In this document: one piece after another, positions 1-55,960 of the stretch
Numbering within the stretch: the first letter of the stretch is position 1
Layout: every line of letters starts with the position of its first letter
Source: Rubrivivax sp.
Lineage (GTDB): Bacteria > Pseudomonadota > Gammaproteobacteria > Burkholderiales > Burkholderiaceae_C
Length of the DNA stretch: 55,960 nucleotides
Direction of reading: 5' to 3'
Assembly (NCBI GenBank): GCA_022842305.1
Contig: JALHPY010000008.1
Span: 1 to 55,960 of the forward strand
Notes under the pieces: model-generated
Seen by the model: the letters and a program-made list of their open reading frames with translations, nothing else
Told to the model about the DNA's origin: nothing
Database searches by the model: none
Translations under genes and position numbers: made by a program

Positions 1-788
1 CGCTGCCCAGCGCGCGCTCGGCGCTGGCGGCGCTGGCCTGCGCGTTGCCGCTGTTCGGCGGCTTTGCGCTGCCCGCCGGGCTGCTGCTGCGCCTGACGCT
101 CGGCGGCGGCGACGAGCAGTTCGGCCCGCGCTTCCTCACGCTGGCCTGGCACAGCGTCACCCTGGCCGGGCTGGCCGCCATCTTTGCCGTGCTGCTGGCG
201 CTGCTGCTGGCCTACGCGGCGCGCACCCACCGCGGCGCCAGCACGCGGCTGGCGCACCGCGTCGGGGCGCTGGGCTATGCCCTGCCGGGCACGGTGATCG
301 CGGTGGGCGTGCTCATCCCGGTGACGCGGCTGGACCATGCGCTGGCCGCACTGGCGCAGTCGACGCTGGGCTGGAACCCGGGCCTGCTGATCACCGGCAC
401 CATTGCCGCGCTGGTCTACGCCTGCGTCGTGCGCTACCTGGCGGCGGCACTGCAGTCGGTGGACGCCGGCCTGGCGCGCATCACCCCGGTGATGGACGAC
501 GCCGCGCGCAGCCTGGGCGACAGCCCGGCGCAGGCGCTGTGGCACGTGCACCTGCCGCTGCTGCGCGGCAGCCTGCTCACGGCGGCCCTGCTGGTGTTCA
601 TCGACGTGATGAAGGAGTTGCCGGCGACGCTGGTGATGCGCCCCTTCAACTTCGACACCCTGGCCACGCAGGCCTACACCCTGGCCAGCGACGAGCGCCT
701 GGCCGAGGCCTCGACCGCCGCGTTGGCGATCGTGGCCGTGGGGCTGCTGCCGGTCATCGTGCTGTGCCGGCGCATTGCCAGCCGGTAG
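1..788 (+). CDS. Iron(III) ABC transporter permease, left-truncated
   Basis: Inner-membrane permease of the FbpB/SfuB/ThiP type; the reading frame is open from base 3, so the true start lies outside the window and only about the last 260 residues are present. Several hydrophobic helices are visible. The cytoplasmic EAA-like coupling loop that contacts the ATPase is clear (DDAARSLGDSPAQALWHVHLP, around bases 495-560), followed by the usual MKELPATLVMRP segment. Substrate is inferred from the Fur-boxed iron-binding protein at 2574-3596, which converges on this gene with one foreign-looking gene between them. Other binding-protein-dependent permeases of the same fold (thiamine, phosphonate) cannot be excluded from this fragment. 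Confidence 0.85.
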   Translation, partial: LPSARSALAALACALPLFGGFALPAGLLLRLTLGGGDEQFGPRFLTLAWHSVTLAGLAAIFAVLLALLLAYAARTHRGASTRLAHRVGALGYALPGTVIAVGVLIPVTRLDHALAALAQSTLGWNPGLLITGTIAALVYACVVRYLAAALQSVDAGLARITPVMDDAARSLGDSPAQALWHVHLPLLRGSLLTAALLVFIDVMKELPATLVMRPFNFDTLATQAYTLASDERLAEASTAALAIVAVGLLPVIVLCRRIASR

Positions 789-857
789 TCTGCAAAGCCC
801 CTGCGCTTGGGCAATCCGGGTGCCCATGGGCCTGCGCGAGCCGTGTATTGCTGTACC

Positions 858-882
858 CGCCGACGACGATCAGACGTCGGCG
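858..882. terminator. Hairpin between converging genes
   Basis: Perfect 8-bp inverted repeat CGCCGACG / CGTCGGCG with a 9-nt loop. The stop codon of the leftward TIR gene (870-872) lies in the loop. There is no T-run, so it is a weak candidate for a shared terminator of the converging permease and TIR genes. Confidence 0.4.
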
Positions 883-2474
883 ACGAAGCACGACGCCGCG
901 AAGCGCTCCCGCAGAATCGCCGACAGCTCGTCCACCGCCACGACGCTGCGGCGTACTTCTTTGCTGTCTTCACGGGCGCGCAGCAGGGGCGTGTCATCCA
1001 AAGCCAGGAAGCGCCGGTCGCCGCTGGGGATCGAAGGGCCAGCAAAGTAGAGCAGGCAAAAGCTGTTGGGTGGCGGCGGCTTGGGCGCTTCGGGGTCGCT
1101 GTCGCTCCTGCCACCGAGCCCGGAGGCCGCGGCAGCAGCGCCAACGCGCTTGAACATCGCGGGCGGGATCGCAGCCGACGACACCTGCATGCTGAGCAGC
1201 GCGAGCATCACGTCCTCGCGCTTGGGGTTGCGCAGCCATTGCAGTTCGAACCCGGCGGCGCCGAGGAAGTCGCTCCAGGCCTGCCCGTCCAGGCGCACAC
1301 CCGGTAGCTGCGTCGAATGGTCGATGTGGTCGACCGTGATCACCAGGGCGCGGCGACGGCGGCTCGGGGGTGCCAGCCGCAGGTACACATCGCCGTTCAT
1401 GTCGGTGGCAATGAACGGTCGCTGGCGCCCATTGGTCTGCGCGAGCACCTTGTGGACCGTGCGCGCCAGCGCCAGGCTCAGCGACACCTGATCCGACGCC
1501 ATCTCCGCCAGCAGGTTCTTCGTGAAGCCCGCGCCTTCATAACCCACCTGGCTGGACGACGTCGCTGACACGAAAACCTGGCCTTCCAGGTCGGTGCGCA
1601 TCGCCTCGCGCTGGACGGCTTCCTTCAGCGCCAGCGCGGCGGCTTCGTCGGCCCGACTTCGCATGCGCTCCAGCTCCCGCGCCTCGCGCACGAACATGTA
1701 GCCCAAGGTACCCATGCCGGCGCTCAGCACCGCGCCCGCCACACCGCCGGCCACGGTGCGGCGGCGCAACTGCCGGGTTGCGGCTTCGCGCAGGGTCAGC
1801 GCCTGGGCCTGCTCGGCCACCGCGTGGGCCAGTTCGTCCAGGCGTTGCCGCTCCAGGTTCTCGCGCTGCGCCGACGCTTCGGTGCTGTGGGTGATGTAGC
1901 GGCGTTGGTCGTCGGTGATCTCGGGCGCGCCGGCATGCCAGCACGTGGCCCAGGCCTGACTGCCGGCCAGCTCGGCACCGCGCAGCAGCAGGGCATCGTC
2001 TTGACCGCGGGCCAGCCAGCGCCCGGCCAGTTCGGCGAGGCGGGTGTGCTCGCGGATCCAGTCCAGATCGACGCGCAAGGCGTCGGCCAGACGGCCCAGT
2101 GCGCGCGCGAAGGACTGGCCCGGCCCGAAATCGATGAAGTTGAGCTTGCGCAGCAGCGGCGGAACGTCGTTTTCCGACACCGGCGCTGCCACCACCGGAA
2201 CGATGCGCTTGGACAGCGCGCTGGCCTTGTCCACCTCCCAGGCACAGCGCCGCGACCCGACCGAGCGCGGCGACAGCAGGAACACCACCGTATCGGCTTG
2301 CCGCAGCAGGCTTTCCAGGCGCTGCTCCCAGTCTTCTGCGGCAGCGATGTCGTGCTTGTCGAGGATGGGGTCGAAGCCGAGCAGCTCGAGGCCGATCATC
2401 AGCTCCTCGGCCAGCGCGGCAGCATCCCCTCGGGCGTAGGAGATGAAGATGCGGAGTCGGGTGCTGGCGTCCAT
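870..2474 (-). CDS. TIR domain - membrane segment - reversed-order caspase-like protein
   Basis: 534 aa. Residues 7-100 are a TIR domain: start RIFISYARGD, then SPRSVGSRRCAWE with Glu80 at the place of the NADase catalytic glutamate. Residues 130-235 are the charged helical linker (WIREHTRLAELAGRWL..., LLLRGAEL) usual after bacterial TIR domains in TIR-WD40 proteins. One membrane helix lies at about 241-262. After it comes a caspase fold in two pieces in swapped order: 298-367 matches the C-terminal (p10-like) half (GQVFVSAT, GFTKNLLAEM, QRPF..GDVYL), and 374-534 matches the N-terminal (p20-like) half (RRALVITVD, PGVRLDGQAWSDFL, LLYFAGPS). The catalytic His position reads Pro480 instead of the His of YYAGHG, and the protein stops one codon before the catalytic Cys would stand. 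A signalling, conflict or scaffold role is inferred; the exact function is unknown. The start is 13 nt after a GGGGAG, a rather long spacing. Confidence 0.8.
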   Translation of the reverse strand: MDASTRLRIFISYARGDAAALAEELMIGLELLGFDPILDKHDIAAAEDWEQRLESLLRQADTVVFLLSPRSVGSRRCAWEVDKASALSKRIVPVVAAPVSENDVPPLLRKLNFIDFGPGQSFARALGRLADALRVDLDWIREHTRLAELAGRWLARGQDDALLLRGAELAGSQAWATCWHAGAPEITDDQRRYITHSTEASAQRENLERQRLDELAHAVAEQAQALTLREAATRQLRRRTVAGGVAGAVLSAGMGTLGYMFVREARELERMRSRADEAAALALKEAVQREAMRTDLEGQVFVSATSSSQVGYEGAGFTKNLLAEMASDQVSLSLALARTVHKVLAQTNGRQRPFIATDMNGDVYLRLAPPSRRRRALVITVDHIDHSTQLPGVRLDGQAWSDFLGAAGFELQWLRNPKREDVMLALLSMQVSSAAIPPAMFKRVGAAAAASGLGGRSDSDPEAPKPPPPNSFCLLYFAGPSIPSGDRRFLALDDTPLLRAREDSKEVRRSVVAVDELSAILRERFAASCFVADV

Positions 2475-2550
2475 CAGCGTTCGGCTGCTCCCCTGCGATG
2501 CAGCCGCCGGGGTGGCGCTGGATGCACAGTCGCCGCCATGGTAGCCACAC

Positions 2551-2571
2551 CAGCCCCGACCGGGGCCTGGC
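2551..2571 (-). terminator. Hairpin after the iron-binding protein gene
   Basis: On the minus strand GCCCC-GGTC-GGGGC, extended by CCA/TGG across a bulge, begins 3 nt after the stop codon of the iron-binding protein gene. No T-run follows. It probably ends or weakens that transcript ahead of the TIR gene. Confidence 0.35.
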
Positions 2572-2573
2572 GC

Positions 2574-3596
2574 CTACTTCCAGCCGGCGCGGTCGTACAC
2601 GCGCTGCGCCAGGGCCGCGTTCTTGGCCAGGTCGCCCACCGCCAGCGCGTCGGGGCGGAAGCTGCCCAGCTTGTCCAGCGCCGGGTTCCTGGCCGCCGCG
2701 GTCTTGACCACGGGCCACTCGTTGTTGCCATCGGCAAAGTAGACCTGGGCCTCGTCGCTGGCCAGGTATTCCAGGAACTTGACGGCCGCGGCCTTGTTGG
2801 GCGCGTGCTTCAGGATGCCGGCGCCCGAGACGTTGATGTGCGCGCCCCAGGTGGCCTGGTTGGGCCAGACCACGCCCAGCTTGGCCATCACCGCCTGGTC
2901 GGCGGCGGAGGTGGAGCGCATCAGCCGCGCCACGTAGTAGGTGTTGGCAAGGGCCACGCCGCATTCGCCCGCGGCCACCGACTTGAGCTGGTCGGTGTCG
3001 CCACCGCGCGGCGGCCGCGCGAAGTTGGCCACCAGGCCACGCGCCCAGGCCTCGGTGGCGGCTTCGCCCACGTGGGCGATGAAGGCCCCGCCCAGCGACA
3101 GGTTGTAGGGGTGGCCGCCCGAACGAACGCAGACCTGGCCCTTGAGCTCGGGGTTGGCCAGCGACTCGTAGGTGGGCACCTGGTCGGGCTTGATGACGAA
3201 CTTGTTGTAGACGATGACGCGCGCGCGCGTCGAGAACGCCGCCCAGTTGGGCGTGCGCAGGTTGGCCGGCACGCGCTCGTCGATGATCTTGCTTTGCAGC
3301 GGCTGGAACAGGCCCAGCTTGTCGGCCACTTCCAGGCGCGAGGCGTCCACGGTGATCAGCAGGTCGGCCGGGCTGGCCGCGGCCTCGTTGCGGATGCGCT
3401 CGACCAGCTCGTCCTCCTTGCCGTCGAGCCGGTTGATGCGGATGCCGGTGGCCTTGGTGAAGTTGGCGTACAGCGCCTCGTCGGTCTGGTAGTGGCGGGC
3501 CGAGTAGATGTTGAGCACGCCCTGCGCCTGCACCGGGGCGGCAAGGGCAAAGCTGGTGGCCAGGGCGGCGGCAAGGGTCTTGAGGACGGAGCGCAT
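2574..3596 (-). CDS. Fe(3+) ABC transporter periplasmic binding protein
   Basis: 340 aa from the ATG at 3596, chosen because a clean Sec signal peptide follows (MRSVLKTLAAALATSFALA, cleavage after VQAQ). The mature part starts GVLNIYSARHYQTDEALY, the signature of the FbpA/FutA family. The adjacent Tyr220-Tyr221 (NTYYVARL) correspond to the paired tyrosines that bind Fe(III) in that family. It should deliver ferric iron to the permease at 1-788; the ATPase is not in the window. A near-perfect Fur operator lies just upstream, so it is expected to be expressed under iron starvation. An open frame runs further upstream but carries no signal sequence and crosses the Fur box. Confidence 0.93.
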   Translation of the reverse strand: MRSVLKTLAAALATSFALAAPVQAQGVLNIYSARHYQTDEALYANFTKATGIRINRLDGKEDELVERIRNEAAASPADLLITVDASRLEVADKLGLFQPLQSKIIDERVPANLRTPNWAAFSTRARVIVYNKFVIKPDQVPTYESLANPELKGQVCVRSGGHPYNLSLGGAFIAHVGEAATEAWARGLVANFARPPRGGDTDQLKSVAAGECGVALANTYYVARLMRSTSAADQAVMAKLGVVWPNQATWGAHINVSGAGILKHAPNKAAAVKFLEYLASDEAQVYFADGNNEWPVVKTAAARNPALDKLGSFRPDALAVGDLAKNAALAQRVYDRAGWK

Positions 3597-3634
3597 GGTG
3601 GGCGATCGGAGGTTGAAAGGGATGCGTACATGAT

Positions 3635-3653
3635 AACGCGAATCATTCGCATT
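3635..3653. promoter_or_regulatory. Fur box
   Basis: AACGCGAATCATTCGCATT contains the perfect palindrome GCGAAT-C-ATTCGC (3638-3650), the form taken by Fur operators in Burkholderia/Bordetella relatives. It lies 40-60 nt upstream of the iron-binding protein gene, in the short gap divergent from the metallophosphoesterase at 3710, and may influence both. Confidence 0.8.
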
Positions 3654-3709
3654 TGGCAAATCCGACCGACGGGCGCTGCACCCCGACAATGGCCGCAGGA
3701 ACAAGGCTC

Positions 3710-4489
3710 ATGAAACTGCAACTGCTGTCCGACCTGCACCTGGAGACCGAACACTTCGAGCCCCAGCCCGCCCCCGGCGCGCAGGCGCTGGTGCTGGCCG
3801 GCGACATCGACGCCGGCTGGGAGGGCTATCGCCGCTTTGCCGGCTGGCCGGTGCCGGTGCTGGTGATCGCCGGCAACCACGAATACGACGGCCGCGACTT
3901 CGACCAGGCGGCCGCTGGCCTGCGCGCGCTGTGCACCGAACTGGGCTTCACGCTGCTGGAGCGTGAAACCCTGGTCCTGACCGACGCCGACGACGGCCAC
4001 CGCGTGCGCGTGCTGGGCAGCGCGCGCTGGAGCGACTTCGACCTCTTCGGCGCCGCGCAGCGCCCGCGCGCCGAACGCGCCGCCGAGTACTTCATGCGCC
4101 TGATGGGCAGCACGCGCGGCGGCCAGCCCTTCGGCACAGCGGCGGTGCGCGCCGAGGCCCTGCTGTGCCGCGCCTGGCTCGAGGCCGAACTGGCCAAGCC
4201 GCCCCGCGGCGCCTGGGACAAGACACTGGTGATCACTCACTTTGCACCCAGCCTGCGCAGTGCCGACCCGCGCTACGGCCGGCAGCCGGGCAGCGCGAGC
4301 TTCTGCAATGCCGACGACGACCTGCTGCCGCGCGCCGACCTGTGGCTGCACGGCCACCTGCACTGCCGCCACGACTACACGGTGGACCGCCCCGGCCGCC
4401 GCCCGGTGCGCGTGGTCTGCAACGCGCGCGGCCTGGCGCACAAGGGTGAAGACCTGGGTTTCGACCCGCTGTGCGTGGTCGAGATCTGA
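3710..4489 (+). CDS. Calcineurin-like metallophosphoesterase
   Basis: 259 aa, soluble. The ordered metal-binding motifs of the superfamily are all present: SDLHLE near the N-terminus, GDID around residue 40, GNHEYDG around residue 66, THFAPS, and the C-terminal HGHLHCRHDY. These give a two-metal phosphodiesterase/phosphatase site. The ATG at 3710 was chosen over upstream in-frame codons because the phosphoesterase fold starts directly there (MKLQLLSDLHLE). The gene is divergent from the Fur-controlled iron gene; its own substrate cannot be read from the sequence. Similar single-domain proteins are common conserved unknowns in Burkholderiales. Confidence 0.88.
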   Translation: MKLQLLSDLHLETEHFEPQPAPGAQALVLAGDIDAGWEGYRRFAGWPVPVLVIAGNHEYDGRDFDQAAAGLRALCTELGFTLLERETLVLTDADDGHRVRVLGSARWSDFDLFGAAQRPRAERAAEYFMRLMGSTRGGQPFGTAAVRAEALLCRAWLEAELAKPPRGAWDKTLVITHFAPSLRSADPRYGRQPGSASFCNADDDLLPRADLWLHGHLHCRHDYTVDRPGRRPVRVVCNARGLAHKGEDLGFDPLCVVEI

Positions 4490-4508
4490 AACTGCCGAAG
4501 CCGCGGGT

Positions 4509-5132
4509 TCAGGCGCCGCTGCGCACCGGGCCGCACAGGCCTTGCAGGCAGGTGTGCATCACCCAGTCGACGATCTGCTCGTCGCTGAAGCGTCCGCCGG
4601 CCTTCAGAAAGGCCGGCACCGGGTCGCAGGCGCGCGCGAACACGGTGTACAGCACCACCTCGGGCGGCAGCTCCGGCGCGATGGCGCCGTCGGCCTGGGC
4701 CTGCACGATCCACTCGCCCAGACGCTCGCTCACTTCCATCAGCAGGTCCAGGTAGGACTTGCTGGCCAGCAACTCGGCGCGCAGGCTCGAGTTGTGCGAG
4801 GGCAGCGTGGGCATCTCGCCCGCCAGTTGCGTGTACAGCGCCCAGCGCGTGACGGCGTCCAGCCGTTGCAGTGCCGTGCAGTCAGGCCGCGCCGCGATGG
4901 CTTCGATCTCGGTCAGCGTGCGCTGCAGCAGGCGCACCATGGCGGCGGCGGCCAGGGCCTCTTTCGAGGCGAAGTGCTTGTACAGGCTGGCCTTGGCGAT
5001 GCCCACGTCGGCGGCCACCTCGTCCACCGTCATCAGGTCGAAGCCCTTGTCGGCGAGCAGCCGGTTCACTGACGAGACGATGGCGTCCTCGCGCACGCGC
5101 AGGACTTGCTCACGGAAGGACAGTCGGGCCAT
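4509..5132 (-). CDS. TetR/AcrR family transcriptional regulator
   Basis: 207 aa. The N-terminal helix-turn-helix is typical (TVDEVAADVGIAKASLYKHFASKEAL, residues about 35-60), followed by an all-helical ligand-binding region of the size found in TetR dimers. It ends 20 bp from the converging metallophosphoesterase gene. No partner operon is obvious: upstream lies only a short hypothetical gene. Repressor function and small-molecule sensing follow from the family; the ligand is unknown. Confidence 0.9.
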   Translation of the reverse strand: MARLSFREQVLRVREDAIVSSVNRLLADKGFDLMTVDEVAADVGIAKASLYKHFASKEALAAAAMVRLLQRTLTEIEAIAARPDCTALQRLDAVTRWALYTQLAGEMPTLPSHNSSLRAELLASKSYLDLLMEVSERLGEWIVQAQADGAIAPELPPEVVLYTVFARACDPVPAFLKAGGRFSDEQIVDWVMHTCLQGLCGPVRSGA

Positions 5133-5204
5133 GCCCCGATTCTAGCGGCGCTTAGACAGCTTCGTCGCGACCTGAACGTGCCAGTCGCGAATTGCCCTGA
5201 TGGT

Positions 5205-5411
5205 TCAGGCCGAGCGCTTGCCGCGCAGGGAAAGGCGCCGGATCCAGCCGGGCTTGGCCGCGGCGGGCTTGGCGTGGGGCGCGCGCTCGGCTTCGTCGAA
5301 GCTGGCTTCCAGCCCGAAGGCGGTGCCCATGTCAGCCGGATCGGGCTGCGTCGGGCGCTGCCCGCTGCGCCAGCCCTGGAACCAGCGATTCGGTGTGCCG
5401 GCGTTGCTCAT
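5205..5411 (-). CDS. Small hypothetical protein (68 aa)
   Basis: The ATG at 5411 is preceded by AAGGGG seven bases upstream, a good ribosome-binding site, which is the main reason to call this gene. The product starts MSNAGTPNRWFQGWRSGQ, is rich in Pro and Ala in the middle and ends in a basic stretch (IRRLSLRGKRSA). No membrane helix or known domain is visible, and I do not recognise it. A longer in-frame version could start at 5501 without a better signal. Confidence 0.5.
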   Translation of the reverse strand: MSNAGTPNRWFQGWRSGQRPTQPDPADMGTAFGLEASFDEAERAPHAKPAAAKPGWIRRLSLRGKRSA

Positions 5412-5560
5412 GAAGTGCCCCTTGTTGTCCCCGGTTACCAGTGTCACGGCGCTTGCGATTTCCCGCATCCTGAAAAGCGGGGACGGCGTGCGCCATTTCA
5501 CGCCGGGCTGCCGAGGGTTGCGTCATCGCTACAATCGCGCCCCTTTTACGCCAGAAGCCC

Positions 5561-6871
5561 ATGCCTCACGCGCGACCGGGATTCGTCGCCATCGACTTCG
5601 GCACCTCCAATTCGGCCGTGGCCCTGCCGCAGGGCGCAGGCGTGAAGCTGGTAGCGCTGGAAGGCGGCCAGCCGACCATGCCCACGGCCGTGTTCTACCG
5701 CGCCGACACGCCCACGCAACAGGTCGACGCCGAGCGCCTGTACGGCCGCGCCGCGCTGGCCGCCTACGTGGAAGGCGTGGACGGGCGGTTGATGCGTTCG
5801 ATGAAGAGCATCCTGGGCTCGTCGCTGCTGGACCAGAGCACCGACATCGGCGCCGGCCGCTCCGTGCGCTACCGCGACGTGGTGGTGGGCTATCTTCGCT
5901 ACCTCAAGCGCAGCGCCGAAGCCGAAGCCGGCAAGACGCTGCCGCGCGTGGTGCTGGGCCGGCCGGTGTTCTTTGTCGACGACGACCCGGCGCGCGACGC
6001 CCAGGCCCAGGCCGCGCTGGAAGCCGCGGCGCGCGCAGTGGGCTTTGCCGAGGTGCGCTTCCAGTACGAGCCCATCGCCGCGGCGCTGGACTACGAGGCG
6101 CGCGCGCCGCGCGAGCAACTGGTGCTGGTGGCCGACATCGGCGGCGGAACGTCCGACTTCTCGTTGGTGCGCGTGGGCCCGGCGCGGCGCGGCCGGGTCG
6201 AGCGCCGCGACGACATCCTGGCCAGCCACGGCGTTCACCTGGCCGGCACCGACTTCGACCGCCACGTCGAGCTGGCCGCCATCCTGCCGCTGCTGGGTTA
6301 TCGCAGCCTGCGCCCGCCCCGCAAGCCCACGGAGGCGGGCGAGGCGCCGCGTGAAGTGCCCAGCGGCGTCTACTTCGACCTGGCCACCTGGCACCTGATC
6401 AACACCGTCTACGCCCCGGCGCGCGTGGCCGAGTTGCGTTCGATGAAGGGCTGGTACCAGGACCCGCGCCACCACGCCCGCCTGATGACCACGGTGCAGG
6501 ATCACCTGGGCCATGCGCTGGCCAACGCCGCCGAGCAGGCCAAGATCGATGTGGCGCTGCAGGGTGCGGCGCACATCGACCTGGGCGCGCTGGAATCCGG
6601 CCTGGGTGCCGAACTGGCCGAGGCCCAGGCCGCCGCGGCGATCGAGGCCGACCTGGAGCGCATCGTGCTGGCCGCGCGCCAGACCGCCGCGCTGGCCGGC
6701 GTGACGCCGCAGCAGGTGGACGCGCTGTACTTCACCGGCGGCTCCACCGGGCTGCAGCCGCTGGTGGACCGCATCGCTGCCGGCTTTCCGGGCGCCGAGC
6801 TTGTGCGCGGCGACCGCTTTGCCAGCGTGGCCCAGGGGCTGGGCCAGCATGCCAGAGTCGTCTACGGCTAG
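5561..6871 (+). CDS. yegD: YegD-type Hsp70 family chaperone
   Basis: 436 aa, shorter than DnaK and lacking a substrate-binding lid, as in E. coli YegD. Actin/Hsp70 ATPase signatures are present: IDFGTSNSAVA (phosphate-1, residues about 9-19), PIAAALDYE, ADIGGGTSDFSLVRVG (phosphate-2) and FTGGSTGLQPL near the end. It is a putative ATP-dependent chaperone with an unknown client. A TACAAT at 5530-5535 is a plausible -10. Its TAG stop overlaps the stop of the opposite-strand TPR gene by four bases (CTAG, 6868-6871). Confidence 0.92.
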   Translation: MPHARPGFVAIDFGTSNSAVALPQGAGVKLVALEGGQPTMPTAVFYRADTPTQQVDAERLYGRAALAAYVEGVDGRLMRSMKSILGSSLLDQSTDIGAGRSVRYRDVVVGYLRYLKRSAEAEAGKTLPRVVLGRPVFFVDDDPARDAQAQAALEAAARAVGFAEVRFQYEPIAAALDYEARAPREQLVLVADIGGGTSDFSLVRVGPARRGRVERRDDILASHGVHLAGTDFDRHVELAAILPLLGYRSLRPPRKPTEAGEAPREVPSGVYFDLATWHLINTVYAPARVAELRSMKGWYQDPRHHARLMTTVQDHLGHALANAAEQAKIDVALQGAAHIDLGALESGLGAELAEAQAAAAIEADLERIVLAARQTAALAGVTPQQVDALYFTGGSTGLQPLVDRIAAGFPGAELVRGDRFASVAQGLGQHARVVYG

Positions 6872-7344
6872 AGCCTGCCGCCGTTGGCCTTGTAGCGCGC
6901 CACGCTCTTGCGCAGGTCATCCAGCGGCTCGCAGGGCGTGCGGCACAGCCGGGCCAGATCGGCCAGGCGGGCCTCGGCGCCGGGCAGGTCGCCCTTCATC
7001 AGCGCCAGTTCGCCGGAGTATTCCAGCGCACCCATGTGGCGCGGGTTGATGCGCAGCGCGGCGTCGTAGTAGCGCTGCGCCGCGGCCAGGTCGGGCGGGC
7101 TCTGGTTGCGCAGCGCATAGCCCATCAGGTTGTTCCAGTCGGCTTGGCTGGTGGCGTTGACGCGGCGCAGTTCGCTCAACGCCGCGGGCCAGCGCCGCGC
7201 CTGGATCTGCTCGCGTGCCTCGGCCAGCGGGTCGGTTTCGGTCGGCGGCGACATCGGGGTGTCGTCGGCGCGCACCGACAGCGCGGCCAGGCCCAGCAGC
7301 AGGGCGGCGGCGGCCAGGCGAGTGGGGAACAGAAGTTGGCGCAT
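6868..7344 (-). CDS. Secreted/periplasmic TPR protein
   Basis: 158 aa from the ATG at 7344, where a signal peptide begins (MRQLLFPTRLAAAALLLGLAALSVRA). After it come two to three TPR-like helical pairs, including AAQRYYDAALRINPRHMGALEYSGELALMKGDLPGAEARL, which match the consensus closely. Two cysteines (LCRTPCEP) could form a disulphide in the periplasm. A scaffold or protein-protein contact role follows from TPR structure; the partner is unknown. It may be cotranscribed behind the YecA-type gene 55 bp upstream. Confidence 0.8.
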   Translation of the reverse strand: MRQLLFPTRLAAAALLLGLAALSVRADDTPMSPPTETDPLAEAREQIQARRWPAALSELRRVNATSQADWNNLMGYALRNQSPPDLAAAQRYYDAALRINPRHMGALEYSGELALMKGDLPGAEARLADLARLCRTPCEPLDDLRKSVARYKANGGRL

Positions 7345-7399
7345 GGCGATCGGCACTGGGTGATGGGGCCCGCAGTGTCGCCCCAAGTGCCCCAGCCTG

Positions 7400-8044
7400 T
7401 CAGCCCTTGGCGCCGCGCGGGCGCCGGGCCGGGCGGGTGGGCCGCGCCGGGCGCCGCACCGGAGCGCGCGGCCGGGTGACGTCGGCGATGAGCATGAGCG
7501 CGCGCACGATGTCCTGCACCGCCTCGGCCAGGTCGGCCGGCGGCTCGAGAGTGTCGATGACCGCGATCAGCGCGTCGGCGTCTTCCAGGTCGTCGGGGTC
7601 GAAGTGCATGAACAGCAGGGCCAGCGGCTCCACCAGTTCCGGGTCGTCCACGGCCATCAGTTCGGGAAAGTGCTCCATCGCCGCTGCAAAGCCGGCGGTC
7701 CAGGGCAGCACGCAGTCGGCCGGCGTGGCTTCACCTTCCAGCGGAAAGATCCAGGGGTCGAACCACTGGCGCTGGCCGATGGCCTGGTCGAGCTCGTCGT
7801 GGCGGCGCAGCACCAGGGCCTGCAGTTCGTCCAGCACCGGGCCGGCCGGCGCGGCGCGGCCGTCGACATCGCAGACGTGTGCCAGCCAGCGCGCGGGCGG
7901 CGGGCGGCGCGGCTGCAGCAGCACGCCGCACAGGTAGCCGTCCAGCGCCGACACGTCCAGCGGCTGCAGCGGCGGCGGCAGGCTGTCCAGCAGGAACTGC
8001 AGGCGTTCGATGTCGGAATCGGCAAGAAGCTGGGTGTTCGGCAT
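7400..8044 (-). CDS. YecA/YgfB family (UPF0149) protein
   Basis: 214 aa. The family pattern is clear: an N-terminal helix, LDVSALDGYLCGVLLQP around residue 30, WFDPWIFPLEGEATPADCVLPWTAGFAAAME in the middle, and acidic helices. YecA proteins end in a zinc-binding SEC-C motif; here it is absent and replaced by a basic Arg/Pro-rich tail (RAPVRRPARPTRPARRPRGAKG) that could touch RNA or DNA. ATG at 8044 follows GGGGAG. That Shine-Dalgarno can be masked by a CCCC-TGTCGT-GGGG hairpin (8050-8063), hinting at translational control. Confidence 0.82.
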   Translation of the reverse strand: MPNTQLLADSDIERLQFLLDSLPPPLQPLDVSALDGYLCGVLLQPRRPPPARWLAHVCDVDGRAAPAGPVLDELQALVLRRHDELDQAIGQRQWFDPWIFPLEGEATPADCVLPWTAGFAAAMEHFPELMAVDDPELVEPLALLFMHFDPDDLEDADALIAVIDTLEPPADLAEAVQDIVRALMLIADVTRPRAPVRRPARPTRPARRPRGAKG

Positions 8045-8049
8045 GGTCT

Positions 8050-8238
8050 CCCCACGACAGGGGATTTGCACCCTGCAAGCCCGCGGCTAGATTGGCCCCA
8101 CTCGGCGCCGCGGCGGGCGGATTGTCCCGCAAGCGCGGCCCGGGCCTGCAACGGCCAGGCGATTTCGTACGGTCCCAACGACGTCCTTCTCGGAGGACTT
8201 GCACGAGCCCGCTGCGCAAGCAGCGGGCTCCTTTTTTT
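8050..8238 (+). ncRNA. Candidate small RNA ending at a strong terminator
   Basis: The plus-strand terminator at 8205-8238 has no plus-strand gene in front of it: the nearest upstream gene on that strand ends at 6871 and the adjacent gene is on the minus strand. A transcript ending there must begin in or near this region and would be at most about 190 nt, with several small stem-loops. No promoter was identified, and the start given is only the left limit of the folded region. It could also be an antisense RNA extending into the YecA-type gene. Confidence 0.35.
8205..8238 (+). terminator. Rho-independent terminator (strong)
   Basis: Perfect 11-bp stem GAGCCCGCTGC / GCAGCGGGCTC with a GCAA tetraloop, one C, then seven Ts (8232-8238). 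It is followed at once by a second perfect hairpin, GTGCGCCCG-GCA-CGGGCGCAC (8239-8259), and a third, CTTGCGG/CCGCAAG (8261-8286). Confidence 0.85.
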
Positions 8239-8369
8239 GTGCGCCCGGCACGGGCGCACTCTTGCGGGTGCAGGTCCCGCCGCAAGCTGACCACAGCGAA
8301 CGAAGCGAAGCGCAACTGCATGAGGGTGACCAAGTGGGGGGAGGAATCGTGGAGTGAAGCTGCGGGCAG

Positions 8370-8465
8370 ATGAATAAGAACCGGATAGAAGGCGCCGCCG
8401 AGCAGGGCGAGCGGGCCATGAACCGCGAAGCTCTCGCTATCAAGGCGAGGTGGCGTAGATCCGGC
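8370..8465 (+). pseudogene. Possible csbD-family gene remnant
   Basis: The frame opens with MNKNRIEGAAEQ, which resembles the N-terminus of CsbD-like stress proteins (pattern MNKDRIEGAAKQ...GKVKEA). After about 18 residues the CsbD pattern (repeated GK, AEGK segments) is lost and the frame runs on into unrelated residues. It would then be a 5' fragment cut by insertion or deletion. The match is short, so this is a suggestion only. Confidence 0.35.
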
Positions 8466-8630
8466 GGATATGCAACGAAGGAGTGTGTTCTTACCGGGGG
8501 AGATCTCGCCTTGTGGGTGCTCTGCGAAGCAGCGGCGAAGACAAAGGGCGACGGCTGCTGCAAGACGGGTGGTGTGGCAGGGGCGCCTCCTGTCATGGAA
8601 GCCCCCTATCCCGATGTCGCGCGGCGCGAC

Positions 8631-9428
8631 TCAGCGCAGCGCCGGCAGCGCCGGGTGGCGCAGGTGCTGCAGCGTGATGGCCTCGGCGCGCCCGTCCTGG
8701 CCGCTGCGCCGGCACAGGTCGGCCAGCAATTGCCAGTGGCCGCGATTGGCGGGTTCGGTGCGGGTCGCGCGTTCGGCCATCGCCAGGGCTTCGCGCAGAT
8801 CCTGGGCCGAGGCCTGAGATCCCGACTTCAGGCGTGCCAGTGCGGTCAGCGCTGGCGCGAAGTCGGGCCACGACTTCAGCGTCGCGCGAAACGCCGACAC
8901 GGCCTCCGCCTTGCGGCCGCGCGCGTGCCAGGCTTCGCCCTCGAAATACTGACCCAAGGGGTCGTCGCCGCGCGCCTGCAGCACCGGGCGCCAGCTGGCC
9001 TGCGCCTTCTCGGCCTGCTTGTCGTGCAACTGCAGCGCACCCTGCGCCAGCAGGCCGAAGTACGGCGGCTGCTCGACTTCACGCAGCCGGGCGATCGCGG
9101 ATGCGGCCGCGCCGCGGTCGCCGTTGACCGCGGCACAGAGGGCGAACACGCCCAGGGCGGCTACATCTGGAACCTGCCGCGCCAGCACCGTCGTGGCGAT
9201 GTCGCACGCCCGCGCCCAGCGTCCACGGCTGAGCGATTCCAGCGCATCGCTGCCCGTGGCTGCTGTCGACCTGTCCTCGAGCGCGCCGAGGGGGCCCGCC
9301 AGCGCCGGCGCGGGCGAGCCCGGTGGCGGGGCCCCGCTGGTCGGCATCTCTGTCGGCGCCGCCCGGCAGGGCGCGCTCAGGCAGGAGACCGCCAGGATGG
9401 CGGCGAGCAGCGGGTGCATTGCGGTCAT
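8631..9428 (-). CDS. Exported TPR-like protein
   Basis: 265 aa from the ATG at 9428, with AAGG ten bases upstream; an alternative ATG lies at 9419. A signal peptide is visible (HPLLAAILAVSCLSAPCRA). The mature protein has a low-complexity Pro/Ala stretch, then helical repeats with TPR spacing (YFGLLAQGALQLHDKQAEKAQASW, DPLGQYFEGEAWHARGRKAEAVSAFRATLKSWPDFAPALTALARL). It lies 36 bp downstream of, and on the same strand as, the PEP-CTERM gene, so the two are probably cotranscribed and may act together at the cell surface. TPR proteins are frequent companions of PEP-CTERM/exosortase loci; the specific role is not known. Confidence 0.78.
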   Translation of the reverse strand: MTAMHPLLAAILAVSCLSAPCRAAPTEMPTSGAPPPGSPAPALAGPLGALEDRSTAATGSDALESLSRGRWARACDIATTVLARQVPDVAALGVFALCAAVNGDRGAAASAIARLREVEQPPYFGLLAQGALQLHDKQAEKAQASWRPVLQARGDDPLGQYFEGEAWHARGRKAEAVSAFRATLKSWPDFAPALTALARLKSGSQASAQDLREALAMAERATRTEPANRGHWQLLADLCRRSGQDGRAEAITLQHLRHPALPALR

Positions 9429-9464
9429 GGCGGCCTTCTCCGGTTCTGCTGCGGGCGGGAGCAC

Positions 9465-10796
9465 TCAAAGCGCCTTGCGGCGCCGGCCGGCGGCGGTGGC
9501 GGCGGCGAGCCCGAGGCCGATGAGGGCCAGCGTTCCGGGCTCGGGCGCGTTGTGGTCGCCGATCTGCGTCGCGTTCAGGATGTTGATCGCCCAGGCGGTG
9601 GACAGCTGCCGGCCCCAGTAGCTATAGCCGTTCCAGTAGCCGCTGGCCGCGTTCTGGCTGTTGACCAGGTACTGCGAATAGTCCTCCCACCAGTTCCAGG
9701 GATCGGACGCGTTGTCCTTGACCTGGGCGGCGGCGCCGTACATGAAGTTGTCGATCGCGGTGCCGGTGAGCCCGATCTCCGCTTCGAGGCCCTTGTAGAC
9801 CGACCACATCGCGTAGGGATGGCCGAAGTTGCCCTCCCAGGTGCTGTTGGCGGTCGACGTCCAGTTGCTGTTCAGGTAGTTCAGCGCCTGGGTCCTGCCC
9901 AGGGTGTCGCCGGGCTTGGTGCCGTCGTAGCCGGCGAAGGCCATCGACGCCAGCAGCCCGCCGGTCTTGGACGGCGTCACCGGTGCGGAGCCGCCGCAGG
10001 GCTGGTCGTAGCCGGCGCCGCCGTTGGAGGAGCACTGGATGTAGTCGATCCAGAAGCGCAGTTCGTCCTTCACGTACTGCGGCACCACCACGCCGGGCAC
10101 CGACTGCGCGAAGGTCAGGCCGATGGCCCCCCATTGCGCGGTCGAGCCGTCGGACTGGCCGGTGCTCGGGGTGTAACGCCAGCCGCCGCGGAAGCCCGGG
10201 ATGGCGGCATTTCCCTGCGTCGTCTGGCCCCAGATGAACGCATCTGCGGCGTCCTGGATGATGTCGACGTAGCTGCGGCCGTTGACGGCCGCGTTGCTGC
10301 TCACGACCGTGGTCGTCGGCGTGATGCCCAGGCCCGCCGCGGTGGCGCGCGCCAGCGCGGGCAGCACCAGGCCGGTGACGTAGGTCGACTCGTTGCCACC
10401 CCAGGTCAGCGCCTTCAGGTTGCCGTTCATGTCGGATGCCACCAGGTTGGGTGAGCCCCCGGTGCCGATGTTCTTCTGCGCCGAGATGGCAAGCGGACTG
10501 GCCGTGTCCATCAGGTACTGCAGGCCGCGGCTGACGGTGGCGCTGTAGTCCGCGCTGCCCCAGCCGCCGGGCTTGTTCTTCTGCTCGATGAAGGCGAGCA
10601 GTGCCGACGAGGTGTCGGCGGCGCAATACCCCGATTCGCACCAGTAGCCGCTGGCGGTGTTCTGCTGGCTTGCCAGCCACGCCAGACCCGAGTCGATCGC
10701 GGCCTGCTTCTGTGCCTCGGTCGATGCCTGCGACGACATCGCCACCAGGGCGGCCGTCGCGACGATGCTTGCCTTCCAGAATGCCTTGCTCTTCAT
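9465..10796 (-). CDS. PEP-CTERM protein with prenyltransferase/cyclase-like helical repeats
   Basis: 443 aa. Signal peptide at the N-terminus (MKSKAFWKASIVATAALVAMSSQA). The C-terminal 27 residues form a textbook PEP-CTERM sorting signal: APEP, hydrophobic helix, then RRRKAL. An exosortase would cut it for surface or matrix delivery. The body has repeats like those of squalene-cyclase/prenyltransferase alpha-alpha barrels (SGLAWLASQQ, RGLQYLMDTAS, QALNYLNSNW), each with aromatic and Gly-rich turns. Catalytic DxDD/DCTAE motifs are not seen, so a structural or binding role is more likely. ATG 10796 follows GAGGT. Composition is less GC-rich than in the neighbours. No exosortase is in the window. 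Confidence 0.88.
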   Translation of the reverse strand: MKSKAFWKASIVATAALVAMSSQASTEAQKQAAIDSGLAWLASQQNTASGYWCESGYCAADTSSALLAFIEQKNKPGGWGSADYSATVSRGLQYLMDTASPLAISAQKNIGTGGSPNLVASDMNGNLKALTWGGNESTYVTGLVLPALARATAAGLGITPTTTVVSSNAAVNGRSYVDIIQDAADAFIWGQTTQGNAAIPGFRGGWRYTPSTGQSDGSTAQWGAIGLTFAQSVPGVVVPQYVKDELRFWIDYIQCSSNGGAGYDQPCGGSAPVTPSKTGGLLASMAFAGYDGTKPGDTLGRTQALNYLNSNWTSTANSTWEGNFGHPYAMWSVYKGLEAEIGLTGTAIDNFMYGAAAQVKDNASDPWNWWEDYSQYLVNSQNAASGYWNGYSYWGRQLSTAWAINILNATQIGDHNAPEPGTLALIGLGLAAATAAGRRRKAL

Positions 10797-10910
10797 GGCT
10801 CTACCTCGAGAAGTAAGTTGATGTCCAACTCTCACTCGTGGAGCGCCGTCAAGGACTGTTGCGGCGGCGGTCCGCGCGCATCAAATCAGTAGCAATACGT
10901 ATGCCGTAAT

Positions 10911-10924
10911 TCACACTTTTGTGA
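10911..10924. promoter_or_regulatory. Inverted repeat TCACA-CTTT-TGTGA
   Basis: Short perfect dyad in the divergent gap between the PEP-CTERM gene and mmsA, 11-30 nt downstream of the possible sigma-54 promoter in the PEP-CTERM direction. Possible regulator site; the factor is unknown. Confidence 0.25.
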
Positions 10925-10938
10925 TAAGCGGTTGATGC

Positions 10939-10954
10939 TGCAAGACAATTCCCG
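10939..10954 (-). promoter_or_regulatory. Possible sigma-54 promoter of the PEP-CTERM gene
   Basis: Read on the minus strand: CGGGAA-TTGTC-TTGCA, giving GG and GC at the exact 10-nt spacing of -24/-12 elements (consensus TGGCAC-N5-TTGCA). The -12 half is perfect and the -24 half keeps only GG and A. It would start transcription about 130 nt before the gene. PEP-CTERM genes in Zoogloea-type bacteria are reported to depend on RpoN with PrsK/PrsR, which makes the match meaningful. Confidence 0.4.
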
Positions 10955-11095
10955 TTACGGCGTCATGGCTATGAACGCGGCGTGTAAACAGGTTCGACAC
11001 CTAATCCGCGCGCCTGCGGCGATGCCATCGCGCGATAGGGTCGGCGCGCGTCATGCCGACTAGACTGTGTCTTTCGCCAGCGTAGGAGATCGACC

Positions 11096-12616
11096 ATGGG
11101 CGCCACCGAAGCCTTCACCCAGACCCTCGACATCACGCACTGGATCGCCGGCGCGCCGCATCGCGGCAGCGGCGACCGCCGGCAGACGGTATGGAACCCG
11201 ACGACCGGCCAGCCCGCGCGCCAGGTGCTGCTGGGCAGTGCCGACGATGTGGGCACGGCCGTGGCTGCCGCGCGCGCGGCGCAGCCGGCCTGGGCCGAGA
11301 TGCCGCCGATCCGGCGTGCACGCGTGCTCAACGCCTTTCTGGCGCTGCTGAACCAGCACAAGGACCGCCTGGCGGCGATGATCACCGCCGAGCACGGCAA
11401 GGTCTTCACCGACGCGCAGGGCGAGGTGGCACGCGGCATCGACATCGTCGAATTCGCCTGCGGCATTCCGCAACTGCTCAAGGGCGACTACACCGACCAG
11501 GTGAGCACCGGCATCGACAACTGGACGCTGCGCCAGCCGTTGGGCGTGGTGGCCGGCATTACGCCCTTCAACTTTCCGTGCATGGTGCCCTGCTGGATGT
11601 TTCCGGTGGCGCTGGCCTGCGGCAACGCCTTCATCCTGAAGCCCAGCGAGCGCGACCCCAGCCCGGCGCTGCTGATGGCCGAACTGCTCAAGCAGGCCGG
11701 CCTGCCCGACGGCGTGTTCAGCGTCGTGCAGGGTGACAAGGTGGTGGTCGATGCGCTGCTCACGCACCCGGACGTGAAGGCGCTCAGCTTCGTCGGCTCC
11801 ACCCCCATCGCGCAGTACATCTACGAGACCGGCGCACACCACGGCAAGCGCGTGCAGGCGCTGGGCGGCGCCAAGAACCACATGGTGGTGATGCCCGACG
11901 CCGACCTGGGCCAGGCCGTGGACGCGCTCATCGGCAGCGCCTACGGCAGCGCCGGCGAGCGCTGCATGGCCATCAGCGTGGCGGTGCTGGTGGGCGACAT
12001 CGCCGAGCGCATCGTGCCGCTGCTGGCCGAGCGCACGCGCGCGCTCAAGATCAAGAACGGCATGGAGCTCGACGCCGAGATGGGCCCCATCGTCACGCGC
12101 GAGGCCTGCACGCGCATCGAGAACTACATCGGCATCGGCGTCGAAGAAGGCGCGCGCCTGGTGGTGGACGGCCGCGGCTGCAAGGTGCCCGGTTTCGAGG
12201 GCGGCTTCTTCACCGGCGGCACGCTGTTCGACCACGTGACGCCGGCCATGCGCGTGTACCGCGAAGAGATCTTCGGCCCGGTGCTGGTGTGCGTGCGCGT
12301 GCCCGACATGGCCGCCGCGCTGGCGCTGGTCAACGCCCACGAATACGGCAACGGTGTGGCCTGTTTCACCAGCGACGGCGGCGTGGCGCGCGAGTTCGCG
12401 CGCCGCGTGCAGGTCGGCATGGTGGGCATCAACGTGCCCATCCCCGTGCCCATGGCCTGGCACGGCTTCGGTGGCTGGAAGAAGAGCCTGTTCGGCGACA
12501 TGCACGCCTACGGCGAGGAAGGCGTGCGCTTCTACACCAAGCAAAAGAGCGTCATGCAGCGCTGGCCCGACAGCATCGGCAAGGGTGCCGAGTTCGTGAT
12601 GCCGACGGCGCGCTGA
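11096..12616 (+). CDS. mmsA: CoA-acylating methylmalonate-semialdehyde dehydrogenase
   Basis: 506 aa, the usual family length. It converts (methyl)malonate semialdehyde to propionyl- or acetyl-CoA in valine, inositol or beta-alanine breakdown, using NAD and CoA. Family marks: [21 protein letters not shown] (NAD/substrate entry), [20 protein letters not shown], and the catalytic cysteine in [12 protein letters not shown], which is the MmsA pattern rather than that of ordinary aldehyde dehydrogenases. ATG 11096 follows TAGGAGAT. It stands alone here, without mmsB or the beta-alanine aminotransferase often found beside it. Confidence 0.95.
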
Positions 12617-12849
12617 AGGCCGGCTTCATGCCGGGTTGCGATCGATGACATTGGGGCGAGCAGCGGCGCACGGCCAGTCGACGAGGGTCGAGCCAAGCCG
12701 CACCGGGGTCAGCAGCACTGCATTCAGCCGCCATTGGATCTGCTTGCTTTTGTGATTTCGCACGGGGCCCCTCCGCGGCGGCCGTGGCACGGGGGGCCGG
12801 CTGACGCCCCAGCACCCGACAGGACCGGCGGGCGCGAGCGGTAGACCGA

Positions 12850-12880
12850 CCGAGTCGACTGACCCGGCCTGTCGACTCGG
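12850..12880 (-). terminator. Hairpin downstream of tpsA
   Basis: Perfect 10-bp inverted repeat CCGAGTCGAC / GTCGACTCGG with an 11-nt loop, 22 nt beyond the tpsA stop codon. There is no T-run, so it is either a weak terminator or a 3' stabilising stem. The rest of the 285-bp gap (12617-12901) is GC-rich and shows nothing else I can support. Confidence 0.45.
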
Positions 12881-12901
12881 CTTCGCTGTCCTGCGGCCGG
12901 T

Positions 12902-15900
12902 TCAGGGCGTGGCGGTGTCCAGTTCGCGCCGCTCGAACACGTAGTCGGTATCGCCCTGGTGGCCGGCGGCGCGCGAGGCGCCGTACTGCGGCGTCTGCGG
13001 GAAGTCTTTCACCACGCCGGCGCGCACGCGCTCGAACAGGTTGCTGCCGGGCTGCCACTGGTCCAGGCCTTCCAGCGCGCGCATCAGGTGCCAGGCAAAG
13101 ACCGAGTGGCCTTCGCGGCCCTCGTCGGCCACCGGTTCGTTGCCGCCCGAGGACATCACCACCACGGCGCGGCGGTCCAGCAGCCGCCCGGCGTCGCCGC
13201 CCTGCACCACCTGCACACGCTCGTTGCCGGCCAGCGTGCCCGAGTAGCAGCTGTCGGACACCAGCATCAGCTGGCGCGAACCGATGGCCGCGACCATGCG
13301 CGCGATGTCGGCGTTGGCCAGCCAGCTGCGCGGCTCGCCCGCGTCCACGTCGGACGGCAGCCAGAAACCCGTGTCCACGCCGTTGATCGGCACCACCACG
13401 CCGTGGCCGGCGTAGTAGACGATGACCGAGTCGTCGGCGTCGGCTTCGAGTGCCAGCTTGTTGAAGGCGCGCACGATGGACTCGCGGCTGGCGTCTTCCA
13501 GCACCTGCGTCTCGTAGCCCAGGCGGGTTTCCAGCAGTGCACGCACGGCGCGCACGTCGGGCACCGCGCCTTCGAGCTGCGGCACGGCCTTGTCGGCGTA
13601 GCGGTTCACGCCGATCAGCAACGCCAGCTTGCGCTCGATGCGCGGCAGCACCGCCTGCTTGACCTTGCGCTGCCCCGGCTTGCGCGCCTTGGCCAGCGGC
13701 TTGGCCGTGGTCCCGGCGCGTGCCGCTGCCGCGCGCGCGGCGATGACCTCGATCTCCTGCTTGAGCTGCTCGGTGATGATGCAGTTGCCGCTGCTCAACT
13801 CGGCCTCGCTGCGGCAGGCGCGCACGTCGGCCAGCGCCGGGTCCTGCTCCAGCTTGTACAGGCCGCCGGCCAGCACCTTCTTCTTGTAGCCGTCGCGCGC
13901 CGCCAGCAGGCTTTGCACGTCGGCGCGCGGCAGTTGCGACAGGTTGATCGAGCCGAACACCGGCGCGCCGCCACCCGAATCGCCCGCGGGCGCAAAGGCC
14001 GGTGTGGCGTCGAGCACGCGGCCGGCCACCGGGGTGGACATGGCCAGCGGGATCTGCACCGACAGCAGCGCGTTGTTGAAGCCGACCAGCGTGGCAGCGG
14101 TGGCGAGGTCGGCCACCACGGCGGACAAGGCGGTCCCTTGCAACGTCAGCGCCGTGGCATTGCCCGCGGCCTGGATGAAGACGTAATTGGTCGCGGCCAG
14201 ACCCCCGCCCAGGATGGCGTAGCTGCCGGCCGGGCTGGCGTTGCTGGCCGGGGTGGTCCAGGCCAGGGTGCCGGTGGTGGCGCCGACCAGGGTCTCGCCG
14301 GCCACGAACCCGACCACGCTGCCGCCCAGCCCCGGCACGGGCTGGCCCGCCGCTGCAGTGACCGGGGCTGCGGTGTAGGTCAAGGTGGCCGGCGTGATGC
14401 TGGCGTTGACCCCCACCGGCAGCGCCAGCGTGTAGTTGGCCGCGTCGGCACCGATCAGCGTCAGGCCGGACAGCCCCACCAGCTTGCCCACGCCGACGTT
14501 GGCGTCGCCGAAGCTGGCGCTGGCCGCGCCGCCCACGCTCACCACGTCGGCGCCCAGCGGCGTGACGCTGCCCAGGCTGCTGAAGCTGGCCACCGTGCCG
14601 CCGTCGTAGACCTTGTCGGCCACCGCCGCGCCGGCCACCGCCGCGCCGGCCAGGCTCAGCGCCAGCGGCGTGATGCTGCCCACCGCGCCGCTGGCCGTGC
14701 CGCTGAACTGGTAGCCGAACACCGGGATGCCGGTGCCGGTGTCGGTTGCCGTGGCGGTGACGCCGGGCACCGTCACCGTCTTGCCGCTGCCCACGTCCTT
14801 GGGCGCGTTGCCGGTGCCGGCGCTGGTGTAGCTGCCGGCGCCGGGGTTGTTGAGTACCACGCTGTCGATGGCCAGCGCGCCGCCCACCGCGTAGTTGGCG
14901 GGCAGCAACGTGGCCGCGACGCTGTTGTCGTAGACCTTGCTCACCGTGCCTTGCAGGCCGGCAGTGAGAACGGGCGCCAGGCTGTACAGCAGCCCGTTGC
15001 CGGCCGCGGCCGGGGTGCTGACGCCGAAGGTCGCGTTGTACTGGCGGAAGGCGCCGGCCAGGCCGCCAACGGTGTCGGCCAGCGGGTCGGCCGACCAGAC
15101 CAGCCAGCGCGCCGCGCCGGTCACGTTCAGCACGCCGGCACCGGCGTTGTTGACGAAGGGGCCGCTGCCGGCGTTGATGACGATGGCGTCGCCCACGCCC
15201 ACCGTCGCCAGCAGCGCCGCGCCGGGGGCGAACTGCACGCCGTTGGCGCCGCTCAGCTGCAGGCTGCGGCCGTCGACCGGGCCCTCCAGCGCCAGCGTGC
15301 CCGCGCTCAGTTGCATGTCGCCGATCGACGTGAGCGAGCCGCCGGGCGCGACCTGCAGGGCGCCGGCGGCGCTGGCGTTGAGTGTGCTGCTGCTGTCGAT
15401 GCCGTCGTCGATGCGCAGCGTGGCGCCGGGGTCGAGCGCGCTCAGCGTCACCGTGCCGGCGATCAGCGAACCCGGCGCCAGATCGCCCGTGGTCTGCGTC
15501 AGGCTGATGCTGCTGAAGTTGGGGTCCACTTGCGCCAGCACGCTGCGCGTGAAGCTGCTGGTCACCGTCAGGCTGCCGCTGCCGCCCAGCGTGCCGCCGC
15601 TCAGGTTGGCACTGGCCAGCGTCGACGCGCCGTTGAGCAGCAGCGTGCCGGCCTGCACTGCAACGCTGCCGGCGCCGGTGACGCCGCCGGCCAGCGTGGC
15701 TGCGCCAGCGCCCGACACGGTGAACGAGCCGTCCAGCGCGGTGTTGCCCAGCACGGTGAGCGAGCCGCCCGAGACGTTCAGCGCATTGGCGCTGCTCACG
15801 GTGAGGTCGGCCACGGTGTCGATGCCACTGCCGTGCTGCACGGCAAAGCCGGCGCTGATGAGCGCCGAATCGGCGGCGCCGGGCAGTGAGCCGCCCCAGT

Positions 15901-18900
15901 TGGCCGGCGTGCCCCAGTCCAGGTTGCCGGCGGCGTTGCTGAACACCCGGGTCGCGGGGCCGGCGGCAAAGATCAGCCGCGCCGCCTCTCCCGCGGCCAG
16001 GTTGTAGCCGGGGCTGAAGCCGGCCGGCAGCGTCAGCGCGGCAAAGGTGCCGCTGGCCGTGCCGGTGGCGGTGACGATGGGCATGAAGTCGGCGTTGGCC
16101 GGCACGTAGGTGCCCGCCAGCGTGGCGGTCAGCGCGCCGCCCAGGGTGGCATTGCCGGTCACCGCCAGCTGGTCGAAGGAGCCGGGCGCGGTACCGCCCA
16201 GTTCGACCTGCAGCGTGCCCGCGCCCAGCGCCAGGTTGCCACCCACGTTGAGCGTGCCCACGCCGCCGGGGGCGCCGGGGCTCAGCGTGCCCTGGTTGCT
16301 GAGCGTGCCGCTGCCGCCGGCCAGCACGACGCTGCCGCTGCCGCTGATCGTGCCGTTGTTGACCAGGTTGCCGGCCAGGTCCAGCGTGCTGCCGGCGGCC
16401 ACGTCGATCAGGCCGCCCTGGGTGACGTTGGCATTGAGCCCCAGCGTACCCGCCAGCACCAGCACCGTGCCGCTGTTGTCGAAGTTGGTCACCGCCACGG
16501 CGTGCGCACCCGCCAGACCCTGGAGCAGCGTGCCGGCGTTGTTGACGCTGGTCGTGCCGGCACCGCTGCCCAGCGGCGTGGCGTCGCTGCTGGCCAGGAT
16601 CAGCGTGCCGCCGGCCAGGTTGGTCAGGCTGCTGATGCCGGCCACGGGCAAACCCAGCACGATGCGGTCGTCGTCGCCGATGCTCAAGTTGCCGCTGTTG
16701 AGCCACGGCTTGTTCACGCCCAGCACGCCGCCGACGGTGCTCATGGCGACGGTGCTGCTGCCCAGGGTGTTGAAGCTGCCGCTGCCCACCAGGTTGGCCG
16801 GGCCGCCGATGGCCAGGAAGGCGCCGGTGACGGCGACGTCGCCCGTGCCGGCGAATTCGCCACCGTTGAGGATCAGGCTGCTCAGCGTGTTGGTGCTGTC
16901 CACCGTCAGCGAGCCGGCATCGACCGTGGTGGTGCCGATCTGGGCCAGCGTGCCGGTGACGGTGAAGGTGCCCGTGCCCGCCTTCACCAGGCTGCCGCTG
17001 CCAACGACGTTGCCGGCGAAGCTGCTGCTGGCGCCCGACACACCGGTGCTCAGCGTGCCCGTGCCCAGGTTGACCGTGCCGGCGCCGGCCAGCGAGCCGA
17101 AGGACTCGTTGCCGCCCAGCGCCAACGTGCTGCCGGCAGCCAGCGTGACGTCGGGCGCGGCGATCAGGCGGTTGGCCGAGGCCAGCGTGAGCGTGCCGCT
17201 GCTGACCGTCAGGCCGCCGGCCGAGGTGCCGGCCAGCAGGCTGTTGCCGCTGGAGTTGATCGGCCCCAGGTTGACGTTGGCACCGACCGTGCCGCCGTTC
17301 AACGCCACCGCCGAGATCGCCGTCAACGTGCCCGTGCCGGCCAGCGTGCCGGCCACCGCCAGGCTGGCCAAGGTGTCGCTGCCGCCGATTTGCAGCGTCG
17401 CGCCGCTGGCCACGCTGACGACGCTGGTGTCGGGCAACAGGTTGGCGGCTGCGGTCGCCAAGGTGCCTGCGTTGATCGTCGTCGCACCGGTGTAGGTGGG
17501 GGCGCCGGCCAGGGTGAGCGTGCCGGCGCCGGCCTTGGTCAGACCGAAGGTGCCACCGACGACGCCGCCCAGCGCCAGCGTACCGCCGCCGCCGATCGTG
17601 CTGTCCGCCGTGAGCGTGACTGCCCCGCCGGCGCTGGGCGTGCCGGTGGCCACCAGCGCGCCGACGCCGCCGACGCCAGCGCCGGCCAGGCTCAGCGCCT
17701 CGGTGCCGATGTTGACGCTGTTGAGTTCGAGCGTCGCGCCGCTGGCCACCGTGGTGCCGGCGGCGACGGTGCCCAGCGCGGTGGCGCTGCCGGCCACCAG
17801 CGTGCCGGCGTTGACGACGGTAGCGCCGGGGTAGGTGTTGGCGCCGCTCAGGATCAGCGTGCCGGTGCCGCTCTTGGTCAGGCCGAAGCCGCCGCCGACG
17901 GCGGTGGCGAGGGTGCCGCTCAGGGTCAGCGTGCCGGTGCCGCCGATGCTGGTGCCGCCGCCCAGCGTCACCGCGCCCCCGGCGCTGGCCGTGCCCGTAC
18001 CCACCAGGGCGCCGACGCCGCCGGCCCCCGTGCCGGTCAGGCTGAGCGCCTCGCCACCGATGTTGACGTTGTTGATCTCCAGCGTCGCGCCGCTGGCCAC
18101 CGTGGTGGCGCCGGCGACGCTGCCCAGCGCGGAGCCGCTGGCGGCCACCAGCGTGCCGGCGGTGACGCTGGTCAGGTCGAAGTAGGTGTTGGCGCCGGCC
18201 AGCGTGAAGGTGCCGGTGCCGGCCTTGACCAGGCTGGCGCCGGTGCCGGGGCCGGAGATCACGCCGTCGAAGCTGGTGCTGGTGTTGTTGCCGCCGGTGG
18301 TCAGCGTGTTGGCGCCCAGCGCAACGCTGGTGCCGGCCACCCCGGCCAGCGCGCCGATGGTTTCGCTGGCCTGCAACGCCAAGCTTGCGCCGCCGGCCAG
18401 CGTGACGACCGAGCCATCGGGGATCGCGGCGCCGCCCTGCAGTTGCAGCGTGCCGGCGTTGGCATCGGTCGCGCCGGTGTAGGTGTTGCTGCCGGACAGC
18501 GTGACACTGCCCGCGCCGATCTTGGTCAGGCTGCCGGTGCCGCCGACCACCCCGCTCACGCTCAAGCCGCCACCGTTGCTGGCGACGCTGGTGTTGCCGG
18601 TGATCGCAACGGTGCCGGTCAGCGTGCCGGTGCCGACGCTGTTGCCCAGCGTACCGGCGCTGACCGCGACTGCATTGCCGAGGTTGGCGCCGTTGTCGAC
18701 GTTGAACTGCGCGCCCGCGCTAACGCTGACGATGCCGCTGCCCATGAAGGCGTTGACGCCACTCACGCTGAGCGTGCCCGCCGTCACCGTGGTGCCGCCG
18801 GTGTAGACGTTGGAGCCCGCCAGCGTGACGTTGCCGCCGATGGCGCTGAGGTCGAAGGCGCCGCTGATCTGGCCGTTCACTGTGAGGCCGGTGCCGACGC

Positions 18901-20995
18901 TGATGAGGGCCGAGCCGGGCGCCGTGAGCGTGACGCTGCCCGCCAGCGTGCCACTGCCCTGGGCGTTGCCGATGGTGCCGCCGGCCAGCAGGATGCTGTT
19001 GCCCACCGTGGCGCCGTTGTCGATGTCCAGGCCGTTGGCGCCGACGCTGATGGTGCCGATGCCGGCCGTGGCGTCGACGCCCGAGACGCTGAGCGTGCCG
19101 CCGGCCACGGTGGTGCCGCCGTGCGTGTTGGCACCCGTCAGTCGCAGCGTGCCGGCGCCCGCCTTGGTCAGCGGCGAGGTGCCGAAGATGATGCCGTCGA
19201 CGACCGAGGTGCCGGTGCTCAGCGTCCAGGTGCTGCCCACGCTCAACTGCACGTCACCGGTGATCGACAGCGTCCCGGCCGTCAGGTTGGCCTGCACCAG
19301 GTTCGCCACGCTGCTGCCGTTGCTGTTGATCGTGAGCGTGCCGGTGCCGGCATTCAGCGGCGCACCGATCAGCACCGAGCCCGTGCCGGTGGCCGAGCCA
19401 CCAGGGTCATTGGCCGACAGCACGATGCCGCCGCCGGCGTTGATGGCGCTGAACAGGTCGATGTTGCCGCCCGCCTGCAGCGTCAGGCTGCCGGCGCCGG
19501 TGATCGGCGTGACGCCCGCGCTGAAGGTGATGTCGGAGCCGGCCTGCAGCAGCACGTTGCCGCCGGCCAGTAGCAGGCTCACCGCGTCCGAGGTGATGAC
19601 GCTGGTGCTGGTCAGGAAGTCGGCGAACAGCAGCGTGGGCGTGTTCAGGTCCACGCCCGGCGTGTTGCCGCTGAGGTTGGGCTCGGCCTGCTGGATGACG
19701 ATGAAGGCCGGGTCCAGCAGCAGGCTGCCGTACTGGCCTGCGGGGGCGGACAGATCGGCCGTGCCGGCGTAGTCCAGCACCTGCTTGCCCGAGACCTCGG
19801 CAAAGCCGCCGTCACCGCCCGCAGCGCCGCCGCGCGCGCTGATGTGGCCCTGGAAGCGCGTGCCACCGTCGGCCCAGACGATGACCTGGCCGCCATCGCC
19901 GCTGCCCTGCGCGTCGGCGCGCAACTGCGCCCCGGCGGCGATGCCCACGCGCTGGGCGTTGGGCAGACTGGCGTCCTGGCCCTGCAGGCCACCGCCCACG
20001 CGGATGCGACCACCGCCCGTGGCACCCGAGGCATCGACCTCGGCGCCGCCCAGCAGGCCCACCTGGCGCCCCAGCAGCGTGATGTCGCCGCCCTTGCCGG
20101 CCGCGCCCAGCGCGCTGGTGCGGCTGGCTGCGCCCAGCAGCAGGGTGTCGGTGGCCTGCAGCCGGATGCGGCCCTGGGCGTCGACCTGCAGCGCATCCAC
20201 CTGCACCAGGCCCTGCTGGTTGACGATGCCGCCGTAGATGTCGACCACGCCGCCGGCCGCGGCCAGGCGGCCCAGGTTGAGCACCTCACCGGCCGGCACG
20301 TCCACGCGCACCGCCAGATTGGGCAGGCCGGTGTCGACCAGCTCGACGCTGCGCGCAGCGGCCAGCGTGGCCTGGCCGCCGGGGGTCTGGATGTCGCCGC
20401 TGTTGTCCACGCGGCTGCCCAGCAGCACGACCTGCCCGCCGAAGCTGGTGTGCAGCGCGCCCTGGTTGTGCACGCCGGCGCTGTCGCCGGCCGATGCGTT
20501 GAAGCGGTGGCGGCCAGCCAGGAAATCGTTGTCGCCCAGGCGCAGCGTGCTGGCCACCAGGCCGGCCACGTCGACGCGCGCGTTGGCGCCGAAGAGCACG
20601 CCGTTGGGGTTGAGCAGCCAGACCTGGCCGTTGCTGCCCAGGCGGCCCAGGATGTGGCTGGGATCCTGCCCGGTGACGCGATTGAGCACCTTGCTCGCCG
20701 CCGAGGCCTGGTCGAAGTAGACGCTGTTGCCGCTGCCGATGGAAAAGCTCTGCCAGTTGAGGATGGCGCCGGCGCTGTTGCGCACGGTCATGGCCGAGCC
20801 CTGCGTGGCCACCTGGGCCTGGCCGTGCACCACCTGCAGCCCACCGGGCAACGCCCCGGTCTGGGCCTGCAGCGCCAGCGGGCCGGCCAGCAGCCAGGCG
20901 CCGGCCAGGGCGTGGGCCAGCGGCCGCAGGCGGGTGTTCAGGCCCGGACGGACAGGGCGTGGGGCAGTGCGGACGTGGGGGGCCGGGACGCGCAT
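12902..20995 (-). CDS. TpsA exoprotein: haemagglutinin secretion domain, repeats, C-terminal caspase
   Basis: 2697 aa. ATG 20995 follows GGAG. Long N-terminal signal (LRPLAHALAGAWLLAGPLALQAQ), then the TPS/haemagglutination domain (LPGGLQVVHGQA..., VWLLNPNGVLFGANARVDVAGLVAST) that directs export by TpsB. The middle is a beta-helix of autotransporter-type PATR repeats (GTGTLILSGANTYPGATVV type, about seven clear copies) and Gly/Thr/Ser-rich segments, then YDG/MBG modules (VSKVYDNS, ADKVYDGG). The last 250 residues are a caspase fold: LALLIGVNRYAD, VIVYYAGHG with His2531, LVSDSCYSG with Cys2583, then VVVMSSGG and HSVFAWHLMRAL. Both catalytic residues are present, so a secreted or surface-displayed cysteine protease is plausible. 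The gene follows tpsB on the same strand. Confidence 0.9.
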   Translation of the reverse strand: MRVPAPHVRTAPRPVRPGLNTRLRPLAHALAGAWLLAGPLALQAQTGALPGGLQVVHGQAQVATQGSAMTVRNSAGAILNWQSFSIGSGNSVYFDQASAASKVLNRVTGQDPSHILGRLGSNGQVWLLNPNGVLFGANARVDVAGLVASTLRLGDNDFLAGRHRFNASAGDSAGVHNQGALHTSFGGQVVLLGSRVDNSGDIQTPGGQATLAAARSVELVDTGLPNLAVRVDVPAGEVLNLGRLAAAGGVVDIYGGIVNQQGLVQVDALQVDAQGRIRLQATDTLLLGAASRTSALGAAGKGGDITLLGRQVGLLGGAEVDASGATGGGRIRVGGGLQGQDASLPNAQRVGIAAGAQLRADAQGSGDGGQVIVWADGGTRFQGHISARGGAAGGDGGFAEVSGKQVLDYAGTADLSAPAGQYGSLLLDPAFIVIQQAEPNLSGNTPGVDLNTPTLLFADFLTSTSVITSDAVSLLLAGGNVLLQAGSDITFSAGVTPITGAGSLTLQAGGNIDLFSAINAGGGIVLSANDPGGSATGTGSVLIGAPLNAGTGTLTINSNGSSVANLVQANLTAGTLSITGDVQLSVGSTWTLSTGTSVVDGIIFGTSPLTKAGAGTLRLTGANTHGGTTVAGGTLSVSGVDATAGIGTISVGANGLDIDNGATVGNSILLAGGTIGNAQGSGTLAGSVTLTAPGSALISVGTGLTVNGQISGAFDLSAIGGNVTLAGSNVYTGGTTVTAGTLSVSGVNAFMGSGIVSVSAGAQFNVDNGANLGNAVAVSAGTLGNSVGTGTLTGTVAITGNTSVASNGGGLSVSGVVGGTGSLTKIGAGSVTLSGSNTYTGATDANAGTLQLQGGAAIPDGSVVTLAGGASLALQASETIGALAGVAGTSVALGANTLTTGGNNTSTSFDGVISGPGTGASLVKAGTGTFTLAGANTYFDLTSVTAGTLVAASGSALGSVAGATTVASGATLEINNVNIGGEALSLTGTGAGGVGALVGTGTASAGGAVTLGGGTSIGGTGTLTLSGTLATAVGGGFGLTKSGTGTLILSGANTYPGATVVNAGTLVAGSATALGTVAAGTTVASGATLELNSVNIGTEALSLAGAGVGGVGALVATGTPSAGGAVTLTADSTIGGGGTLALGGVVGGTFGLTKAGAGTLTLAGAPTYTGATTINAGTLATAAANLLPDTSVVSVASGATLQIGGSDTLASLAVAGTLAGTGTLTAISAVALNGGTVGANVNLGPINSSGNSLLAGTSAGGLTVSSGTLTLASANRLIAAPDVTLAAGSTLALGGNESFGSLAGAGTVNLGTGTLSTGVSGASSSFAGNVVGSGSLVKAGTGTFTVTGTLAQIGTTTVDAGSLTVDSTNTLSSLILNGGEFAGTGDVAVTGAFLAIGGPANLVGSGSFNTLGSSTVAMSTVGGVLGVNKPWLNSGNLSIGDDDRIVLGLPVAGISSLTNLAGGTLILASSDATPLGSGAGTTSVNNAGTLLQGLAGAHAVAVTNFDNSGTVLVLAGTLGLNANVTQGGLIDVAAGSTLDLAGNLVNNGTISGSGSVVLAGGSGTLSNQGTLSPGAPGGVGTLNVGGNLALGAGTLQVELGGTAPGSFDQLAVTGNATLGGALTATLAGTYVPANADFMPIVTATGTASGTFAALTLPAGFSPGYNLAAGEAARLIFAAGPATRVFSNAAGNLDWGTPANWGGSLPGAADSALISAGFAVQHGSGIDTVADLTVSSANALNVSGGSLTVLGNTALDGSFTVSGAGAATLAGGVTGAGSVAVQAGTLLLNGASTLASANLSGGTLGGSGSLTVTSSFTRSVLAQVDPNFSSISLTQTTGDLAPGSLIAGTVTLSALDPGATLRIDDGIDSSSTLNASAAGALQVAPGGSLTSIGDMQLSAGTLALEGPVDGRSLQLSGANGVQFAPGAALLATVGVGDAIVINAGSGPFVNNAGAGVLNVTGAARWLVWSADPLADTVGGLAGAFRQYNATFGVSTPAAAGNGLLYSLAPVLTAGLQGTVSKVYDNSVAATLLPANYAVGGALAIDSVVLNNPGAGSYTSAGTGNAPKDVGSGKTVTVPGVTATATDTGTGIPVFGYQFSGTASGAVGSITPLALSLAGAAVAGAAVADKVYDGGTVASFSSLGSVTPLGADVVSVGGAASASFGDANVGVGKLVGLSGLTLIGADAANYTLALPVGVNASITPATLTYTAAPVTAAAGQPVPGLGGSVVGFVAGETLVGATTGTLAWTTPASNASPAGSYAILGGGLAATNYVFIQAAGNATALTLQGTALSAVVADLATAATLVGFNNALLSVQIPLAMSTPVAGRVLDATPAFAPAGDSGGGAPVFGSINLSQLPRADVQSLLAARDGYKKKVLAGGLYKLEQDPALADVRACRSEAELSSGNCIITEQLKQEIEVIAARAAAARAGTTAKPLAKARKPGQRKVKQAVLPRIERKLALLIGVNRYADKAVPQLEGAVPDVRAVRALLETRLGYETQVLEDASRESIVRAFNKLALEADADDSVIVYYAGHGVVVPINGVDTGFWLPSDVDAGEPRSWLANADIARMVAAIGSRQLMLVSDSCYSGTLAGNERVQVVQGGDAGRLLDRRAVVVMSSGGNEPVADEGREGHSVFAWHLMRALEGLDQWQPGSNLFERVRAGVVKDFPQTPQYGASRAAGHQGDTDYVFERRELDTATP
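17512..18213 (-). repeat. Tandem 351-bp (117-aa) duplication inside tpsA
   Basis: Two adjacent copies, about 351 bp apart, encode the module ASGATLE(I/L)N.VNIG.EALSL.G.G.GGVGALV.TGT.SAGGAVTL followed by a PATR motif. The shift was measured between equivalent GCGCTGG positions at 17631 and 17982. The borders given are approximate. Smaller, more diverged repeats continue on both sides (about 16900-19200). Confidence 0.7.
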
Positions 20996-21054
20996 CGGAA
21001 TTCTCCTGCCGGGGGCCGGCGCGGCGCGCGTGGCGCGGCGCCGCGCCCAGGCCA

Positions 21055-22689
21055 TCAATGGTTGTAGATCAGGCCCAGGTGCAGGCGGCCGGCGCCCTTG
21101 CGCGTGCTGACGCCTTCGTTCAGGGCCATGGCCAGGTCGGCGCGCAGCTGCAGTTGCGGCCAGCCCAGGCGCAGGCCCAGGCCCAGCGCACCCAGGCGGC
21201 ATTCGCTGCTGCCGGCGCGGCAGGCGTCGTCCTGGCGGTTGCCCACCCAGCCGGCATCGGCAAAGGCCAGCGCGCGAAGTTCACCGCCGCGCAGCCAGGC
21301 CGCGCCTTCGCCCAGGCGCAGGCTTTGCGCCTCGAGCGTGAGCTGCAGGCCGGAATCGCCGGCAAATTCGCGCTCTTCGAAGCCGCGCACCGACCAGGCG
21401 CCGCCGATGCCGAACATCTCGCCCGGCACCAGCGCGCGCGCCGCGTACTGGCCGTTGGCGCGCAGACTGATCGAGCCCCAGTCCTCGACCGGCAAGCCCA
21501 CTTGCGCGCTGGCGCGCAGGGCGGTGTAGTAGCGCCGGCTGCCCGGGCGCACGGCGTCGAAGTCGGCCTGGGCCGCATGCTGGCCGCCCAGCGCCAGGTT
21601 GCCGTGCAGGCCGATGCTGAAGCCCAGCCGGGTTTCGGCCACGGTCTGCGCGCTGTAGGTCAGGCTGGCCGGCTGCAGCGCCACGCTGGCGCCGGCCGCG
21701 CCGCAGGCGCCCTGCGGCAGGCCGGCGATGGAGCAGCTGTTGCGGTACTCGCGCCATTCGACGCCGACCAGCAGGCGCTGGTCGAGGTTGTCGATGCGCG
21801 GCAGGTAGACGTTGGCGCGCAGCCCGGCCACCGTGCCCTGGCCCGAGAACGCCAGCTCGCCGGCCTGCGTGGCCACCTTGCCGGCGTCGACGTCGGACCA
21901 GGCGCCATAGGCGTCCAGCGCCAGCGCGCGGCCGTAGAAGGGCACGCGCCAGTTGGCGCTGATCACGTTCACCGAGGCCGGATCTTCGGGCGCGGTCTGC
22001 CATTCGGCGGCCAGCACCTGGTCGGTGCCGAAGAGATCGGCGTGCTGCCAGCCGAAGGCGGCACGCCAGCGGCCGTTCTCGCGCCCGCCGGTGTTGTCCA
22101 GGCGCGCGCTCAGGCGCTGCACCGGCTGTTCGACCACCGCCACCTTGGCCGCGACGCTGCCCGGCTCGGTGCCCGGCTGCAGCAGCACCTGCAGTGTCTT
22201 GGCCGGGTTCTCGTTGGCCATCTGGATCTGCGCGTCGATGATGCGCACGTTGGGCGTGCGCCCGGTGGTCAGCGCCGGCACGCTGGCCAGCAGGTTGTCA
22301 CGCTTGAAGTGCGCGCCTTCCTCGACGTCGATGCGCGTGAGCCGGCCCTCGACCACGCGGATGCGCAGCACGCCGTCCTTGGGCTCTTGCTCGGGCAGGA
22401 AGGCCACCACGCCACCGTAGCCGGCGCGGCGGTACAGGTCCTGCACCACAGCGGCGGCCTCTTTGAGCCGCGGCAAGGCCAGCGCGCCCTTGTAGGGCTG
22501 CAGGCGCTCATCGATCAAGGCCGGTGGCAGCAGGCTGTTGCCCAGCACCTCCCAGGCACGCACTTCCACGGTGGCAGCAGGTGACGCGGGCGCTGGGGTC
22601 TGGGCCCGCAGCGCGGCAGACGCCAACAGCAACGCGGCTGCCAGCGCCCAGGCGGCCGGGGCAGCCCCGGATCTGAAGTATCTGTACAA
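21055..22689 (-). CDS. TpsB outer-membrane transporter (ShlB/FhaC/HecB family)
   Basis: 544 aa. Start is TTG at 22689 with GGGAG seven bases upstream. Signal peptide (ALAAALLLASAALRAQ), then POTRA-type periplasmic domains (residues about 40-190: VEVRAWEVLGNSLLPP, LYRRAGYGGVVAFLPEQ, VVEGRLTRIDVEEG) and a 16-strand barrel. The conserved loop-6 motif is present as SVRGFEER, and the C-terminus ends in an aromatic outer-membrane signature (LHLGLIYNH). It recognises the TPS domain of the exoprotein encoded immediately downstream (59 bp after its stop) and threads it through the outer membrane: type Vb secretion. Confidence 0.94.
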   Translation of the reverse strand: MYRYFRSGAAPAAWALAAALLLASAALRAQTPAPASPAATVEVRAWEVLGNSLLPPALIDERLQPYKGALALPRLKEAAAVVQDLYRRAGYGGVVAFLPEQEPKDGVLRIRVVEGRLTRIDVEEGAHFKRDNLLASVPALTTGRTPNVRIIDAQIQMANENPAKTLQVLLQPGTEPGSVAAKVAVVEQPVQRLSARLDNTGGRENGRWRAAFGWQHADLFGTDQVLAAEWQTAPEDPASVNVISANWRVPFYGRALALDAYGAWSDVDAGKVATQAGELAFSGQGTVAGLRANVYLPRIDNLDQRLLVGVEWREYRNSCSIAGLPQGACGAAGASVALQPASLTYSAQTVAETRLGFSIGLHGNLALGGQHAAQADFDAVRPGSRRYYTALRASAQVGLPVEDWGSISLRANGQYAARALVPGEMFGIGGAWSVRGFEEREFAGDSGLQLTLEAQSLRLGEGAAWLRGGELRALAFADAGWVGNRQDDACRAGSSECRLGALGLGLRLGWPQLQLRADLAMALNEGVSTRKGAGRLHLGLIYNH

Positions 22690-22797
22690 GGCTGGACTCC
22701 CTCCGACGGGCGGGCACTATCGTTTCAGGTGCGGCCGCGCTTGGCAAGGCGGGCGGCGGCCTAGACTGCAAGCAGGCGTTGCCCGCAGCGCCCCACG

Positions 22798-23691
22798 TCA
22801 ACTGGCCTGGGGTCGCACCTGCGCGGCCGCGGCGACGGCGGCGGTGACTTCCTTGCGGTAGCGGTTGAGCTCTTGCACGCTGGCGAAGCTGCGTTCGAGC
22901 AGCAGACTCATGTTGTGCAGGATGCGCTCGACCACCTTGCCTTCCCAGACGGCGTCGAACTGGATCTGCTTGTCCAGCCATTGCTCCAGCCATTGCGGGT
23001 CGGGCAGGCGGCTCTGGATGGTGTCGCGCGGGAACAGGTTGGCGTTGACGTGCAGGTTGGTCGGGTGCAGCGCCTGCGCCGTGCGCCGCGCGCTGGCCAT
23101 GAGCACGCCGATCTTGGCGAACGCGGCGCGCGCCTCGTCGCCGAAGCGCACCATGGCGCGCTTCATGTAGCGCAGGTAGGCGCCGCCGTGGCGTGCTTCG
23201 TCGCGCGCCAGGGTCTCGTAGATGACGCGGATCACGGGCTCGGTGTGCCACTCGGCAGCGCGGCGATACCAGTGGTTGAGACGGATCTCGCCGCAGAAGT
23301 GCAGCATCAGCGTCTCGAGCGCCGGAGCCGGGTCGAACTCAAAGCGGATGGCGTGCAGTTCGGCTTCGGTCGGCACCAGGTCGGGGCGGAAGCGGCGCAG
23401 GTATTCCATCAGCACCAGCGCGTGCTTCTGCTCTTCGAAGAACCACACGCTCATGAAGGCCGAAAAGTCGCTGTCGTCGCGGTTGTCGCGCAGAAACATC
23501 TCGGTGGCCGGCAACGCCGCCCATTCGGTGATGGCGTTCATCTTCACCGTCTGCGCCTGCTCTTCGGACAGCAGGGCGGCGTCGAAACGCTCCCAGGGGA
23601 TGTCGGTATCCATGTTCCAGCGCACCGCTTCGAGCTGCTTGAACAGCTCTGGGTAGAGCATGGTCGTGGGCGCGGGCGGGGTGGATTCCAT
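22798..23691 (-). CDS. Ferritin-like / acyl-ACP desaturase-like di-iron protein
   Basis: 297 aa, all-helical. Di-iron ligands are visible: the pair FFEEQKH and LARDEARH matches the EENRH and DEKRH motifs of soluble acyl-ACP desaturases, with further Glu residues in helices before each (TEWAALPATEMF, FCGEIRLNHWY). An oxygen-activating carboxylate-bridged iron site is therefore likely; fatty-acyl chains are the probable substrate by family. It starts 35 bp after the CarH-type regulator gene on the same strand, so light-dependent control is plausible. The ATG at 23691 has only a weak ribosome site; a second ATG lies at 23661. Confidence 0.8.
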   Translation of the reverse strand: MESTPPAPTTMLYPELFKQLEAVRWNMDTDIPWERFDAALLSEEQAQTVKMNAITEWAALPATEMFLRDNRDDSDFSAFMSVWFFEEQKHALVLMEYLRRFRPDLVPTEAELHAIRFEFDPAPALETLMLHFCGEIRLNHWYRRAAEWHTEPVIRVIYETLARDEARHGGAYLRYMKRAMVRFGDEARAAFAKIGVLMASARRTAQALHPTNLHVNANLFPRDTIQSRLPDPQWLEQWLDKQIQFDAVWEGKVVERILHNMSLLLERSFASVQELNRYRKEVTAAVAAAAQVRPQAS

Positions 23692-23726
23692 GCCCGGATT
23701 CTAGGCAGTTGGTCGCGTCGCGCCAG

Positions 23727-24659
23727 TCAGACTTGCCCGCGCCAGCGCCGCAGGGCGGCCGGTACCTGCTCGACGCCGTGAAAGACCTCGACGCCAGCAA
23801 TGGGACGCCGCTGCAGCACCGGCACCGTGCCGCCGGCCCACAGGCCCACGCGCGGCGGCAGCTTGGCGCGCAGTTCGGCCAGGCCGTCGTGGATGGGGTT
23901 GGGCCCCATGGCGCCGGTGAAGCTGAGCGCCACGATGTCGGCATCCACGGCCACGGCCGCCTGCACCAGGTCCCAGGGCGGCGTCTGCGCACCCAGCGAC
24001 ACGCAGTGGCAGCCTTCCAGCGCCAGCACGATCTCGGCCATCAGCAGCCCCAGCTGGTGCTGCTCGCCGGGCAGGGTGGACAGCAGCACGCGCGGCCGGC
24101 CCTGCGCCAGCGGCGGCAGCATGACCAGCGCGTGGCGCAGCACGTTCTGCGCGACTTCGGTGAACAGGTGTTCCTCGAAGACCTCCATCTGGCCGCGCAT
24201 CCAGGCATCGCCCACGGCACTGGCCAGGGGCGAGACCACGTCGGCGGCGAAGCGCGAAAGGCCGGCATCGGCCAGCAGGCGCTGCAGCGCGGCGCGCAGG
24301 CCGACGACGTCGTGCGCGCGGATGAGCTGCAGCAGCGCGCCGATGGCGCCGTCGTCCGCCACGGCCGCGGGCGCGCGCGGCGGCTGGTCGACGGTCTGCT
24401 CGGCCAGCTCGCGCAGGCTTTCCAGCGCCAGCGGCACGATGCGGCCCGGCCGGTGCCCTGCATCCAGCAGGCGACGCACGATGCGCAGCTTTTCCACCTG
24501 TCGGAAAGGGTAGGCGCGCTCGCCCAGGGCGTCGCGCTCGGGCGCGGGGAAGCCGTAGCGGCGCTCCCAGACGCGCAAGGTGTCCTTGCTCAGGCCGGTG
24601 TCGCGCTCCACGGCGGCGATGGACAGCGTGATGGGTGGGGAGACGGTCGGTTCGGTCAT
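23727..24659 (-). CDS. CarH/LitR-type B12-dependent light-sensing MerR repressor
   Basis: 310 aa. N-terminal MerR helix-turn-helix (SIAAVERDTGLSKDTLRVWERRYGFP, residues 13-38), a four-helix bundle, and a C-terminal cobalamin-binding Rossmann domain. The photoreceptor motif W-x9-EH is exact (Trp153, Glu163, His164), and the lower-ligand motif ExHxxG is present (EQHQLG, His201). In CarH these bind adenosylcobalamin; light breaks the Co-C bond, the tetramer falls apart and target promoters are freed. The gene is divergent from a lipid-modifying operon (25221-32108), the usual target set of LitR proteins, with operator-like palindromes between. Confidence 0.92.
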   Translation of the reverse strand: MTEPTVSPPITLSIAAVERDTGLSKDTLRVWERRYGFPAPERDALGERAYPFRQVEKLRIVRRLLDAGHRPGRIVPLALESLRELAEQTVDQPPRAPAAVADDGAIGALLQLIRAHDVVGLRAALQRLLADAGLSRFAADVVSPLASAVGDAWMRGQMEVFEEHLFTEVAQNVLRHALVMLPPLAQGRPRVLLSTLPGEQHQLGLLMAEIVLALEGCHCVSLGAQTPPWDLVQAAVAVDADIVALSFTGAMGPNPIHDGLAELRAKLPPRVGLWAGGTVPVLQRRPIAGVEVFHGVEQVPAALRRWRGQV

Positions 24660-24838
24660 GACGGCAGCGCCGGGCGTTGGCCGACCCGGTGCTCTATGAA
24701 GAGCGCGTTCATCTAACGTCTGAATTTAAGGGATTTACCCCCGCCCTGCCCTGCGCCGCAATGCCGCACCCCGGCTGAAAACTGGTGGAAACCCTCCCCC
24801 TAGTTCAGCGCCTTCGTGCTCGATCTTTATGTCTCACA

Positions 24839-24850
24839 TACCGCACGGTA
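24839..24850. promoter_or_regulatory. Palindrome TACCG-CA-CGGTA
   Basis: Perfect 5-bp arms, seven bases upstream of the second palindrome, in the -35 region of the predicted rightward promoter. Possible second half of a CarH-type operator array. Confidence 0.35.
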
Positions 24851-24856
24851 TTTTTT

Positions 24857-24872
24857 GTGACTGTATAGTCAC
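24857..24872 (+). promoter_or_regulatory. Promoter -10 inside a GTGACT-GTAT-AGTCAC operator
   Basis: Perfect 6-bp palindrome whose centre forms TATAGT (24864-24869), a good sigma-70 -10 hexamer facing the operon at 25221. A repressor bound here would cover the -10. The neighbouring CarH-type gene is the obvious candidate; no clear -35 is seen, as is common for regulated promoters. Confidence 0.45.
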
Positions 24873-24930
24873 GAACCTGAGAGCAGGCCACCGCCCCGCC
24901 TGCCTGACCCACCAGACCCGGGAGCACGGC

Positions 24931-25047
24931 ATGTTTGACAGCACCTTATTGCCAGCGACGTTTCTTTACAGGCCGCGCAGGGCGCACTCGGAACTTTCGT
25001 CCGCTGGCGCCCTCAGAGTCAGCAGTTCAGCCTGCTTTCGGGGCTGA
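24931..25047 (+). CDS. Candidate 38-aa leader peptide
   Basis: ATG at 24931 with GGGAG six bases upstream. Reads MFDSTLLPATFLYRPRRA... to ...SSSACFRG and stops at 25045-25047. It has no known domain and is not obviously membrane or secreted. Its last codons and stop lie inside the first hairpin of the leader (25025-25049), so ribosomes finishing it would alter the RNA fold ahead of the operon. The coding claim rests only on the ribosome site and the layout. Confidence 0.35.
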   Translation: MFDSTLLPATFLYRPRRAHSELSSAGALRVSSSACFRG

Positions 25048-25095
25048 ACGATGAAAGTTTCCCTGTCGTGCGGTCGGCCTGAACGTCAGGCTGAA
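25025..25095 (+). promoter_or_regulatory. Competing RNA hairpins (attenuator-like)
   Basis: Segment 1 GTTCAGCC (25025-25032) pairs perfectly with segment 2 GGCTGAAC (25042-25049). Segment 3 GCCTGA (25077-25082) pairs with segment 4 TCAGGC (25086-25091). In addition TTCAGCCTG (25026-25034) can pair over 9 bp with CAGGCTGAA (25087-25095), which excludes both local stems. Confidence 0.45.
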
Positions 25096-25146
25096 ATCCC
25101 GGAGCGCTTCTCCTCCTCCTCCCTCCCTCCCTCGTTCGCTCCGGGG

Positions 25147-25167
25147 CGCCGCACGGCGGTCTTTTTT
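25147..25167 (+). terminator. Terminator in the leader of the light operon
   Basis: CGCCG-CA-CGGCG followed by GT, C and six Ts (25162-25167). It lies in the sense direction 54 bp before the first gene, so it would end a short leader RNA unless bypassed. The stem is short with a tight loop, so efficiency is uncertain. Confidence 0.45.
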
Positions 25168-25220
25168 CCCAGGGCCGCTGCCGCCAGCGGTGGCCCGCTG
25201 ACAGCCGGCGGAGGCGCGTC

Positions 25221-26522
25221 GTGAGGCGCGTGGCCGTCATCGGCGCCGGCATTGCCGGCCTGGGCGCGGCACGCGCCCTGTCTGGCCAAGCCCGCGTCAC
25301 GCTGTTCGAAGCCGGCCGCCACTTCGGCGGCCATGCACACACGGTGGACGTCACACTGGGCGGCATCACGCACGGCGTGGACACCGGCTTCCTGGTGTTC
25401 AACGAGCGCACCTATCCCGCGCTGATCCAGCTGTTCGCCGATCTGCAGGTACAGACCGCGCCGTCCGACATGTCGTTCTCGGTGCAGGCGCCCGGGCTCG
25501 AATGGAGCGGCAGCAGCCTGAACACCGTCTTCGCCCAGCGCAGCAACCTGGCGCGGCCGAGATTTCTGCACATGCTGGCCGAGATCCTGCGCTTCAACCG
25601 CCTGGCCACACGGCTGGCCGAAAGCGGCACCGAGGCCGAACGGGCCGAACCCATCGCCGACTTCCTGGTGCGCCACCGCTTCGGCGCGGGTTTTCGCGAC
25701 GGCTACTTCCTGCCCATGATCGGCTGCATCTGGTCCTGCCCCACCGATCAGATGCTGAGATTCCCCATCGCCACGCTCATCCGCTTCTGCCACAACCACG
25801 GGCTGATCCAGGTGGCCGACCGGCCGCAGTGGCACACGGTGCGCGGCGGCTCGCGCAACTATGTCAACCGCATCGTGACGGGCCTGGAAGACGCGCGCCT
25901 GGCCACGCCGGTGCGCAGCGTGCGCCGCCTGCCGCCCAGCGGTGCCGGCGGCGTGATGGTGGCCACCGACCGCGGCAGCGAGCGCTTCGACGAGGTCGTG
26001 ATGGCCTGCCACAGCGACCAGGCGCTGGCCCTGCTGGCCGACGCCACGCCCGAAGAGCGCGCGCTCTTGGGCGCCATCCGCTACCACCCCAACCGCGCGC
26101 TGCTGCACACCGACGCCAGCGTGCTGCCGCGCCGCCGCCTGGCCTGGGCCGCGTGGAACTACGCCCGCGCCGCCGATGCCGGGCGCGAACAGGCCGCGGT
26201 GTGCCTGCACTACCTGATCAACCGCCTGCAGCCCCTGCCCTGGGAGCAAGCGGTGGTGGTGTCGCTCAACCCCGACCCGGCGCGCATGCCCGACCCGGCC
26301 ACGGTGCTGGGCGACTACAGCTACAGCCACCCGGTGTTCGACCTGGCCGCCATCCAGGCGCAGCAGCGCCTGCCCGGGATCCAGGGCCGCAGCGGGGTTT
26401 GGTTCTGCGGCGCGTGGACGCGCTACGGCTTCCACGAAGACGGCCTGACCTCGGGCCTGGCCGTGGCCGCGGCCCTGCGCGCCCAGTGGCAGGTCCAAGG
26501 CCGCGAGCGGGCCGCCGCATGA
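25221..26522 (+). CDS. NAD(P)/FAD-dependent oxidoreductase (amine oxidase fold)
   Basis: 433 aa. GTG start with GGAGG six bases upstream. N-terminal FAD-binding Rossmann motif RVAVIGAGIAGLGAARAL and the second glycine motif FEAGRHFGGHAHTV, as in phytoene desaturase/amine oxidase proteins; the C-terminal FAD-contact region reads GVWFCGAWTRYGFHEDGLTSG. First gene of an eight-gene overlapping operon with DUF1365 and a cyclopropane-synthase-type methylase, an arrangement known from light- and singlet-oxygen-induced clusters in proteobacteria. It probably oxidises a lipid, possibly desaturating a methylated acyl chain on the way to furan fatty acids; that step is inferred from context. Confidence 0.88.
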   Translation: MRRVAVIGAGIAGLGAARALSGQARVTLFEAGRHFGGHAHTVDVTLGGITHGVDTGFLVFNERTYPALIQLFADLQVQTAPSDMSFSVQAPGLEWSGSSLNTVFAQRSNLARPRFLHMLAEILRFNRLATRLAESGTEAERAEPIADFLVRHRFGAGFRDGYFLPMIGCIWSCPTDQMLRFPIATLIRFCHNHGLIQVADRPQWHTVRGGSRNYVNRIVTGLEDARLATPVRSVRRLPPSGAGGVMVATDRGSERFDEVVMACHSDQALALLADATPEERALLGAIRYHPNRALLHTDASVLPRRRLAWAAWNYARAADAGREQAAVCLHYLINRLQPLPWEQAVVVSLNPDPARMPDPATVLGDYSYSHPVFDLAAIQAQQRLPGIQGRSGVWFCGAWTRYGFHEDGLTSGLAVAAALRAQWQVQGRERAAA

Positions 26523-27274
26523 CGGCCGCGGCCCAGGCGCTGATCGCCACCGGCGTGGTGCGCCACCACCGCTGGCGGCCACACGACCACGCCTTCGACT
26601 ACCCCACCTACTTTCTGCTGCTGCCGATGCGCACGCTGCGCAGCGCTGCGCAACCGGCGCTGCGCCGCAACGCCTTCGGACTGCTGAGCTTCCACGACCG
26701 CGACCACGGCGACGGCCGCGCCGACGCGCTGGCCTGGCTGGACGAGTTGCTGGCCGCCGAGGGCCTGGCCGCCGACGGTGAGGTCTGGCTGCAGACCTAC
26801 CCGCGCATCCTGGGCTATGTCTTCAAGCCGGTGAGCTTCTGGTACTGCCACCGCGCCGACGGCAGCCTGGCGGCGGTGGTGGCCGAGGTCAACAACACCT
26901 TCGGTGAGCGCCACTGCTACCTGCTGAGCGGGCCCGATCTGGCCTGGGGCCGCGAACTGCGCGCGCAGAAGGTCTTCCATGTGTCGCCCTTCTGCGACGT
27001 GCAGGGGAGCTACCGCTTCCGCTTCATGCGCACCGCAGACCGCGTCGTCGCGCGCGTGGACCTCGACGACGACAGCGGCCCGCTGCTGCAGACCAGCGTC
27101 AGCGGGCGGCTGCAGCCGCTGTCCGCCGGCAGCGTGCGCGCCGCCTTCTGGGGCATGCCACTGCTCACCCTGGCCGTGATGGCGCGCATCCACTGGCAGG
27201 CGCTGCAACTGTGGCGCAAGCAGGTTCCCTTCTTCCGCAAGCCTGCGCCACCGCAGGCCTTCGTCACCCGTTGA
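26519..27274 (+). CDS. DUF1365 protein
   Basis: 251 aa. ATG overlaps the stop of the preceding gene (ATGA), showing translational coupling. Family marks: GVVRHHRWRPHDHAFDYPTYF at the start, RILGYVFKPVSFWYCHR in the middle, AEVNNTFGERHCYLL and KVFHVSPFCDVQGSYRFRF. DUF1365 has no assigned reaction. It is nearly always next to the FAD protein and the cyclopropane-synthase-like methylase, so it very likely serves the same lipid modification. No membrane helix is evident apart from a mildly hydrophobic stretch near the C-terminus. Confidence 0.9.
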   Translation: MTAAAQALIATGVVRHHRWRPHDHAFDYPTYFLLLPMRTLRSAAQPALRRNAFGLLSFHDRDHGDGRADALAWLDELLAAEGLAADGEVWLQTYPRILGYVFKPVSFWYCHRADGSLAAVVAEVNNTFGERHCYLLSGPDLAWGRELRAQKVFHVSPFCDVQGSYRFRFMRTADRVVARVDLDDDSGPLLQTSVSGRLQPLSAGSVRAAFWGMPLLTLAVMARIHWQALQLWRKQVPFFRKPAPPQAFVTR

Positions 27275-27299
27275 TCCGCCAGAGCCTAAACGACGCGCC

Positions 27300-28538
27300 A
27301 TGACCACGTCCACCGCCCCCCAAGCCAACCGCCTGGCCCTGCCCGAAACCGCCCCGGCGGCCGCGCGTGCCGCTTTCCGCCTGCTGCAGCGGCTGCAGCA
27401 CGGATCGCTGGACGTGCAGCTGCCCGATGGTTCGATGGCGCACTTCGGCGCCGCCGTGGCCCGGGGCGAGCCGCGCGCCGCGATGCGCCTGCACGACTGG
27501 AGCGTGTGCGCCGCGGCGCTGAAGAGCGGCGACATCGGCTTCGCCGAGAGCTTTATTGCCGGCGGCTGGACCAGCCCCGACCTGGTGGCGCTGCTGCGCC
27601 TGTTCATCGCCAACCGCGACGCGGTGGAAGACATGTTCGACGGCACCTGGTGGGGCCGGCTGGGCTACCGGATCAAGCACCTGCTCAACCGCAACTCGCG
27701 CCGCGGCTCGGCCAAGAACATCCACGCCCATTACGACATCGGCAACGCCTTCTACCGGCAGTGGCTGGACGAGAGCATGAACTACTCCAGCGCGCTGTTC
27801 GACGGCGACCTGGACCAGCCCACGCCGCAGGCGCAGGCGGCCAAGGTGCGGCGCGCGCTGCGCGAATGCGCCGTGCAGCCGGGCCAACGCCTGCTGGAGA
27901 TCGGCTGCGGCTGGGGCGCGCTGGCAGAAACTGCGGCGGCCGAGTTCGGCGCGCAGGTGACGGGCGTGACGCTGTCGTCGGAGCAACTGGCCTACGCGCA
28001 GCAGCGCCTGCAGCGCGTCGGGCTGGCGGCGCAGGCCGACCTGCGCCTGCAGGACTACCGCGACATCGCCGACGGTCCCTTTGATGCCATCGCCTCCATC
28101 GAGATGTTCGAGGCCGTAGGCCGCGAGTACTGGGGCGGCTTCTTCGCCACGCTCCGGCGCCAGCTCAAGCCCGGCGGCCGCGCCTGCATCCAGAGCATCA
28201 CCATGCGCGACGAGCACTTCGAAAGCTACGCGCGCAGCACCGACTTCATCCAGCAGTACATCTTCCCCGGCGGTCTACTGCCCAGCCGCGCCGCCTTCCG
28301 CGAGCAGGTGGCCCTGGCCGGGCTGGAACTGGTGAACGAACTGCCCTTCGGCGCCGACTACGCCGAGACGCTGCGACGCTGGCGCCTGCGCTTCCTGGCG
28401 CACGACGCGCAGGTGCGGCAGCTGGGCTTCGACACCCGCTTCATGCGCATCTGGGAGTTCTACCTGGCCTACTGCGAGGCCGCCTTCGCCAGCGGCAGCA
28501 CCGATGTCGTGCAGTTCACCCTGCGCCGGCCAGCCTGA
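27300..28538 (+). CDS. Cyclopropane-fatty-acyl-phospholipid synthase family methyltransferase
   Basis: 412 aa, close to E. coli Cfa. N-terminal lipid-binding region, then the SAM-dependent core: NIHAHYDIGNAFYRQWLD, MNYSSALF, LLEIGCGWGALAE (motif I), ASIEMFEAVG and FIQQYIFPGG, all Cfa-family hallmarks. It adds a methylene or methyl group from SAM to the double bond of membrane phospholipid acyl chains. In this context, beside an FAD oxidoreductase and under a photoreceptor, it may instead be the methylase of furan-fatty-acid synthesis (UfaM-like); sequence alone does not decide. Confidence 0.92.
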   Translation: MTTSTAPQANRLALPETAPAAARAAFRLLQRLQHGSLDVQLPDGSMAHFGAAVARGEPRAAMRLHDWSVCAAALKSGDIGFAESFIAGGWTSPDLVALLRLFIANRDAVEDMFDGTWWGRLGYRIKHLLNRNSRRGSAKNIHAHYDIGNAFYRQWLDESMNYSSALFDGDLDQPTPQAQAAKVRRALRECAVQPGQRLLEIGCGWGALAETAAAEFGAQVTGVTLSSEQLAYAQQRLQRVGLAAQADLRLQDYRDIADGPFDAIASIEMFEAVGREYWGGFFATLRRQLKPGGRACIQSITMRDEHFESYARSTDFIQQYIFPGGLLPSRAAFREQVALAGLELVNELPFGADYAETLRRWRLRFLAHDAQVRQLGFDTRFMRIWEFYLAYCEAAFASGSTDVVQFTLRRPA

Positions 28539-29074
28539 TGGACGCTGCCCGCCGCCTGTTGCTGATAGCCGCCGTGGGCGCCGCGGCCGGTGGCGTGCGC
28601 GCGCAGCCGGCCGAACTGGCCGAGCCCATGCCCGGCGCGCGGCTGCAAGGCAGCGGCCGGCTGCGCTTCTTCGGCCTGCACGTCTACGACGCGCGGTTGT
28701 GGACGGCCGCCGCGGCGGTGGGCCCTGACTGGGCCGCCGCGCCACTGGCGCTGGAGCTGGACTACGCGCGCAGCCTGAAGGGCACGCTGATCGCCGAGCG
28801 CTCGCTCAAGGAAATGCAGCGCCAGGGCGAGATCGACCCGGCCGACGCCACGCGCTGGCTGGCGGCCATGAGCAGCTGCTTTCCCGACGTGCAGGCCGGC
28901 GACCGTCTGACCGGGCTGCTGCTACCCGGGCGAGGCGCGCGCTTCTTCTTCAACGGCGCGGCGCGCTGCGAGATTGCCGAGCCGGATTTCGCGCGCCTGT
29001 TCTTCGGCATCTGGCTGGCGCCACAAAGTTCCGAGCCGGCGCTGCGCCTGGCCCTGCTGGGCGGCGCACGATGA
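28538..29074 (+). CDS. Chalcone isomerase-like secreted protein
   Basis: 178 aa; start codon overlaps the stop of the previous gene (TGATG). Signal peptide (RRLLLIAAVGAAAGGVRAQ). The fold signature of the bacterial chalcone-isomerase-like family is present: LQGSGRLRFFGLHVYDARLWT, LELDYARSLKGTLIAERSLKEMQ, and LPGRGARFFFNG near the end. Bacterial members are thought to bind fatty acids rather than isomerise flavonoids. Its place in the lipid operon and its exported form suggest handling of an acyl product in the periplasm. Confidence 0.85.
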   Translation: MDAARRLLLIAAVGAAAGGVRAQPAELAEPMPGARLQGSGRLRFFGLHVYDARLWTAAAAVGPDWAAAPLALELDYARSLKGTLIAERSLKEMQRQGEIDPADATRWLAAMSSCFPDVQAGDRLTGLLLPGRGARFFFNGAARCEIAEPDFARLFFGIWLAPQSSEPALRLALLGGAR

Positions 29075-30354
29075 CCGCCCCCGGCTGGCGCGGTGGCTGG
29101 CGCCCGGGCCTGGCCTACGGCGCGCTGGGCCTGCCCCTGGCCTTCGTGGCACTGCCGCTGTACGTGATCCTGCCCAACCACTACGCCAGCGAATTCGGCA
29201 TCCCGCTGGCCACGCTGGGCGCGCTGCTGCTGGGTGCGCGACTGCTGGACGCCTTTGCCGACCCCTGGATCGGCCGCGGCGTGGACGTGCTGCTGGGGCG
29301 CTCGCCCGCGGCGGTGATGGCGGCCGCGGCCGCGGCAGCGGTGCTGCTGGCGCTGGGCTTTCGCGGCCTGTTCTTCCCGGCGGTGCAGGGCGACAACGCG
29401 CTGCTGGTCTGGTGCGCCGCGCTGCTGGCCTTGACCTACCTGAGCTACAGCCTGCTGTCGGTGCTGCACCAGGCCTGGGGCGCGCGCCTGGGCGGCGACG
29501 AGGCGCAGCGCGCGCGCATCGTGTCCTGGCGCGAAGGTCTGGCGCTGGCCGGCGTGCTGGTGGCCAGCGTGCTGCCGGCGCTGGCCGGGCTCTCGGCGGC
29601 AACCGGCGTGTTTGCGCTGGCGCTGGTGGCCGGGTTGCTGCTGCTGTGGCGCGCGCCGCGGCCGCTGCTGGGTGGAGGTGCAGGTGGTGCAAGCAGTGCG
29701 GGCGCCGCCGCCCCGCCGATGGTGGCGCCGCTGGCCACGCGCGCCTTCCGCCGCCTGCTGGCCGTCTATCTGGTCAACGGCGTGGCCAGCGCCGTGCCGG
29801 CGACGCTGGTGCTGTTCTTCATCCGCGACCGGCTGCAGGCCCCGACCTGGGAGCCGCTGTTCCTGGCCAGCTACTTTGCGGCCGGTGCGCTGTCGCTGCC
29901 GCTGTGGCTGCGTCTGGTGGCGCGGCTGGGCCTGGCGCGCACCTGGCTGGCGGGCATGCTGCTGGCCATCGTCACCTTTGCCTGGGCGGCCACGCTGGGC
30001 GCGGGCGACGTCGCCGCCTTCACCCTGGTGTGCCTGGCCAGCGGCGTGGCGCTGGGCGCCGACCTCACGCTGCCGGGCGCGCTGCTGGCCGGCGTGATCC
30101 AGCGCGCGGGCCACGGCCAGCGCCTGGAGGGCGCCTATTTCGGCTGGTGGAACTTCGCCACCAAGCTCAACCTGGCGCTGGCCGCCGGCATCGCGCTGCC
30201 GCTGCTGGGCCTGTTCGGCTACGCGCCGGGCAGCCGCGACGCCGACGCGCTGCACGCCCTGACCCTGGCCTATTGCCTGCTGCCCTGCCTGCTCAAGCTG
30301 GGTGCGGCGGCCTTGTTGTGGACGCTTTGGCTGCCCGAGGAAACATCCCCATGA
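29071..30354 (+). CDS. MFS transporter
   Basis: 427 aa with about twelve hydrophobic helices. It starts by a four-base ATGA overlap with the previous gene. The N-terminal half carries the GPH-type cation-symporter pattern (VILPNHYASEFGIPLATLGALLLGARLLDAFADPWIGRGVDVLLGRS), and the later segment GAYFGWWNFATKLNLALAAGIALPLLGLFGY fits the same family. The substrate is unknown; in this operon a lipid-derived or lipid-precursor compound is a reasonable guess. Members are often mis-annotated as sugar symporters. Confidence 0.88.
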   Translation: MTAPGWRGGWRPGLAYGALGLPLAFVALPLYVILPNHYASEFGIPLATLGALLLGARLLDAFADPWIGRGVDVLLGRSPAAVMAAAAAAAVLLALGFRGLFFPAVQGDNALLVWCAALLALTYLSYSLLSVLHQAWGARLGGDEAQRARIVSWREGLALAGVLVASVLPALAGLSAATGVFALALVAGLLLLWRAPRPLLGGGAGGASSAGAAAPPMVAPLATRAFRRLLAVYLVNGVASAVPATLVLFFIRDRLQAPTWEPLFLASYFAAGALSLPLWLRLVARLGLARTWLAGMLLAIVTFAWAATLGAGDVAAFTLVCLASGVALGADLTLPGALLAGVIQRAGHGQRLEGAYFGWWNFATKLNLALAAGIALPLLGLFGYAPGSRDADALHALTLAYCLLPCLLKLGAAALLWTLWLPEETSP

Positions 30355-30881
30355 AACGACGTATCGCACTGCTTGCCGCAGCCCTGACCCTCACGCTGGC
30401 CGGCTGCGCCACACCCACCCCGGCCGACTACGCCGCCGAAAAGCCCCAGCTCGACCTGCGCCGCTATTTCGACGGCGAACTGGTGGCGCACGGGATCTTC
30501 ACCGACCGCTCGGGCAAGGTGGTGCGCCGCTTCACGGTGCAGATGACTGGCACCTGGCAGGGCGCGCAGGGCACTCTGGACGAACGCTTCACCTACAGCG
30601 ACGGCAAGACCGAGCGCCGCGTCTGGCGCCTCACCGACGAGGGCGGCGGCCGCTGGAGCGGCCGCGCCGACGACGTGGTGGGCGTGGCCCAGGGTCATGC
30701 CGCGGGCAATGCGCTGAACTGGCGCTACACCCTGGCGCTGCCGGTGGACGGCAAGGTCTGGGAGGTGCAGTTCGACGACTGGATGTACCTGGTGGACGAG
30801 CACGTGATGCTCAACAAGGCGCGCATGAGCAAGTTCGGCGTGACCCTGGGCGAAGTCACCCTGTCCTTCACCAAGCGCTGA
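30351..30881 (+). CDS. DUF3833 lipoprotein
   Basis: 176 aa; start overlaps the MFS stop (ATGA). Signal peptide with a lipobox (LTLTLAGC, Cys at about residue 21). The mature part has the DUF3833 pattern: LDLRRYFDGELVAHGIFTDRSGKVVRRF, LDERFTYSDGKTERRVW, WSGRADDVVGVAQG and WMYLVDEHVMLNKARMSKFGV. The fold is probably a lipocalin-like beta barrel. It is a conserved member of the CarH/LitR lipid clusters and could carry an acyl intermediate at the membrane surface. Confidence 0.9.
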   Translation: MKRRIALLAAALTLTLAGCATPTPADYAAEKPQLDLRRYFDGELVAHGIFTDRSGKVVRRFTVQMTGTWQGAQGTLDERFTYSDGKTERRVWRLTDEGGGRWSGRADDVVGVAQGHAAGNALNWRYTLALPVDGKVWEVQFDDWMYLVDEHVMLNKARMSKFGVTLGEVTLSFTKR

Positions 30882-30888
30882 GCCGGCG

Positions 30889-31662
30889 ATGCCCCTGAAC
30901 CCCCCCATCACCCGCTGGCAGGGCCAGCGCGTCTGGCTGGTCGGCGCCTCCACCGGCATCGGCCGCGCCACCGCCGAGCGCCTGCGCCGCGCCGGCGCGC
31001 GCGTGGCGGTGTCGGCGCGCAGCGCGGTCACACTGCAGGCCTTTGCGCGCGAACACCCCGGCAGCCTGGCGCTGCCGCTGGACGCCACCGACCGCGAAGC
31101 CATGCGCGACGCCGCCGGGCAGATCGTGCAGGCCTGGGGCGGCATCGACCTGGCCGTGTACTGCGCCGGCTACTACAAGCCCATGCGCGCCACCGCCTTC
31201 GACCTGGACGACGCGCTGCGCCACGAGCAGGTCAACTACGTCGGCGCGCTGTTCCTGCTGGACGCGCTGCTGCCGGTGCTGCTGCGCCAGAAGAGCGGCC
31301 ATGTCAGCCTGGTGAGCAGCGTCACCGGCTTCCGCGGCCTGCCCACGGCCTTGGCCTACGGGCCGACCAAGGCGGCGCTGATCAACCTGGCCGAATCGCT
31401 GTACTTCGATCTCACCGACACCGGCATCGGCGTGTCGGTGGTCTGCCCGGGCTACGTGGCCACGCCGCTGACCGAGCAGAACGCCTACCGCATGCCCGCG
31501 CTGATCAGCGCCGACGAGGCCGCGGCGCACATGATGTCCGGCTGGGAACGCGGCCGTTTCCAGATGCACTTTCCCAAGCGCTTCACGCTGTGGGTCAAGG
31601 CGTTGGGGCTGCTGGGCGACGCGCTGTACTTCCGCACCGTGCGGCGGGTGACCGGGCTGTGA
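30889..31662 (+). CDS. Short-chain dehydrogenase/reductase
   Basis: 257 aa. Rossmann motif VWLVGASTGIGRATAERLRRAG, the structural NYVGAL region, catalytic Ser in LVSSVTGF and the YxxxK pair in LAYGPTKAAL: a complete classical SDR active site. Substrate unknown; NAD(P)-linked oxidation or reduction of a lipid alcohol or ketone is plausible in this operon. It starts 7 bp after the DUF3833 gene. Confidence 0.92.
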   Translation: MPLNPPITRWQGQRVWLVGASTGIGRATAERLRRAGARVAVSARSAVTLQAFAREHPGSLALPLDATDREAMRDAAGQIVQAWGGIDLAVYCAGYYKPMRATAFDLDDALRHEQVNYVGALFLLDALLPVLLRQKSGHVSLVSSVTGFRGLPTALAYGPTKAALINLAESLYFDLTDTGIGVSVVCPGYVATPLTEQNAYRMPALISADEAAAHMMSGWERGRFQMHFPKRFTLWVKALGLLGDALYFRTVRRVTGL

Positions 31663-32108
31663 GCGCAGCCGGACCGCGCCACCCCGACGCCCGCGTGGCG
31701 CGGGTGGTCGACTTCTTCGAGCAGCTCAAGCCGGCCGACCTGGCACGCCTGCCCCAGGTCTACAGTGCCGACGCGCGTTTCAAGGACCCGTTCAACGAGG
31801 TGCAGGGCCAGGCGGCGATCCGCGCCATCTTCGAGCACATGTTCGCCACGCTGGGCGAGCCGCGCTTCGTGGTGCACGACATCCTGGTGCAGGGCGAGCA
31901 GGCCTTCCTGAGCTGGGATTTCCACTTCCGCGCGCCGCGCCTGGGTCCGGGTCTGCAGACCATCCACGGCGCCACCCACCTGCTGCTGGCCGCCGACGGC
32001 CGCGTGGCCCAGCACCGCGACTACTGGGACGCGGCCGAGGAGCTGTACGAGAAGCTGCCCGTGCTGGGCGCGCTGATGCGCTGGCTGCGGCGGCGGGCGG
32101 CCGCCTAA
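31659..32108 (+). CDS. NTF2-like (SnoaL-fold) protein
   Basis: 149 aa with a GTG start overlapping the SDR stop (GTGA). Pattern of a nuclear-transport-factor-2-like cone fold: VVDFFEQLKPADLARLPQVYSADARFKDPFNEVQGQAAIRAIFEHMF, then HGATHLLLAADGRVAQHRDYWDAAEELYEKLPVLGALMRWLRRR. Such proteins bind or isomerise hydrophobic ligands. Last gene of the light operon; its stop overlaps the converging TonB-C-like gene by 4 bp. An earlier in-frame start is possible but would overlap deep into the SDR gene. Confidence 0.85.
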   Translation: MSAAGPRHPDARVARVVDFFEQLKPADLARLPQVYSADARFKDPFNEVQGQAAIRAIFEHMFATLGEPRFVVHDILVQGEQAFLSWDFHFRAPRLGPGLQTIHGATHLLLAADGRVAQHRDYWDAAEELYEKLPVLGALMRWLRRRAAA

Positions 32109-32581
32109 CGTTGGCCTTCGGTCAGCGAATCGGTCTGGAACAGCCCCGATTTGTCGACCATGAAGATCTCGGTAAAGGTGACGCTGGTGCCGTTGATCTT
32201 GCTCGGCGCCGGGTAGGGCGATGCGCGCTTGATCAGCGCCTGCACCCAGGGCCCGACCTCGTCGGCGGCGGGCTTGCGCACCACGGTGACGCCCAGCACG
32301 TTGCCCGCGGGGTCGAGTTCGGTGTCGACGATCATCACGCCGTAGAGCATGGGCGGCAGCTTGCCGCGGTACACCCGCATCGGGTAGCACGAGTACAGGT
32401 GGCGCGCCGCGTCGGCGCGGAAGACCTTCTCGTTCTCGGCCGCCGACACCTTGGGCGTGGCGCACAAGGGTGCCGGCACCATGCTGAACTGCGCCAGCGC
32501 ACCCTGCGCGGCCAGCAGCGCGGCTGCGGCCAGCAGGCCGCGTGCGCACAGGCGACCGAAAGGCTGAGACTGCTTGTTCAT
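32105..32581 (-). CDS. Periplasmic TonB-C-terminal-like protein
   Basis: 158 aa from the ATG at 32581, chosen because a signal peptide follows (LCARGLLAAAALLAAQGALAQ). The mature domain reads like the TonB/TolA C-terminal fold: YGVMIVDTELDPAGNVLGVTVVRKPAADEVGPWVQALIKRASPYPAPSKI. It lacks the N-terminal anchor and Pro-rich span of true TonB, so it is not an energy transducer by itself. Function unknown. It converges on the light operon with touching stops. Confidence 0.7.
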   Translation of the reverse strand: MNKQSQPFGRLCARGLLAAAALLAAQGALAQFSMVPAPLCATPKVSAAENEKVFRADAARHLYSCYPMRVYRGKLPPMLYGVMIVDTELDPAGNVLGVTVVRKPAADEVGPWVQALIKRASPYPAPSKINGTSVTFTEIFMVDKSGLFQTDSLTEGQR

Positions 32582-32725
32582 GAGATCCCCGACAGGCCGC
32601 TCATCGGCCGCGACCACAGCGCCGCAACACGGTTCGAGCGTACCCGACGATAGCCCCCCGGCCATCATCGAGGCTGACGAGTTCTGGGCAGAAATCGACG
32701 TTCGCGCGGCGGCCACGGCGCGGCG

Positions 32726-33712
32726 CTAGCGCAGCCAGCCCTTGCGCCTGAAATAGATGAAGGGCGCGGCCACCGAGGCCAGCATCAGCGCCAGCGCGAA
32801 CGGGTAGCCCCAGCGCCATTCCAGCTCGGGCAGGAAGCGGAAGTTCATGCCGTAGATGCTGGCGATCAGCGTCGGCGGCAGCAGGCCGACGCTGGCCACC
32901 GAGAAGATCTTGATGATCTTGTTCTGGTTGATGTTGACGAAGCCGACCGTGGCGTCCATCAGGAAGTTGATCTTGTCGAACAGGAAGGCGGTGTGCGAGT
33001 CCAGCGAATCGATGTCGCGCAGGATCTGCCGCGCCTCCTCGAACTGCTCGGCGTTGAGCATGCGGCTGCGCATCATGAAGCTGAGCGCGCGGCGCGTGTC
33101 CATGACGTTGCGGCGGATGCGGCCGTTCAGGTCTTCCTCGCGCGCGATGGCGGTCAGCGCCTGGCCGGCGGCGCGGTCGTCCACGTCCTGCTTGAGCACC
33201 TGGGCGCTGACGCGTTCGAGGTTGTCGTAGATGCCCTCCAGCGCGTCGGCCGAGTACTCGGCGTCGGCGTCGAAGAGCTTGAGCAGCACGTCCTTGGCGT
33301 CCTCGATCAGCGCCGGAATGCGGCGCGCGCGCAGGCGCAGCAGTCGGAACACCGGCAGGTCTTCGGCGTGGATCGAGAACAGCACGTTGCGGAACAGGAT
33401 GAAGGCCACGCGCACGTTGCGCGCCGGCCGGGCGTCGGGGCCCTTGCTGGAGTCCTCGGCATCGATCAGGAAGTCCGAGCGGATGTGCAACTCGCCGCTG
33501 TCCTCTTCATAGAACCGCGCCGATTCCTCGAGGTCGTCGTCGACCGCGTCGACCGGGATCTCCAGCTCGAAGCGGCCGCGGATCCAGCCCTTTTCTTCGG
33601 GCGTCGGGTCTTCCAGGTCCACCCACACCGGCTGCAGCGTGGCCAGGGCCTGAGGGCTGTCGATCTCTTGCTGGATCAGCCGGCCGTTGGCCAGCGTGAA
33701 GACGTTGAGCAT
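32726..33712 (-). CDS. corA: CorA magnesium/cobalt transporter
   Basis: 328 aa, the usual CorA length. Large N-terminal cytoplasmic domain with long helices, then two C-terminal membrane helices separated by the hallmark selectivity motif GMNFRFLPELEW (GMN in the periplasmic loop) and ending in a short basic tail (RRKGWLR). It forms a pentameric inner-membrane Mg2+ channel. Here it is monocistronic, between a TonB-C-like gene and a divergent unknown gene. Confidence 0.95.
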   Translation of the reverse strand: MLNVFTLANGRLIQQEIDSPQALATLQPVWVDLEDPTPEEKGWIRGRFELEIPVDAVDDDLEESARFYEEDSGELHIRSDFLIDAEDSSKGPDARPARNVRVAFILFRNVLFSIHAEDLPVFRLLRLRARRIPALIEDAKDVLLKLFDADAEYSADALEGIYDNLERVSAQVLKQDVDDRAAGQALTAIAREEDLNGRIRRNVMDTRRALSFMMRSRMLNAEQFEEARQILRDIDSLDSHTAFLFDKINFLMDATVGFVNINQNKIIKIFSVASVGLLPPTLIASIYGMNFRFLPELEWRWGYPFALALMLASVAAPFIYFRRKGWLR

Positions 33713-33884
33713 GGGGTCTCTCCGGAGCGCGGCCCGGGCGCCACGGGGGCAGCGGGCGGCAGGCGGGGGGCGGCGGCTTCCGTCTCAACCCGGCTGACCG
33801 GGGCCGGCGCCGCCAGGGCCCGGAAGAGACGGTCACCGAGGCTGACTCGGGTCCAATCGCGTCTCCGATAAGCGATGCGGGATT

Positions 33885-35192
33885 ATGCCTGCGCCCCCGC
33901 GCCGCACGAGGCGGGCGCCGCGATGGCACACTGCACCGGTGAAACCTGCGTGGCGTGTCATCCTGGGCGCCGGTCTGGCCCCGATCCTCGCCGTGCTGCT
34001 GGCACTGGCCGCGGCCCTGCAGGATCAGCCGACCGTGCCTGCCCCTGTCGAGACCCGTGTGGACGACGTCGCGCGCGCCATGGCGCTGCTGCGCCACCAT
34101 GACCCGCGCCGCCGCCCGCCCGGCCACCTGGGCGCGGCCTGGTTGAGCGAGCGCGACCTGCAGGTGCTGGCCGGCCACGGCACACGCCGCTGGCTGGGCG
34201 CCGACAGCCGCGTGCGGCTGGTGCGCGGCGGCGCGCTGCTGCAGCTGTCGCTGGCGGCGCCACCCAACCCCTTCGGCCGCTGGCTGAATGTCGAGCTCGA
34301 GTTCGCCGAGACCGCCGCCCTGCCCGAGCTCAGCCGCCTGCGCGTCGGCCGGCTGCCACTGCCCGCCTGGCTGGCGCGCCTGGCCACGCCCTGGGCCGCG
34401 CGGCGCGCCGGGCTGCAGGCCGAGCTGGCGCTGGCCGCCGAGGTGTTGCAGGCCGTGCACTTCCTGCCGCAGCAGCTGCACCTCACCTACCGCTGGCAGC
34501 CGGGCAGCGCCCAGCGCATGGTGGCCGGCCTCATCGCCCCGGCCGAACTGCAGCGCCTGCGCGCCTACGCCGAACACCTGCACCGGCTGACCACGCAGGT
34601 GCACGCCGGCTGGGAGCTGCAGCTGCCGCAACTGCTGCTGCCGATGTTCGAGCTGGCGCGCACGCGCAGTGCCCAGGGTGGCGACGCGGCGGCCGAAAAC
34701 CGCGCCGTGCTGTTTGCGCTGGCGCTGTTCGTCAACGGCCGCGGGCTGGACCGGGTGCTGCCGGCGGCGCAGCGCTGGCCGCGGCCGCTGCCCAAGCGCG
34801 TGCTGGCCGGCGGGCGCGAGGACGTGCCGCAGCACTTTCTGGTGTCGGCCGCGCTGGCAGCCGAAGCCGGCGGCCAGCTCTCGCGCGTGGTCGGCCTGTA
34901 CAAGGAGGTGAGCGACGCGCGCCAGGGCAGCGGCTTCAGCTTCAGCGACCTGGCCGCCGACCGCGCCGGCACGCGCTTCGGCGAGCTGGCGGTGCAAGAC
35001 CCGCACGGCCTGCAGGCGCGCCTGGCGGCCAGCACCTCCGAAGGCGACTTCATCCCCGCCGCGGCCGACCTGCCCGATCAATTGCCCGAAGCCGAATTCC
35101 GGCGCCGCTTCGGCGGCGTCGACCACCCGGGCTACGCGGCCATGATGAGCGAGATCGACCGCCGGGTGGCGGCGCTCACGCTGTTCCGCTAG
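33885..35192 (+). CDS. Conserved hypothetical membrane-anchored protein
   Basis: 435 aa if started at ATG 33885; a GTG at 33939 (VKPAWRVILGAGLAP...) would give a neater N-terminal membrane anchor, and neither has a clear ribosome site. One N-terminal hydrophobic helix (ILGAGLAPILAVLLALAAAL), then a long soluble part with repeated Leu-rich helices (LVRGGALLQLSLAAPPNPFGRWLNVELEF, LAAEVLQAVHFLPQQLHLTYRW) and a C-terminal region FSFSDLAADRAGTRFGELA. I do not recognise a family with certainty. The preceding 172-bp gap after corA should hold both promoters. Confidence 0.75.
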   Translation: MPAPPRRTRRAPRWHTAPVKPAWRVILGAGLAPILAVLLALAAALQDQPTVPAPVETRVDDVARAMALLRHHDPRRRPPGHLGAAWLSERDLQVLAGHGTRRWLGADSRVRLVRGGALLQLSLAAPPNPFGRWLNVELEFAETAALPELSRLRVGRLPLPAWLARLATPWAARRAGLQAELALAAEVLQAVHFLPQQLHLTYRWQPGSAQRMVAGLIAPAELQRLRAYAEHLHRLTTQVHAGWELQLPQLLLPMFELARTRSAQGGDAAAENRAVLFALALFVNGRGLDRVLPAAQRWPRPLPKRVLAGGREDVPQHFLVSAALAAEAGGQLSRVVGLYKEVSDARQGSGFSFSDLAADRAGTRFGELAVQDPHGLQARLAASTSEGDFIPAAADLPDQLPEAEFRRRFGGVDHPGYAAMMSEIDRRVAALTLFR

Positions 35193-36426
35193 GCGCTGCC
35201 GCGGCCGGTTTGTTGGAGCCGGCCACCAGGTCGAAGCGGAACATGCGGCATTCGATGGGGCCGTTCCACAGCGGCACGCGCCGGCTTTCCTTCAGGCGCA
35301 TCAGCGTGGGCAGTTTCATGTCGGGGCTCAGCAGCCAGGCGGTCCAGCCGGGGTACTGGCGCTTCCACTGCGTGGCCAGCGCACCGAAGAACTCGGCAGA
35401 ACTGCCGCCGCCCTCGAAGCCTTGGCGCGCTGTGTCCGACCCGCTGCCCTTGGGCGCGATGCGCTCGCCATAGGGCGGGTTCATCATCAAGGTGCCGCGC
35501 GCGGCCGGCGGCGGGCGCTGCAGCGCGTCGGCGGTCTTGAACTCGATGGCCTGCTGCACGCCCGCGCGCTGCGCGTTGCGCGTGGCGAAGTCGGTCATGC
35601 GAAAGCTCACGTCACCGGCAAACACCGGCACGGCCGGCGCGTGCACGCGCGCCTGCGCGGCGCGCTTCAGTTCGCGCCAGGCGGCGGCGTGTGGCCTGAA
35701 GGGCAGCATGCGCTCGAAGGCGAAGCCACGCAGCGCGCCCGGGGCGATGCCGCAGGCCATCTGCGCCGCCTCGATGGCGATGGTGCCGGCGCCGCAGCAG
35801 GGGTCGAGCAGCGGGCCGTCCTCGGCGCGGCCCTGCCAGCCGGCGGCGGCCAGCATGGCGGCGGCCAGGGTTTCCTTGAGCGGCGCCTCGCCGGTGTCTT
35901 CACGCCAGCCGCGCTTGAACAGCGCGTCGCCCGAGGTGTCCACGTACAGCGTGGCGTGCTCGGGGCCGACGAACAGCGCCAGCGGCAGGTCGGGGTTGCG
36001 GGTGTCGACGCTGGGGCGGGCGCCGGCGCTTTCGCGCAGGCTGTCGCAGACCGCGTCCTTGATGCGCAGCGCGGCGAAGTTCAGGCTCTTCAGCGGGGAG
36101 CGCATCGCCGCCACGTCCACGCGCAGCGTCTGCTCGGGCGTGATCCACTGCTGCCAGGGCAGGTCGCGCGCCATCGAGTACAGGTCGTCCTCGTGGCGGT
36201 ACTCGGCGTCGGCCAGCGGCCACAGCACGCGCGTGGCCAGGCGGCTCTCCAAGTTCAGCGCCATGGCCGTGCGCTCGTCGCCATCGACCCAGACGCCGCC
36301 GCGCGTGGTTTCGGCAACCCGGTCGCGTGAGCGGCCGGACTCCTGTGTCATGCCGGTGATACGCTGAACCTCGTCGGCCAGCAAGGCCTCGACGCCGCCG
36401 GCGCAGGGCAGGAACAGCGCCACCAT
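35176..36426 (-). CDS. THUMP-domain SAM-dependent RNA methyltransferase (RlmL-type)
   Basis: 416 aa. N-terminal THUMP/ferredoxin-like RNA-binding region, then a methyltransferase core with LDPCCGAGTIAIEAAQMACG (SAM site) and MMNPPYGERI, the NPPY catalytic motif of N2-guanine methylases. It matches the RlmL half of E. coli RlmKL (which makes m2G2445 in 23S rRNA) but has no RlmK half. ATG 36426 shares its A with the rpoN stop codon (TGATG), so it is translationally coupled to rpoN. The 3' end overlaps the converging unknown gene by 17 bp. Confidence 0.9.
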   Translation of the reverse strand: MVALFLPCAGGVEALLADEVQRITGMTQESGRSRDRVAETTRGGVWVDGDERTAMALNLESRLATRVLWPLADAEYRHEDDLYSMARDLPWQQWITPEQTLRVDVAAMRSPLKSLNFAALRIKDAVCDSLRESAGARPSVDTRNPDLPLALFVGPEHATLYVDTSGDALFKRGWREDTGEAPLKETLAAAMLAAAGWQGRAEDGPLLDPCCGAGTIAIEAAQMACGIAPGALRGFAFERMLPFRPHAAAWRELKRAAQARVHAPAVPVFAGDVSFRMTDFATRNAQRAGVQQAIEFKTADALQRPPPAARGTLMMNPPYGERIAPKGSGSDTARQGFEGGGSSAEFFGALATQWKRQYPGWTAWLLSPDMKLPTLMRLKESRRVPLWNGPIECRMFRFDLVAGSNKPAAAAPSGTA

Positions 36427-37955
36427 CAGATGGCCTTGCGCAGGCTGGCGGGGGCGATCTTCAGCGCCTCGCGGTACTTGGCCACGGTGCGGCGCGCCAC
36501 CTGGATGCCCTGCTCCTCGAGCATCTCGCTGATCTGGTTGTCCGACAGCGGCTGCAGCGCGTCCTCGGCGGTGACGAACTGGCGGATCAGCGCGCGCACC
36601 GCGGTGCTGGAGGCGTTGCCGCCGGCGTCGGTGTTGAGCGAGCTGCCGAAGAAGTACTTCAGCTCGAAGGTGCCCAGCTGCGTGGCCATGTACTTGGCCG
36701 TGGTCACGCGCGAGATGGTGCTTTCGTGCAGGCCCAGCTCGTCGGCGATCTCGCGCAGCACCAGCGGCTTCATGGCGATGGCGCCGTGCGTGAAGAAGGC
36801 CTTCTGGCGCTCGACGATGGCCTTGCTCACGCGCAGGATGGTGTCGAAGCGCTGCTGGATGTTCTTGACGAACCAGCGCGCCTCCTGCAGGCGCGAGCTC
36901 AGCCCCGGCGCCGAGGCGCTGCCGCGCTGGCCGCGCGCGGCCTGGGCGTAGAGGTCGTTGATGCGCAGCTTGGGCATGACGTCGGGGTTGAGCGTCACCG
37001 ACAGGCCGCGGCCAGTCTTGCGCACGATGACGTCGGGCACCACGATGTGGCCCTCGGCCGCGGCGAAGGGCCGGCCCGGCTTGGGCTCGCAGGCCACGAT
37101 CAGCGTCTGCGCCTCGCGCACCTGGTCTTCGTCGGCACCGGTCAGCGCGGTCAGGCGGCGCATGTCGCGCTTGGCCAGCAGCTCCAGGTATTGCTCGGCG
37201 ATGCGCACCGCCAGCTGCCGCGCCGGGCAGCGTGGCGTGGCCAGCAGCTGCAGCGCGATGCATTCGCCCAGAGTCCGCGCGCCCACGCCCAGCGGGTCCA
37301 TGCTGTGCAGCCAGCGCAGCGCGCACTGCAGGCGCTGGGCGATCTCGGCGCGGCCATCTTCGTCGAGCATGCCGGTCATCTCGGCCAGGCGCTCGGCGAT
37401 GTCTTCCAGCGTGTCGGCCAGGTAGCCGTCGCCGTCCAGCGACTCGATCAGCACCTCGAGCACGGCGTGGTCTTCCTCGCTCAGCCGCATGCCCACCATC
37501 TGCTCGCGCAGGTGGTCCTGCAGCGAGCCGGCGGCGCCGCCGCGTTCCTGGGCCTCGCCGTCGTCACTGTCGTTGGACGAGCCGGCGTTGCCGGGGGTCT
37601 CGCGGATGCCGTCGAAGTCGTCGCCCTCGGTGCCGTTTTCCCAGTCTTCGCGCGCCGTGGTGCCGAACTCCTCGGCGCGGATCTCGGGGGTCGCTTCGCC
37701 GGCATCGGCGGCGTCGGGCGCGTCGGCGGCGCGGTCGGCCACGCGGTCGGCCACCTGGCGCTCCACCGGTGTCTCGAAGGGGCTGGCCGGCGCGTCCTCT
37801 TCCATCTCGAGGAAGGGGTTCTGCTCGAGCATCTGCCCCACTTCCTGGTGCAGTTCGAGCGTGGACAGCTGCAGCAGGCGGATCGATTGCTGCAGTTGAG
37901 GCGTCAACGCCAGATGCTGCGAGACGCGTACTTGGAGCGAGGGCTTCATCGACAT
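36426..37955 (-). CDS. rpoN: RNA polymerase sigma-54 factor
   Basis: 509 aa. N-terminal activator-response region (MKPSLQVRVSQHLALTPQLQQSIRLLQLSTLELHQE), an acidic region of about 80 residues, core-binding region, helix-turn-helix (LHESTISRVTTAKYMAT), and the RpoN box ARRTVAKYRE (residues 487-496) that contacts the -24 element. It directs transcription with AAA+ activators. Placed 4 bp after lptB as in most proteobacteria. The downstream partner is an RNA methyltransferase rather than the usual hpf/raiA and ptsN genes. Confidence 0.97.
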   Translation of the reverse strand: MSMKPSLQVRVSQHLALTPQLQQSIRLLQLSTLELHQEVGQMLEQNPFLEMEEDAPASPFETPVERQVADRVADRAADAPDAADAGEATPEIRAEEFGTTAREDWENGTEGDDFDGIRETPGNAGSSNDSDDGEAQERGGAAGSLQDHLREQMVGMRLSEEDHAVLEVLIESLDGDGYLADTLEDIAERLAEMTGMLDEDGRAEIAQRLQCALRWLHSMDPLGVGARTLGECIALQLLATPRCPARQLAVRIAEQYLELLAKRDMRRLTALTGADEDQVREAQTLIVACEPKPGRPFAAAEGHIVVPDVIVRKTGRGLSVTLNPDVMPKLRINDLYAQAARGQRGSASAPGLSSRLQEARWFVKNIQQRFDTILRVSKAIVERQKAFFTHGAIAMKPLVLREIADELGLHESTISRVTTAKYMATQLGTFELKYFFGSSLNTDAGGNASSTAVRALIRQFVTAEDALQPLSDNQISEMLEEQGIQVARRTVAKYREALKIAPASLRKAI

Positions 37956-37959
37956 GGGG

Positions 37960-38708
<749 letters not shown>

Positions 38709-38712
<4 letters not shown>

Positions 38713-39329
38713 GGGCGGCCCCCGAGGTTGCGGCTGGGTTGCAGCTCGGCCGGCGCCCCGGGCGGCGCCGAGGCCGCGGCACGCGGGCTGAGGATGGCGC
38801 GCACACGGCCGGTGGGGTTGACCGGCGTGACCGTGCCGCCCTCGACGCGGAAGACCTCGGAGGTGTTGTCCCAGACGATGGTGCCGCCGCTGATCTCGTC
38901 GGCCACCACGCTGCCGCGCAGGCGGCGCACGGCGCTGTTGCCGGTGAAGCGCAGCGTGTCGGCCTGGCCGTCGAGCTCGATGCGGTCGGCCGAGCCTTCC
39001 ACCGTCTCGTCCACGCCGTCGCGGCGCTGGCGCCACAGCGCCGGCCTGCCGGGCACGCCGGTGGCGGTGGCGGCGCGGTAGCCCTCGGGGGTCTCGCGCA
39101 GTTCGATGTGCTCGGCGCGCAGCAGCAGCGTGCCCTGGGTGATGACCACGTTGCCGGAATACACCACCACCGCGCGCTGCAGGTCCACGCTGCCGGAGCG
39201 GTCAGCCTCGACCACCATGGGCTTGCTGCGGTCGGCCTTCTCGGCCCGGGCGGGCACGGGGGCCAGCAACGCGGCGGCGAGCAGCGCCAGGGGCAGCAGG
39301 GGGATGGTGGGGGCGGGGGCGGGGATCAC
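38709..39329 (-). CDS. lptA: LPS transport periplasmic protein
   Basis: 206 aa, GTG start. Signal peptide ([19 protein letters not shown]), then an OstA/LptA beta-jellyroll: [41 protein letters not shown] and [23 protein letters not shown]. It bridges inner and outer membranes for LPS. The C-terminus is a long Pro/Ala tail. The usual upstream partners lptC and kdsC are not here; the next gene upstream is dsbA. Confidence 0.93.
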
Positions 39330-39399
39330 TTCGGCACGGAAATTGCATGGCAGTATAGCCGCAACTTCCGCGCCCGCCGCACTCGACGGCGTGACATTA

Positions 39400-39413
39400 G
39401 GCCCAAATGGGCC
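39400..39413 (-). terminator. Weak hairpin after dsbA
   Basis: GGCCC-AAAT-GGGCC, 11 nt beyond the dsbA stop codon and before lptA. No T-run. Confidence 0.3.
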
Positions 39414-39423
39414 GGCGTGCGCG

Positions 39424-40077
39424 TCAGCGCTTGAGGCGTGCGCGCTGGATCAGGAAATCCGCCACCGCCACGGTCTTCTCGTGGCTGCCCGACAGCGAGG
39501 CCGAAGTGTAGAACCGGCCGTGTATCCCCAGGGCCGGCACCCCATCGATCTTGTAGGCATCGGCCAGCGCCCGAGCGCGCGTGGCCTTGGTGCTGACGCC
39601 GAAGGACTTGAAGGCCGCGCTGAACTTGGCGCTGTCCACACCGTTGGCACCCATGAAAGTGGCGATCTCGGCGTCGGTGTTCAGGCGCACGTTCTGCTGA
39701 TGGATGGCGTTGAACACGCGCCGGTGGTGAGTGGCCAGAAGACCCAGCTCCTCCAGGGCGTAGTAAAGCCGCTGGTGCGTCTGGTGCGGCAGCGCAAAAC
39801 CCACCGGCACGCGCCGGAAGGAGACGTCGGCGGGCAGCTTGTGCGACCAGGTCTCGAGCAGCGGCTCGAAGGCAAAGCAGTGCGGGCAGCCGTACCAGAA
39901 GAACTCGACCACCTCGACCTTCTTGTCGGGCGAGGTCAGCGTGACCGGCGCCGGCGTCGACAAGCGCACGTAGTGCTCGCCCTCCACCGGCGCGCCAGCC
40001 TGCGCCCGTGCCACGCCGGTCAGGGCCAGACCGAGGCCGGCACCGGCCAGTTGCTTGGAGAAATCGCGCCGTTGCAT
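39424..40077 (-). CDS. dsbA: Periplasmic thiol:disulfide interchange protein DsbA
   Basis: 217 aa. Thioredoxin fold with helical insertion; active site CPHC (EFFWYGCPHCFAFEPL) and the cis-proline loop DGVPALGIHGRFY. It oxidises cysteine pairs in exported proteins. The signal peptide starts MQRRDFSKQLAGAGLGLALTGVARAQA and contains a twin-arginine-like RRDFSK; export could be by Tat or Sec. It sits between lptA and a SPOR-domain gene on the same strand. Confidence 0.94.
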   Translation of the reverse strand: MQRRDFSKQLAGAGLGLALTGVARAQAGAPVEGEHYVRLSTPAPVTLTSPDKKVEVVEFFWYGCPHCFAFEPLLETWSHKLPADVSFRRVPVGFALPHQTHQRLYYALEELGLLATHHRRVFNAIHQQNVRLNTDAEIATFMGANGVDSAKFSAAFKSFGVSTKATRARALADAYKIDGVPALGIHGRFYTSASLSGSHEKTVAVADFLIQRARLKR

Positions 40078-40149
40078 GTAGGACCTTTCGCGGAAATCCG
40101 TGGATGACAGGGGTGGAGTCGCGCCACCGCGCGCGAGTTCCGGTGGCGC

Positions 40150-40776
40150 TCAGCGCCGCTCGACCCGCACGATCTGAGACTCGACCGACTGCTCGCGCAG
40201 CTTGCCCTGCAGGTCGTCGGCCTGCTCGCGCGCGTCGAAGGGGCCGATGCGCACGCGGTAGACGATGCGGCCGGCCTGTTCGCGCTCGGACACCGCCGCG
40301 ATCTGGCCCAGCAGCGCCAGCCGGGCGCGCTGCTGCTCGGCGTCTTCGCCGCGCGTGAAGGCGCCGGCCTGCACGTAGAAGTCGAAGGCCTGGGCCGCTG
40401 CCGGCGCGCTGGCCTTGGCCGCCGTCGGCACCCCGGCCAGGATGGCGGCCGGGTCGCGCGTCGACGTGGCCGGGCGCTCGGCGCCGCTCTTGGCCGGTTC
40501 GGCCGACGCCGGTGGCGCAGCCTCTGGCGTGGCCGCCGAGGCCGCGGGTGCCGGCCGCAGCGGCGCCTTGCCCGCCAGCGGCGCGTTGGGGTCCCAGTTG
40601 CGGTTGCGCTGGGCCTCGGCGGTGTCTTGCTCGGCCGTGCGCTGCGGCACCTTGTTGACGAAGGGGATGGGCGCCTTGGTGATGTACAACGCCACGGCCA
40701 GCGCCAGCGCCAGCCCGATCAGCAAGCCCACCACCAGGCCGATGACGAAGCCGCCGCGTTGGCGCAGCGCCTTCAT
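40150..40776 (-). CDS. SPOR-domain (FtsN-like) cell-division protein
   Basis: 208 aa. Short cytoplasmic N-terminus, one membrane helix ([24 protein letters not shown], residues 9-32), a Pro/Ala-rich periplasmic linker and a C-terminal SPOR domain ([49 protein letters not shown]). SPOR domains bind glycan strands stripped of peptides at the division site. Start overlaps the argS stop by 4 bp; the argS-SPOR-dsbA order is common in Burkholderiales. Confidence 0.93.
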
Positions 40777-42485
40777 GCTGCCACCTCGGCCGTCGGGGCT
40801 TCGCGCAGCATCTGCTGCGGCGCCGACACGCCCAGCAGCGCCAGCGCGTTGCGCAACACCTGCGCTGTGGCCGCCAGCAGCGCCATGCGCGCGCGCGCCA
40901 GCGCCGGGTCGTCGACCAGGAAGCGCTCGGCCGCGTAATAAGTGTGGAAGGCCGCGGCCAGCTCGCGCAGGTAGAAGGCCACGTCGTGCGGCGCCAGGTC
41001 GGCCGCGGCGCGGGTCAGCATCTCGGGGTATTCGGCCAGCTTGAGCATCAGTGCGGCTTCAGCGGGTGCGGCCAGCAGTGCCAAGTCGGCATGGGCGAAG
41101 TCACGCTCGCCGCCATATTGCGCCAGCACCGAGCAGATGCGCGCGTGCGCGTACTGCACGTAGAACACCGGGTTCTCGTCGTTGGCCTTGAGCGCCAGGT
41201 CGACGTCGAACACGAACTCGGTGTCGGCCTTGCGGCTGATCAGGAAGAAGCGCACCGCGTCGCGGCTGGTCCAGTCGATGAGGTCGCGCAGCGTCACGTA
41301 GCTGCCGGCGCGCTTGGAGATCTTGACCTCCTGCCCGCCCTTCATCACCGTGACCATCTTGTGCAGCACGTAGTCGGGCCAGCCGGCGGGGATGCCGACG
41401 CCGGCCGCCTGCAGCCCGGCGCGCACGCGCGCGATGGTGCCGTGGTGGTCGCTGCCCTGCACGTTGACCACCTTGGCAAAGCCGCGCTCCCACTTGTTGA
41501 CGTGGTAGGCCACGTCGGGCAGGAAGTAGGTGTACGTGCCATCCGACTTGCGCATCACGCGGTCCTTGTCGTCGCCGTAGTCGGTGCTGCGCAGCCACAG
41601 CGCACCGCCGTCCTCGAAGGTCTTGCCCGAGGCCACCAGGCGGCGCACGGTGTCGTCGACGCGGCCGTCGGTGTACAGGCTGGACTCGAGGAAGTAGTTG
41701 TCGAAGCGCACGCCGAAGGCGCGCAGGTCCAGGTCCTGCTCGTGCCGCAGGTAGGCCACGGCGAACTGGCGGATGTCGTCCAGGTCTTGCACGTCGCCCG
41801 AGGCGGTGAAGGCGCGGTCGTCGGCGTGCACCGTCTGGCCGGCGGCAAATGCCGCGGCGATGTCGGCGATGTAGTCGCCGTTGTAGGCCTGCTCGGGCCA
41901 GGCGGCGTCGCCCGGCTTCAGGCCCTTCAGGCGGCACTGCGTGGACGTGGCCAGCGTGCCGATCTGCACACCGGCGTCGTTGTAATAGAACTCGCGCGTG
42001 ACCTGCCAGCCCTGGCTGTCGTACAGGTTGCAGATCGAATCGCCCAGGGCGCCCTGGCGGCCGTGGCCCACGTGCAGCGGGCCGGTGGGGTTGGCCGAGA
42101 CGAACTCGACCATGACGCGGCGGCCGTGCGCCGGCTGGCGGCCGAAGGCATCGCCCGCAGCCAGCACCTCGGCCACCACGGCCTGCTTGGCGGCGGCGGC
42201 CAGGCGCAGGTTGATGAAGCCGGGGCCGGCAACCTCCAACGCCTGCACCCAGCGCTGGAACGCCGGCTGCTGCTGCAGCGCCTGCACCAACGCCGCGGCC
42301 ACGTCGCGCGGGTTCTTCTTGAGCGCGCGCGCCAGCGACATGGCCGCGGTGATGGCCAGATCGCCGTGGGCGGCCTGCTTGGGCGACTCGAAGTCGGCTT
42401 CGGGCGCCGTGGCACCGGCGGCTTGCGCCAGCCCGGCCACGGCCTGGCGCAGCGCGTCGCGCAAGGCTTGCTTGGCTTGGATCAT
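40773..42485 (-). CDS. argS: Arginyl-tRNA synthetase
   Basis: 570 aa. Class I synthetase: HVGHGRQG is the HIGH motif and [13 protein letters not shown] the KMSK-like loop. N-terminal additional domain (residues 1-100) and C-terminal anticodon-binding helical domain ending with [16 protein letters not shown]. Charges tRNA-Arg. It starts about 70 bp from the divergent kinase gene. Confidence 0.98.
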
Positions 42486-42555
42486 CGGCGGATTCTACTT
42501 TTGCACCCCGGCACGCTACGATGCGCCGCACGGGTGCCCTGCCCGCCACCGCGCC

Positions 42556-43917
42556 ATGAGCCAACCCACCCTGATCGTCTCGGAAACGCCCGAACGCGGC
42601 CCCGACGTGCCGAAGCAGATCGGCAAGTACCGCGTGCGCACCAAGCTCGGCGAAGGCGCCACGAGCGAGGTCTTCCTGGCCCACGACCCCTTTCGCAACT
42701 GCGACGTGGCCATCAAGCGCGTGCGCGCCGCCGTGGTGCCCGACTCGCGCGAGGCGGCGCTGCAACGGCGCTTCTTCGACGCCGAGGCCGCGCTGGTGGG
42801 CCAGTTGCGCCACCCGAACGTGGTGCAGATCCTCGACGCCGTGGACGACCCCGAGGCGCCCTACCTGGTGATGGAGTACGTCGACGGCGTGACGCTGCGC
42901 CGCTACTGCCGCGCCAACAGCCTGCTGGCGCTGCCGCAGATCATCGAGATCGGCTTCAAGTGCGCCAACGCGCTGGGCTACTGCTACCGCCAGGGTCTGA
43001 TCCACCGCGACGTGAAGCCGGCCAACCTGCTGGTCAAGGTGCACGGCGAGCAGATCACCGACGTCAAGCTCACCGACTTCGGCAGCGTCTTCAACCGCGG
43101 CGCCGACCACACGCAGATCTTCCGTGTGGGCTCGCTGGCCTACATGTCGCCCGAGCAGCTGGACGGCGACACGCTGGACTGTCGCGCCGACATCTATTCG
43201 ATGGCGGCCGTGCTGTACCACCTGATCGCCGGCCGCCCGCCCTTTGACGCGGTGCAGCAACAGGCCATCATGCACCAGATCTACCACGCCAGCCCGCCGC
43301 CGCTGGCGGCGCTGCGCGAGGGCGTGCCCCCGGCGCTGCAAGACCTGATCGCGCGCAGCCTGGCCAAGGAACGCGAGCTGCGCCCGGCGCAGTGGGACGA
43401 GTTCGCGCAGGTGCTGGCGTCGCTGGGCGGGGCGCACGAGGCGCCGGCCGGCACGGTGCAGGAGGTGCTGGACTCCGAGCGCTTCACGCTGCTGCGCTCG
43501 CAGGAATTTTTTGTCGGCTTCGGTGACATCGAACTTTGGGAGGTGGTGCGCCGAGCCACCTGGCGGCGCCACACCTACGGCCAGTCCATCTTCCGCAAGG
43601 GCGATGAAGGCAACAGCTTCCACATCGTCACCCAGGGCAAGCTCGAGGTCTACCGCGACGGCAAGCAGGTGGCGTCACTGGGCGCGGGCAGCTCGGTGGG
43701 CGAGATGGCTTACCTGGCGCCCAACCCCGAGCTGCGCGTGCACACCGCCGACGTGCTGGTGTCGCAGGCGGCGACCACGGTGTCGCTGACGCCCGAGACG
43801 ATGGAGCGGCTGTCGCTGTCCACGCGGCACCTGTTCGACAAGGCCTTCATCAAGGTGCTGGTGCGTCGGCTGCACGCGGCGCACGAGGCGCTGGCCCATC
43901 CGCGGCGCATCCTGTAA
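42556..43917 (+). CDS. Ser/Thr protein kinase fused to a cyclic-nucleotide-binding domain
   Basis: 453 aa. Residues 25-290 are a eukaryotic-type kinase: Gly loop LGEGATSEVFLA, Lys in VAIKRVRA, HRDVKPANLL with catalytic Asp152, DFGSVF metal motif and SLAYMSPEQLDG activation segment. Residues about 318-440 are a cNMP-binding beta-roll (GQSIFRKGDEGNSFHIVTQGKLEVY, GAGSSVGEMAYL), which acts as a sensor in PKA regulatory subunits and Crp. No membrane helix. The phosphate-cassette motif (GEMAYL) lacks the canonical Arg of GELAL...RxA cassettes, so the ligand is unsure. Start at ATG 42556; a TACGAT -10 is at 42517. Confidence 0.93.
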   Translation: MSQPTLIVSETPERGPDVPKQIGKYRVRTKLGEGATSEVFLAHDPFRNCDVAIKRVRAAVVPDSREAALQRRFFDAEAALVGQLRHPNVVQILDAVDDPEAPYLVMEYVDGVTLRRYCRANSLLALPQIIEIGFKCANALGYCYRQGLIHRDVKPANLLVKVHGEQITDVKLTDFGSVFNRGADHTQIFRVGSLAYMSPEQLDGDTLDCRADIYSMAAVLYHLIAGRPPFDAVQQQAIMHQIYHASPPPLAALREGVPPALQDLIARSLAKERELRPAQWDEFAQVLASLGGAHEAPAGTVQEVLDSERFTLLRSQEFFVGFGDIELWEVVRRATWRRHTYGQSIFRKGDEGNSFHIVTQGKLEVYRDGKQVASLGAGSSVGEMAYLAPNPELRVHTADVLVSQAATTVSLTPETMERLSLSTRHLFDKAFIKVLVRRLHAAHEALAHPRRIL

Positions 43918-43980
43918 CGTCATCGGGCGCCCGCGCCGCAGGCGCCGGTCATCGCCAGTACCGCGCCGCGCGTTGAGCGT

Positions 43981-44007
43981 CTGCCGGGCGTCATCAAGAC
44001 GCGGCAG
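43981..44007 (+). other. Stem-loop in the psiF leader
   Basis: CTGCC-(GG)-GCGTC-ATCAA-GACGC-GGCAG: 10 paired bases with one 2-nt bulge, 26 nt before psiF. Either the 3' end of the kinase transcript or a 5' regulatory stem. Confidence 0.4.
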
Positions 44008-44032
44008 GCTCACAACCCACACAAGGACTCCC

Positions 44033-44302
44033 ATGAACAAGACCATCAGCACCCTGGCCATCGTCGTCTGCGGCCTGTTCGCCGCCCCGGCCTTTGCTGC
44101 CGACTGCGCCGCGCAAGCTGCCGAGAAGAAGCTGGCGGGCGCCGCCAAGACCAGCTTCGTCAAGAAGTGCGAGAAGGACGCCAGCGCCGCCCCCAAGGCA
44201 GCCGTCAGCCCGGCCTGCGAGAAGTCGGCCGCCGACAAGAAGCTGGCCGGCGCCGCCAAGACCAGCCACATCAAGAAGTGCATGGCCGACGCCAAGGGCT
44301 GA
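44033..44302 (+). CDS. psiF: PsiF family protein
   Basis: 89 aa. ATG 44033 with AAGGA six bases upstream. Signal peptide MNKTISTLAIVVCGLFAAPAFAA, then two PsiF repeats of nearly identical sequence (CAAQAAEKKLAGAAKTSFVKKC and CEKSAADKKLAGAAKTSHIKKC). E. coli PsiF is induced by phosphate starvation; its function is unknown. Lys/Ala-rich mature part of about 66 residues, with paired cysteines bounding each repeat. No convincing Pho box is seen here. Confidence 0.92.
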   Translation: MNKTISTLAIVVCGLFAAPAFAADCAAQAAEKKLAGAAKTSFVKKCEKDASAAPKAAVSPACEKSAADKKLAGAAKTSHIKKCMADAKG

Positions 44303-44345
44303 GCGTGCGCGTGAGCCTCCGGAAGGAGGCGAACGGCTCGCGAAG

Positions 44346-44373
44346 GCCCAGCCGCGATTTCACGCGGCTGGGC
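44346..44373 (+). terminator. Stem-loop downstream of psiF
   Basis: Perfect 11-bp stem GCCCAGCCGCG / CGCGGCTGGGC with ATTTCA loop, 43 nt after the psiF stop. No T-run directly after it; may stabilise the 3' end together with the terminator at 44411. Confidence 0.5.
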
Positions 44374-44410
44374 TGAGCCAGGACACGCGGCCGCAAGGCC
44401 ACACCCCAGA

Positions 44411-44431
44411 GGGCGCTTCGGCGCCCTTTTT
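44411..44431 (+). terminator. Rho-independent terminator of psiF
   Basis: GGGCGC-TTCG-GCGCCC with a UUCG tetraloop followed by five Ts (44427-44431). Confidence 0.85.
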
Positions 44432-44439
44432 CATGCCCT

Positions 44440-44468
44440 CTTGAAAGCGCCCGCACGGCTCCTATCTA
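44440..44468 (+). promoter_or_regulatory. Sigma-32 type heat-shock promoter
   Basis: -35 CTTGAAA (44440-44446), 14-nt spacer, -10 CCTATCTA (44461-44468), which matches CCCATNTA at seven of eight positions. It lies 60 bp before the first of three Hsp20 genes. Confidence 0.72.
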
Positions 44469-44528
44469 CTGCGGCGAGCCGGGCGCAAGGCCGCGACCGG
44501 ACCGCAACCACTGCCACGGAGGTGCCGC

Positions 44529-44981
44529 ATGTACGAATCCCTGCTGAACCGCCCGAACAGCCTGTTCGGGTCTTTCGAACGCCTGCGCTATGAACTCGAC
44601 GACCTGTTTGGCGCCTCGGGTCTGCCCAGCAGCATCCGCTCGGTCGCCCCGGGCAGCTTGCCGGCGGTGAACATCGGCCGCACCCGCAACAGCGTCGAGG
44701 TCTACGCCTTCGCGCCCGGCCTGGACCCGGCGCGCATCGAGGTCACGGTCGACCGCGGCGTGCTGCGCATCGCCGGTGAGCGCGCCAGCGCCATCCCGGC
44801 CGGCAAGGCCAAGGTCAACGTCTATGCGCGCGAGCGCGCCAACGGCAGCTTTGCCCGGGCCATCGCGCTGCCCGACGACGTGGACGCGGCACATGTCAAC
44901 GCCAGCTACCGCGACGGCGTGCTGCAGGTCAGCGTCGCGCGCCGCGAATCGGCCCAACCCACGCGCATCAACGTGCAATGA
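44529..44981 (+). CDS. Hsp20 family small heat-shock protein (1)
   Basis: 150 aa. ATG preceded by GGAGG. N-terminal helix region (MYESLLNRPNSLFGSFERLRYELDDLF), alpha-crystallin domain (residues about 45-140: VNIGRTRNSVEVYAFAPGLDPARIEVTV, YRDGVLQVSVAR), and C-terminal I-x-V motif (RINVQ) used for oligomer contacts. ATP-independent holdase for unfolding proteins. First of three tandem paralogues (33 and 40 bp apart) behind a heat-shock promoter. Confidence 0.93.
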   Translation: MYESLLNRPNSLFGSFERLRYELDDLFGASGLPSSIRSVAPGSLPAVNIGRTRNSVEVYAFAPGLDPARIEVTVDRGVLRIAGERASAIPAGKAKVNVYARERANGSFARAIALPDDVDAAHVNASYRDGVLQVSVARRESAQPTRINVQ

Positions 44982-45014
44982 CGCGTTCAGTGACGCACCC
45001 AGGAGAGAACCATC

Positions 45015-45401
45015 ATGAGCGACACCCTGACCACCAAGACCCCCGCGGCCGCCACTGAAGACCAGAGCGCGCGGGCCGTGCTGCCCGCCTGCGACGTCTA
45101 CGAAGACGAGTCGGGCATCACCCTGCTGGCCGACTTGCCCGGCGTGCCGCGCGACCGACTGGAGCTCAAGGTCGAGGGCGACGCGCTGACCATCGAAGGC
45201 AGCGTGCAGCCGCAGACCCCCGAGAACCTGGAGGCGGTCTACGCCGAACTGCGCGTGCCGCGCTTCCGCCGCAGCTTCACCCTCAGCCGCGAGCTCGACA
45301 GCGCGCGCATCGACGCCAGCCTCAAGGACGGCGTGCTCACGCTGCGCATCCCCAAGCAGGCGCACGCGCAGCCGCGGCGCATCACCGTCAACGTCGGTTG
45401 A
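45015..45401 (+). CDS. Hsp20 family small heat-shock protein (2)
   Basis: 128 aa, the shortest of the three. ATG preceded by AGGAG. Very short N-terminal arm, then the alpha-crystallin domain (CDVYEDESGITLLADLPGVPRDRLELKVEGDALTIEGS, LKDGVLTLRIPKQ) and C-terminal I-x-V (RITVNVG). The GVLTL...K core is closest to the general Hsp20 consensus. It may form mixed oligomers with its neighbours. Confidence 0.94.
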   Translation: MSDTLTTKTPAAATEDQSARAVLPACDVYEDESGITLLADLPGVPRDRLELKVEGDALTIEGSVQPQTPENLEAVYAELRVPRFRRSFTLSRELDSARIDASLKDGVLTLRIPKQAHAQPRRITVNVG

Positions 45402-45441
45402 TGCGGGAGCCGGAGCAGCGCGCACTTCAGGAGATCACACC

Positions 45442-45945
45442 ATGACCAACTTTGCAGAGCAGTTGAAGCAGGGCGCGGGTCAGGCCTGGGAGTCGCTGTC
45501 CGAGGGCTGGCGCGAACTGAGCACGCGCGCCAGCAACGCCCTCACGCGCTTCCGGCCCGAGGCCGCGGCGCCGCAGACGACTGACGCCGACGACGCCTGG
45601 GTACGGCCCGGTCGCTGGGCTTTCCTGGCCGCCGACGTGCTGGACGAGGGCGAGCAGCTGGTGGTGCGCATCGAGGCCCCCGGCATGCGCCGCGAGGACC
45701 TTCAGCTCACCCTGGAGGGCCAGACACTGTCGGTGCAGGGCGAAAAGCGCATCGAGCGCTGCGCCCCTCAGGGTCGCTGGCGCGTGCAGCAGTGCGCCTA
45801 CGGCAGCTTCCGCCGCAGCATCGAGTTGCCGGTGCCGGTGAAGGCCGATCGCATCGAGGCGCAGTACCGCGACGGCGTGCTGCGCATCGCGCTGCCCAAA
45901 GCCGACCACGCGCGGCCGCGGCGCATCGAGGTGCGCAGCGCCTGA
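45442..45945 (+). CDS. Hsp20 family small heat-shock protein (3)
   Basis: 167 aa. ATG preceded by AGGAG. Longer N-terminal arm (MTNFAEQLKQGAGQAWESLSEGWRELSTRASNAL, amphipathic), alpha-crystallin domain (EGEQLVVRIEAPGMRREDLQLTLEGQTLSVQGEKRIE, YRDGVLRIALPKA) and I-x-V end (RRIEVRSA). The arm resembles a membrane-surface helix, as in some class B proteins; this is inference. Last of the cluster, converging on a LysR gene. Confidence 0.93.
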   Translation: MTNFAEQLKQGAGQAWESLSEGWRELSTRASNALTRFRPEAAAPQTTDADDAWVRPGRWAFLAADVLDEGEQLVVRIEAPGMRREDLQLTLEGQTLSVQGEKRIERCAPQGRWRVQQCAYGSFRRSIELPVPVKADRIEAQYRDGVLRIALPKADHARPRRIEVRSA

Positions 45946-45978
45946 ACGCCTGGGCGGCGGGCCGCCGCGGCCCCGGTT

Positions 45979-46893
45979 TCAGCTGGCCGCGGCGGCCCAG
46001 TAGCCCGGGTCGCCGAAGCTGTGCTTGATGAAGTCGATCCACAGGCGCACGCGCAGCGGCAGGTGCTTGCGCTGCGCAAATACGGCGTAGATGCCGTTGG
46101 CGGGCGCGGCATAGTCGGCCAGCAGCACCTGCAGGCGGCCGGCGGCCACGTCCTGCTCCACCTCCCAGGTGCTGCGCCAGGCGATGCCCAGGCCACGCAG
46201 GCACCACTCGTGCAGCACCTGGCCGTCATTGCAGTCCAGCGGGCCGCCCGGGCGCAGGTGCTGGATCTCGCCGTCCACGCTGAAGGCCCAGCCGCGTGAC
46301 TGGCTCACGTCGGAGCTGAGCGTCAGGCAGGCGTGGCGCGTCAGCTCGGCCGGTGTGGCCGGCGTGCCGGCGCGCGCCAGGTAGGCGGGCGCGGCCACGC
46401 ACAGCCGGCGGTTGTCGGCCAGGCGCACGCTCACCAGGCTGCTGTCGGGCAGGTCGCCCACGCGCACGGCGCAGTCGAAGCCTTCGTTCACGATGTCGAC
46501 GACGCGGTCGCTCAGGTTCAGCGACACGCTCACGTCGGGATGCTGGGCAACGAAGCCCGGCACCAGCGGCGCCACGTGGCGGCGGCCGAAGCCGGCCGGC
46601 GCGGTAACCCGCACATGGCCGCTGGCCTTGACGCCGCCGGCGCTGACGCTGGCCTCGGCATTGGCCAGGTCGGCCAGCAGGCGTTGGCAGTCCTCGAGGA
46701 AGGCGCTGCCCTCGTGCGTGAGCGTGATGCGCCGCGTGGTGCGCAGCAGCAGCTTCACGCCCAGGCGTTCTTCCAGCGCGTCGATGCGCCGGCCGATCAC
46801 CGCGGGCGCCACGCCCTCGGCCAGCGCGGCCGTCGTCAGGCTGCCCTTGGTGGCCACGGCGGTGAAGGACTCGATCTGCTTGAGCTTGTCCAT
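45979..46893 (-). CDS. LysR family transcriptional regulator
   Basis: 304 aa. N-terminal winged helix (LKQIESFTAVATKGSLTTAALAEGVAPAVIGRRIDALEERLGVKLLLRTTRRITLT), then a periplasmic-binding-protein-like effector domain (GHVRVTAPAGFGRRHVAPLVPGF, DCAVRVGDLPDSSLVSVRL). It is divergent from the haloacid dehalogenase-malate synthase pair with an 86-bp gap, the typical LysR layout, and so may control that pair, with a small acid as inducer. The gap holds GCGCAT repeats and AT-rich stretches but no site I can fix. Confidence 0.93.
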   Translation of the reverse strand: MDKLKQIESFTAVATKGSLTTAALAEGVAPAVIGRRIDALEERLGVKLLLRTTRRITLTHEGSAFLEDCQRLLADLANAEASVSAGGVKASGHVRVTAPAGFGRRHVAPLVPGFVAQHPDVSVSLNLSDRVVDIVNEGFDCAVRVGDLPDSSLVSVRLADNRRLCVAAPAYLARAGTPATPAELTRHACLTLSSDVSQSRGWAFSVDGEIQHLRPGGPLDCNDGQVLHEWCLRGLGIAWRSTWEVEQDVAAGRLQVLLADYAAPANGIYAVFAQRKHLPLRVRLWIDFIKHSFGDPGYWAAAAS

Positions 46894-46979
46894 TTCAGGC
46901 GCATTATGCGTATCCAGCGCATGAATACAGCACTCATTGAGTACTTAATGGCCACCCACGTATCGAATACAGTCCGGGC

Positions 46980-47690
46980 ATGAAACTCAAGGCCGTTCTG
47001 TTCGACGCCTACGGCACGCTGTTCGACGTGTACAGCGTGGCCTTGCTGGCCGAACAGCTGTTTCCCGGGCAGGGCGAGCGCCTGGCGCAGCTGTGGCGTG
47101 ACAAGCAGATCGAATACACCCGCCTGGTGAGCATGAGCGGCCGCGCCGGCGCAAGCGGCGAAGGCGGCAGCGAGCGCTACCGCCCGTTCTGGGAGCTGAC
47201 GCGCGCCGGCCTGCGCTATGCCGCGCTGAAGCTGCAGCTGACGCTGGACGCCGCGGCCGAAGAGCGGCTGATGAACCAGTACCGGCACCTCAGCGCCTTC
47301 CCCGAGAACCGCGAGGTGCTGACCGAGCTGCACCGGCGCGGTGTGCCCACCGGCATCCTGAGCAACGGCGACCCCGAGATGCTGGGCGTGGCCGTGCGCA
47401 GCGCCGGCTTTGCCGAACTGCTGAACCACGTGCTCAGCGTGCACCCGGTGCGCCGCTACAAGACCGACCCGGCCGCCTACGCGCTGGGAACCGCCGCCCT
47501 GGGCCTGCCGGCGCGCGAGATCCTGTTCGTCAGCAGCAACGCCTGGGACGCCATCGGCGCCACCTGGTTCGGCTACACCACGCTGTGGGTCAACCGCGCC
47601 GGCGCGCCACCCGAACAGCTCGACACCCAACCCACCCACAGCGGGCGCAGCCTGCGTGAGGTGCTGGCCCACTTCCCCCCCGCCCCCTGA
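46980..47690 (+). CDS. Haloacid dehalogenase, type II
   Basis: 236 aa. HAD fold with the type II dehalogenase start KAVLFDAYGTLFDVYS (nucleophilic Asp in DAYGT), the Arg/Gln region EYTRLVSM, motif II GILSNGD, Lys in RRYKTDPAAYALG and the acidic motif FVSSNAWDAIGATWFG. These match L-2-haloacid dehalogenases, which replace a 2-halogen by OH with inversion (for example chloroacetate to glycolate). Malate synthase G follows 21 bp downstream, giving a metabolic link through glyoxylate. The physiological substrate may differ; many HAD type II proteins are promiscuous. Confidence 0.88.
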   Translation: MKLKAVLFDAYGTLFDVYSVALLAEQLFPGQGERLAQLWRDKQIEYTRLVSMSGRAGASGEGGSERYRPFWELTRAGLRYAALKLQLTLDAAAEERLMNQYRHLSAFPENREVLTELHRRGVPTGILSNGDPEMLGVAVRSAGFAELLNHVLSVHPVRRYKTDPAAYALGTAALGLPAREILFVSSNAWDAIGATWFGYTTLWVNRAGAPPEQLDTQPTHSGRSLREVLAHFPPAP

Positions 47691-47711
47691 CGCCTAGAAA
47701 GACCAGACGCC

Positions 47712-49907
47712 ATGCGCACCACCATCCACAGCCTGCAAGTCGACGACATCCTGCACCGCTTCATCGACGACGAAGTGCTGCCCGGCACCGGCATCGCTTC
47801 GGCGCAGTTCTGGGCCGGCTTCGACGCCATCGTGCGCGACCTGGCGCCCAAGAACGCGGCGCTGCTGGCCGAGCGCGACCGGCTGCAAAGCCAGATCGAC
47901 GCCTGGCACCAGGCACACCCGGGACCGATCACCGACATGGCGGCCTACCGCGTCTTCCTCGAGCGCATCGGCTACCTGCAGCCGCAGCCGGCGCAGGTGC
48001 AGGCCACCACGGCGCACGTGGACGCCGAACTCTCGCTGCAGGCCGGCCCGCAACTGGTGGTGCCCATCCTGAACGCGCGCTACGCGCTCAACGCCGCCAA
48101 CGCGCGCTGGGGCTCGCTGTACGACGCGCTGTACGGCACCGACGCCGTGCCCGAAGGCGACGGCGCTGCGCGCGGCCGCGCCTACAACCCGGTGCGCGGT
48201 GCGCGCGTGATCGACTTCGCGCGGCGCTTCCTGGACCAGTCGGCGCCGCTGGGCGAAGGCAGCCACCGCGACAGCGTGGCCTACCGCGTGGACGGCGGGC
48301 ACCTGCTGGTGACGCTGGCCTCGGGCCGCGTGGTCGGCCTGGCCGACCCGTCGCAACTGGCCGGCTTCCGGGGCGACGCCGCCGCGCCGACCTCGGTGCT
48401 GCTGCGCCACCACGGCCTGCACATCGACATCCTTGTCGACCGCACCACGCCCATCGGCAAGGGTGACCGCGCCGGCGTCAGCGACGTGGTGCTGGAAGCC
48501 GCGCTGTCCACCATCCTCGACCTCGAGGACTCGGTGGCCGCGGTCGACGCCGCCGACAAGGTGCTGGGCTACCGCAACTGGCTGGGCATCCTGACCGGCA
48601 CGCTGACCGAACAGGTGAGCAAGGGCGGCAGCAGCTTCACGCGCGGCCTGAACCCCGACCGCCGCTACATGGGCGCGGGCGGAGAAGACGTGATCCTGCA
48701 CGGCCGCAGCCTCATGTTCCTGCGCAACGTGGGCCACCTGATGACCAACCCGGCGGTGCTGTGGGGCAGCGGGCGCGAGATCCCCGAGGGCATCCTCGAC
48801 GCCGTGGTCACCACCACCATCGCGCTGCACGACCTGCAGCGCCGCGGCGCGCTGCCCGACGGCGAGCACGTGGTCAACAGCCGCAGCGGCAGCGTCTACA
48901 TCGTCAAGCCCAAGATGCACGGCCCGGCCGAGGTGGCGTTTGCGGCCGAGCTGTTCGGCCGCGTCGAGAAGATGCTGGGCCTGCCCGAGAGCACGGTGAA
49001 GCTGGGCATCATGGACGAGGAGCGCCGCACCAGCGTCAACCTCAAGGCCTGCATCGCCGCCGCCGCCAGCCGCGTGGCCTTCATCAACACCGGCTTCCTG
49101 GACCGCACTGGCGACGAGATGCACACCGCCATGCTGGCCGGCCCCATGCGCCGCAAGGGCGACATGAAGACCAGCGAATGGATCCAGGCCTATGAGCGCA
49201 ACAACGTGCTGGTGGGCCTGAGCTGCGGCCTGCGCGGCAAGGCGCAGATCGGCAAGGGCATGTGGGCCATGCCCGACCTGATGGCAGCGATGCTGGAGCA
49301 GAAGATCGCCCACCCGCGCGCCGGCGCCAACACCGCCTGGGTGCCCAGCCCGACCGCAGCCACGCTGCACGCGCTGCACTACCACCAGGTCGACGTGGCT
49401 GCGGTGCAGTTGGAGCTGGAGAAGCTCGACGCCGACGCGATGCGCGACGCGCTGCTGAAGGACTTGCTGACGGTGCCCGTGGTGGCCGAAGCCAAGTGGA
49501 CCGCGGCCGAACGCCAGCAGGAGATCGACAACAACGCCCAGGGCATCCTGGGCTATGTGGTGCGCTGGGTCGACCAGGGCGTGGGCTGCTCCAAGGTGCC
49601 CGACATCCACAACGTGGCGCTGATGGAAGACCGCGCCACGCTGCGCATCAGCAGCCAGCACATCGCCAACTGGCTGCACCACGGCGTGGTGACCGAAGCC
49701 CAGGTGCACGAAACCTTCCGCCGCATGGCCGCGGTGGTGGACGGCCAGAACAAGGGCGACCCGCTGTACCAGCCCATGGCAGGCAACTGGGATACCAGCG
49801 CGGCCTACAAGGCAGCGCTGGAGCTGGTGTTCAAGGGCCGTGAGCAGCCCAGCGGCTACACCGAGCCGCTGCTGCATGCGTGGCGGCAGCGGGTGAAGGC
49901 GGGCTGA
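47712..49907 (+). CDS. glcB: Malate synthase G
   Basis: 731 aa, the normal length of the G isoform. Clear family sequence from [19 protein letters not shown] to the C-terminus; catalytic-loop features include [37 protein letters not shown] and [17 protein letters not shown] with the conserved Asp-Glu pair. It condenses glyoxylate with acetyl-CoA to malate. Here it is cotranscribed with a dehalogenase rather than with glcDEF or isocitrate lyase. Confidence 0.97.
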
Positions 49908-49935
49908 TCGACTGGCGGGGGCGGCGTGGGGCGCT

Positions 49936-50310
49936 TCAGCGCGCCGCCGCCTCTCTGGCGCCCTCGCACTTCACGCAGCGCAGCGCCCAGGGCTCGACCT
50001 GCAGGCGGCCGAAGGGGATGCGGCCGTCGCAATCGACGCAGATGCCGTACTCACCGTCGCGCAGCCGCGCCAGTGCCAGCTTGACGGCCGCCAGCTCGCG
50101 CGCCTCGATGTCGATGATGGCCATGTCCAGGCCCAGCTCGTTCTCGCGCTCGGGGGCGTTGTCGGATTCCTGCTCCAGCAGCTCCTGCGCGCGCTCGGCG
50201 CGCGTCAGGCCGCCGCGGTGTTCGGCCAGGCGGGTTTCGATCTGCGCCCGGCGTTGCAGCAAGTCGGCCTCGAGCTGGGCGCGTTGACCGGCCTTCAATA
50301 GGGTGCCCAT
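49936..50310 (-). CDS. DksA/TraR-type C4 zinc-finger protein
   Basis: 124 aa, shorter than DksA (about 150). Coiled-coil helices (LEADLLQRRAQIETRLAEHRG, IDIEARELAAVKLALARL) and a C-terminal four-cysteine zinc site (ICVDCDGRIPFGRLQVEPWALRCVKCEG). The acidic coiled-coil tip DxxDxA of DksA is not present (tip reads EQESDNAPERENELGLDMA), so ppGpp synergy is uncertain. Proteins of this class bind the RNA polymerase secondary channel. Confidence 0.88.
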   Translation of the reverse strand: MGTLLKAGQRAQLEADLLQRRAQIETRLAEHRGGLTRAERAQELLEQESDNAPERENELGLDMAIIDIEARELAAVKLALARLRDGEYGICVDCDGRIPFGRLQVEPWALRCVKCEGAREAAAR

Positions 50311-50410
50311 GGCTGCAGACTCCTGCGATTCGACGTTCCATCTTGCGGCGCGGCCCCCGCCCCGGCCTTGAGGCCGGTCAACTGCGGCGCGTCCCTACAA
50401 TGCGCAATCC

Positions 50411-51649
50411 ATGTCCGACGACCTTTTTCCACGCCAGTGCGACGTGCTCGTCGTCGGTGCCGGCCCGGCCGGCAGCGCCTGTGCCCAGCATCTGGCCGCC
50501 GGCGGGCTGGACGTGCTGCTGGCCGATCAGCACACATTCCCGCGCGACAAGATCTGCGGCGACGGCCTGATTCCCGACACCCACGCGGCGCTGCGCCGCC
50601 TGGGCGTGTACGAGGAAGTGGCGGCGCAGGCACAGCCCGTGCGCCACGTGCGCTGCATCGGCCCCAACGGCCGCCACATCGACGTGCCGGGAACGCTGTC
50701 GGTGCTGCCGCGGCGCACGCTGGACCACATCCTGGTGCGCGCCGCGCAGCGCGCCGGCGCCCGGCTGCTGGCGCCGCTGCGCTTCGAAGCGCCACTGCTG
50801 GACGGTGAGCGCGTGGTCGGCGCGCGCTTCAAGACCGCCGACGGCCCGCACGAGATCAGCGCGCGCTGGGTGGTGCTGGCCACCGGCGCGGTGCCGCAGG
50901 CGCTGTCGGCTGCCGGCCTGTGCGAGCGCCACACGCCCAGCGGCGTGGCGCTGCGCGGCTACGTGCGCCACGAAGGCCTGCGCGACCGCATCACGCAGTT
51001 GCAGATCATCTGGCACCCGCGGCTGCGCGGCGGCTATGGCTGGATCTTTCCGGCACCCGGCGGCGTGTTCAACATCGGCGCCGGCCTCACCGGCAGCCAT
51101 GTGCAGGACGGCAAGGGCAAGGGCCGCATGCAGGACGTCAACCTGCGCGGCATGTTCGACGCCTTCTGCGAGGTCTACCCGCCGGCGGCCGAGCTGATGG
51201 CCGGCGGCGTGCCGCAGGGCGAGATCAAGGGCGCGCCGCTGCGCTGCTCGCTGCAGGGCGCGCGCTGGTCGCGCCCGGGCATGCTGGCCACCGGCGAGGC
51301 CATCGGCAGCACCTACGCCTTCAGCGGCGAAGGCATCGGCAAGGCCATGGAAACCGGCCTGCTGGCGGCCGCGGCGCTGCTGGCCGAGGCCCGCGCCGGC
51401 CAGGTGCCGGCTGACGACAGCGCCGTGCGCCAGGGCTACGAGACCGCGCTGCGCGCTCTGAAGCCGCGCTTCGACCTGTACGAATCGGCCAGCCACGTCA
51501 ACTACCACCCCTGGCTGGCGGATCTGGTGATCTGGCGCGGCCGGCGCAGCCCGCGCATCCTGCAACGGCTGTCGGGCGTGCTCGAGGAAACGCAGAACCC
51601 GGGCCGGCTGTTCAGCTGGAGCGGCATGACCAAGCTGATCCTCGAATGA
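50411..51649 (+). CDS. Geranylgeranyl reductase family FAD oxidoreductase
   Basis: 412 aa. FAD Rossmann motif CDVLVVGAGPAGSACAQHLAAGG, KICGDGLIPDTHAALRRLG (family signature), WVVLATGAVPQALS, and LATGEAIGSTYAFSGEGIGKAMETG for the second FAD contact. Relatives reduce isoprenoid double bonds or act as flavin monooxygenases; no bacteriochlorophyll or archaeal-lipid genes are in view, so the substrate stays open. It starts 101 bp from the divergent DksA-like gene and is followed after 12 bp by a glutamine amidotransferase gene. Confidence 0.85.
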   Translation: MSDDLFPRQCDVLVVGAGPAGSACAQHLAAGGLDVLLADQHTFPRDKICGDGLIPDTHAALRRLGVYEEVAAQAQPVRHVRCIGPNGRHIDVPGTLSVLPRRTLDHILVRAAQRAGARLLAPLRFEAPLLDGERVVGARFKTADGPHEISARWVVLATGAVPQALSAAGLCERHTPSGVALRGYVRHEGLRDRITQLQIIWHPRLRGGYGWIFPAPGGVFNIGAGLTGSHVQDGKGKGRMQDVNLRGMFDAFCEVYPPAAELMAGGVPQGEIKGAPLRCSLQGARWSRPGMLATGEAIGSTYAFSGEGIGKAMETGLLAAAALLAEARAGQVPADDSAVRQGYETALRALKPRFDLYESASHVNYHPWLADLVIWRGRRSPRILQRLSGVLEETQNPGRLFSWSGMTKLILE

Positions 51650-51661
51650 GCCGCTGAGCCC

Positions 51662-52438
51662 ATGTGCCAGCTGCTGGGCATGAACGCCAACACGCCGACC
51701 GACGTGATGTTCAGCTTTGCCGGCCTGGCCACGCGCGCCCACGAGCACAAGGACGGCTTCGGCATCGGCTTCTTCGAGGACCGCGGCCTGCGCCACTTCA
51801 TCGACCACCACAGCGCGCGCAACAGCCCGGTGGCCGACCTGGTGAAGCGCTACCCGATCAAGAGCGACAACGTCATCGCCCACATCCGCAAGGCCACGCA
51901 GGGGCGCATCGCGCTCGAGAACACCCACCCCTACGTGCGCGAACTGTGGGGCCGCTACTGGGTGTTCGCGCACAACGGCGACCTGAAGGGCTTCAACCCG
52001 CGACTGCATGGCGCCTTTCGGCCGGTGGGCGACACCGACAGCGAACGCGCCTTCTGCTGGCTGATGCAGGAGCTGGCCAAGGCCCACGCCGGCGTGCCCA
52101 GCATCGAAGAGCTGAGCTGCACGCTGCGCGAACTGCTGCCGCAGCCGGCGCGGCACGGCACCTTCAACGTGCTGCTGTCCAACGGCCAGGCGCTGTGGGC
52201 GCATTGCTCCACCCACCTGCACGCGCTGCAGCGCCGCCACCCCTTCGGCGCGGCCAAGCTGGCCGACGAAGACCTGCAGGTCGACTTTGCGCCGCTCACC
52301 ACCCCGCAAGACCGCGTCTGCGTCATCGCCACCGAGCCGCTGACCCAGGGCGAGCCCTGGGAAAAGCTGGCGGCGGGCGAGATGCGCGTGTTCGTGGGCG
52401 GGCAAACCGTGGCCGCAGGCCCCTGTAACCGCGTGTAG
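51662..52438 (+). CDS. Class II glutamine amidotransferase (YafJ-like)
   Basis: 258 aa. Cys2 directly after the initiator Met is the N-terminal nucleophile (MCQLLGMNANTPTD). GATase II marks: RAHEHKDGFGIGFFED, NVIAHIRKATQG and WVFAHNGDLKGF. Hydrolyses glutamine to supply ammonia or acts as a stand-alone gamma-glutamyl hydrolase; the acceptor is unknown. Probably cotranscribed with the flavoprotein upstream. Confidence 0.93.
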   Translation: MCQLLGMNANTPTDVMFSFAGLATRAHEHKDGFGIGFFEDRGLRHFIDHHSARNSPVADLVKRYPIKSDNVIAHIRKATQGRIALENTHPYVRELWGRYWVFAHNGDLKGFNPRLHGAFRPVGDTDSERAFCWLMQELAKAHAGVPSIEELSCTLRELLPQPARHGTFNVLLSNGQALWAHCSTHLHALQRRHPFGAAKLADEDLQVDFAPLTTPQDRVCVIATEPLTQGEPWEKLAAGEMRVFVGGQTVAAGPCNRV

Positions 52439-52471
52439 CGCGGCCTGTAGCATGCGGGCCTCGCCAACCCC

Positions 52472-54178
52472 GTGGCCCCGCCCATGCCCGCGATACCCGT
52501 CCCCCGCTTCGACCAGTTCTACCGCCACGCCGAGCTGACCGCCCTGCTGCAGGACTTTGTCGCTGCGGCGCCGCAACTGGTGGCGCTGCAGTCCATCGGC
52601 AAGAGCTGGGAAGGGCGCGACATCTGGCTGCTCACGGTCACCCGGCAGGGCAGCGGCAGCGACCGCGACAAGCCGGCGCTGTGGATAGACGGCAACATCC
52701 ACGCCGCCGAGCTGACCGCCTGCACCGCCTGCCTGTACTGGCTGCACCAGCTGGTGTCGGGCTACGAGGGCGACGCCACCATCCGCCACCTGCTGGACAC
52801 GCGCACCGTCTACATCGTGCCGCGCCTGAACCCCGACGGCGCCGAGCTGGCCCTGTTGCCGAGGCCGCGGCAGATCCGCTCGTCCACCCGGCCCTACCCT
52901 TTTGACGAGGCGCCGGTCGAGGGCCTGAGCATCGAAGACGTGGACGGCGACGGCCGCGTGCTGCAGATGCGCGTGCCCGACCCGCACGGCGCCTACAAGA
53001 AGCACGCCGAAGACCCGCGCCTGATGGTGGCGCGCGAGCCGGGCGAATTCGGCGGCGAGTACTACCGGCTGATCCCCGAAGGCACGTTGAAGAACTTCGA
53101 CGGCCTGCAGATCACCGCCAACCCCGACCGCGAGGGCCTGGACCTCAACCGCAACTTCCCCTCGGGCTGGCGCCAGGAGCACGAGCAACTCGGCGCCGGC
53201 CCCTACCCCACCAGCGAGCCCGAGGTGCGGGCCATGGTCGACTTCATCACCGGCCACCCCAACATCGGCGCCGCGGTCAGCTTCCACACCCACAGCGGCG
53301 TGATCCTGCGGCCCATGGGCACGTGCAGCGACGACGACATGACGCCCGAGGACCTGTGGACCTACAAGCGCTTCTCGGACATCGGCGCCAAGCTCACCGG
53401 CTACCCCGCACTGAGCATCTGGCACGACTTCAGGTACCACCCCAAGCAGGTGATCACCGGCACGCAGGACTGGCTGTACGAGCACCTGGGCGCGCTGTTC
53501 TGGGTGGTGGAGATCTGGTCGCCCAACAAGGAAGCCGGCATCACCGACTACAAGTGGATCGACTGGTACCGCGAACACCCGGTGGCCGACGACCTGAAGC
53601 TGCTGAAGTGGAGCGACGAGCACTGCGACGGCCAGGCCTACGTGGCCTGGTACGCCTGGCGCCACCCGCAGCTGGGCATGGTGGAGCTGGGCGGCTGGGA
53701 CAAGCAGAATTTCTGGCGCAACCCGCCGCCGGCGCTGCGCGAGCGCGAGGCGGCGCGCTTCCCGGCCTGGCTGCAGCAGATCGCGCTGTCGCTGCCGCGG
53801 CTGGAGGTGCTGCGCGCCGAGGTGCGCGCCCTGGGCGAAGACAGCTGGCGCATCCGCTTTGCGGTGGCCAACGCCGGCTGGCTGCCGGCCTACATCACCC
53901 AGCGCGCGCTGGAACGCAAGACCGCGCGCGGTACCGTCTTCAACATCCACCTGCCGCCGGGCGTGAGCCTGATCAGCGGGCGCGAACGCGAGATCGGCGC
54001 ACACCTGGAAGGCCATGCGCCCAAGACCTCGCAGCAGGCCTTCCTGCCCAGCCGCGAACTCACCGCCGACCGCGCCGTGGTCGAGTGGGTGGTGCGCGGC
54101 GCGCGCGGCACGGCCATCGCGCTGTCGGCCACGGCCGACCGGGCCGGGACGGTGCGCACGTCGGTGACGCTGGACTGA
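52472..54178 (+). CDS. M14 family zinc carboxypeptidase
   Basis: 568 aa from GTG 52472; an ATG at 52484 is equally possible. No signal peptide. Zinc ligands of the M14 type: GNIHAAE (HxxE) and the later His in VSFHTHSG; substrate-binding Arg/Asn in DLNRNFPSGW; the catalytic-Glu region lies near FWVVEIWSPN. The C-terminal 150 residues form an extra beta-rich domain (IRFAVANAGWLPAYITQRALE) unlike digestive carboxypeptidases. Cytosolic or unconventionally exported peptidase; substrate unknown. Confidence 0.9.
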   Translation: MAPPMPAIPVPRFDQFYRHAELTALLQDFVAAAPQLVALQSIGKSWEGRDIWLLTVTRQGSGSDRDKPALWIDGNIHAAELTACTACLYWLHQLVSGYEGDATIRHLLDTRTVYIVPRLNPDGAELALLPRPRQIRSSTRPYPFDEAPVEGLSIEDVDGDGRVLQMRVPDPHGAYKKHAEDPRLMVAREPGEFGGEYYRLIPEGTLKNFDGLQITANPDREGLDLNRNFPSGWRQEHEQLGAGPYPTSEPEVRAMVDFITGHPNIGAAVSFHTHSGVILRPMGTCSDDDMTPEDLWTYKRFSDIGAKLTGYPALSIWHDFRYHPKQVITGTQDWLYEHLGALFWVVEIWSPNKEAGITDYKWIDWYREHPVADDLKLLKWSDEHCDGQAYVAWYAWRHPQLGMVELGGWDKQNFWRNPPPALREREAARFPAWLQQIALSLPRLEVLRAEVRALGEDSWRIRFAVANAGWLPAYITQRALERKTARGTVFNIHLPPGVSLISGREREIGAHLEGHAPKTSQQAFLPSRELTADRAVVEWVVRGARGTAIALSATADRAGTVRTSVTLD

Positions 54179-54185
54179 GGCCGGC

Positions 54186-54770
54186 TCAGGCCCTTTCGAA
54201 GCGGAACACTGCCACGCTGGCCATCAGGTTGGGCCAGCGCCGCACCACGGCACCCTTGTGCAGGCCGAAGGCGTCGGTGACGCCCAGGCCGCACTTGCCG
54301 GCCAGCACCTCGAAATCGGCAAAGGTGCCGACGCGGATGTTGGGCGTGTCGTACCACTGGTAGGGCAGGCGCCGCGTCACCGGCATGCGCCCGCCCAGCA
54401 CGTGCAGGCGGTTGGGCCAGTGCGCGAAGTTGGGAAAGCTGACGATGCCGATGCGGCCCACGCGCGCCGTCTCGCGCAGCATCTTTTCGGTGTTGCGCAG
54501 GTGCTGCAGGGTGTCCAGCTGCAGCACCACGTCGAAGCTGTGGTCGTCGAAGAGGGCCAGCCCTTCCTCGAGGTTGAGCTGGATGACGTTGACGCCGCGC
54601 TCCACGCAGGCGTGCACGTCGGCGTCGGCGATCTCGATGCCGTAGCCGCTGCAGCCCTTGTGCTTTTGCAGCCAGGCCAGCAGCTCGCCGCTGCCGCAGC
54701 CCAGGTCGAGCACGCGGCTGCCGGCCGGCACCATCTGGGCGATGACTTCGAGTTCGCGCTTTTCAGACAT
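54186..54770 (-). CDS. metW: Methionine biosynthesis protein MetW
   Basis: 194 aa. SAM-methyltransferase-like fold: RVLDLGCGSGELLAWLQKHKGCSGYGIEIAD, FDVVLQLDTLQHLRNTEKMLRETARVG and the MetW-typical VSFPNFAHWPNRLHVLGGRMPVT, PYQWYDTPNIRVGTFADFEVL. It directly follows metX (5 bp gap), as in nearly all Betaproteobacteria, and is needed for full MetX activity. Confidence 0.96.
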   Translation of the reverse strand: MSEKRELEVIAQMVPAGSRVLDLGCGSGELLAWLQKHKGCSGYGIEIADADVHACVERGVNVIQLNLEEGLALFDDHSFDVVLQLDTLQHLRNTEKMLRETARVGRIGIVSFPNFAHWPNRLHVLGGRMPVTRRLPYQWYDTPNIRVGTFADFEVLAGKCGLGVTDAFGLHKGAVVRRWPNLMASVAVFRFERA

Positions 54771-54775
54771 GGTGC

Positions 54776-55900
54776 TCAGACATCCTGCGCCACCCGATCG
54801 AAGTAGGCGCGCATCACGCCGTGGTAGCGCGGGTCTTCCAGCAGAAAGGCATCGTGGCCGTGCGGCGCGGCGATCTCGGCGTAGCTCACGGCGATGCGGT
54901 TGTCGACCAGGGCCTTGACGAGCTCGCGGCTGCGCGCGGGCGAAAAGCGCCAGTCGGTGGTGAAGCTCACCAGCAGAAAGCGGTGATCCCGCGCCCCGGC
55001 AAAGGCGCGCGCCAGGTCGCCACCGTGGTCGCGCGCGGGGTCGAAGTAGTCCAGCGCGCGCGTGATCAGCAGGTAGGTGTTGGCGTCGAAGTACTCGCTG
55101 AACTTGTCGCCCTGGTGTCGCAGGTAGCTTTCGATCTGGAACTCGATGGCCTGGGTGCTGTAGCCCAGCTCGGCGGCCTTGAGCTCGCGCCCGAACTTGG
55201 CCTCCATCGAGTCGTCCGACAGGTAGGTGATGTGGCCGATCATGCGCGCCACGCGCAGGCCACGCTTGGGCAGCACGCCGTGGGCGTAGAAGTGGCCGCC
55301 GTGGAAATCGGGGTCGGTGATGATGGCGCGCCGCGCCACTTCATTGAAGGCGATGTTCTGCGCCGACAGGTTGGGCGCCGTGGCCACCGCGATGCAGTGG
55401 CGTACGCGCGCCGGGTGGCGCAGCGTCCAGGCCAGCGCCTGCATGCCGCCCAGGCTGCCGCCCAGCACGGCGGCCAGTTGCGTGATGCCCAGGCGCGTCA
55501 TCAGTCGCGCCTGCGCGTCGACCCAGTCTTCCACCGTGACCACCGGAAAGTCGGCGCCGTAGACGCGGCCGGTGGCGGGGTTGGTGTGCATGGGCCCGGT
55601 GGAGCCGAAGCACGAGCCCGGGTTGTTGACGCCGATGACGAAGAAGCGGTCGGTGTCCAGCGGCTTGCCCGGGCCCACCAGGTTGTCCCACCAGCCCAGG
55701 CTGCCGTCCTCGTATTCGCCGGCCACGTGGTGGCTGGCGTTGAGCGCGTGGCACACCAGCACCGCGTTGCTCTTGTCGGCGTTGAGCTGGCCGTAGGTCT
55801 CGTAGACCAGGGTGTAGTCGGCCAGCGCCGCGCCGCTGCGCAGCGGCAGCGGCTCGCCGAAGTGCATCTGCTGCGGTGTGACGCGTCCCAGTGAGGCCAT
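54776..55900 (-). CDS. metX: Homoserine O-acyltransferase
   Basis: 374 aa from the ATG at 55900 ([23 protein letters not shown]). Alpha/beta-hydrolase fold with nucleophile Ser in [11 protein letters not shown], Asp in [11 protein letters not shown] and His in [10 protein letters not shown]. It activates homoserine for methionine synthesis. MetX enzymes partnered by MetW in Betaproteobacteria are often succinyl- rather than acetyltransferases, so the acyl donor is left open. First gene of metXW; no SAM riboswitch is recognisable in the short visible leader. Confidence 0.95.
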
Positions 55901-55909
55901 GAATGACGA

Positions 55910-55941
55910 AACCCGGCGCCGCTGCAAGCGGGCACCGGGTT
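55910..55941 (-). terminator. Terminator-like hairpin upstream of metX
   Basis: AACCCGG / CCGGGTT arms with an inner CGCT/AGCG stem, ending in TTT on the minus strand ten bases before the metX ATG. It probably closes a minus-strand gene beyond the right edge, or forms part of the metX leader. Confidence 0.5.
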
Positions 55942-55960
55942 GGCGGCGTCCCCTTTTAGC

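Follow-up and report, generated by a model that had tools for sequence, protein, structure and literature searches.

Sequence comparisons and a predicted structure show here that a gene of a Rubrivivax sp. encodes an N-terminal TIR domain with its glutamate, one hydrophobic helix and a circularly permuted caspase fold that has no catalytic Cys and, across the family, nearly always no catalytic His. The architecture is real and conserved, and as far as we have found this is the first description of a natural permuted caspase in bacteria. The gene lies at one end of the window, by which we mean the whole 55,960-nucleotide stretch of contig JALHPY010000008.1 that was analysed (Table 1).

Gene and domains

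The open reading frame is intact at the coordinates of the first-pass annotation and runs on the minus strand; that annotation gave no strand. The contig ends less than 900 bases (870 bases) from the gene. Reading the translations by eye, we recognised an ABC transporter substrate-binding protein gene upstream on the same strand and, on the other side, a convergent ABC permease running off the contig start; no tRNAs were found in the window. An early stop by frameshift in the gene was considered and rejected, as P0003, the closest among the listed homologues, and the fragment P0123 likewise end in '...DV'. No p10 was seen by eye downstream of the gene in the three frames of the minus strand.

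Table 1. Features of the gene and its product (window coordinates; residues of the encoded protein).
Feature	Position	Strand	Basis or remark
Whole gene	870..2474	minus	534 aa, ATG start, stop 870-872; P0003 is a 69% identical full-length homologue
TIR domain, residues 9-129	2088..2450	minus	Pfam TIR_2 (PF13676), 4.9e-21
Glu80, site of TIR catalytic glutamate	2235..2237	minus	E in 93/93 aligned homologues
Linker and charged helix, residues 135-235	1770..2072	minus	homologue alignments
Hydrophobic (predicted transmembrane) segment, residues 244-262	1689..1745	minus	Kyte-Doolittle 1.44; Arg238-Arg239 just before
p10-like half (caspase C-terminal half, placed first), residues 292-367	1374..1601	minus	family-built profile 92 bits; homologues match Peptidase_C14 end here; AF2 elements
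p20-like half (caspase N-terminal half, placed last), residues 370-534	873..1367	minus	Pfam Peptidase_C14, AF2, VIA-align
Pro480, position of caspase catalytic His (His of YYAGHG)	1035..1037	minus	His in 5/93
Val534, last residue, aligned just before catalytic Cys	873..875	minus	VIA-align; Cys next in 0/93

Sequence evidence for the permutation

In the window protein Pfam Peptidase_C14 matches residues 373-428 with positions 1-57 of its 233 (6.3e-5, 23.2 bits against a cut-off of 21.4), which puts the beginning of a caspase close to the C-terminus. The p10 half alone gave no Pfam match, and with the two halves re-ordered the best stretch was still model 1-57 (25.2 bits vs 23.2 unaltered); the assignment of this half is based on homologues and on the structure model. 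In all nine unaltered homologues that were individually scanned, P0091 among them, the best stretch was the end of the model (143-161 to 227-233), which begins at residues 244-292, ahead of the p20 part. The halves of P0025 taken alone matched model 162-233 (p10, 3.5e-6) and 2-63 (p20, 1.5e-8). Re-ordering to p20 plus p10 raised the scores from 55.6 to 61.0 bits for P0025 and from 48.4 to 53.1 for P0091, gains so small that this test by itself adds little. Peptidase_C14 was matched by 56 of 57 family members (E 0.01), the best at 7.1e-20.

The first-pass annotation had placed a caspase end at residues 298-367 and a beginning at 374-534, and our borders differ from these by about 6 residues at most. 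The search of the two halves separately, which it had proposed, succeeded for both halves of P0025 and failed for the p10 half of the window protein.

Predicted structure

The C-terminal region is predicted to adopt the caspase three-dimensional fold rather than the non-caspase fold that would have spoken against the first-pass reading. AF2 gave elements E28-33, H47-54, H62-76 and E84-87 in the p10 half and E103-110 to E257-263 in the p20 half. The best structural match among PDB chains was cpCasp2 (PDB 8vp4, 9c2y), a permuted caspase on which the Foldseek superposition is loose (TM 0.51-0.54, rmsd 6.8-7.6). A PDB search by sequence only, with query A3, also led to caspases, with a best E of 0.0081 that is too weak alone.

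A very long secreted-type protein, by reading TpsA/filamentous haemagglutinin-like, is encoded at 12902-21202 of the window, minus strand. It ends in a normal-order caspase domain (12977-13633), in which the YYAGHG and DSC motifs are retained. As a control this domain is weak, its model being poor (4 rows, pLDDT 53.4); its 18 PDB matches (E ≤ 0.001) were all of natural order, and cpCasp2 was absent from the best 50 of 1203.

In the VIA-align comparison the partner of V534 is the residue that directly precedes the catalytic Cys in caspase-1 (284), caspase-4 (257), caspase-11 (253) and Yca1 (275), for which the entry titles give the Cys numbers, and likewise in caspase-2 (319), caspase-3 (162) and MALT1 (463). 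The earlier pairing of LVSDSC with CFVADV was thus off by one residue.

Order and distribution in the family

A protein search returned 597 homologues, and the 120 best of them made up the list used here. Our census covered 123 proteins, namely the window protein, 121 from homologue searches and the TpsA-like protein, using TIR/linker, p10 and p20 profiles built from 75 family members. All three parts scored in 105 proteins, 30 of them outside the profile-building set, and p10 came first in every one, so that the normal p20-before-p10 order was found in none and the homologues share the domain order of the window protein. Four of the 105 (P0013, P0045, P0076 and P0122) match the first profile at its linker end only. 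The fragment P0123 (190 aa) also has p10 and then p20; the other 17 proteins, TpsA included, have no p10 or no p20 and were left out of the order count.

Among 1308 locus reading frames 61 carried both halves (rows include repeats). The 56 without a TIR were all p20 first and the five TIR-bearing ones all p10 first (L001 and L015, both of which are the window gene, L045, L046 and L076); 11 further rows with p20 alone were left out of the count. Normal-order homologues, which the first-pass annotation had named as evidence against it, were thus absent from the TIR-bearing proteins examined (best 120 of 597 matches). No precursor joining a TIR to a normal-order caspase was seen in the 122 proteins examined, for which the protein search supplied the best 120 of 597 matches, or in the 61 locus rows that carry p10 and p20; one may exist among the remaining matches or the p20-only rows.

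We built a tree from 52 distinct domains of normal order and 26 selected permuted ones, and in it a branch with 100/100 support sets all the permuted domains on one side. As the tree is unrooted, this sequence-based result is consistent with, rather than proof of, a single origin of the permutation. A search for shorter proteins holding a permuted domain free of TIR (query A3) gave three matches: P0013 (on a 1341-base contig), P0122 and the 190-aa piece P0123. The first two match the TIR/linker profile only in its linker part, as do P0045 and P0076. Residues 285-536 of P0025 as query returned P0025 itself and two TIR-bearing proteins, an insensitive search given that more than 100 relatives exist, and a form free of TIR may exist.

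With the permuted model at E ≤ 1e-15, and besides the window genome, matches were found in 18/398 genomes of the phylum, 1/399 of the order and 3/299 of the family, all in normal order except G1278 (family); three same-genus genomes gave no match at this threshold. Among 274 genomes of the class (E ≤ 0.001) the match was continuous in the window genome only; in 21 others it was partial, and the order was resolved for some of these. These genome sets share members, and in many genomes scoring covered 6 to 9 first-look candidates, which makes the rarity a lower bound. A scan of genome contigs by short patterns gave six loci: intact permuted copies in Cognatazoarcus halotolerans (L045) and Piscinibacter defluvii (L046, the same protein as P0012, 545/546 identical), a decayed copy in Thauera sp. 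28, and three normal-order caspases. In the Thauera copy (L047, about 7700-8600) the TIR start, p10 and p20 pieces lie in different frames. Plasmids gave no match to P0012 at 1e-20, and viral contigs gave one locus, L075, of normal order. The sources of the homologues listed (best 120 of 597) include Piscinibacter, Hyphomonadaceae, Devosia, Rhizobiales and Vicinamibacterales, and the distribution looks wide but patchy.

These counts bear on the reading of the gene as an artefact, in which pieces of two caspases were fused by a rearrangement at the locus, a frameshift or a misassembly. The nearby contig end and the decayed Thauera relative would suit it; 104 other proteins of the same order, one of them 69% identical over its full length, and the intact L045 and L046 copies make it so improbable as to be nearly negligible.

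Loss of the catalytic dyad

From 105 aligned homologues we picked by coverage the 93, window protein included, whose alignment extends over the TIR and both caspase halves. At the Cys position these have Asn (36), Ala (23), His (9), Gln (8), Gly (5) or other residues (10), the chain having ended in two, and Cys in none. The His column has the second highest entropy among well-filled columns of residues 290-534 (3.79 bits) and is flanked by Gly479 (92/93) and Gly481 (78/93). The His-Cys dyad of active caspases, orthocaspases or type III metacaspases is thus missing. In the sequences examined the absence of Cys from 93/93 and of His from 88/93 excludes a Cys-His mechanism, and by these alignments the C-terminal domain is a pseudocaspase that has lost its protein-cutting residues. 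An active, constitutively folded protease of the kind of the engineered reverse caspases, which the shared order and fold of active engineered caspase-2 (PMC7760212, part of the text) might suggest, is very improbable given these losses and the end of the window protein before the Cys.

The permuted p10 half opens with the motif RxDxxG, each of whose residues Arg293 (1596-1598), Asp295 (1590-1592) and Gly298 (1581-1583, all minus strand) is invariant in 93/93. This motif may occupy what used to be the active site, or lock it.

TIR domain

The N-terminal domain scores 75.9 bits with PF13676 against a cut-off of 28, and TIR_2 is matched by 57/57 family members of set A2 (E 0.01). The SARM1 TIR is a PDB sequence match of this domain (2.6e-4). 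Glu80 occupies the position of the NADase glutamate of TIR domains. Conservation is strongest in the TIR part, whose mean column entropy is 1.21 vs 1.70-2.36 in the caspase parts. A TIR domain can also serve as a scaffold, and here it might be a plain assembly domain free of NAD chemistry in a structural signalling platform; this sits poorly with the retention of Glu80 in 93/93 and the strong conservation of the domain, and we give it little credence.

PADLOC and NCBIfam models matched the family weakly and mainly in the TIR. The best, NCBIfam ThcB4 of the Thoeris types III and IV family, reached 55.0 bits of the 220 needed, over residues 8-94 only, which leaves the protein outside that family. 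Two homologues (P0020, P0091) matched caspase_w_EACC1 with 25 bits vs 140, and P0091 a PADLOC caspase (8.7e-4). Reading translations beside the gene, up to the contig end 870 bases off, we recognised no Thoeris-type effector gene.

Helix and topology

Arg238 and Arg239, just ahead of the hydrophobic segment, are both invariant in 57/57 homologues. The median hydropathy of the segment is 1.59 (n=93), with at least 1.2 in 90/93; since only 46/93 reach 1.6 and the window protein has 1.44, it may fail to cross the membrane. The N-terminal flank of the helix carries more net charge than the C-terminal flank in 81/93, the same in 11 and less in one. By the positive-inside rule the more positive flank stays cytoplasmic, so this bias suggests a TIR inside and a pseudocaspase outside. 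The frequency of cysteine did not help to assign a compartment (0.45/100 residues in permuted vs 0.53 in normal domains, the latter falling to 0.09 when one Cys is subtracted from each).

In 3/10 scanned relatives that share the TIR-linker half (P0108, P0118, P0121) a Peptidase_M15_3 C-terminus replaces the pseudocaspase. From these sequences the C-terminal module looks exchangeable, and a Peptidase_M15_3 there fits with an outside C-terminus.

Neighbours and other caspases of the genome

Ten ORFs at three loci were scanned, some of which may not be genes; three had a Pfam match and seven had none, and no neighbour gene common to the three loci was seen. An ADP-ribosylglycohydrolase gene lies directly upstream of the Cognatazoarcus copy (L045, 5843-7018) and is a possible partner of TIR chemistry. 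The Piscinibacter copy (L046) has a CHAT-TPR (caspase-like) ORF upstream (2845-5613) and a rhomboid ORF downstream (8811-9410). Elsewhere in the 5.2-Mb genome of the window (G000), 11 further Peptidase_C14 matches exceed the cut-off.

Caspase folds often dimerise, and cFLIP pairs with caspase-8. The permuted pseudocaspase could likewise be a cytoplasmic docking module that pairs with a true host caspase and recruits it to the membrane or the TIR, with partner proteolysis as output. The other caspase matches of the genome would provide candidates, and in the accessible text of PMC12847820 a caspase-like protease is coupled to TIR signalling in type IV Thoeris. On the contig the closest caspase match, at 12977, does not adjoin the gene and the charge bias predicts a domain outside, and we hold docking to be unlikely.

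Discussion

The first-pass view of a TIR-hydrophobic helix-reversed caspase chain holds and is no one-off rearrangement; what it overlooked is that the caspase is a pseudo-protease and, by the charge bias, one that would lie across the membrane from the TIR. We lean slightly towards a single-pass membrane receptor in which the pseudocaspase senses and the TIR responds, and favour this direction of signal flow, opposite to the 'scaffold fed by TIR NAD cleavage' proposed earlier. The TIR would be cytoplasmic and the pseudocaspase periplasmic. The non-cutting pseudocaspase would bind a putative peptide, protein or partner copy through its old substrate groove or dimer face. The permutation would put the chain ends in the activation-loop region, and because the ends are moved next to the old active site, binding could pull the membrane-entering helix. 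The pull would gather TIR domains and switch on NAD+ cleavage or an ADP-ribose signal, an output that would serve defence or cell suicide.

Animal Toll-like receptors and SARM1 are TIR-bearing proteins, the Toll-like ones receptors. The present protein, with its inferred topology, resembles them as a receptor with a TIR part and differs in having the TIR first and a permuted pseudocaspase as its presumed outer domain. More tentatively, and with doubt prevailing, it may stand for a bacterial class of Toll-like receptors with a cytoplasmic TIR NADase, one membrane helix and a periplasmic permuted pseudocaspase whose occupied dead groove drives the helix and turns the TIR on.

The p10-before-p20 order defines type III metacaspases, according to the accessible part of PMC6426788. 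The algal enzymes resemble our family in this order; they are eukaryotic and, by a reference title, calcium-dependent, and no TIR is named for them in that part. The same 2019 survey of 11,208 prokaryotic p20 sequences detected, by that part of its text, a type III metacaspase in no prokaryote; its metacaspase p10 profile may miss the p10 of this family. Its bacterial pseudo-orthocaspases are also caspase homologues lacking the His-Cys dyad; they differ in having Tyr-Ser most commonly at the dyad and C-terminal partner domains, and permutation goes unmentioned in the portion available. Engineered cpCasp2, described in the available text of PMC7760212 as constitutively active with the small subunit before the large, has the same subunit order and fold; it is a man-made active protease that has no TIR or membrane helix, unlike the natural protein, which has no Cys and nearly always no His. 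Type IV Thoeris has both a TIR and a caspase fold in one pathway, and there the caspase-like protease is active and is switched on by N7-cADPR; its TIR and protease are separate genes of an operon (PMC12847820, in part). As far as their accessible texts go, PMC3501461 names TIR among the domains linked to prokaryotic metacaspases, with the terms 'circular', 'permut' and 'reversed' absent, 'circularly permuted' in PMC8195603 concerns another peptidase, and the sole mention of 'caspase' in PMC13232231 is a reference on TIR-caspase immune signalling. In the literature searched, which covers few subscription papers, we met no description of a bacterial caspase with permuted halves, in line with the earlier description of a new or little-described architecture.

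Swapped-order caspases, human ones among them, were engineered so as to be forced into activity; natural examples are known from some algae. More than 100 bacterial proteins of the same order suggest that bacteria permuted the fold too, perhaps once, and then abandoned catalysis, and here two hallmark immune folds, TIR and caspase, are joined in one chain. The family offers a natural system for asking why a circular permutation is retained, and the receptor hypothesis is directly testable; if it is true, a dead protease would have been reused as a receptor ectodomain.
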